A stretch of DNA of 27,697 nt from a virus. Made by a program: the position numbers and the translations under genes. The first letter of the stretch is position 1. The number at the start of each line of letters is the position of its first letter. Below are positions 1 to 27,697 of this stretch, piece by piece. The DNA lies in IMG/VR virus record IMGVR_UViG_3300008516_000118, positions 1-27,697 of that record; one strand, written 5' to 3'. Under the pieces are notes generated by a model that saw nothing but the letters and a program-made list of their open reading frames with translations, was not told the DNA's origin and searched no databases.

Positions 1-153
1 TTCGCAGACGCGATGGTGGAGGTATATACAAAATGGCCAGACAGAATCAAAAAATTACGGGGGAGAGATTATACGCTTGTAGAAGTTCCGCAAGGGGAAA
101 CGGCATACCGCCTGCGCCCTGCGCTCAAGAAGGTGTTGGGGGAATCGAGATGA
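1..153 (+). CDS. C-terminal end of an upstream gene, cut by the window edge
   Basis: Frame 1 is open from base 1 to a TGA at 151-153 and gives about 50 residues with protein-like composition, including a segment reading TKWPDRIKKLRGRDYTLVEV. The stop overlaps a downstream ATG at 150. No family is recognised. An in-frame ATG lies at 13, so a tiny complete gene is possible, but the open frame reaching the edge makes a truncated gene more likely. Confidence 0.55.
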   Translation, partial: FADAMVEVYTKWPDRIKKLRGRDYTLVEVPQGETAYRLRPALKKVLGESR

Positions 154-169
154 GAGATAGAATTGATGA

Positions 170-478
170 ATGGATTGCCATGAAGGGGAAATGGTATTTT
201 CATTTCAGGCGACTTGCCCGCTTGTGGCGACATATCGAGAATACTTTATGGAAGCTACTGACTTCTTTGGCTATGGACGCCAGTTCTTGTGGGATGCAGA
301 ATCATTCCGTGGAGTCAGTGTTCATATTGGAATGGAACTTTGCAAGCTTGCAGAAGATTGCCTAAAGAGAGCAAGAAGCGGAGCAAAGATAGCTAAGGAC
401 GGAGGAGTTGAATCTGCAATATATCTTCTAAGAAAGATTGAAGAACAAGAGCAGAAACTCAAGGAGATAAGAGGCTAA
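170..478 (+). CDS. Small hypothetical protein, 102 aa
   Basis: I do not recognise a family. The frame is preceded by a stop at 167-169, so ATG 170 is the first possible start. ATG 191, just after an AAGGGGAA stretch, is an alternative that would shorten the N-terminus. The C-terminal third is charged and helical with Glu/Lys heptad-like spacing. The last base of its stop overlaps the next ATG (TAATG), implying translational coupling in an operon. This frame was preferred over the overlapping frame ending at 365, which is rich in Trp/Cys/Leu with no domain-like pattern. Function unknown. Confidence 0.6.
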   Translation: MDCHEGEMVFSFQATCPLVATYREYFMEATDFFGYGRQFLWDAESFRGVSVHIGMELCKLAEDCLKRARSGAKIAKDGGVESAIYLLRKIEEQEQKLKEIRG

Positions 479-723
479 TGAGTTCAGCTTGCAACACATG
501 TTCTATAAGCGCAGTACATAAGCAGAAGATTTGCCGTCCATGCGAATGTCATTTGTTTGAAGTAGAAAAGAGATTCTACTGGCATGGCTTAGATGCAACA
601 TTCAAGTTTATAGAGAATACAAAAATAAGCAATGAGTTCAAAGTTGGTCTTGAAGAAAAGGAACTCAAGACACTTGAAGAATTAGATGAATATTTTGGTC
701 ACTATGAGGAGGAGGAAGAATAG
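478..723 (+). CDS. Small Cys-rich hypothetical protein, 81 aa
   Basis: The N-terminus carries paired cysteines (C-x2-C near residues 5-8 and a C-x2-C-x-C cluster near 19-24), consistent with a small zinc-binding knuckle. The C-terminus is very acidic and ends in a run of five Glu. The start overlaps the previous stop as TAATG, and the stop overlaps the next start at 723. No enzyme motif is visible. The role is unknown. A DNA- or protein-binding accessory factor is only a guess from the zinc-knuckle pattern. Confidence 0.65.
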   Translation: MSSACNTCSISAVHKQKICRPCECHLFEVEKRFYWHGLDATFKFIENTKISNEFKVGLEEKELKTLEELDEYFGHYEEEEE

Positions 724-1100
724 TGGCGCGAGTTATCAAGCGCAAAGGTCATAGCTTAAAAGTCACTGGTGATAAATCAATTGTCATTGAGGGCTGGTGG
801 TCTGGCGAATTAAAAGAGATGCATGAGTTTCCTTCTGATAATGACACAAGAGAAATCAATTGTGATGAAGTTTCACTTTGTGCAGATTGCAGACATGACG
901 CATGTATCAGAAAAGGTCAGTGTGACATCATGCACAACGCGGCTTGGCGGTGGGGCACCAACGGAGCAAGAAGTTTTCTTAAACTAAAAGGACATGGAGA
1001 TATAACTCCAAAAATGCTCAAGCGAATAAAACGCAAATGTGCTAAGCCGCTCAAAAAGTGCAGACGAATCAAAATTATTGTTTCTGAGAATGGGAGGTAG
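723..1100 (+). CDS. Hypothetical Cys-rich basic protein, 125 aa
   Basis: GTG start at 723 directly after the previous stop, with the purine-rich GAGGAGGAAG at 710-719 as ribosome site. The centre holds several Cys and His residues (pattern C-x2-C-x3-C-x5-C between about residues 53 and 67) that could bind a metal. The C-terminus is strongly basic (KRIKRKCAKPLKKCRRIK). No known family is recognised. A nucleic-acid-binding role would fit the composition but nothing more specific can be said. Confidence 0.65.
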   Translation: MARVIKRKGHSLKVTGDKSIVIEGWWSGELKEMHEFPSDNDTREINCDEVSLCADCRHDACIRKGQCDIMHNAAWRWGTNGARSFLKLKGHGDITPKMLKRIKRKCAKPLKKCRRIKIIVSENGR

Positions 1101-1102
1101 GA

Positions 1103-1336
1103 ATGAGAAACGGTCCGCATGATGTTGTGAAGAATGACTGGGACCATCTTACTCAGCGAGAGATTGATTTGGTCTACAAGTTAGATGACATGGATAAGAC
1201 TGTAGATTCTCACGAAGCTGAATTTCTCAATCAAGCAATTACTAAGCTGAAAGAGCAAGGCGAAGATGGAGCTAAGTTTTCTGCTAAGCAAAGAAACTGG
1301 ATTCATCAAATGGCAGAAAAATATCTTGGAGGTTAG
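1103..1336 (+). CDS. Small hypothetical protein, 77 aa
   Basis: ATG start 1103 with a GGGAGG site at 1091-1096. The product is helical and charged, ending in KQRNWIHQMAEKYLGG. The KQxxWI segment resembles short helical motifs common in small phage proteins, but I cannot assign a family. It lies two bases after the preceding gene and one base before the next. Confidence 0.65.
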   Translation: MRNGPHDVVKNDWDHLTQREIDLVYKLDDMDKTVDSHEAEFLNQAITKLKEQGEDGAKFSAKQRNWIHQMAEKYLGG

Positions 1337-1337
1337 T

Positions 1338-1547
1338 ATGGGATTTATGCAGGAAATATTCAGAGAAGTTTTATCAGGTGCAGTAGGCAATTTACAGAAG
1401 TCTTATCTGCAAAGAGTAAAGCCTGCTGAGAAATTCAGTAAAGATTTTAAGGATGGATTTATCTCTGCTGTTGAAACTCTTAAGTTAATACAAAACGAAA
1501 TGATTGAGAAAGCAAAGAAGATTGACGAAGAGGAAAAATATCCGTGA
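1338..1547 (+). CDS. Small hypothetical helical protein, 69 aa
   Basis: The open frame extends back to 1266, but ATG 1338 is preferred because it follows GGAGG at 1328-1332 and begins just after the previous stop, so the longer version would overlap the upstream gene by 70 bases. The protein is predicted helical, with a C-terminus rich in Lys/Glu. The end overlaps the next gene's GTGA. Function unknown. Confidence 0.6.
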   Translation: MGFMQEIFREVLSGAVGNLQKSYLQRVKPAEKFSKDFKDGFISAVETLKLIQNEMIEKAKKIDEEEKYP

Positions 1548-1750
1548 TAAAGCAGATAGGTCAAAAGAATGAATCTTCTAAGGTTCGCTGTGATTGCGGC
1601 CATGTGTTTTGGTGTGACCCTTTGAGTGAGGATAACTTAGTTAGAATAAAAAGAGAGCAGCATATTATTCTTGTTCCGTGCTGTCCTAATTGTACTCACA
1701 TAGATTATGAATGGGCTAAGGCAACTTATGAGAAAGAGAAGCATCAATGA
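1544..1750 (+). CDS. Small zinc-ribbon protein, 68 aa
   Basis: GTG start in a GTGATAA overlap with the preceding gene. Two Cys pairs are visible: C-D-C (residues 16-18) with a further Cys at 24, and C-C-P-N-C (46-50), spaced as in a rubredoxin-type zinc ribbon. Length fits a stand-alone ribbon. It overlaps the next gene by ATGA. Such small ribbons are frequent in phage accessory operons, usually without known function. Confidence 0.65.
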   Translation: MIKQIGQKNESSKVRCDCGHVFWCDPLSEDNLVRIKREQHIILVPCCPNCTHIDYEWAKATYEKEKHQ

Positions 1751-2139
1751 AAATACATGTAGCTTCATTTTTTGAGCCGCAAAATCATCGAGGCAGGCCG
1801 CTCTCGATTGCAATGTGTCAGCCCAAAAAATTCCAGGACATCAAAATCATAACTTGCCTTTTACCAACCTGGAGCTTAGTCAGCAGATATAGAACCGGAA
1901 AGATAACTAAAGAAGAGTACGAACAAATCTACGAGGATAAAATCCTTAAACATCTGACGCCATATATTCTCATATCTCAGATACTTGATGCTGTAGGCAA
2001 AAGAATAAAAGAAGCAACATTGCTTTGCTGGGAAAAAGAAGGCGAGTTCTGTCATAGAACTTTAGTATATAAATGGCTCGAAAAACAGAAAAAAGAAAGG
2101 CCAGGTATTTGGGAAGTTGAACTCGGAGAAATGCACTAA
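1747..2139 (+). CDS. DUF488-like family protein, 130 aa
   Basis: The C-terminal half contains LLCWEKEGEFCHRTLVYKWL, which matches the conserved end of DUF488-type proteins (Leu-Leu-Cys-x-Glu ... Cys-His-Arg). The N-terminal part is shorter and more divergent than the typical cellular family but shows the expected alternation of strands and helices. Biochemical function of the family is not established. Start ATG 1747 overlaps the preceding stop as ATGA, and the stop overlaps the next ATG (TAATG). Confidence is good for the family, none for function. Confidence 0.7.
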   Translation: MKIHVASFFEPQNHRGRPLSIAMCQPKKFQDIKIITCLLPTWSLVSRYRTGKITKEEYEQIYEDKILKHLTPYILISQILDAVGKRIKEATLLCWEKEGEFCHRTLVYKWLEKQKKERPGIWEVELGEMH

Positions 2140-2237
2140 TGTTCAAGTATAAACGAAAGATATTGAGAAAAGGCGAGAAGGCAAAGCGCAAACCGATAGA
2201 AAAAAGTTATAGTGAATTGCTTGTTCTTGCAGCATAA
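2139..2237 (+). CDS. Very small basic protein, 32 aa
   Basis: Starts in a TAATG overlap with the DUF488-like gene and ends 13 bases before the next ATG. The peptide (MFKYKRKILRKGEKAKRKPI at its start) is highly basic. The coupling and the fit between its neighbours suggest a real gene. The composition suggests nucleic-acid contact, but it could be a non-functional filler. Confidence 0.45.
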   Translation: MFKYKRKILRKGEKAKRKPIEKSYSELLVLAA

Positions 2238-2250
2238 GGAGAGAGATAAC

Positions 2251-2499
2251 ATGGAGCGAAAAGATTATCATTACGTAATTGTGTACAATCGTTCTGATGC
2301 TACTATGTTTCGGCTTAAGTCACTTGGGGCGCTTGGAGAATTTGTCAGAACAAAAGCGGATAACAAAACTGTTAGCATTGTTCAACCAAATGATAATGTA
2401 GTCGAGCTTGCTTATGCAAGAGCCGAAGCAAGAGGATTGAACTGGGATTTAGGAATAAACTTGACAGCTGAGGAAGGATTGAGAGCTAATGCAGATTAG
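2251..2499 (+). CDS. Small hypothetical protein, 82 aa
   Basis: ATG 2251 follows AAGGAGAG at 2236-2243. The frame is open further upstream to 2212 but that part would overlap the preceding small gene. The N-terminus (ERKDYHYVIVYNRSDATMFR) looks like a beta strand followed by a turn, and the rest is mixed. No family recognised. It overlaps the macrodomain gene by 11 bases. Confidence 0.6.
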   Translation: MERKDYHYVIVYNRSDATMFRLKSLGALGEFVRTKADNKTVSIVQPNDNVVELAYARAEARGLNWDLGINLTAEEGLRANAD

Positions 2500-3010
2500 A
2501 ACTTGTGACATTTGGGATTTGAAAGAGACGCATGCGATTTGTATACCAACAAACTTGGGATGGAAAAATGATGGCTCAAATGTCATGGGTAGAGGATTGG
2601 CTAAGCAAGCAGCAAGAAGATTCCGTAAGCTTCCAAAATTTATTGGCAATTCTTATCGGCAGATACAAACCAAATTTCATACTGGAGTTTCTGAAATCTC
2701 AATCAATCAATTAGCTCCTATCATTTCTACAATAATGAATGGAACTGAACTCATAATGATTCCATCAAAGAAGTTAGTTAAGCCCCCATATCTCTCATGG
2801 AAACAGAAGTCAGATGCTCGTTTGATTTCAAGAGCGTTGTGGCATCTTCGAGAGGATATACTTGGCGATAAATTTCATCGCATGTTTTTTGCCGTGCCTC
2901 TAATTGGTGCTGGCAATGGACAGCTTAGCGATGAATTATCTCAGAGCATTGTTGAGTCTGTTCTTGGTAATGTTCCTGGTGTTGAACTTATAAAATGGAA
3001 CGGGGGTTAG
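2489..3010 (+). CDS. Macrodomain (ADP-ribose-binding) protein, 173 aa
   Basis: The order of motifs fits a viral macrodomain of the ADP-ribose-1''-phosphate phosphatase type: an N-terminal strand with ICIPTNLGW (17-25), then NVMGRGLAKQAARRF (31-45), the glycine-rich loop that follows the conserved Asn and binds ADP-ribose, a mid segment ELIMIPSKK, and a late PLIGAGNGQLS, equivalent to the P-x-I-G-x-G-x-G loop around the diphosphate. Length matches a stand-alone macrodomain. Known macrodomains bind or remove ADP-ribose from proteins, nucleic acids or metabolites. An ART-fold protein is encoded 1.7 kb downstream in the same operon, which suggests linked ADP-ribose chemistry or defence against host ADP-ribosylation. 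Substrate is not determined by the sequence. Confidence 0.75.
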   Translation: MQIRTCDIWDLKETHAICIPTNLGWKNDGSNVMGRGLAKQAARRFRKLPKFIGNSYRQIQTKFHTGVSEISINQLAPIISTIMNGTELIMIPSKKLVKPPYLSWKQKSDARLISRALWHLREDILGDKFHRMFFAVPLIGAGNGQLSDELSQSIVESVLGNVPGVELIKWNGG

Positions 3011-3011
3011 A

Positions 3012-3266
3012 GTGAGAATAAAGTTACTTGAAGCATCAGACAAAATGTTGCTGGCTTTGAAGGTAAAAAACATTCCTGATTTGAAAGAAAGACTTGAAGA
3101 ATTTGAACTTGCAATCGTTGAAGAGAAAATACATCTTGCTGAGTCCAAACGAGCTGGCTGTAACTCAGAACTTAATAATTTAGGTAAACGAAAAGTTGAG
3201 TTATGCAATATCATTGATGTTCGGCGAACAGAGCAAGAAAAGATTAGAGGTCGAAGTAAAAAATGA
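3012..3266 (+). CDS. Small coiled-coil hypothetical protein, 84 aa
   Basis: GTG start one base after the macrodomain stop, with GGGGG at 3002-3006 as a weak site. The sequence is almost entirely charged helix (LKERLEEFELAIVEEKIHLA) with heptad spacing suggestive of coiled coil. No catalytic motif. It overlaps the next gene by ATGA. Confidence 0.6.
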   Translation: MRIKLLEASDKMLLALKVKNIPDLKERLEEFELAIVEEKIHLAESKRAGCNSELNNLGKRKVELCNIIDVRRTEQEKIRGRSKK

Positions 3267-3682
3267 CAGAGTTCAAATGCAACAAATGTCATGGCACAAG
3301 TTTTTCTGTCTTGGCAAATCAAGGAGAAATGATTTGCAGGGGTTGTGGAAAGCATTTTGATATTTTCGTAACTCAACTTAAGATGCCAGCTGTGACAAAA
3401 AAAGAGATACGAGAAAGGCTGGCTGCACTTGAGCACGAACAATGGATACACTGGACTAAGTACATGATAGAAAACTTGACTACTGAAAATATTCTTTTGT
3501 GGCGTAAAGAGATTGAAGCTGTATACGAAGAATTATCAGAGAAACAAAAAGATTCTGATAGAGAATGGGCAGATAAAGTATTATCTATAATTGCTCAATA
3601 TGTAATTGAACCTGGAGGTGCTGAATGTCATTTGCCAAAGCGCAAGAGCGAAAGCAAAAGCAGATTCAAGCGGAGACGTTGA
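3263..3682 (+). CDS. Zinc-ribbon protein with RyR-like helical domain, 139 aa
   Basis: Residues 6-30 form a zinc ribbon (CNKC and CRGC). Residues about 50-120 contain LAALEHEQWIHWTKYM followed by a Trp-Arg helix and KDSDREWADKVLSI. This L-x-x-x-E-H-E-x-W ... K-x-x-D-R-x-W-A pattern resembles the RyR-type domain found in many phage and bacterial proteins of unknown role. The C-terminus is a basic tail. The gene overlaps the next one by 58 bases. The zinc ribbon call is firm, the RyR similarity is by pattern only. Confidence 0.6.
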   Translation: MTEFKCNKCHGTSFSVLANQGEMICRGCGKHFDIFVTQLKMPAVTKKEIRERLAALEHEQWIHWTKYMIENLTTENILLWRKEIEAVYEELSEKQKDSDREWADKVLSIIAQYVIEPGGAECHLPKRKSESKSRFKRRR

Positions 3683-3954
3683 AGAGTCTTAAACAGCAAG
3701 TAGCAGATTTGAAAGATGAAATTAAAAAGAACAAAACTCCTCTTCGCTTGAAGGCAGAACAGCTCCAAGCAAGAATATTAGAACTTGAGAAAGAGAAGCT
3801 ACACGTTGAATTAAAATTAGGTTCTGTACAGCGTGAGAATGCTGGACTCAAGAAAGAAGTAGAAAAGCAGTGCATGGGATTTGCAGATATTGAAAGAAAA
3901 CGTGAAATGCTTAAGGAGAGTAAGGATGCAAGTGACAAACATTCAAGCATCTAA
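3625..3954 (+). CDS. Coiled-coil hypothetical protein, 109 aa
   Basis: ATG 3625 follows GGAGGTG at 3614-3620. Nearly the whole product is predicted helix with leucine heptads (KQQVADLKDEIKKNKT, LQARILELEKEKLHVELKL). It overlaps both neighbours, 58 bases upstream and 29 bases with the following synthase-like gene. A structural or adaptor role is possible but unsupported. Confidence 0.6.
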   Translation: MSFAKAQERKQKQIQAETLKSLKQQVADLKDEIKKNKTPLRLKAEQLQARILELEKEKLHVELKLGSVQRENAGLKKEVEKQCMGFADIERKREMLKESKDASDKHSSI

Positions 3955-4633
3955 TCTGAGTGATATTTGGTTCAAGCTACTTGATAAAGTAGTTGATAGC
4001 GGAAGAGTCTACGAAGTTGGAGATGGACCATACGCAGGAAAGAAAAGACTTGAACTTGAGTTTGCCGTACTCAATGTCCACTGTCCATGGCAAAAGCTTT
4101 GGCCTGACTTAGAGCCACCACTTTTTTCTATAGAAGATTTTGAAGAATATATTGATTGGCTTTTATCAGGAATGAAGAAAGAATTCAAAAGCTATCGGCC
4201 AACAAAGGATTACGAGTTGCTGTTTGAATCTATTCCTGAATTCAGTGTAGTAAAAAATTTAGATATAGATTTTTCTCCAATTGGTTTGCTTATTGCCAAG
4301 TATAAACGCGATGGATTCAAAACAAATCGTGCTTGCATTGAGCTTGCAGACAAGTCGGATATTGCCAGGGCATTTCCTATTTGCATTAGATTGATTGATA
4401 CAAAGGTATTGTATAACAGACTCCATTTCTTTGTATACTTTCGCTCTTGGGATTTGTGGAATGAATTCTCTTTTGATTTAGCGGTCCTTGAGCGTATTAA
4501 GCTTTACGTAGCTGAGCGTATAGGTGTTGAAAGCGGAGAACTTGTGGCTTGTTCGAAGGGCATCCACTTATACGAAAAGAGTTGGAAGAAAGCCGAAGAG
4601 ATAGTTGGACGAGAGATTCAATTCAAACTCTGA
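3926..4633 (+). CDS. Thymidylate-synthase-fold protein, paralogue A (Asp variant), 235 aa
   Basis: ATG 3926 follows AAGGAG at 3913-3918. The frame reaches 3881 but without a ribosome site. The C-terminal half aligns with thymidylate synthase: FPICIRLIDT with C153 at the nucleophile position, YFRSWDLW with R173 at the dUMP-phosphate Arg, FSFDLAV with D184 where ThyA has Asn, and HLYE (H214, Y216) at the sugar-binding His-x-Tyr. Asp at the Asn position is the hallmark of dCMP hydroxymethylases (T4 gp42) and makes Lactobacillus casei TS accept dCMP, so dCMP is the predicted substrate. It lacks the Y-x-YG-x-R segment that paralogue B keeps, so it could instead be degenerate. The ART-like gene follows, then paralogue B. 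Confidence 0.72.
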   Translation: MQVTNIQASNLSDIWFKLLDKVVDSGRVYEVGDGPYAGKKRLELEFAVLNVHCPWQKLWPDLEPPLFSIEDFEEYIDWLLSGMKKEFKSYRPTKDYELLFESIPEFSVVKNLDIDFSPIGLLIAKYKRDGFKTNRACIELADKSDIARAFPICIRLIDTKVLYNRLHFFVYFRSWDLWNEFSFDLAVLERIKLYVAERIGVESGELVACSKGIHLYEKSWKKAEEIVGREIQFKL

Positions 4634-4670
4634 TAGATGGTATGCAAAGCAAGTTCAGGAGGAATTAGAA

Positions 4671-5366
4671 TTGAAATTATATCATGGGACAAGTGCCAAG
4701 CGAGTTTGGCAAATTACAAAAAAGGGTATACGTCCAAGAAGTCTAACTGGTAAATCTAACTGGAATGAAGTTCCAGAATTCAAATCAAGAAACGATATGG
4801 TATATTTGACTTCTTGCTATCCGCTTTATTTTGCTGTGTGCTGTACAGAAGGAAATAGAATAGGTATAGTTGAAATAGATACAGACAAACTTGATGTCAA
4901 TAAGCTGTTTCCTGACGAAGATGTTATTGCTCAAATTCTTTCGGAGCAAACGGGTGTTTCGTTAAAAGAAACACACTCAAAAGTTAAAGCAAAACTCTTG
5001 TATATGCACGACCAGTGGGAAACTTCGCTGCAAGCCATGGGCACTTGTTGTTATCACGGACTCATTCTTCCTGAAGCATTGACGCGCTATGCGTTGATTG
5101 ACTTGAAAGGCAGAGGACAATTGATGCTCAGCATGTTAGACCCTGCCATTGCTATTCGCAATTATCAAATTAAAGGAGAGTATTATAAAGCTTTTGTTGC
5201 TTGGGTTTTTGGAGATAGAGAAATTCTGCCTCAGTATGAAGAAACGAAAATGTTTATTGATGCAGGTATTCCAGGATTGGAAAGGCAATTCAAGTTCTGG
5301 GAAGAACAGCAGTCAAATCGTAATGGAATTGTTGTCGTTGAACTCTCGAAAGGAAAGAAGAAATGA
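4671..5366 (+). CDS. ADP-ribosyltransferase-fold protein, 231 aa
   Basis: The frame is open from 4605, but no ATG exists upstream and AGGAGG at 4657-4662 sits eight bases before TTG 4671, giving a product that begins MKLYHGTSAKRVWQITKKGI. The pattern H5 (YHGTS), a helix ending KKGIRPRS, Y45 (MVYLTS), a strand IGIVEIDTDKL, and E135 (ILPEALTRY) matches the H-Y-E order of the KptA/Tpt1 and DarT-like branch of ADP-ribosyltransferases. Members use NAD+ to modify protein, DNA or RNA, or remove a 2'-phosphate from RNA. The target here is unknown. The C-terminal 80 residues are unassigned. The gene sits between two TS-like paralogues and overlaps the second by ATGA. Confidence 0.65.
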   Translation: MKLYHGTSAKRVWQITKKGIRPRSLTGKSNWNEVPEFKSRNDMVYLTSCYPLYFAVCCTEGNRIGIVEIDTDKLDVNKLFPDEDVIAQILSEQTGVSLKETHSKVKAKLLYMHDQWETSLQAMGTCCYHGLILPEALTRYALIDLKGRGQLMLSMLDPAIAIRNYQIKGEYYKAFVAWVFGDREILPQYEETKMFIDAGIPGLERQFKFWEEQQSNRNGIVVVELSKGKKK

Positions 5367-6073
5367 AAGTTGTTTCAATCAATGCATTCGATTTAGATGA
5401 CCTTTGGTTTAAGCTGCTTTGCGCTGTCATTGATTTTGGCCACATCTATACAATCACAAGAGGTTCATATGAAGGCCAGAAGCGACTTGAGTTTGATATG
5501 GTATACTTGCAAGTTGAAAAGCCAAGTAGTCAGATTATTCCTATTATTCCAGAAGGTATGAACATTCCGCCGCCGACTGATATGGCATACGTAGAAAGAT
5601 ATATGAGTTATATTTTAAGTGGAAAGGAAGTAGAAGGTGAAGATTATACTTATGGAGAACGTTTGACAGAAGCGACTGAAGGTTCGGATGAAACGTTGAA
5701 TCAAATACTTGAAGTAATTAGAATGTATAAAGAAGATGGTTTTGGTACAAATCAGGCGTGCATGGAAGTTGCTATGCCTTGGGATTTAATGATGGAATCT
5801 CCTCCTTGTTTGCGCTTGATTGATACTCGAATCAGATATGGCAAACTTCACTTCTTTGTATATTTTCGTTCTTGGGATTTGTGGGGAGGCCTGCCACCCA
5901 ATCTTGCTGGCATTCAAAAGCTCAAGGAATTTATGGCCGAAGAAATTGGAGTAGAGGATGGCCAACTCTTTGCAGCATCAAAAGGATTGCATCTCTATGA
6001 TTATAATTGGCCTCATGCTGAGCTAAGAACTGGAAAGAAGATTTCACTTGAAGGTAGGACAGAGGTTTCGTGA
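5363..6073 (+). CDS. Thymidylate-synthase-like protein, paralogue B (Asn variant), 236 aa
   Basis: ATG 5363 overlaps the ART-like stop. The match to thymidylate synthase is clear: YTYGERL (95-101) equals the Y-x-YG-x-R segment, SPPCLRLIDTRI has the catalytic Cys at C149, YFRSWDLWGGLPPNLAG has R169 and N180 at the phosphate-binding Arg and the uracil-reading Asn (compare ThyA QRSVDVFLGLPFNIA), and HLYD gives H210/Y212. The expected substrate is dUMP, with methylenetetrahydrofolate as donor, yielding dTMP or a hydroxymethyl product. It is shorter than E. coli ThyA (264 aa), like archaeal and phage forms. It shares long near-identical stretches with paralogue A, so the pair arose by duplication. 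Confidence 0.78.
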   Translation: MKVVSINAFDLDDLWFKLLCAVIDFGHIYTITRGSYEGQKRLEFDMVYLQVEKPSSQIIPIIPEGMNIPPPTDMAYVERYMSYILSGKEVEGEDYTYGERLTEATEGSDETLNQILEVIRMYKEDGFGTNQACMEVAMPWDLMMESPPCLRLIDTRIRYGKLHFFVYFRSWDLWGGLPPNLAGIQKLKEFMAEEIGVEDGQLFAASKGLHLYDYNWPHAELRTGKKISLEGRTEVS

Positions 6074-6630
6074 TAGAAGCAATCAAAACAAAAGAGCAAA
6101 GCGTAGAGCTTTTCAGAGCAGGCTACTTTGGCAATCGTGTGCGACAATGGAATACTCTCGAAGAGTTGGATGCGGACCCCTTTGATGGCTTAGTTGTATT
6201 ACGGCAAAGAAGCCGCCCTGCTGGCGGTAGAGGCATAACTATCTATGATATTGAGAAGAAACACGCATCAAAGGTCCTAAGCTCTCAGGCGTGTATAGGA
6301 CAGCCTATCAGTTCTTTCTATTTCAATGAAGCAATCATTCCATCTGACGTTTTATTTCAAGGCGAGATTTGCAGAACAATCAAAGGTTTGTACTTGCTTT
6401 ATTCTACACTTCCAATGCACATGCACGATGCTTTGCTGAAAGAGCCAAAGCACGCCTTTGGATTGAAAGCCAGGTTGTTGATGGAGTACTTCCTCGATTC
6501 TTCTGGCTTGATTTGTATTTATGAATTTCTTGAGCGATTTGATGACCATGTAGTGGAGTTTACTTGTTGCTCAAAATCGTTTGGTGATTTGGGCTGGAGA
6601 ACTATCATTTGGGAATGTAGAGGATTTTGA
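6070..6630 (+). CDS. Hypothetical protein, 186 aa
   Basis: GTG start in a GTGA overlap with the TS-like gene. The N-terminus reads LFRAGYFGNRVRQWNTLEEL, then a strand-rich part with GGRGITIYDIEKK, then Cys-containing strands near the C-terminus (FTCCSKSFGDLGWRTIIWEC). I do not recognise the family. Its tight coupling to the TS-like/ART-like genes makes a role in the same nucleotide or ADP-ribose pathway plausible, but nothing in the sequence shows it. Confidence 0.6.
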   Translation: MIEAIKTKEQSVELFRAGYFGNRVRQWNTLEELDADPFDGLVVLRQRSRPAGGRGITIYDIEKKHASKVLSSQACIGQPISSFYFNEAIIPSDVLFQGEICRTIKGLYLLYSTLPMHMHDALLKEPKHAFGLKARLLMEYFLDSSGLICIYEFLERFDDHVVEFTCCSKSFGDLGWRTIIWECRGF

Positions 6631-6631
6631 A

Positions 6632-6865
6632 ATGTTAAAAATCAAAACGCTGAAAAAGAAATTGAAGCCAAAGACGCTCAAGATAAAAGAGCTAAAGAAG
6701 AAAGAATTGAAAGTCAAGCAGATTGCTGGCACTAAAATATATGCTGGTAAGGGACTCAAAATAATATCTTGCTCAGATTGTGGCAAAAACATGGAAGTAG
6801 GAAGAGAAGCAAAAGCTGGACGTTGCAAAACATGTACTCAGAAAATGCTTTCAGGAGAAGGCTAA
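6632..6865 (+). CDS. Lys-rich zinc-ribbon protein, 77 aa
   Basis: ATG 6632 lies one base after the previous stop. The frame extends to 6581 but that would overlap a longer gene. Residues 1-30 are a simple Lys/Leu/Ile repeat (KTLKKKLKPKTLKIKELKKK). The C-terminus has two CxxC pairs (CSDC, CKTC) forming a zinc ribbon. The basic tail plus ribbon suggests nucleic-acid binding. It ends in a TAATG overlap. Confidence 0.6.
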   Translation: MLKIKTLKKKLKPKTLKIKELKKKELKVKQIAGTKIYAGKGLKIISCSDCGKNMEVGREAKAGRCKTCTQKMLSGEG

Positions 6866-7089
6866 TGAATGAAAAACTGGAGTTGCAGATAGCAAAAGGT
6901 AAGAGAGTCCTCAAAGATATGAAGGACTCTCTTGAGTTTCTTAAACATCCAGCTCAACTATTAGATGTAGTAGAAGAGCTTGACGTTGTGAGAGCTTTTC
7001 TAACTTCAACTATTTCTGGTATGGAATTCTGGGTTCAAATGAAAATAGATGAATGGGAGGCTAAGACAGATGAAAAGTGGAGTGAATGA
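6865..7089 (+). CDS. Small helical hypothetical protein, 74 aa
   Basis: ATG 6865 in a TAATG overlap, with CAGGAGAAGG at 6852-6861 as ribosome site. Predicted as two or three charged helices. No family recognised. An 11-bp perfect inverted repeat lies inside the coding sequence at 6901-6933. The stop lies 20 bases inside the following gene. Confidence 0.55.
   Translation: MNEKLELQIAKGKRVLKDMKDSLEFLKHPAQLLDVVEELDVVRAFLTSTISGMEFWVQMKIDEWEAKTDEKWSE
6901..6933 (+). repeat. Perfect 11-bp hairpin inside a coding region
   Basis: AAGAGAGTCCT at 6901-6911 is the exact reverse complement of AGGACTCTCTT at 6923-6933, with an 11-base AT-rich loop. No T-run follows, so it is not a standard terminator. 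It lies 36 bases after the start of the 74-aa gene and could slow translation or protect the message. Confidence 0.5.
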
Positions 7090-7600
7090 TATAACGTCAG
7101 AAAACTATGTTGAGAATGTTGTTAGAAGTGAGTCAGTTGATTTCCCGAAAATCAGAGAAAGACTGAAAGAGAAAAGACTTATTCGATTGCTTCATTGTGC
7201 CATGGGACTCTGCACAGAAGCTGGTGAGTTCATGGACCATTTGAAGAAACATATTTTTTATGGAGCAGAATTAGACCCAGTAAACATGATAGAAGAACTG
7301 GGCGACAATCAATGGTATGTTGGTGTTGGCGTTGATGAACTTGAAGCTAAGTTCAATGAAATGTTGCAAAAGAATATTGATAAGCTTCGAGCAAGGTATC
7401 CTGAAAAGTTCGAGCCAGAGCAAGCAATCAATCGTGACTTAAAAAAAGAAAGAAGCATTCTTGAAAAGAGCAAATCAAAGAAAGGAATTCCATGTCCAGC
7501 TTGCGGCTCTCTGATAGCTGAGGATGCTGCTCAATGTTGGAAGTGCAAGATTGAATTTACGGAGGATAATAAAGATGAATCAGGTAGAGACAAAAACTAA
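7070..7600 (+). CDS. MazG-like nucleotide pyrophosphohydrolase with C-terminal zinc ribbon, 176 aa
   Basis: ATG 7070 was chosen because GGGAGG at 7054-7059 precedes it. ATG 7049 lacks such a site. Residues 40-95 contain the all-alpha NTP pyrophosphohydrolase motif: E50-A-G-E53 in one helix and E75-E-L-G-D79 in the next, the metal-binding E-x-x-E ... E-x-x-D of MazG/dUTPase-like enzymes that cleave (d)NTP to NMP and PPi. Residues 142-159 add a zinc ribbon (CPAC, CWKC), uncommon for the family. Near the TS-like pair, it could supply dNMP substrate or drain competing dNTPs, as phage pyrophosphohydrolases do in pyrimidine-modification pathways. Specificity cannot be read from the sequence. Confidence 0.72.
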   Translation: MKSGVNDITSENYVENVVRSESVDFPKIRERLKEKRLIRLLHCAMGLCTEAGEFMDHLKKHIFYGAELDPVNMIEELGDNQWYVGVGVDELEAKFNEMLQKNIDKLRARYPEKFEPEQAINRDLKKERSILEKSKSKKGIPCPACGSLIAEDAAQCWKCKIEFTEDNKDESGRDKN

Positions 7601-7925
7601 GTTTACGGATAAACTCAAGAAAGTATTCAAACGGTTATATGGAAAGCCTATGGATATTTATGAGGAATGTCTGCTTGATGCTCTGCCTGATGAATTGACT
7701 GAATTCATTTCTCACTCGGCTGATGCTGCCGATAAGATTTGTGACTTGCTTGATTTATTCAGGCAGCGAATGGCTCCGGATATTACTCAAAGTGAAGTAG
7801 CAGACTTGTCAGACTGGTTGCAAACCCAAGGAACAAAATATTCTGCTCGACTTATGTTATTGATTCGTGGTGTAAATATCATTATGGCCGCAATTGCAGA
7901 TTTAAGATTAAAACTATTGCCTTAG
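7575..7925 (+). CDS. Hypothetical helical protein, 116 aa
   Basis: ATG 7575 follows GGAGG at 7561-7565. The open frame begins at 7524 but the ribosome site decides for 7575. The product is mostly helical. The last 25 residues (LMLLIRGVNIIMAAIADLRL) are hydrophobic and may be an amphipathic or membrane-touching helix. No family recognised. It is the last gene before the 126-base intergenic region that holds the promoter. Confidence 0.6.
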   Translation: MNQVETKTKFTDKLKKVFKRLYGKPMDIYEECLLDALPDELTEFISHSADAADKICDLLDLFRQRMAPDITQSEVADLSDWLQTQGTKYSARLMLLIRGVNIIMAAIADLRLKLLP

Positions 7926-7950
7926 TCCAAACAATTCTTTTTATCTATTC

Positions 7951-7985
7951 CTTAAAGAGAAAAGTCTATCAAGACGCTCTTTAAG
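7951..7985. repeat. Inverted repeat in the intergenic region, possible terminator or operator
   Basis: CTTAAAGAG (7951-7959) pairs exactly with CTCTTTAAG (7977-7985). Inside, GTCT (7964-7967) pairs with AGAC (7972-7975) around a four-base loop, so a 13-pair imperfect hairpin can form. No T-tract follows on either strand, which argues against a standard intrinsic terminator. Its place just after the last gene of the accessory operon and 10 bases before the promoter suits a transcript end or a regulator-binding palindrome. Confidence 0.5.
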
Positions 7986-7995
7986 AAAATGAACA

Positions 7996-8023
7996 TTGAA
8001 CTCTATTGAATCGAGCGTATAAT
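7996..8023 (+). promoter_or_regulatory. Sigma70-like promoter
   Basis: TTGAAC at 7996-8001 and a perfect TATAAT at 8018-8023, separated by 16 bases. Transcription would begin near 8030 and read the lipoprotein and perhaps the whole packaging/head operon. It lies in the only intergenic gap of note between the accessory and structural regions. Confidence 0.6.
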
Positions 8024-8041
8024 TCTGCATTGCTTTGAAAC

Positions 8042-8135
8042 AGGAGGACTCATGCGGACTGACTCCGAAAACCATCTCTCGAATCGAGGTCTACACGCAA
8101 TCAGTCCTCCTAAAAAAGAATCCGCTTTTTTGCGG
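8042..8135 (+). promoter_or_regulatory. Structured 5' leader that can mask a ribosome site
   Basis: AGGAGGACT (8042-8050), a strong Shine-Dalgarno sequence ahead of ATG 8052, is the exact reverse complement of AGTCCTCCT (8103-8111). Just downstream AAAAAAG (8112-8118) can pair with CTTTTTT (8125-8131), while CCGC (8122-8125) can pair with GCGG (8132-8135). These last two overlap and are mutually exclusive. The layout suggests control of which start, 8052 or 8151, is used for the lipoprotein gene. Function is inferred. Confidence 0.4.
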
Positions 8136-8150
8136 GAAAGGAGAACAGTA

Positions 8151-8468
8151 GTGAAGTCGATGTTGAAGATGGTAGCGATTCTACTTTTTGTTATTTTAGC
8201 AATCAGCACGTCTGGTTGCTTTTTGACAATCACTCAGAATTTGAAGGACGGCTCCACGCTTCTCGTCTCTTCGTATGATTCGTTAACTGAGGATTATGAC
8301 AAGCTAAAATCCACAGTAGACATTTACGTTGCTGAGCCAACGGAAGATAATCTGAAGAAATACAAAGACACAGAGAAAATTTTTCGTGAAGGTTTCGATG
8401 CTGTTGGCATAGCAATAAAAGCAGAGGATGAAGTTATTCAATCGCTTAAATCTAAGAAGGAGAAATAG
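8151..8468 (+). CDS. Small phage lipoprotein, 105 aa
   Basis: GTG 8151 follows AAAGGAG at 8137-8143 and gives a typical signal peptide: basic start (MKSMLKM), hydrophobic core (VAILLFVILAIS), and a lipobox-like STSGC with the lipidated Cys at residue 23. The mature part is a short, charged helical protein. A longer in-frame start, ATG 8052 with AGGAGG, would add 33 polar residues in front of the signal peptide and might block export, so two products are possible. It has its own promoter upstream. Small phage lipoproteins with their own promoters are sometimes superinfection-exclusion or lysogenic-conversion factors; that role is only a suggestion here. Confidence 0.65.
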   Translation: MKSMLKMVAILLFVILAISTSGCFLTITQNLKDGSTLLVSSYDSLTEDYDKLKSTVDIYVAEPTEDNLKKYKDTEKIFREGFDAVGIAIKAEDEVIQSLKSKKEK

Positions 8469-8470
8469 CC

Positions 8471-8794
8471 ATGGGGCTTGACACACTAAAAGAAGATTTA
8501 GCTGACATGGTTAAAAAAGCAGTAGATGAAATTCAGGCAGAGGCTGGAGCAGATTTTGAACTTATCCAGACTGAGACAAAAGCAACATTGACTCAAATTG
8601 CTCAGGAGATTGCAAGCGGCAAATCCATCCAGGAAGTAATCGAGCACTATGATACAAAGACAAAAGCTCTTGCGGCCGCTGCATTATTCAAGCTTGCAAA
8701 AAATCAGCAGTCGGCGTTGACTCATCTTGAGTCAGTATTGAAAGGAATTACTGGTATTATTTTAAGGACGGTGCTTTTGAAGCTCACCGGATAG
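8471..8794 (+). CDS. Hypothetical helical protein, 107 aa
   Basis: ATG 8471 follows AGAAGGAG at 8455-8462. The product is almost all helix, acidic in the first half, and ends with a more hydrophobic helix (LKGITGIILRTVLLKLTG). It sits two bases after the lipoprotein stop, so the two are likely translated together. No family recognised. Its position ahead of the large terminase would suit a small terminase subunit, but no helix-turn-helix is evident and I do not make that call. Confidence 0.6.
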   Translation: MGLDTLKEDLADMVKKAVDEIQAEAGADFELIQTETKATLTQIAQEIASGKSIQEVIEHYDTKTKALAAAALFKLAKNQQSALTHLESVLKGITGIILRTVLLKLTG

Positions 8795-8802
8795 GTGGGC
8801 CC

Positions 8803-9066
8803 ATGACACACTATGCTCTTTCATCAAACAAGCCATGCAAGCTCTGTGGAAAAACCCACGGATACATCACTCATGCACATCGTATAATAATTGCCGATGA
8901 TAATTCTAAGTTTTTTATGGAGCAGTTCTGCAAGAAGCATTCTGCTTCTGAAGTAGTAGAAGTTGATTTGCCATTTCTTATCAAGAAACGAATTCTTCTG
9001 ATTGATATTCTAAGTGTGTTGAAGAAAATAGTTCCTTTGGAAAACAAAAATGGTTCAAGTGGCTAA
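8803..9066 (+). CDS. Small Cys/His-rich hypothetical protein, 87 aa
   Basis: ATG 8803 with GGTGGG just upstream. The first half has CKLCGKTHGYITHAH and later FCKKH, a set of Cys and His able to form a zinc site. The second half is a hydrophobic and basic helix (KKRILLIDILSVLKKIV). It overlaps the terminase start by 17 bases. A small terminase or terminase accessory role is conceivable from position only. Confidence 0.6.
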   Translation: MTHYALSSNKPCKLCGKTHGYITHAHRIIIADDNSKFFMEQFCKKHSASEVVEVDLPFLIKKRILLIDILSVLKKIVPLENKNGSSG

Positions 9067-11119
9067 GAAGAAAAAACTTAAACTAAAGAAGCTTAAAAAG
9101 AAACAAGCTCCTTGGCTTATTAGAAAGGGACAAAATCTTCGTAAGCACTTGACAGATAAGAATCAATGTCACTGGCATAGTGATGATGGCGTGCGTTGTA
9201 AGAATTTCGCAAAGAAAGGAAAGCAATACTGTCGGCATCACGAGGGAAAAGAGACTTACACAACATTAGTTGATTTTGATTTATGGGAAGAGATTCAGAA
9301 AGCTGGAATCAAGAAGAATGAAAAGCTTTTCTCACTCAATGAATATCCTCAGCTTATGGCAATATATAGAGATAGACATCCAGAAAAAGTGATAATGAAA
9401 GCGGCTCAGTGCGGAGTCACAGAATACGGAACTTTGTTTGGTGAGTTCTTTTTGAAGTTACATCGCGGTACATCTGTTATCTATACTCTGCCTTCCAGAA
9501 GTTTGGCCTCTTCAATTTCTAAGCAGCGTATTGATTCAATGCTTAACGAGAATGAGCGAGTTTTTCTCAACGTAAATAAAAAGGGAAATGTTCAGGTCAA
9601 ATATGATTCTATCTTTGAGAAGCAAATCAAAAACGGCTATCTTTTCTTGCAAGGAACTTGGAAGGAAGGACAAGCCATATCTGTTCCAGGCGATGTCTTG
9701 ATACATGACGAAATAGACTTTTGTAAAGGTGATATTCTCAAGAAGTTTAGAAGCAGAATAGGAAATTCAGATTATAAATGGATAGTTCAATTTTCAACTC
9801 CTACATATCCTGAGTATGGTATTCACAAAGAATTCCTAATGACTGACCAACATCATTGGTGGTACAAGTGTGAGCACTGTGGACATGTATTTATGCTTTG
9901 TTGTTCATGGCCTGACATTCTTCATTTTGATGAAGAAACAGGAAAACCGTTTTTCGGTTGCGTAAGTTGTCATAAAGAAATTGCAAGAAAAGAAGGATGG
10001 TGGAAGCCGCAAAATCCTTTAAGTTCTAAGCGTGGTTATCATGTAACTAAACTTGCGTCTCCTCGAGTTAGTGCTTCTCAATTAGTTGATGCTCAAGAAG
10101 AATACAAAACAGAAAAAGATTTCTGGAATTTTGAATTAGGTCTACCATATGCAGGAAGCGAGGACAGAATAACTATAGCAGATTTGGAAGCTTGCGAAGA
10201 TGGAAGATACCATCTCATGGTTCGTGAGCGTATGACTTGTGCAGGAGTAGACCAAGGTGGCAAAGCGATATACGTTGTAGTAGTGAAGCCAGGCAGAGAC
10301 AAAGACAGAATCATTTATGCTGACCACATTACTGGATTAACTTGCTGGGCGGAGTTGGCAGTCATAATAAATCAACTTGGAGTAATGCGTTGTGTTGTAG
10401 ACGCTATGCCGGATACATTCAAGGCAGGAGAGTTTCAAAGATTGTTCAAGCGAAAAGTTTATTTGGCTTATTATAATGAACGTTCAAAGGAAGGTGTGAA
10501 CTGGCAACCGACCAAAGGAATTGTCACTCTTAATCGAAGTACAACTCTTGATATGACAATGGAAAAAATTCGTAGAAGAAAAGTTATAATTCCAGTTTCT
10601 GATAAATTGATTGCTTTCAAAAAACACATGACGTCTTTTGTCAGAGTGAAAGAAGTTGATGACCAAACAGGTGAAATCAGATATGCTTATAAGAAAGTCA
10701 GAGAGGACCATTTCGGCCACGCGTATAACTATGCAAATGTGGCAGCATTGAAAATGGATATATCAAGTTTTCAAGTACACTCTCCATCAGAAAGAAAAAA
10801 GGATGCACGCAGTATAGCTGTTGGAAACTACGGAGATGAAATTATAAATCATCTTGCAGGACTGCTGCTTGATAATATTATCTCAATAGATATGCTTATG
10901 AATTATCGAATGCAAAAGACTAATGGAAAGTTTGTAAGTGAAATGGATTTGAGTTCTGATTTTAAACAGATAATGAGTACACTTGAACTTAAGTATACTG
11001 TGTCTAATCTTATAACTTCAATTCAGAATCTTGAAATTGTGAAAGATAGAATCAAAATAATTCAGGAAGCAAGACGACAAAAGGCAATTGAAGGAGAAAG
11101 CAATGGAAGGGAAGAATGA
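9050..11119 (+). CDS. terL: Phage terminase large subunit, GpA-like, 689 aa
   Basis: This is the ATP-driven DNA-packaging motor and genome-cutting nuclease at the portal vertex. A Walker A-like KAAQCGVTEYG (117-127) replaces the classic P-loop, as in the lambda gpA family, and Walker B is DVLIHDEID (215-223). A zinc ribbon inside the ATPase region (C274, C277, C304, C307) is typical of GpA-like terminases. The RNase-H-fold nuclease begins at AGVDQGG (D401), with a second acidic site at CVVDAMPDT (D451) and a later EDHFGHAYNY. Unusual is the N-terminus: a Lys/Leu-rich stretch (residues 5-19) and a separate zinc finger (C40, C50, C61, H64 region). No recognisable small terminase gene is adjacent, so this N-terminal part may contribute DNA recognition. 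ATG 9050 lacks a strong ribosome site, and GTG 9059 is an alternative. Confidence 0.9.
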   Translation: MVQVAKKKKLKLKKLKKKQAPWLIRKGQNLRKHLTDKNQCHWHSDDGVRCKNFAKKGKQYCRHHEGKETYTTLVDFDLWEEIQKAGIKKNEKLFSLNEYPQLMAIYRDRHPEKVIMKAAQCGVTEYGTLFGEFFLKLHRGTSVIYTLPSRSLASSISKQRIDSMLNENERVFLNVNKKGNVQVKYDSIFEKQIKNGYLFLQGTWKEGQAISVPGDVLIHDEIDFCKGDILKKFRSRIGNSDYKWIVQFSTPTYPEYGIHKEFLMTDQHHWWYKCEHCGHVFMLCCSWPDILHFDEETGKPFFGCVSCHKEIARKEGWWKPQNPLSSKRGYHVTKLASPRVSASQLVDAQEEYKTEKDFWNFELGLPYAGSEDRITIADLEACEDGRYHLMVRERMTCAGVDQGGKAIYVVVVKPGRDKDRIIYADHITGLTCWAELAVIINQLGVMRCVVDAMPDTFKAGEFQRLFKRKVYLAYYNERSKEGVNWQPTKGIVTLNRSTTLDMTMEKIRRRKVIIPVSDKLIAFKKHMTSFVRVKEVDDQTGEIRYAYKKVREDHFGHAYNYANVAALKMDISSFQVHSPSERKKDARSIAVGNYGDEIINHLAGLLLDNIISIDMLMNYRMQKTNGKFVSEMDLSSDFKQIMSTLELKYTVSNLITSIQNLEIVKDRIKIIQEARRQKAIEGESNGREE

Positions 11120-12542
11120 CGCGCCGCGTCAAGCTGGACGGATGGAAATCCAGCTTATATCCCGAGACAGAACTCAACTTCAGGTGAGTGATTCTCGACG
11201 TGAGTATGTAGAGCGGGATTCAAAGAAAGGACTGAGATACCGAAGATACTATTTGGAAACTGAGTGGCAGATTATCCAGACAAAACTTTTGTTTTACGAC
11301 ATTTGGAAAAAACATCCTTGGATTCGTGCTCTTACAAACAAGATTGCTAATATTGCTATTACTGTTGGATGGTTCATTGACTACACTGGAGCTGGCAAAG
11401 CTACTCCAGAAGAAAAGAAACGCATTGAAAACTTTTTCATGTATCCAAATTATCAAGAATCATTTTCAGATATACTCTGGAAAACAATAGTGCAATTGAA
11501 AATATTTGCCGAATCGTTTTGGGAAATGGTTAAGAGCCGAAAAGGTTATCCGATAGATTTTTATATTCTTGATGGAGCTGTCAGAGTTTGTCTTGATGAA
11601 CACGGCAATCCAGGGAGTCCGGCATACGTTCAGAGAGTATTCAACGACACGGCTGAATTTGAATATGACGAAGTAATTTATTTTAAGTTTCCTGACCCCA
11701 TAGGAAAAGTTCATCCATCTTCAGAACTCGAAGCTCTTGAACTTACTGTTCTTACTGACGTTTATGCAATGGCTCTGAACAAGACTACTTTTACACAAGG
11801 TGTCAGAAAAGGGAAAGCGTTTATTTTCCCAGCGGATACTGGCCCTGAACAGATGAAGCGCAACAGGGAGCAAATAGATAATCTTCACTCAGGAATAATT
11901 GGTTCGTATTCTGCTTTCGTTGCTCTCGAAGGAGAATGTACAGTTCAGGACCTTAAGCTTACTGAAGAGAAAATGGAAGCTAAAGACCTGCGTGAATATC
12001 TCCGCGAAGAAATGGCAGCAGTAGTTGGAACACCACTTTCAAAAGTTGGAGTCAACGCTGTTGATGTAAAGGAATCTCAATATGTCGACAAATCATTTTG
12101 GCAGGAGGAAGTGCAGCCACTAATTGATTTGGTTGCAAACACAATAAATCGTTATCTTGATTTGCTTGGCATATATGATTATAGATTCAAGTTCAAGAAA
12201 TTTCCGATTAGAGATTTGAAAGAGACGGCAAGATTGATTGACGTGCTCAAGAAGCACGGTGCAATTTCAACGGATGAAGTAAGAGAAATGGTTGGCTTAG
12301 ATACTTTGAATACAGCGTCGAGCAAGAAGCCGTTTCTTGTTACGCGTGATGGCACTATTATTTTCATTGATGAAATTGAGAAAGAGAAAGCAAATATTGA
12401 TGCTGTAAAGAAAGAAGAAAAAGCAAGTGCGTTTCCATTCCAAATGGGCCGTCGTAGGATTGCACGCAAAGGCGCGACACTTCCTGCTACTGAAGAGACT
12501 GCCGCTGAAGAGGAGGAAGCGGCTCCGGACCCTTTTCTTTAA
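11103..12542 (+). CDS. Phage portal protein, 479 aa
   Basis: ATG 11103 follows AAGGAGAAAG at 11091-11100. An in-frame TTG at 11088 is less likely. The gene follows terL with a 17-base overlap. The sequence shows portal features: a charged N-terminus with LTNKIANIAITVGWFI, the wing/stem region with FEYDEVIYFKFPDPIGK and a Gly/Ser-containing SSELEALE, the helix that continues DVYAMALNKTTF, then LREEMAAVVGTPLSKVGV and a long C-terminal helix. This matches the HK97/SPP1-type portal superfamily that forms the dodecameric DNA channel. The C-terminus ends in an acidic Ala/Glu tail. An 8-bp inverted repeat lies near the start (11131-11156). Confidence 0.87.
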   Translation: MEGKNDAPRQAGRMEIQLISRDRTQLQVSDSRREYVERDSKKGLRYRRYYLETEWQIIQTKLLFYDIWKKHPWIRALTNKIANIAITVGWFIDYTGAGKATPEEKKRIENFFMYPNYQESFSDILWKTIVQLKIFAESFWEMVKSRKGYPIDFYILDGAVRVCLDEHGNPGSPAYVQRVFNDTAEFEYDEVIYFKFPDPIGKVHPSSELEALELTVLTDVYAMALNKTTFTQGVRKGKAFIFPADTGPEQMKRNREQIDNLHSGIIGSYSAFVALEGECTVQDLKLTEEKMEAKDLREYLREEMAAVVGTPLSKVGVNAVDVKESQYVDKSFWQEEVQPLIDLVANTINRYLDLLGIYDYRFKFKKFPIRDLKETARLIDVLKKHGAISTDEVREMVGLDTLNTASSKKPFLVTRDGTIIFIDEIEKEKANIDAVKKEEKASAFPFQMGRRRIARKGATLPATEETAAEEEEAAPDPFL

Positions 12543-12688
12543 TCTACTCAATTCTGGCCGAGAGCAGAATTAGTCCTGAGGACCTGGCTGATTTTCTCAG
12601 TGACGTATACGGCTCAGTCTTAGATGGACAAGCTGCTCTTAAAGATGCTCAATTCAGTTTCACGCGCTCCAACTCTGTAGATAAAATA
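12543..12688 (+). other. Open, coding-like stretch in frame with the head morphogenesis gene, no usual start codon
   Basis: The frame of the Mu-F-like gene stays open upstream of its ATG 12689 back to a TGA at 12506-12508, across the 146 bases between portal and that gene. It reads like protein (SRISPEDLADFLSDVYGSVL and onward) but contains no ATG, GTG or TTG. Only ATT/CTG/ATC-type codons could start it. Possible explanations are a rare start codon, a -1 frameshift from the end of the portal gene, or an eroded N-terminus. Confidence 0.45.
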
Positions 12689-14269
12689 ATGATTAAGTCA
12701 GATGAAAATCTTGTTGCTGATTTCGATAGAATCAAAAAGAAAACAATCAAGACATGGTTGGAAGTTGCACGAAAGAAGAAACTTCAAACTGGTGCGGAGG
12801 AAGCTAATATAGTCATTGATACGTCTGTATCTGGAAATGAACTTACAGTTTCGGTTGTCCAAGGACACAAAGCAGGATTTCTTTATGGCTTTGGTGAAGT
12901 AGCATCTGGGCTTGGCTTCAAGCCAGGAGATGAAGGCAGAGTTGGAAAGTTTGATTTTGATTACATGTCTCCTGAGACTTTCAATCGAGCAAAGCAATCG
13001 GCAAGAAGAATTTCAAACAAGACTATTGACGGCATGATGAAAGGCGATGCTAAAAAGTTTGCAAGACGCAATGTGCGTAACATTGTCAAGGAAGGAATCA
13101 GAACAGGAAAGAGTGATACTGATATTGCAAACGAGATAGGTCAGTTCTTTGATGATTCAAAGTATTGGAAAGCGGCAGAGATAACGAGAACTGAAATTCC
13201 TCTTGCTTATAACTATGGCCGTATTGATGCTGCTCGAAAAGATGGATTAACTAAAGCACGAATATATCTTGGAGGACGTCCTTGTAACTGGTGCATTGAT
13301 AACCATCTTGATGTCAGGACGTTGGACCAAGCCGAAGCATATATGAATGCGCATCATCCAAACAATGATTGCACGGTTGTTCCACTTATTGACTTTGATT
13401 ATTATGGCATTGAGCCACCTGAAGGATATTATGAAGGCGATGAAGGTCCGCTTGAGCCTCCAATAGCTAAGCCTGGAAAACCAAAGGCACCTCCAAAGCT
13501 TATACCTCCAGTAATTCCTAAAGTCCCGCCTCCTGCCGTTGCTCCTGCGGTTCCTGCTATGCCTCCTAAAGCTCCACCAGTTACTATTGACCCTAAGAAA
13601 GTTGGTGACCTTCCAAAAGAAACTTCAGCTAAAAGAGCAGAGCGAAGAATAAAAGAGTTTGAAGAAAAGAGTAAAATTACAGCTCCTAATAAAAGCTCTC
13701 AAGAATTCATCAATGAAACGAAAGAACGTTTTGGGATTCAGTTTAATAGTGGAAAATATTACAAGCAGGATAGAGTTCAAGCTTTTTTAGATTCGTTGGA
13801 AAATTTACACAAAAATCTGGATACGAAAATACGCAAAAGATTGTATAAAGGTAATTTGCTAACAGTACAATCAGCAACACCAGGCAATGAAATTGGTTCA
13901 AGAGTGCTTGGTGATTACTGGGAAAAAGGACGTTTATTAAGAGTCAATGAAAAATGCAGATTGACAAGAGAGATAACTAAATGGATGCCTAAAGCTCGTC
14001 CAAATCTATTGAGAGAATCTTACGAGTGGGTTTCAACGCATGAATATGGACATCATATTTATCAGACTGGACTAACAAAATCCATCAAACAAAAATGGTT
14101 TGGAATTTGGTCAACTGAACCGAAAAGAATTACTATGTACGCAAGCAAAAATGCGGCAGAAGGATTCTGTGAATCACTTGGAGCTTATATGCGAAGTCCT
14201 AAAGCTCTAAAGCAAACTTCTCCAGAGGCATACGAGTTCATTAAAAAATACATAATGGCAGGAGGATAA
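12689..14269 (+). CDS. Mu-F-like head morphogenesis protein fused to a zinc metallopeptidase domain, 526 aa
   Basis: Residues about 100-235 match the Phage_Mu_F / SPP1 gp7 minor head protein: helices ending in ITRTEIPLAYNYGRIDAA, then RPCNWCIDNH (C199, C202) and AHHPNNDCTVVP (H222/H223, C228), the family's zinc-binding Cys/His set. A Pro-rich linker (about 243-300) follows. Residues 335-526 form a second domain with HEYGHH (451-456), an HExxH zincin motif, and downstream Glu residues (E491, E495) that can be the third ligand, as in gluzincin-like peptidases. Mu-F proteins join the portal and are often carried into the capsid with variable C-terminal toxins or enzymes. This fusion suggests a packaged or maturation protease. 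No clear ribosome site precedes ATG 12689; see the open stretch upstream. Confidence 0.8.
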   Translation: MIKSDENLVADFDRIKKKTIKTWLEVARKKKLQTGAEEANIVIDTSVSGNELTVSVVQGHKAGFLYGFGEVASGLGFKPGDEGRVGKFDFDYMSPETFNRAKQSARRISNKTIDGMMKGDAKKFARRNVRNIVKEGIRTGKSDTDIANEIGQFFDDSKYWKAAEITRTEIPLAYNYGRIDAARKDGLTKARIYLGGRPCNWCIDNHLDVRTLDQAEAYMNAHHPNNDCTVVPLIDFDYYGIEPPEGYYEGDEGPLEPPIAKPGKPKAPPKLIPPVIPKVPPPAVAPAVPAMPPKAPPVTIDPKKVGDLPKETSAKRAERRIKEFEEKSKITAPNKSSQEFINETKERFGIQFNSGKYYKQDRVQAFLDSLENLHKNLDTKIRKRLYKGNLLTVQSATPGNEIGSRVLGDYWEKGRLLRVNEKCRLTREITKWMPKARPNLLRESYEWVSTHEYGHHIYQTGLTKSIKQKWFGIWSTEPKRITMYASKNAAEGFCESLGAYMRSPKALKQTSPEAYEFIKKYIMAGG

Positions 14270-14270
14270 A

Positions 14271-14570
14271 ATGACTCTGTATAAAATCAGAGACGTCGAG
14301 CAAGAAGATAAGCTTGGAAATAAAGAGGAAGTGATTGCAGCAATTATAGAAGTAGAAGATGAAAAAATTTCGTTGAAGGATGGATGGCAAGCAATCAAAG
14401 ATATTCTTGCTGCTCCTGCAATTGCAACGCTTACTGGAGGAGAGCAAGAGGACGGAACATACGAAGAAAGCGGAGAAGTCAAGCCTGGTGATGAAGGATA
14501 TTTTCAAGCTTTCAAAGATTTGCTAATAACTCAAGGATTCATTGTTGAAGAAATAAAGAAAGAGGAATGA
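14271..14570 (+). CDS. Small hypothetical protein, 99 aa
   Basis: ATG 14271 follows AGGAGG at 14260-14265 and begins just after the head morphogenesis stop. The product is acidic, with an alternating strand/helix look (VIAAIIEVEDEKISLKDGWQ) and a Glu/Gly-rich middle. No family recognised. Small acidic proteins at this place in head operons are common and poorly understood. Confidence 0.6.
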   Translation: MTLYKIRDVEQEDKLGNKEEVIAAIIEVEDEKISLKDGWQAIKDILAAPAIATLTGGEQEDGTYEESGEVKPGDEGYFQAFKDLLITQGFIVEEIKKEE

Positions 14571-14580
14571 GGAGAAAAAC

Positions 14581-14649
14581 ATGTCCATTTTGCTTGTTAA
14601 GGAAACTGAAAAGTATAATCCAGAAAATCTTGATGATGCAAGAGGATAA
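14581..14649 (+). CDS. Mini-ORF, 22 aa, before the homing endonuclease
   Basis: ATG 14581 follows a good GAGGAG at 14568-14573. The peptide starts MSILLVKETEKYNPENL and stops at TAA 14647-14649, five bases before the endonuclease ATG. The strong ribosome site on such a short frame suggests either a leader peptide coupled to the endonuclease or the broken start of a gene interrupted when the endonuclease arrived. Confidence 0.4.
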   Translation: MSILLVKETEKYNPENLDDARG

Positions 14650-14654
14650 GTAAT

Positions 14655-15344
14655 ATGCCACCTAAGGGCTATAAACAACATGAGGAGACAAAAGAAAAAA
14701 TAGCTGCTTGGAATAGAGGTAAGAAAAGAAGTACTCAGACCAAAGCAAAGCTATCAAAAGCTTTGAAAGAGAAATGGAAGGATAAAGTTTATCGAAAGAA
14801 GTTGATTAAAAAAGCACAAGGACGGAAGTTGAGTACAGAGCATAAGAAAAAAATTTCTCAGTCTTTGAAAATAACAAGAGCAGAAAAGAAGTTTAGTTCT
14901 GAACGCAACAAGAAAGTTTCTAAAGGCTTGAAGCAATTTTGGGCAAGTCTTACATCTCAAGAAAAAACTGAACGCTTGAAAGGATTTATACAGGCGGGCG
15001 CAAGAGCAAGAGGATTTTTCAATACTAAAATAGAACAAATAACAGAGGCATTTCTTAAACGTATAAAAGTTGAGTATACAAAGCAGAAGATGTTTTGTTC
15101 TGGAAATAGAAGAGCAATTGGTGACTTCTATCTTCCAAAATTCAATTTGGTATTGGAGTGTGATGGAGAATATTGGCATTCAGTGTTAGAACAAAAACAA
15201 AAGGATAAAATGAAAGATAGATTTTATCATAGTCTTGGACTGAAAGTCATAAGACTAAGCGAAAAGGAAATCATTAACAATCTACGATATTCTTTTTTGA
15301 AAAAACTGCGATTGATTCTTGTGAAAAGAAAAGGAGTGGCCTAA
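14655..15344 (+). CDS. Free-standing homing endonuclease, NUMOD3 repeats plus Vsr-like nuclease, 229 aa
   Basis: Residues 1-105 consist of repeated short basic helical motifs of NUMOD3 type (HEETKEKIAAWNRGKK; KLSTEHKKKISQSLK; SSERNKKVSKGLKQFW) that contact DNA. Residues 120-225 form a PD-(D/E)xK/EDxHD-type nuclease: TEAFL, then IGDFYLPKFNLVLECDGEYW followed by His, then a helix and LGLKVIRLSEKEIINN. This matches the Vsr/DUF559-like homing endonucleases that cut intron-less or intron-containing alleles to spread by repair. It lies between two head genes and shares a TAATG overlap with the next gene, so it is a mobile intruder co-transcribed with the operon. Activity is probable as all key residues seem present. 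Confidence 0.82.
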   Translation: MPPKGYKQHEETKEKIAAWNRGKKRSTQTKAKLSKALKEKWKDKVYRKKLIKKAQGRKLSTEHKKKISQSLKITRAEKKFSSERNKKVSKGLKQFWASLTSQEKTERLKGFIQAGARARGFFNTKIEQITEAFLKRIKVEYTKQKMFCSGNRRAIGDFYLPKFNLVLECDGEYWHSVLEQKQKDKMKDRFYHSLGLKVIRLSEKEIINNLRYSFLKKLRLILVKRKGVA

Positions 15345-18300
15345 TGGCTGAAGTTCCTAATATTGCTTCAATGGATTTTAAGAAAGTTGATGATGAAGTT
15401 TTATCCAGAAGTTTCAATACTGTCAATGCTTGGTATGCTTCAATCAAGCAAGGTAAAAAACTCAAACATTCTTTAGACACTATTATTCGTTTGGGTGTGC
15501 AGATAATGACCGAGTTGTTGCGTAGAGGAAAAGTAACTTTTCATCCTGAAGAAATGAAACAGGTATCTCGTGAATTCTCTGCTAAGGTGCTTGATAAAAT
15601 AGTAAAGCAGAAAGTAAACGTTGAGCCGCCTTACGGAGATTTGATAGCAGAAGGCAAAGCCAAAGGATTACTTCTTGGCGAGGATATCCCGCTTGATAAG
15701 ATATATCTATTTGTGCAAGACGGAAAAGCTTTGGGATATGTTCGCTTTGGTGCAATGCCATCAATCGAGAGCAAGCCAGGTTCTGGAGCAGCGTTTGGAA
15801 CTTACCATTATAAAATTGTTGGAGATGATTTTAAGAAGTATCAAAAGATTCATCGCGTATCGGATGAAGAAAAAGAGCAACTTTGGCCTAAGAATAAAAT
15901 ACTTTGGCTTTATCCGGTACGCGACTTTTTTCCATTAGATAAGCCTATTCAACTTTCAACAAATCTTGATACGACTCTGCCTGAAGGATTGAAGCCAGAA
16001 GATTTGACTCCTGATTATCTAAAGCAAATTAACAGCATGACGCTTGTCAAGATTCACGGCTGGTTGCATTCAGGATTCTTTCAAGCTCAGAAAAGAAAAG
16101 AAGCTATTGAAAGATGGGTAAATGCACATGCGTTTGTAGTAGATGAAATGATAAACAGAAAAATGGAACATCGTCCTTGGTCAGAGCTTGATGAATTCTC
16201 TAAACAATATCAGACTCATAAGTTTGAAAGAGCCATTGATTATCTGCAAGATTTTCTGATTCGTAAGCCTTATGCTTTGGCTGCTGGCTCTGTCTTTGTC
16301 TCAGGTGAAGGAAATGATTTGGATGTGGTAATAAGAGATGAAGAGAATCAGTATTTCAAAGAAGCTGTTCTTCACTTCATGTCTAAATCTAATCTTAAAG
16401 CTGATATGGTTTTTGGTGCTTGGACTTCATCTTTCACAAACAATGTTTCACTATATGATTATGGATTGACTCGAAATCCGAGAAGTGAAATGTTCCTCTC
16501 TAAGATAAAACTTCATGGACTTGATTTACAATTACCTTCGTTTGTAAATTCACAGCCAAGAGTGTTTATCAAACAGCGTGATACAAAGTTGCTTTTCTGG
16601 ATAAGAGAAGATATAACAAAAGAAAGAGATGGAATTGTAGAGTTTAAAATCAAGCAGATGCTCCCGCTTTATTATGATGCTAAATTTGATTATGGACTTT
16701 ATGTTCCATCAGATTATAAGCCGATATACTGGGATGTATATCTTAGAGAGCCAGAGCCTGAGATGATTACTATGTCTATTGTTCAGAGCAGACATGAAGT
16801 TAGACTTGCACGTGGTATAAAGATAATGAGATATTTTCAAACTATGAAGCCTGCAAAAGCAGCAAAGCCAGGAGAGCCGGCTACGTTTGATTTCTATCTT
16901 GCTGTTTTTAAGTCGAGAGATTTCCCTGTGTTTTTGCAAAAAAAATACGACGGAGCTAATCTTGAAATTCATCGTTCTGGAAATGACGTAAAGATATGGA
17001 CTGAGGACGGAGTTGATGTCACACATCGTTTGCCAGGAACTGTTGAAGAAATAAAGAAACTCAATCATAATAAGTTTGCTGCTCTTGCTGAGGCAGAATT
17101 TTGGAAAGGAAAGTTTCATTATCCGAGAGAAAGAGCCGCTGGTTATCTCATGTCAAAAGATAAGCCAGATGATTCTAATATCGTTTTGAATTTTTATGAT
17201 GTAGTTGCTACTGGGTCTCATGGAGACGTATCAGGAAAGAACATGATTGAAAGAGATAAAGTTCTTGATACGTTTGATTTCAAGCAGTCCACAATTGGTG
17301 TGCCTGATTTGAAATATAGATTGAATCGTGCTCCAAGCAAGATGGCAAAGAACGCAAGTGAATTGAAAACAAAATCAGAAGAGTTGAGATTTGCTGCTGG
17401 CTCAGAAGGAATAGTTGCTAAGCCGTTTTGGGGAGTCTATGATTTATCTGGTAGAAGAAAAGAACAAATCAAATTTCATAACTCAGTCATCTTTGTTGCA
17501 AGAGTGTTGAAGCGAAATCAAACAAAGACGCCCGGAGTGTATACTTATAAATGGGCTATAAAATCTGGACCGCTTAAAGCACGAGAGCAACACGCTGTGA
17601 TGATAAACAATGAAGAATATATTCATGGTGGCAATACTGATTCTACTGATTTCAAATTGAGCAAAGGTGATTTGATTGTCATCGAAGCAGAAACATTCAA
17701 TAAAGTTTATTATGAGAAAGATGATACTGTTAAAGTTTCTGCTTGGGTTCCTCGCGTGCTTGAACAAAAAGCAGATAAGGGAGTTGATTCAGTAAAGAGT
17801 GTGATGAAAGAAGCTCAGAACAATCGTGTATTGACAATCAAGAAAGTTCACAAAGATGGCTCTGAATCTTATCTTCCACAAGAAGCTTTCAAATTGAATA
17901 CTGAACATACAGCTTTATTGCGCCTATCTGCTCTTGAGGAAGAACATGGTATATTACCATTGATTGAGAGCTTAGAGGACATTAGGACCGAAGAGGAGGC
18001 CATTTTACAGAGGTATTCAAGGGATATTCCTGTGCCGTCCGATATCAAAGCAAAAGAGAGCAAGTGGAATTCAATCTCATTAGATGAACTTGAAAAAATG
18101 AATCCAAGTAGTTTGCCGAAAGGATTTTTTGTTATTGTCGACCATTATCGTGGTAAGAGTGTACATGGGGATTTAAGAGGCAAGGAAAATGGTACGGCAG
18201 ATGGCTGGACAATATCAAATGCTTGGGCAGGAAAGATAAAAGAGCCAGTTGATTCTTTCAGTGAAGCTCAAGCGATTCAATCAGATAAATCTGTTTGGAA

Positions 18301-19351
18301 ATTCAATCCTGATATGCCACCAACTAAACATGTGTTTGCTACTCCAAAGCCTCCGCATCCTTTAGGCTGGTTGACTCAAGTCAAGAACATTCATAAGGAA
18401 GGAGAAGTTGGAGCCACTCGTTTTGAAGAAGGATTGTTTTATGGAAAAGACTGGGGCTTACGCTATCACGGTGCAGGAGGCAAAGGCTCTCATGGAACTT
18501 CAAAGCCTTGGTTCTTTGAGTATTTTCTGCGCGGAAGAAAATTCAATTGCAAGATAGTTTTCAGATTGCTTGAAGCTCCAAAAGGTGGAGGCAGAAAAGT
18601 AGAGAAAGGAATTTTCTGGCAAGCTTGGATTGCTAAAGACCAGTTTCCATATATCCTCACTCGCTCAGCAAGAACAAAAAGAGATTGGCTACCGCCACAT
18701 GGGCGTTCTGCTATTCCTCCTGAATTAGAAGTTCTAATTCCAAATGAATTGAAATGGTGGAATCTTCCCAAAGGTCATTCAAAAGAAAAGATGCTCGACA
18801 CAATTGACAAAGCTTATAATCACTTAATTGATGAAGGATGGATTGCAGCAAGAAAACTTCCAGTGCGCGAAGAACAAACGCAATCTTTGGAAGGAAAGAA
18901 AGTTCCTTTCATACTTCAATATGAGTGGTGGAAAGGTCCTGAAGTAATTAGAGGCATGAGGCAGAACAAATTTTTCATCAAGCTTCAGGACAATTCAAAT
19001 GTTCAAGCAATATCTTTCCTTGAGAAAAAGCCAGTGTTGACAACAGAAGATGCTGGCATTGCAGCAACAATGCACAAAGTTTCTCACGGACCAAAACGTG
19101 GAATGAAGCCAATAGACTGGATGCGATTTGAAGGAGAGATAGGTCCGGGTGAGCCTGGACATCCTTTAGAAATAAAAAAATTGCCTCTACATGTAGAAAT
19201 TATGGACAGAGGTAGTGTTCAAGTTATTGAGGATGGAGAGCTTTTCAAATCACTTCAGTTTGATGGCAAACTCTTAAAGGGATATTACGTTATGAGACGT
19301 GAAGGTCCAGATTCCAAACTATGGGTTTGGCAGAAGTCAAAGCTTCCATAA
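15344..19351 (+). CDS. Nucleotidyltransferase - ATP-dependent ligase - LigD-phosphoesterase-like fusion, 1335 aa
   Basis: ATG 15344 with GGAG upstream, in a TAATG overlap. Residues 312-400 show a Pol-beta-type nucleotidyltransferase motif: GS (315-316), then DLD (325-327), and a later LDL (393-395) as third acidic site. Residues 525-720 are a covalent nucleotidyltransferase core: motif I KYDGAN with K534, motif III-like FYDVV (617-621), motif IV EGIVAK (688-693), motif V QIKFH with K710. An OB-like part follows (about 716-808). Residues 926-960 give H934-x6-H941-x-D943-x-R945, the signature of the LigD 3'-phosphoesterase (H-x5-H-x-D-x-R), and 1257-1335 match its end (FEGEIGPGE, MDRGSVQVI, GKLLKGYYVMR). 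A ligase plus end-cleaning domain suits strand-break repair, as in bacterial LigD. Placement between head genes suggests the protein may be packaged. N-terminal 300 residues are unassigned. Confidence 0.8.
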   Translation: MAEVPNIASMDFKKVDDEVLSRSFNTVNAWYASIKQGKKLKHSLDTIIRLGVQIMTELLRRGKVTFHPEEMKQVSREFSAKVLDKIVKQKVNVEPPYGDLIAEGKAKGLLLGEDIPLDKIYLFVQDGKALGYVRFGAMPSIESKPGSGAAFGTYHYKIVGDDFKKYQKIHRVSDEEKEQLWPKNKILWLYPVRDFFPLDKPIQLSTNLDTTLPEGLKPEDLTPDYLKQINSMTLVKIHGWLHSGFFQAQKRKEAIERWVNAHAFVVDEMINRKMEHRPWSELDEFSKQYQTHKFERAIDYLQDFLIRKPYALAAGSVFVSGEGNDLDVVIRDEENQYFKEAVLHFMSKSNLKADMVFGAWTSSFTNNVSLYDYGLTRNPRSEMFLSKIKLHGLDLQLPSFVNSQPRVFIKQRDTKLLFWIREDITKERDGIVEFKIKQMLPLYYDAKFDYGLYVPSDYKPIYWDVYLREPEPEMITMSIVQSRHEVRLARGIKIMRYFQTMKPAKAAKPGEPATFDFYLAVFKSRDFPVFLQKKYDGANLEIHRSGNDVKIWTEDGVDVTHRLPGTVEEIKKLNHNKFAALAEAEFWKGKFHYPRERAAGYLMSKDKPDDSNIVLNFYDVVATGSHGDVSGKNMIERDKVLDTFDFKQSTIGVPDLKYRLNRAPSKMAKNASELKTKSEELRFAAGSEGIVAKPFWGVYDLSGRRKEQIKFHNSVIFVARVLKRNQTKTPGVYTYKWAIKSGPLKAREQHAVMINNEEYIHGGNTDSTDFKLSKGDLIVIEAETFNKVYYEKDDTVKVSAWVPRVLEQKADKGVDSVKSVMKEAQNNRVLTIKKVHKDGSESYLPQEAFKLNTEHTALLRLSALEEEHGILPLIESLEDIRTEEEAILQRYSRDIPVPSDIKAKESKWNSISLDELEKMNPSSLPKGFFVIVDHYRGKSVHGDLRGKENGTADGWTISNAWAGKIKEPVDSFSEAQAIQSDKSVWKFNPDMPPTKHVFATPKPPHPLGWLTQVKNIHKEGEVGATRFEEGLFYGKDWGLRYHGAGGKGSHGTSKPWFFEYFLRGRKFNCKIVFRLLEAPKGGGRKVEKGIFWQAWIAKDQFPYILTRSARTKRDWLPPHGRSAIPPELEVLIPNELKWWNLPKGHSKEKMLDTIDKAYNHLIDEGWIAARKLPVREEQTQSLEGKKVPFILQYEWWKGPEVIRGMRQNKFFIKLQDNSNVQAISFLEKKPVLTTEDAGIAATMHKVSHGPKRGMKPIDWMRFEGEIGPGEPGHPLEIKKLPLHVEIMDRGSVQVIEDGELFKSLQFDGKLLKGYYVMRREGPDSKLWVWQKSKLP

Positions 19352-19383
19352 AACCTGCATAAGCCAAAGAGCGGTAGACAAAT

Positions 19384-19464
19384 GTGCTGGTAAGAAAAAT
19401 TTTAATTGCAAAAGCCTTGAAAGGTAGTAATATTCTTAGAGTAGTCAAGAGGAATAAGAGTTGA
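19384..19464 (+). CDS. Possible very small basic protein, 26 aa
   Basis: GTG 19384 to TGA 19464, giving a basic peptide that starts LVRKILIAKALKGSNILRVV after the first residue. It overlaps the next gene's TTG start by four bases (TTGA). No strong ribosome site. It fills an otherwise empty 110-base gap, and coding status is uncertain. Confidence 0.3.
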   Translation: MLVRKILIAKALKGSNILRVVKRNKS

Positions 19465-19655
19465 CAGAAACAACTAAAGAGAAAACAGAAATAGAATTTA
19501 AAGATGAACAAGGAAAAGTTTGTAAAGTTGAAGTGAAAGAAATTTCAATTCCTGAAAATTTCGATTCTATACTTATCAATTTTAAGACAAATCAAGGCAC
19601 TGTGAAGCGTTATCTTCTCAGGCGAACAAAAAGAGACAGATTGGTGCTGACATAA
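19461..19655 (+). CDS. Small hypothetical protein, 64 aa
   Basis: TTG 19461 follows AGAGGAATAAG at 19449-19459. The sequence alternates charged strands (EIEFKDEQGKVCKVEVKEIS; VKRYLLRRTKRDRLVL), consistent with a small beta protein. No family recognised. It precedes the hairpin-controlled protease-scaffold gene by 69 bases. Confidence 0.5.
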   Translation: MTETTKEKTEIEFKDEQGKVCKVEVKEISIPENFDSILINFKTNQGTVKRYLLRRTKRDRLVLT

Positions 19656-19687
19656 TCTGGTTAGCTCTTTAGCGAATACAAGTAGTG

Positions 19688-19726
19688 ACGAGCAACCCTA
19701 AAGTTTTTGACAAGGAGGTTGCTCGT
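19688..19726 (+). promoter_or_regulatory. Hairpin covering the start of the protease-scaffold gene
   Basis: ACGAGCAACC (19688-19697) is the exact reverse complement of GGTTGCTCGT (19717-19726). The 10-bp stem includes the first two bases of the GTG start (19725-19727) and the last two of the AAGGAGG ribosome site (19712-19718); the rest of the site lies in the loop. No T-run follows, so it looks like a translational control element rather than a terminator. Confidence 0.6.
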
Positions 19727-21116
19727 GACCAAGACAGCCGCTAAACCAGCTTTGATTTTAAGACGCAAACTTGCGTTAAAAGTTGGTGTACACAACGGCA
19801 TCAATTATTCAGAGGATGAAGTACGCAAGCTTTATCTTCGGTACCAGCAACTCGAGTCCAAGCCTTTTGAGCAACTCTCAATGGAGGAAGTACACGCCTT
19901 CGATTTATTCAAAGGTGGAGATGAGGACCACAAAGACTCAACTGGGACTTGGGTCGGAAGCGTCAAAGATGTGTACTGGGATGATACGTCAAAAGGATTT
20001 GGATTTGACAAGTGGAATATCGTAGATGAAGATTTTGCGAGAAAGATTGAATTTCAAAAGTCACGCGGTAAAGCTTCGTTTGGAGTTTCTCCGCGTTTGA
20101 ATGTGTTGCGCAAAGGAACAGATGCAACGGATATACTTCCGAAGAATATTGGCATCGTCTTGAATCCAGCAGGAGGCGAGGATTTGATGCTGAGCAGAGA
20201 TTCGGACAATGCTGATTATGAATTAAGGGAAGATATAATTCAAGAGTTGACACTGTCAGAACAAGAGTCCATTCAAAGAGGAGGAGAATTGAACATGGAC
20301 GAGAAGCAGATTGCGGAAGCTCTCGGTAAAGTTGGCGAAGCGATTGAAGGAATCAATACTAGGCTTGATAAAGTTGAGAATGCAAAGAGAGAAGCAGAAT
20401 TAAAAGCTAAAGAAGATGAAATGAAACTCAAATGCGAGGCTCTTGAAGCCGAAAAAGTAAAGCTTGAAACTGAGCTGGCCAAGAAGAAAGAGGAAGAGGA
20501 AAAGATGCAGGCCGGCAAAGGTAAAGGCAAGGACAAAGAAGATGAAGAAAAAATGAGTGATGAAGAAAAAGCAGCACTCGCCAAGAAGAAAGAGGAAGAG
20601 GAAAAGATGCAGGCAGGTCCAGGCAAAGACAAGAAGTACAAGTATTACGGTGCCGCGTCTGCCAGGGATTCTCTCCTGAAGAAATTCGCTGTCACTCCGG
20701 ACCTTCGTCTCATGGACGAGCAGTCCATCAATCGCGTTGCCGAGGACATCGTAAACGCGGCTAAAATTTTCGATGCAACTTTCACGCTTGAGAAAGCACA
20801 GAAAGGCATCGAGGAACTTCAGGCAATTCTTTTGAATCTGCCTTCAAACGCGCAGGAAGAGAAAGCACTCATGGAGCACGTAGAGGAAACTCTTTCGAGC
20901 GTAAGCCAGCAGATTGTAGGCAAACTTGATGATAAATTGAATTCGGGTTCAAGTCAGGGCAGAAGAAAAGGTCTCGTCCTTGGTGATGAAGAGGGAAGAG
21001 CAGACGAAACTCTTTCTGGAAAAGGAAATTCCGGCAATCAGAATCAGCCGGTCACCAAGCAGGATGTATTGAATGACATTTCTTCGAGCCTTTGCAAAGG
21101 ACTCGGAATCAAGTAG
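19725..21116 (+). CDS. Prohead protease - scaffold fusion, 463 aa
   Basis: GTG 19725 is chosen because AAGGAGG (19712-19718) sits six bases before it. The in-frame TTG 19707 lies upstream of that site. The first about 170 residues are a protease-like domain resembling XkdF-type phage serine proteases: DEDHKDSTGTWVGSVKDVYW supplies a candidate catalytic His and GKASFGVSPRL a candidate Ser. From about residue 190 the protein becomes a long Lys/Glu coiled coil (NAKREAELKAKEDEMKLKCE) with a repeated KKKEEEEKMQAG unit, then a C-terminal helical part, typical of scaffolding proteins. Protease and scaffold in one frame just before the major capsid gene is a common head layout. A strong internal ribosome site allows a separate scaffold product from 20295. 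Confidence 0.75.
   Translation: MTKTAAKPALILRRKLALKVGVHNGINYSEDEVRKLYLRYQQLESKPFEQLSMEEVHAFDLFKGGDEDHKDSTGTWVGSVKDVYWDDTSKGFGFDKWNIVDEDFARKIEFQKSRGKASFGVSPRLNVLRKGTDATDILPKNIGIVLNPAGGEDLMLSRDSDNADYELREDIIQELTLSEQESIQRGGELNMDEKQIAEALGKVGEAIEGINTRLDKVENAKREAELKAKEDEMKLKCEALEAEKVKLETELAKKKEEEEKMQAGKGKGKDKEDEEKMSDEEKAALAKKKEEEEKMQAGPGKDKKYKYYGAASARDSLLKKFAVTPDLRLMDEQSINRVAEDIVNAAKIFDATFTLEKAQKGIEELQAILLNLPSNAQEEKALMEHVEETLSSVSQQIVGKLDDKLNSGSSQGRRKGLVLGDEEGRADETLSGKGNSGNQNQPVTKQDVLNDISSSLCKGLGIK
20277..20297 (+). promoter_or_regulatory. Internal ribosome site and ATG for a nested scaffold protein
   Basis: AGAGGAGGAGAA (20277-20288) precedes an in-frame ATG at 20295-20297 inside the protease-scaffold gene. 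Translation from here would give a 273-aa protein (start MDEKQIAEALGKVGEAIEGI) containing only the coiled-coil scaffold part. Nested scaffold starts of this sort are known from lambda C/Nu3. Confidence 0.6.
20478..20614 (+). repeat. Two copies of a 35-bp direct repeat in the scaffold region
   Basis: The 35 bases at 20478-20512 recur identically at 20580-20614, period 102 bases. Both encode AKKKEEEEKMQAG. The repeat lengthens the coiled coil and is a likely site of length variation by recombination. Confidence 0.75.
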
Positions 21117-21161
21117 GATTAAGGATATTAAGTTTCCAACTTTCAAGAAGGAGAATCAACA

Positions 21162-22496
21162 GTGAACTCGATGTGGGATTTGATTCAACAGCGGGCTTCG
21201 GCAGAACTTCGCGGAGTTCGGCAGGAGCTTTCACTGGCTCTTGATACGACTACTGGTGGAGCACTTTCGCCAGAGTCTCTTGAGCCAAAGATTGTTGAGT
21301 TAGTCCGCAAGCTATCTCCGCTGGTAGCTGGACTGACAGTTATTCAGGCAGACGGAAAGACTCATGAGTACAATGAGAGAAGCGCACTTCCGTCCGCTGC
21401 ATTCGAAGGCGAGAAAGCTGTAACTGGAACTTCGCAGTCTACTTATACACGTAGGCCAACTCCTCTGAAGATAATCAGAGCAAGGGGTGGAGTCACAGGA
21501 TTCCAGCAGGCAGCGTCAAGGAAGTTCGTAAATTCTTATGTTAAAGAAATCGCTGGAGCCGCTCAGGCAATGGCGTGGGGAATGGAATTTGGCGTAATGT
21601 GGGGCAACGCAACTTCGGACCAGTATCAGTACGATGGCCTCGACACGAAGATTATTACAAATAGACTTGAGAGAAATGCAGTTGTTACTCTCAGGCATCT
21701 TGATGAAGTCATTGATGCGATAATTGGAGTGGGTGCTCTCGACCCATCAAATATGGCGTTCTATCTGAGTCCTCAGATGCACTCGAAAATTTCCTCGCTT
21801 GCTACTGAAGTGAGAAAAAATCTGCCAAGAATCAAGTACCCTGGCGGTCTGGAAATGGAGTCCTATCGAGAGATAGCACTCGTTGATTCTTCATTCTGCA
21901 AGCCCACCTCCCAGATGGGTGTAGTCACTGCTGCGGACGATGCCACGGTGGGTGGCTTAATTGCTGCTACTCAGTATCGTTACAAAGTTGCTGCCGTTAC
22001 TCGCTTCGGTGAACAGTGGGCAGGTGCAGAAGTAACGCACACCACAGGAGGCGGCATCACTTCAATCAAGCTTTCATTTACAGCTGTAGCCGATGCACAG
22101 TTGTACAAAGTGTACAGGACAATCGGAGGTGGCGGAGTAGGAACGGAAGTTCTTGCTGGAATATATGCTGCAAAGACGTACGATGGTGATGGAACTATCA
22201 CAGGTTACGTCGCCAGCATAATCGACATTGTTGCGGATGCTGCTCTGGGAACAGACACTCCGCTGGATTATACAAATCGTGAAGAGACAGTTTTCCTCGT
22301 GAATCGTGACCCTGAAATCTCGACAGAGATTGCGGGACTTATGAATGAGCAAGGAGAGAAAGTACAGAATCTGATTCAGATGCTTCCTCTTGCCAGGGTT
22401 AAGGACCAGGAAGAATTCTTGCTCCTGAGCTATCAGGCACTTATTTATAAGGGCGATATATTCAATGGTTTGCTGAGGCGCCTACGCACAGCGTAA
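21162..22496 (+). CDS. Major capsid protein, HK97-like, with Ig/FN3-like insertion, 444 aa
   Basis: GTG 21162 follows AAGGAGAA at 21147-21154. Position after the scaffold and before the connector genes, length, and the pattern of an N-terminal helix, ESLEPKIVELVRKLSPLVAG, a strand-rich P-domain-like part (TPLKIIRARGGVTGFQQAAS) and an A-domain part (NMAFYLSPQMHSKISSL) fit the HK97-fold capsid. Residues about 252-370 look like an inserted beta domain: TQYRYKVAAVTRFGEQWAGA, then SIKLSFTAVADAQLYKVYRT, a typical FN3-like strand arrangement, after which the core resumes with REETVFLVNRDPEIS. Such domains on capsids can be surface-exposed and bind carbohydrates or cells. Base composition is more GC-rich than the flanking genes, fitting high expression. 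Confidence 0.82.
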   Translation: MNSMWDLIQQRASAELRGVRQELSLALDTTTGGALSPESLEPKIVELVRKLSPLVAGLTVIQADGKTHEYNERSALPSAAFEGEKAVTGTSQSTYTRRPTPLKIIRARGGVTGFQQAASRKFVNSYVKEIAGAAQAMAWGMEFGVMWGNATSDQYQYDGLDTKIITNRLERNAVVTLRHLDEVIDAIIGVGALDPSNMAFYLSPQMHSKISSLATEVRKNLPRIKYPGGLEMESYREIALVDSSFCKPTSQMGVVTAADDATVGGLIAATQYRYKVAAVTRFGEQWAGAEVTHTTGGGITSIKLSFTAVADAQLYKVYRTIGGGGVGTEVLAGIYAAKTYDGDGTITGYVASIIDIVADAALGTDTPLDYTNREETVFLVNRDPEISTEIAGLMNEQGEKVQNLIQMLPLARVKDQEEFLLLSYQALIYKGDIFNGLLRRLRTA

Positions 22497-22542
22497 TTTG
22501 TTCTTTGAAATTTTTGAAAACTTCAAATTGAAGGAGAAACCT

Positions 22543-22854
22543 ATGGCTCTCTTTTTTGTGAAGGACATCAGGGCTGGTTCTGTCTTTGGGTATGTGATTA
22601 AAAATTACATAGTTGAAGTCAAAGACGAAGAGCACTTGAAAGCACTTAGGAAAGAGCCGGACAGGTTTCAAGAAGTAGTAGACAAAAAGGAGGCGGCTAA
22701 AATGGCCGCCTCCTTATCTACTTCTGAAGCTGATATAGAGCCGGCAGAAGAAACTGAAGAACTTAAAGATGAAGATAAAGAGAAAGATGAGGAAGAGGAA
22801 GCAACCAAGAAAATTGCTGCTTCAAAGAAGCAAAAGAAGATTAAGAAAAGGTAG
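22543..22854 (+). CDS. Small hypothetical head protein, 103 aa
   Basis: ATG 22543 follows AAGGAGAAA at 22531-22539. A TTG at 22498 is in frame but lacks a site. Residues 1-45 form a compact part (FVKDIRAGSVFGYVIKNYIV, then LKALRKEPDRFQEV) similar in style to small phage head-completion proteins. The rest is a low-complexity acidic then basic tail (Glu/Asp-rich, ending KKQKKIKKR). The coding sequence contains a strong hairpin and an internal ribosome site with ATG 22702. A head decoration or completion role is a guess from position. Confidence 0.6.
   Translation: MALFFVKDIRAGSVFGYVIKNYIVEVKDEEHLKALRKEPDRFQEVVDKKEAAKMAASLSTSEADIEPAEETEELKDEDKEKDEEEEATKKIAASKKQKKIKKR
22687..22715 (+). repeat. 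Strong 11-bp hairpin with embedded ribosome site inside a coding region
   Basis: AAGGAGGCGGC (22687-22697) pairs perfectly with GCCGCCTCCTT (22705-22715) around a seven-base loop. The left arm contains AAGGAGG, a full Shine-Dalgarno sequence, and ATG 22702 lies in the loop in frame with the gene. Translation from this ATG would give a 50-aa tail-only protein. The hairpin would hide the site, so the internal start may be regulated or silenced. Confidence 0.6.
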
Positions 22855-22878
22855 CTTTAATACAAGTGAGCTGGCATC

Positions 22879-23529
22879 ATGCTAATATGGATAAGTCACG
22901 ACTTGTTAGTAGAAGAACTCGAGGATTTGGGTTTAGATACTACTGCATGGACAGATAACAATTATGCCAAGCTCGATGCTGAAATCCTCAAACAACAAAG
23001 AGTATTTGAGCGACTTACAAGAAGGAAGTTTGAGCAAGCCACAATAGTGGAAAAGCTGAACGGGACTGGGAAAGAATCTATAGTTCTTAGATACTTTCCC
23101 ATTATCTCTATAAGCTCTATTATTATTGAAGATGTTCCTGGCTACCCATATCTGTTGACACTAAGCGAATTTAGAGTAGATAAAGAAACTGGAATTGTAG
23201 TTCTTGTATCCACATATCCAAAGTTGACATCTTACTTTATCAAAGGAAAGCAGAATGTAACTGCTACATATGTTTATGGATATGCAACAGGAACGATTCC
23301 AGAAGATATTCAGGACACAATTCTTTACATGACCCTTATTGGAGTTATCATGCGGACTCCAGGAGATTGGGAAAAGCTTGGATTAAAAAGCATCCGCATA
23401 GCTCAGTATGCTGAGTCATTCGGTAGTAGCAAAAGTAAGTCAGGTGGAATTTATGCTCCACAAAAAGATTACTGGGCAGATACAATTAAGTCAACAATTG
23501 CAAGATACAAAAGAATGCCGGTGCTCTAA
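22879..23529 (+). CDS. Head-tail connector protein (gp6/SPP1 gp15-like), 216 aa
   Basis: The N-terminal helices (LLVEELEDLGLDTTAWTDNN, then QQRVFERLTRRKFEQ) followed by a strand region and a C-terminal helical part fit the adaptor family that forms a ring beneath the portal. Position directly after the capsid genes and before head closure supports this. No strong ribosome site is seen before ATG 22879. An adaptor closes the portal channel and provides the docking surface for the stopper. Confidence 0.7.
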   Translation: MLIWISHDLLVEELEDLGLDTTAWTDNNYAKLDAEILKQQRVFERLTRRKFEQATIVEKLNGTGKESIVLRYFPIISISSIIIEDVPGYPYLLTLSEFRVDKETGIVVLVSTYPKLTSYFIKGKQNVTATYVYGYATGTIPEDIQDTILYMTLIGVIMRTPGDWEKLGLKSIRIAQYAESFGSSKSKSGGIYAPQKDYWADTIKSTIARYKRMPVL

Positions 23530-23531
23530 AT

Positions 23532-23882
23532 ATGGCCTGGGAAATTCCATTAAGGTTGCTGCCATTAAGAGCCGCAGTCAAGCGATTCAATAACGCGACT
23601 GGGGAATACGATAATACTGTTTATACAAGTCTGCCTTGCAGAATAGGACTTCACAGAGACAATTATCATACAGACCAAGCGCACATTTCTTCTGAAGCTG
23701 AATATACAATTCTTATTTTCAATTATCTATTCAAGGCGGCAGTTGTAGACTTGAGATTTGAGGACCAGATTCATATAGGTACACACGTATATAGAGTGCT
23801 CAAAGTTTCAAACGCTGAATCTGCTAACCATCATTTTGAGTGCACGGTTGAGCAGACAAAGACTCCAAAGACGCAGGCTTAA
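23532..23882 (+). CDS. Head closure / stopper protein (SPP1 gp16-like), 116 aa
   Basis: Small beta-rich protein with the pattern seen in stoppers: an N-terminal helix-free strand (PLRAAVKRFNNATGEYDNTV), several strands (EYTILIFNYLF), then LRFEDQIHIGTHVYRVLKVS typical of these proteins' barrel. It begins two bases after the connector and overlaps no other gene. It would seal the portal channel after packaging and receive the tail. Confidence 0.65.
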   Translation: MAWEIPLRLLPLRAAVKRFNNATGEYDNTVYTSLPCRIGLHRDNYHTDQAHISSEAEYTILIFNYLFKAAVVDLRFEDQIHIGTHVYRVLKVSNAESANHHFECTVEQTKTPKTQA

Positions 23883-23884
23883 TT

Positions 23885-24403
23885 ATGCAAATGACAATAA
23901 CAATTCCAACAAGAGCTTTGAGAAACATTCAAAGACGTTTTGGTTCTGTTGCCAATCTGCGTTGGTTAAAAAGGCCAATACGTGATTCGTATTATTTTAT
24001 GCTGCATTCAGTAGAAAAGAACTTCAGAAGCGAAGGACGTCCTCACAGATGGCGTGAGTGGAGTCCAGCCTATAAAGAAAGAGTTAGAGACAAGATAGGA
24101 CCGCCACACCAAATATTACAGCTTTCAGGAAAGATAGATGCAAAGAACGCAGGAGGAACAAGCGAGAGAAGAACATTTGCGTTAAAGCTCAAGCGTTCAG
24201 TTCAAGTTGGAAAAGTAGTTAGAAGAGGATGGATAATTGGTACAAACGTAGTGTATGCAAGACTTCAACAGAAAGGTGGTACAGTTGGCAAGTATGGACA
24301 GGCTCAAGTTCCAGCCAGACCTTTCTTGGTATTTCAACCTCAGGATATTGTAATTATTCGCGCTATGTTTCAAGCGCATATTCAAAAGATGCTTTTGATT
24401 TAA
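23885..24403 (+). CDS. Virion morphogenesis protein, Mu gpG-like (tail completion), 172 aa
   Basis: Basic protein with the phage virion morphogenesis pattern: helical start with FRSEGRPHRWREWSPAYKER, then ILQLSGKI, the common Leu-x-x-[ST]-G-x-[IL] element, then VRRGWIIGTNVVYARLQQKG and VPARPFLVF near the end (the V/I-P-A-R-P-F-L motif). These proteins help join tail to head. Position between stopper and tail terminator agrees. ATG 23885 lies close to the previous stop, so translation is probably coupled. Confidence 0.78.
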   Translation: MQMTITIPTRALRNIQRRFGSVANLRWLKRPIRDSYYFMLHSVEKNFRSEGRPHRWREWSPAYKERVRDKIGPPHQILQLSGKIDAKNAGGTSERRTFALKLKRSVQVGKVVRRGWIIGTNVVYARLQQKGGTVGKYGQAQVPARPFLVFQPQDIVIIRAMFQAHIQKMLLI

Positions 24404-24413
24404 GGATGTTCTA

Positions 24414-24923
24414 ATGGCAGTACAGAAATATGATTATGAAGAAATGATAGATGCTCTCAAGCAATTGCTTGAGGCAAATCTTCCTGCTGCTATTGTAGAG
24501 ATAAATACGGCTAAGGGCAATTATCCAATGAACAATCCTTTAGCTTATCATTTTGGTTTTCGTCACGTAGATACTCAGAAAGACATTGGCAATGCTGTAG
24601 TAGTATTAAACGCTAACAACGTCGAAGGAATGGAATTCAATCCTGGAGTAACTGAAGAGGATTTCAGTATAGATGTGTATGTTGTTTACTGGGATAGAAA
24701 AGCAGAAATAGTAGAACGTAAAGTTCTTCGATATACAAAAGCAATAAGAAAAGTTCTTGATGCTCAATCAATCTTTAAGGAAGTAACGCCAAGGCCATCT
24801 AATGTAGGAGATTCTGTTGTCTCCATGCTTAATTGGGACCCAACGGATTTTGAAGGAGAAGTTTATTTTAAGTCAGGTTTCGTTAGAGTAAAAATTCGTG
24901 ACATCTACACTTACGAGGATTAG
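24414..24923 (+). CDS. Tail terminator protein (SPP1 gp17-like), 169 aa
   Basis: The order helix (YEEMIDALKQLLEANLPAAI), central beta sheet (IDVYVVYWDRKA), helix (LRYTKAIRKVLDAQSIF) and a last pair of strands (YFKSGFVRVKIRDIYTYED) matches tail terminators, which cap the tail tube and join it to the neck. ATG 24414 follows AAGGATG. The two genes around it fit the neck-to-tail order. Confidence 0.68.
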   Translation: MAVQKYDYEEMIDALKQLLEANLPAAIVEINTAKGNYPMNNPLAYHFGFRHVDTQKDIGNAVVVLNANNVEGMEFNPGVTEEDFSIDVYVVYWDRKAEIVERKVLRYTKAIRKVLDAQSIFKEVTPRPSNVGDSVVSMLNWDPTDFEGEVYFKSGFVRVKIRDIYTYED

Positions 24924-24931
24924 GAGGAAAA

Positions 24932-25201
24932 GTGGGTAAGATAATTTTTAAAGGTTGTGTTGGTTCCAAAGCTGTTATTGGTGGAACTGTATTGCAACCA
25001 GGAGAAGAAATGAATTTGCCAATTGCAGCTATTCCTGAAGGCTGTATCAATTCGAAGGACTATGAGGTCTTTGATGATGCTGGTGAACCAGTAAAATGGA
25101 AATCAAAATTAAGTAAACCAAAAGTAGGTGAAGCCAGAATCGGAAGTAAAGAGAAAGGCAAAGAAGAGAACAAGAAAGAGAAGAAAGCTAAGGAAGATTA
25201 G
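24932..25201 (+). CDS. Small hypothetical protein, 89 aa
   Basis: GTG 24932 follows AGGAGGAAA at 24922-24930. Residues 1-60 are strand-rich with GSKAVIGGTVLQPGEEMNLP, a small beta barrel-like pattern. The tail is a charged low-complexity Lys/Glu run. Possibly a minor tail or head-tail protein by position; no family recognised. Confidence 0.6.
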   Translation: MGKIIFKGCVGSKAVIGGTVLQPGEEMNLPIAAIPEGCINSKDYEVFDDAGEPVKWKSKLSKPKVGEARIGSKEKGKEENKKEKKAKED

Positions 25202-25230
25202 GTTAAGAAAGATTGACAGGAGGACAAGGC

Positions 25231-25962
25231 ATGACGATTCTTAAAGCAGACTTCCTGAAGATAGCGGATTCGATGGCCGCTCAATCTCAGGAGCTTGCGA
25301 AAGAGATGGGTACTGGAGTAGAAGCGGGCACGGCTTCACTCGGTGCACAAAATAACATTGGTATAATTATGAGTCCTCTCGCAGAGGATGTTGTTGAAGA
25401 TTTACTGGAAGCATTTCGCGACCAGCTCGGAAAAATGACTACGTATCCGAATGCTTATTCAGAACATGAAGTAGGAATGAAGGCACTTAATCGTCACACT
25501 GGGGGCATCAATACTTATTTGACAGCACAGGCTGCGCGAGTAGCTCCTGAGTTCAAATGGGCAATTGAAATGCTGGCAATAGAATCTTTAGACCCTGCAA
25601 ATACTTTCTCGCCTGTTGTAGACCCAATGGATACAGTTGAGATAACTGGTCTTGACGCTGCAACTTGGGTTGATATTACAGATATTGACTCAGATAATTA
25701 TTATCAATCGCCTCTTGAATTAGTAAAGACTACTGCGGCTGGAGCAGCGGACCCAATAAACTTTACAATTCGATATACATTTTTTGATGGAACTACCTCT
25801 GACCAAATTACTACAGTTGATGCAAGTGATGCGATTGACACTGTAGATTTGCTTCCTCAGGAAGCTATCGCTGTCACTTTAGTTTCTGTAACTTGTGGAG
25901 CTGGGTCTGCTGGCCAAGCATGGAAAGTTCGTTCAAAACTTGAAAGAGTTGTTGTTCTTTAA
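25231..25962 (+). CDS. Probable structural protein, 243 aa
   Basis: ATG 25231 follows AGGAGG at 25218-25223. TTG 25213 is in frame but lies before that site. The N-terminal half is helical with Ala/Glu-rich segments, and the C-terminal half is beta-rich and Thr/Asp-rich (AATWVDITDIDSDNYY; INFTIRYTFFDGTTSDQITT), the look of an Ig-like or tube-type domain. Position between tail terminator and tail tube suggests a second tail or decoration protein. I cannot assign a specific family. Confidence 0.6.
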   Translation: MTILKADFLKIADSMAAQSQELAKEMGTGVEAGTASLGAQNNIGIIMSPLAEDVVEDLLEAFRDQLGKMTTYPNAYSEHEVGMKALNRHTGGINTYLTAQAARVAPEFKWAIEMLAIESLDPANTFSPVVDPMDTVEITGLDAATWVDITDIDSDNYYQSPLELVKTTAAGAADPINFTIRYTFFDGTTSDQITTVDASDAIDTVDLLPQEAIAVTLVSVTCGAGSAGQAWKVRSKLERVVVL

Positions 25963-25988
25963 TCAAACAACTAAGAGGAGAAAGTCGT

Positions 25989-26498
25989 ATGAAAGAGTGC
26001 AAGAATATCCTTCATGGCATCGCGTCGGTATTCCTTGACGGAGCCGATATAGGATATACCGAAGGCGGTGTTGAAGTTGAAAAAGGAATGGACACATTTG
26101 ATAAGCTTGTGGACCAGGAGCTTGATGCTTGCGATATAGCAGTCACACAGTACACGATGATTGTGCGCACATCATTAGCTGAGACCACGCTTGAGAATAT
26201 TAAGAGAGCTTGGAATGAAGCTGCTGTAATTACTACAACTCCAGGCCCGCCAAAGTATAGAACATTGACGTTTGGAATTCAGCAAGAAATTCCTGAGCAT
26301 ACATTGAAGTTTGTAGGATATTCTCCTGAGAAACTTAATCGTGAATATAATTTCAGAAGAGCAAAGCAAATTTCATCTTCGGCTCACACACTTCAGAAAG
26401 GTGACAAGGTTGTAGTGCCGGTAGAATTTCGCTGCTTGCCAGATTTTACCAAGCCCCGTGAAGAGCAGTATGGCTGGGTTGACGATTTTGAAAGCTAA
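25989..26498 (+). CDS. Tail tube (major tail) protein, 169 aa
   Basis: ATG 25989 follows AAGAGGAGAAAG at 25971-25982. The start ILHGIASVFLDGADIGYTEG followed by VEVEKGMDTFDK is typical of tube proteins (a beta strand, the DG-turn, the IGYTEGGVEVE strand). The rest alternates strands and one helix, ending with VVPVEFRCLPDFTK. Length suits a single-ring tube subunit. Neighbours are the tail assembly chaperones, as expected. No sheath gene is seen here, arguing for a non-contractile tail. Confidence 0.75.
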   Translation: MKECKNILHGIASVFLDGADIGYTEGGVEVEKGMDTFDKLVDQELDACDIAVTQYTMIVRTSLAETTLENIKRAWNEAAVITTTPGPPKYRTLTFGIQQEIPEHTLKFVGYSPEKLNREYNFRRAKQISSSAHTLQKGDKVVVPVEFRCLPDFTKPREEQYGWVDDFES

Positions 26499-26526
26499 AT
26501 AGCTGACTTGCTTTAGGAGGTAAGAG

Positions 26527-27051
26527 ATGTCAGTAGAGGGTGTAGGTACCGATAAAGAAGTTAATGCTGATAAAGCGGAAGAAATAAAAGAAAAGGTATT
26601 GGAAGTCAAAGACGCTTTTTCAGACATTGAAGTTCTTGCAGGACCTTGTAGGGAATACACCATCGGTGATAAGAAGTTTTCACAGAAGCCTCTCGTTATG
26701 CGTGATTTCGGGAGGCTGTTTGAACATCTTATCGAGATGCTAAGCATAGCTGTAGCAGTGAATCCTGATTTATTAAAGTCAGGAAAATTTGAAGTTGATA
26801 CGGATAATCTTTCGCCAGCCTTTTTAATTGGAATGGCTCAAGGCAGTAAAGAAATGATGGAGAAAGTATATGACATCATTACTTTGTTGCTAAATGCTGA
26901 TAGAGATTTCCTGCTTGATAATCTGAACATTTCTCAATTCACTCGAATTTTGGCTGATGTAATAGAGCTTAATGACTTAAGGGAAATTATCGCAAATTTT
27001 TCAAGGATGGGACGTCAGGTACGGGAATATCTTCAGAAGAGCAAGACATAA
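26527..27051 (+). CDS. Tail assembly chaperone, upstream frame product, 174 aa
   Basis: ATG 26527 follows TTAGGAGGTAAG at 26513-26524. The protein is helical (FGRLFEHLIEMLSIAVAVNP; QFTRILADVIELNDLREII), typical of gpG-type chaperones that coat the tape measure during tail assembly. The end of the gene carries a slippery site from which a longer product in the -1 frame can be made. Confidence 0.78.
   Translation: MSVEGVGTDKEVNADKAEEIKEKVLEVKDAFSDIEVLAGPCREYTIGDKKFSQKPLVMRDFGRLFEHLIEMLSIAVAVNPDLLKSGKFEVDTDNLSPAFLIGMAQGSKEMMEKVYDIITLLLNADRDFLLDNLNISQFTRILADVIELNDLREIIANFSRMGRQVREYLQKSKT
26994..27000 (+). promoter_or_regulatory. Slippery heptamer for -1 programmed frameshift
   Basis: A-AAT-TTT in the reading frame of the chaperone (codons AAT 26995-26997, TTT 26998-27000) fits the X-XXY-YYZ rule. 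The -1 frame is open from 26973, after a TAA at 26970, to 27326, so the overlap with the upstream frame is limited to 26973-27051, and the heptamer lies within it. Confidence 0.7.
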
Positions 27052-27326
27052 CTTGGGGTTCCATTTTTGAATTTTTTGCAGCGTGCTATACGTGGAAAAA
27101 AGAATATATCCTCGATAGCATGACGTTCCCACAAGTGAAGCTTTACTTAAATCGCAATCTTGCAAGGCGAGAAATGGAAGCCAAAGAAATAGAAAAAATT
27201 ACAAATGTGACTGGAGCAATGTTTGATAGCAATAGAAGTAAGGAAGTTACTCCAATGACTAATGCTGATTTGCCTTCTTTTGGTCTTGGACTTAGGAAGA
27301 AAAAGAAAGAATCAGAGGCAGAATAA
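27000..27326 (+). CDS. Tail assembly chaperone, -1 frame extension (made by frameshift)
   Basis: After slippage the frame reads on as FKDGTSGTGISSEEQDITWG, then IFEFFAACYTWKKEYILDSM and TFPQVKLYLNRNLARREMEA. The W-x-x-I-F-E-F-F and Y-I-L-D-S-M-T parts resemble the T extension of siphophage chaperones. The internal ATG 27120 is not needed as a start. The full fused protein (26527 to 27000, then 27000 to 27326) would be about 266 residues. It is made as a minor product and sits beside the tape measure gene, its partner. Confidence 0.72.
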   Translation, partial: FKDGTSGTGISSEEQDITWGSIFEFFAACYTWKKEYILDSMTFPQVKLYLNRNLARREMEAKEIEKITNVTGAMFDSNRSKEVTPMTNADLPSFGLGLRKKKKESEAE

Positions 27327-27697
27327 ATGGCGTTACTCAGCATAGGACTTGGCGTTATCACTGCTCCTTTTACTGCTGGCCTTGGATTAGCAGGCACCGC
27401 TGTCAAAGGATTTACGAGTATTCTTAGCGGTGCTTACGGTCTACTCAAAAGCTTCTGGATGAAAATCAAAAAGTGGGCGCTAATCGCAACAGCAGCACTT
27501 GCTGGTACAATTTATATGGCCGCCAAATTCCAGAAGCAAATGGCGTTTGTTGCTACAATGGTGAAGGACACAGACAAGTGGATGGGCAAATTTACTGAAA
27601 GCGTCAAACAAATGTCTGTTGCTTTCGGTCAATCTACGAACGGCATGACTCAAGCTCTCTATGATATTCTTTCTGCAAGCGTTCCTCCACAAAAAGC
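27327..27697 (+). CDS. Tape measure protein, N-terminal part, cut by the window end
   Basis: ATG 27327 follows the chaperone stop directly, and the frame runs open to the window end (123 codons). The start is hydrophobic and Gly/Ala-rich (LGVITAPFTAGLGLAGTAVK). It continues with KWALIATAALAGTIYMAAKF and QMAFVATMVKDTDKWM, then SVKQMSVAFGQSTNG and ALYDILSASVP. The F-x-K-Q-M-A-x-V-A-T and Y-D-I-L-S-A patterns are characteristic of the phage minor tail/tape measure domain. The protein sets tail length and is shielded by the chaperones. The C-terminal majority is outside the window. Confidence 0.82.
   Translation, partial: MALLSIGLGVITAPFTAGLGLAGTAVKGFTSILSGAYGLLKSFWMKIKKWALIATAALAGTIYMAAKFQKQMAFVATMVKDTDKWMGKFTESVKQMSVAFGQSTNGMTQALYDILSASVPPQK

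Follow-up and report, generated by a model that had tools for sequence, protein, structure and literature searches.

The window, that is, the whole stretch of viral DNA analysed here (27,697 nucleotides), carries on its plus strand genes for a terminase large subunit (9050..11119, phrog_675, E 2.6e-95), a portal protein (11088..12542, phrog_2662, E 3.4e-38), a MuF-like head protein with a C-terminal zincin-like peptidase region (12689..14269, phrog_2468, E 5.4e-8; Pfam Mu_F 0.0063 and a zincin family 1.9e-4, each below its cut-off), an HNH/homing-endonuclease-like protein (14655..15344, phrog_559, E 5.2e-12), a large fusion protein (15344..19351) whose ATG overlaps the preceding gene by one base, a putative prohead protease/scaffold (19707..21116) and the major capsid protein (21162..22496, phrog_212, E 7.7e-17). 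The fusion gene sits in the head module. The first-pass annotation had placed it between the Mu-F head protein and the protease/scaffold, which holds as to the module, but two open reading frames, the HNH-like one and one of 99 amino acids (14271-14570), separate it from the MuF-like gene.

The putative protease/scaffold is named from its position and its N-terminal similarity to a gene of a relative (L104); its product gave no PHROG match at E 0.01 and nothing better than E 0.12 in Pfam. The N-terminal part matches, with E 3e-12, the L104 gene that precedes the capsid gene and has itself a weak 'head maturation protease' PHROG match (E 0.0021), and also part of a protein of another relative (L101) bearing the head-maturation protease XkdF. 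An XkdF domain in the window gene itself was considered and rejected, as a local XkdF HMM did not match it.

Domains of the fusion protein

The fusion gene is one open reading frame of 1335 amino acids with an ATG start and without internal stop, and a 100% identical protein is encoded on an 88.6-kb IMG/VR contig. Open reading frame, Pfam and profile evidence give its make-up: a pol-beta-type nucleotidyltransferase (NTase), an ATP-dependent DNA ligase, a LigD-type phosphoesterase (PE1) and a second degenerate phosphoesterase (PE2). The three motif sets read earlier in this intact frame are all real, as is the joining of a LigD-like set with a different kind of nucleotidyltransferase in one head-operon protein. 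No XkdF domain was found in it by Pfam scan.

The N-terminal region contains two copies of a helical repeat of one family (residues 12-73, 15377..15562, and 226-284, 16019..16195, plus strand), recognised by iterated HMM searches which found the repeat in the middle of relatives' proteins. In the PDB the second copy resembles a helical hairpin of the ribosomal L29 type (Z up to 7.8), a similarity of little meaning. An identity as pyrimidine-dimer glycosylase was rejected because the Pfam Pyr_excise matches, seen in the proteins of three relatives, were too weak (E 8e-4, 0.026 and 0.049). Between the copies lies a beta domain (residues about 105-205, 15656..15958, plus strand) for which the structure model tentatively suggests an ASCH/PUA-like fold: Z is 6.2 to TTHA0113, which we take to be ASCH-type, and 5.2-5.4 to a Z. 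mobilis ASCH protein, all below the caution line of Z 8. An HMM of this domain matches 15 other ORFs.

The NTase core (residues 304-375, 16253..16468, plus strand) was delimited by alignment, model and hhalign. The GS...DLD motif reported at 315-327 stands, with G315, D325 and D327 invariant in a 41-row alignment, and the G[GS]..DxD signature of the pol-beta superfamily is present in the right fold, at a best Z of 6.6 that is under the caution line of 8. This value was obtained with HI0073, followed by an MNT antitoxin (Z 6.1), for a model with pLDDT 67-79. Profile comparison with PolX (E 5.7e-5) and MNT (E 1.4e-4) was about equally good over only 25-26 columns, and PDB profile matches to TdT/PolX were weak (E 0.38-1). 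The DxD is lost in two relatives (L045, L057) and altered in another (L039), and a third carboxylate is not clear in the alignments. The enzyme may be either a polymerase or a modifier of protein or small molecules.

Residues 490-829 (16811..17830, plus strand) are predicted from Pfam, model and conservation to be an ATP-dependent DNA ligase with adenylation and OB domains and K534 (16943-16945) as nucleophile. Pfam DNA_ligase_A_M matches residues 521-711 (E 1.5e-8), and the model (pLDDT mostly >90) reaches Z 25.1 to human Lig1. The earlier reading of ligase motifs at 534-710 is borne out by the motif I lysine, motifs IV and V and the adenylation/OB fold of the model (Z about 25). The K534 column has Lys in 55 of 58 clusters of relatives (two gaps, one Glu), E688 and K693 are kept in 58/58 and K710 in 57/58; motif VI is poorly conserved in the alignment, with Arg at R804 in 30/58. 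The closest matches in the structure/fold search are archaeal and eukaryal DNA ligases.

PE1 (residues 926-1108, 18119..18667) and PE2 (residues 1187-1329, 18902..19330), both on the plus strand, are by profile comparison homologous to LigD-type phosphoesterases over the whole domain. Against 15 archaeal LigD_N phosphoesterases hhalign gave E 4.7e-16 (probability 98.7) for the PE1 family and E 7.5e-16 for PE2, with seven control pairings at E 0.15-0.52; PE1 against PE2 gave E 1.8e-5 (probability 78). PE2 matches PDB 3p43 in a profile search (E 7.5e-7), PE1 alone matches PDB profiles weakly (E 0.084), and single family proteins score under Pfam's LigD_N cut-off. All fold matches to the ligase-plus-PE model are taken up by ligases, and the identity of the phosphoesterases comes from the profile comparison. 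A single split phosphoesterase was rejected in favour of two tandem copies: the H-x6-H-x-D-x-R motif seen at 934-945 is present as H934, H941, D943 and R945, a pattern found in PE1 of 50/55 clusters, but the 'matching C-terminal block' at 1257-1335 belongs to PE2, the C-terminal half of PE1 lying at about 1000-1108. PE2 is without metal ligands here, and its H..HxDx[RF] pattern is kept in only 5 of 41 clusters.

The window PE1 keeps the metal ligands His42, His48 and Asp50 together with Arg52 of the LigD phosphoesterase. Two further positions, His84 and Tyr88 of the phosphate site, are described as essential in the Pseudomonas enzyme in the part of the source consulted (PMC8656161). Their columns, located via profile alignments to phosphoesterases, hold Trp for Tyr88 in 55/55 clusters and, for His84, Glu in 26, Gln in 19, Lys in 4, Ile in 3, His in 2 and Met in 1, the window protein keeping His. 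Because the first column is Trp throughout and the second Glu or Gln in 45/55, a 3'-phosphatase chemistry of PE1 is not assured.

Relatives in other viruses

The family is a large one, represented here by 60 non-redundant clusters from dozens of mostly uncultured viruses with shuffled domains. Ligase motifs served to gather the loci and queries spanning ligase and PE to confirm them, a procedure biased towards co-occurrence. Ligase with PE is present in 57/60 clusters, the remaining three contigs stopping inside the ligase frame. The NTase occurs in 51/60, and a uracil-DNA glycosylase (UDG) is fused in 8/60. D12 methylase is fused in 10/60 and near in two; D12 or C5 methyltransferases and 2H (LigT) domains are fused or near in some relatives (2H in a few), and metallo-beta-lactamase is among the swapped modules. 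XkdF accompanies 33/60 clusters (26 fused, 7 within 8 kb); it was not found in 26 clusters besides the window's, some of which are at contig ends. Where more than 4 kb precede the fusion gene (42 clusters), a portal gene lies there in 29, and 13/60 clusters have neither XkdF nor an upstream portal. A portal-ligase fusion in L063, L073 and L086 was rejected, the portals being separate overlapping ORFs. The order terminase, portal, fusion gene, PE2, protease-like gene and capsid gene in L104 is the same as in the window. It can be said that the linkage of ligase and PE, mostly with NTase, is conserved and that fusion or nearness to a head-maturation protease or portal gene recurs among tailed viruses.

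Among 50,697 annotated phage records the window protein matched only ANMV-1 virus. This virus was also best covered by three of four other family queries, which otherwise gave single-domain matches among those listed; the fourth, an L089-type query, had five matches in all, ligase genes of Bacillus phages at about 27%. The text of the open-licence literature yielded no description of the family, nothing on the ANMV-1 ligase or on head maturation protease-DNA ligase fusions in an archaeal context, and nothing joining virion, DNA ligase, UDG and head maturation protease in phage.

As regards hosts, PCNA was found in 0/50 family records, TBP in 1/50 (ANMV-1) and MCM in 4/50, two of them over the cut-off, the control matching all 14 control genomes. 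Terminase relatives among those listed are bacterial phages at 24-27% identity. Scanning of genome contigs for proviruses gave no relative from 81 pattern stretches and, in a second scan, one (L104) from 39; its contig, on which a viral head module is present, is labelled Aenigmatarchaeota and might stem from a virus binned wrongly.

Proposed role and alternatives

Fusion to XkdF in 26/60 clusters and to UDG in 8/60 suggests that the protein is tied to the head and acts on DNA. The first-pass idea of a virion-carried system that seals or repairs the genome on entry or during packaging is partly supported. It is proposed, with about an even chance of being right, that this is a head-packaged 'polyvalent' polyprotein repairing DNA ends and nicks. 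The fusion protein would enter the prohead with protease and MuF proteins, might be cut at flexible linkers into separate domains, and would travel with the DNA. On the packaged or incoming genome the PE and NTase domains would prepare or fill ends, and the ligase would seal nicks or join ends. Base-excision type repair by UDG, or protection by DNA methyltransferases, would be added in some relatives. Points on the other side are that XkdF is not fused in the window protein, that 13/60 clusters have neither XkdF nor an upstream portal, that the His84 and Tyr88 columns of PE1 are changed, that ligase motif VI is poorly conserved and that the NTase may not be a polymerase. A wider proposal is offered tentatively, at somewhat less than even chance: that many tailed viruses carry in the virion a modular repair machine that does without Ku. 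Its NTase, ligase and tandem PE, with exchangeable modules (UDG, methylase, 2H or metallo-beta-lactamase), would be translated as a single polyprotein that contains the head-maturation protease or has it as a neighbour, and would act on packaged or incoming DNA.

The same enzymes could be merely co-transcribed with head genes and repair nicks, gaps and 3' ends in the cell just before packaging, without being delivered. Such late repair, which we regard as rather unlikely, agrees with the late expression suggested by the head-operon position, with the fusion ligase being the sole PF01068 match on the 88.6-kb contig, and with a window protein free of fused protease. Head-maturation proteases as a rule act inside proheads, and their fusion to this module in 26/60 clusters speaks against it, as do three relatives (G046-G048) that encode another, shorter ligase (frames of 521-553 aa) elsewhere on the contig. 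A counter-defence effector, re-sealing or re-ending nuclease-cut viral DNA at entry or modifying host factors through the NTase, would go with the methyltransferases and 2H domains of some relatives, and polyvalent proteins have been proposed to act so, in the portion of the account seen (PMC5512222). The constant part of the family is ligase with PE, not methylase, and this role is judged improbable. We know of no defence target or phenotype for it.

Repair of RNA, such as host RNAs cut by defence nucleases, would have ligase, 2H and PE work on RNA ends and is judged very improbable. Pfam RNA_ligase matches four relatives below its cut-off (E 8e-6 to 6e-3), and 2H occurs in a few, but DNA_ligase_A_M is far stronger in the same four (E 3e-23 to 4e-30). 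Structurally the model resembles DNA ligases that have an OB fold, and the UDG and methyltransferases of relatives act on DNA. Equally remote is the reading that the domains have decayed and that the protein serves inside the head for structure or DNA binding: the eroded PE2 pattern would suit it, whereas the ligase columns are nearly invariant over 58 clusters and most PE1 copies retain the metal-site pattern.

Should the head-packaged repair polyprotein be confirmed, tailed viruses could repair their genome with head-shipped enzymes before any viral gene expression, polyvalent proteins would be linked to DNA repair, and virion-carried repair enzymes would become a directly testable question. 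There would also be a natural set of fusions between ligase and end-processing domains, among them a PE subfamily whose active site is changed (Trp for Tyr88). Since the head-maturation protease is often part of the fusion or its neighbour, the particles of these viruses may contain a DNA repair kit of their own.

Comparison with known systems

Bacterial LigD, the polymerase-PE-ligase of NHEJ, likewise unites nucleotidyl transfer, PE and ATP-dependent ligase in one polypeptide, and its PE metal ligands and Arg52 recur in PE1. The LigD polymerase is of the primase-type class, and no such domain was found in Pfam scans of the fusion protein or of 28 relatives' proteins. The viral protein differs by its pol-beta-type NTase, tandem PE, Trp for Tyr88, mostly changed His84, head-module context and a ligase closest to archaeal and eukaryal enzymes. 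Ku was found in 0/50 family records, mostly fragments, by a search matching only B. subtilis of 14 control genomes. The Tyr88 and His84 changes, the lack of Ku and the archaeal/eukaryal-like ligase count against simple LigD chemistry. Mycobacteriophages Omega and Corndog also depend on an end-joining ligase for infection, but they bring in Ku themselves and rely on the LigD of the host (Pitcher et al. 2006, cited after a passage in PMC7719229), whereas here the ligase is virus-encoded and no Ku was found in those records.

The XkdF protease of Lactococcus phage 28201 and Pseudomonas phage EM, annotated as 'head maturation protease' or 'XkdF-like phage serine protease', is of the family fused to or near the 33 clusters and is encoded between portal and capsid genes in both cultured phages; no ligase or PE lies in the stretches shown around it. 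XkdF is proposed to be a head-protein processing peptidase in the portion seen of a jumbo-phage survey (PMC7824862). There are also PHROGs whose members look like methyltransferase-XkdF or RNA ligase-XkdF fusions.

The nearest annotated relative, ANMV-1 AJP62006 (KP703175, 'ATP-dependent DNA ligase'), has NTase, ligase, PE1 and PE2 in 866 amino acids; it is shorter, leaves the N-terminal repeats and ASCH-like part unmatched and is annotated as ligase only, and no portal or XkdF was found nearby. BFVD A0A516LT18 (827 aa) may be a further public relative, as it is the best viral structural match to the ligase-plus-PE model (E 4.1e-27 over 699 columns, with low TM-scores of 0.25).

Polyvalent proteins of phages and conjugative elements are large, carry disparate enzymatic domains, among them pol-beta NTases, 2H domains and zincin-like peptidases, and are predicted to be injected with DNA, according to the sections consulted (Iyer et al. 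2017, PMC5512222). In its main text 'ligase' occurs three times, always in an RNA-ligase passage, and 'glycosylase', 'XkdF' and 'LigD' are absent. The fusion protein resembles them in that a single protein of the head module unites a number of enzymatic domains unrelated to each other.

Gene and head-module setting

The fusion protein is encoded by a single frame of 1335 aa (15344-19351) without interruption, and the same protein is encoded on the 88.6-kb IMG/VR contig of this virus, where its ligase is the only PF01068 match. The genes of the head module are arranged in the order terminase, portal, MuF-like protein, a 99-aa ORF, an HNH-like gene overlapping the ATG of the fusion gene by 1 base, the fusion gene, putative protease/scaffold and capsid protein. 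The gene after the fusion gene has no family match of its own; it resembles the gene in the same place of the relative L104, for which a weak head-maturation-protease match was noticed, and would be the putative protease of the window. L104 (4158-13751), on a contig labelled as an Aenigmatarchaeota MAG, has a head module of viral type (terminase E 2e-55, portal 2e-19, capsid 1.7e-17).

In its C-terminal part the MuF-like protein (12689-14269) shows a zincin-type HExxH motif (E 1.9e-4 to a zincin family in Pfam, a weak match) of the kind found in polyvalent-protein operons, and its tblastn search at 1e-5 against 50,697 phage records gave no match. The window also holds two separate, neighbouring thymidylate-synthase relatives (3881-4633 and 5363-6073; phrog_160, E 6.4e-8 and 9e-14), a MazG-type pyrophosphohydrolase (7049-7600, E 6.2e-6) and a DUF488 protein (1747-2139, E 3e-7). 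The 88.6-kb contig encodes a UDG-like protein of 191 aa in an ORF of its own (8370-8945; local UDG HMM, E 6e-8); the virus seems to have UDG as a free gene, and some relatives have it fused.

Relatives and their domains

A search with the window protein in 50,697 annotated phage records matched only the ANMV-1 virus, whose 866-aa “ATP-dependent DNA ligase” shares the window's order of NTase, ligase, PE1 and PE2. In IMG/VR, successive profile scans brought in 31 loci and then 80, the latter kept out of 150 confirmed, so the family is undercounted. A ligase-core ORF was present in 84 loci (repeat loci of one contig left out, the window's virus and ANMV-1 counted); one had a ligase stretch too short to cluster, and the remaining 83 formed 60 clusters at 90% ligase identity, with L104, fetched later, standing outside them. 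Domains were named by Pfam scans of 28 relatives' proteins and local HMMs seeded from these; a domain counts as “near” if it lies on the same strand no more than 8 kb away. The loci were found by ligase motifs and confirmed by ligase-plus-PE queries, which favours co-occurrence in the counts that follow.

PE1 shares the ligase ORF in 49 clusters and is near in 8; in the other three the contig ends within the ligase ORF. The NTase is fused in 40 and near in 11. Nine clusters lack it: in three the 5' end is cut off, in one the contig reaches only 1.3 kb upstream, and the other five represent one type (loci L087-L103). PE2 is fused in 33, near in 9 and missing in 18, and the respective numbers for XkdF are 26, 7 and 27 (the window's virus and ANMV-1 among the last). 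UDG is fused in 8 clusters, between ligase and PE1, D12 methylase in 10 (near in 2), C5 methylase and 2H/LigT in 2 each (near in 2 each), and metallo-beta-lactamase in 2 (near in 1). The ligase precedes PE in 43 clusters and follows it in 6; in the other 11 the two do not share an ORF. A same-strand portal gene lies upstream in 29 of the 42 clusters having more than 4 kb there; 47 of the 60 have an upstream portal or XkdF and 13 have neither. Domain make-up, conserved linkage and head-module setting are direct observations. Single loci also show a LAGLIDADG/intein-like insertion (E 1.9e-13) in a D12-methylase protein encoded before the ligase gene (L034, 5318-8887) and a 1914-aa protein holding two ligase cores (L073, 7601-13345). 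In G046-G048, three of the relatives, another ligase frame of 521-553 aa occurs elsewhere on the contig.

In the Pfam scan the sole match of the 1335-aa protein was DNA_ligase_A_M (521-711, E 1.5e-8). In the PDB sequence search, residues 532-711 matched archaeal DNA ligases (best E 0.0019), and 1256-1331 gave a weak match to 3p43 (E 0.08), a chain we take to be an archaeal PE. A LigD review names archaeal PE structures, which fits this assignment (PMC8656161). The ligase+PE model, built from a 39-row alignment, reached a mean pLDDT of 82 and pTM of 0.49, with the ligase part mostly above 90. Against human DNA ligase 1 it scored Z 25.1 (rmsd 2.8-2.9, about 304 residues). Archaeal ligases gave Z 23.5-25.6, and the large rmsd here (7.9-14) looks like that of domains placed differently. 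Across 58 clusters K534 is Lys in 55 (two gaps, one Glu), E688 and K693 are kept in all and K710 in 57; motif VI is poorly kept in this alignment (R804 in 30/58).

The NTase G and DxD are invariant over 41 alignment rows; in L045 and L057, outside these rows, the motif is lost. The N-terminal model is modest (mean pLDDT 66.7, NTase region 67-79) and resembles minimal NTases at Z of at most 6.6. Hhalign does not tell PolX from MNT-type relatives, so a polymerase role is one possibility. Upstream of the NTase the protein has an ASCH-like region and a helical repeat in two copies.

Fifteen reference PEs were selected by motif pattern from 17 LigD_N loci in genomes of L104's phylum. In hhalign the family PE1 profile matched them at E 4.7e-16 (123 columns, probability 98.7) and PE2 at 7.5e-16 (106 columns, 98.6), and seven control pairings with unrelated families gave E 0.15-0.52, all values being for single comparisons. 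Profile searches of the PDB point the same way: PE1+PE2 found 3p43 (E 3.8e-6), PE2 alone found it at E 7.5e-7, and PE1 alone found only 3p4h (E 0.084). PE1 of the window has the motif H934-x6-H941-x-D943-x-R945, and the pattern H..HxDx[RM] occurs in 50 of 55 clusters; three misses are of the L087-L103 type, the L039 stretch begins past the motif and that of L078 is apparently mis-cut. For PE2 the pattern H..HxDx[RF] is kept in 5 of 41 clusters and is absent from the window. L104 has a stand-alone PE2 of 254 aa with H..HxDxR kept. His84 and Tyr88 are given as phosphate-site residues in the LigD review (PMC8656161); in PE1, 45 of 55 clusters have Glu or Gln at the column aligned to His84 (the window has His), and all 55 have Trp at that aligned to Tyr88.

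Proposed role

This is a real and widespread head-linked fusion family of DNA-repair type, for which virion carriage and repair chemistry are predicted. XkdF is taken as a head-protein processing peptidase in a jumbo-phage survey (PMC7824862), and in two cultured phages, Lactococcus phage 28201 and Pseudomonas phage EM, its gene lies between the portal and capsid genes. Since fusion to such a protein is frequent, the module is probably produced as a prohead component and probably carried along with the DNA. The protein may be cut at its linkers; in the ligase+PE model pLDDT falls below 50 in parts of the linker region 848-909. The most likely task would be processing the ends of viral DNA and sealing it, either when it is packaged or on entry. 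The presence of UDG and DNA methylases among the fused domains speaks for DNA rather than RNA as the substrate.

Comparison with known systems

Like LigD, the fusion unites end-processing and sealing in one chain. In contrast to LigD, it has no LigD polymerase domain and its PE site is altered; Ku was looked for in 50 records, mostly fragments, and none was found. On these three grounds the protein is not LigD. In descriptions of magroviruses a DNA ligase is listed among replication genes (PMC12999244, PMC10160649), and a BFVD viral protein of 827 aa matches the ligase+PE model over 699 columns (E 4.1e-27). The domain combination is new as far as the searches made can show. It fits the concept of polyvalent proteins, as set out in PMC5512222, where such proteins are described as few in archaea; a word search of the main text found “ligase” solely in an RNA-ligase passage and no “glycosylase”, “XkdF” or “LigD”. 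PHROGs resembling methyltransferase+XkdF and RNA ligase+XkdF fusions exist, and they give a precedent for the joining of enzymes to the XkdF protease.
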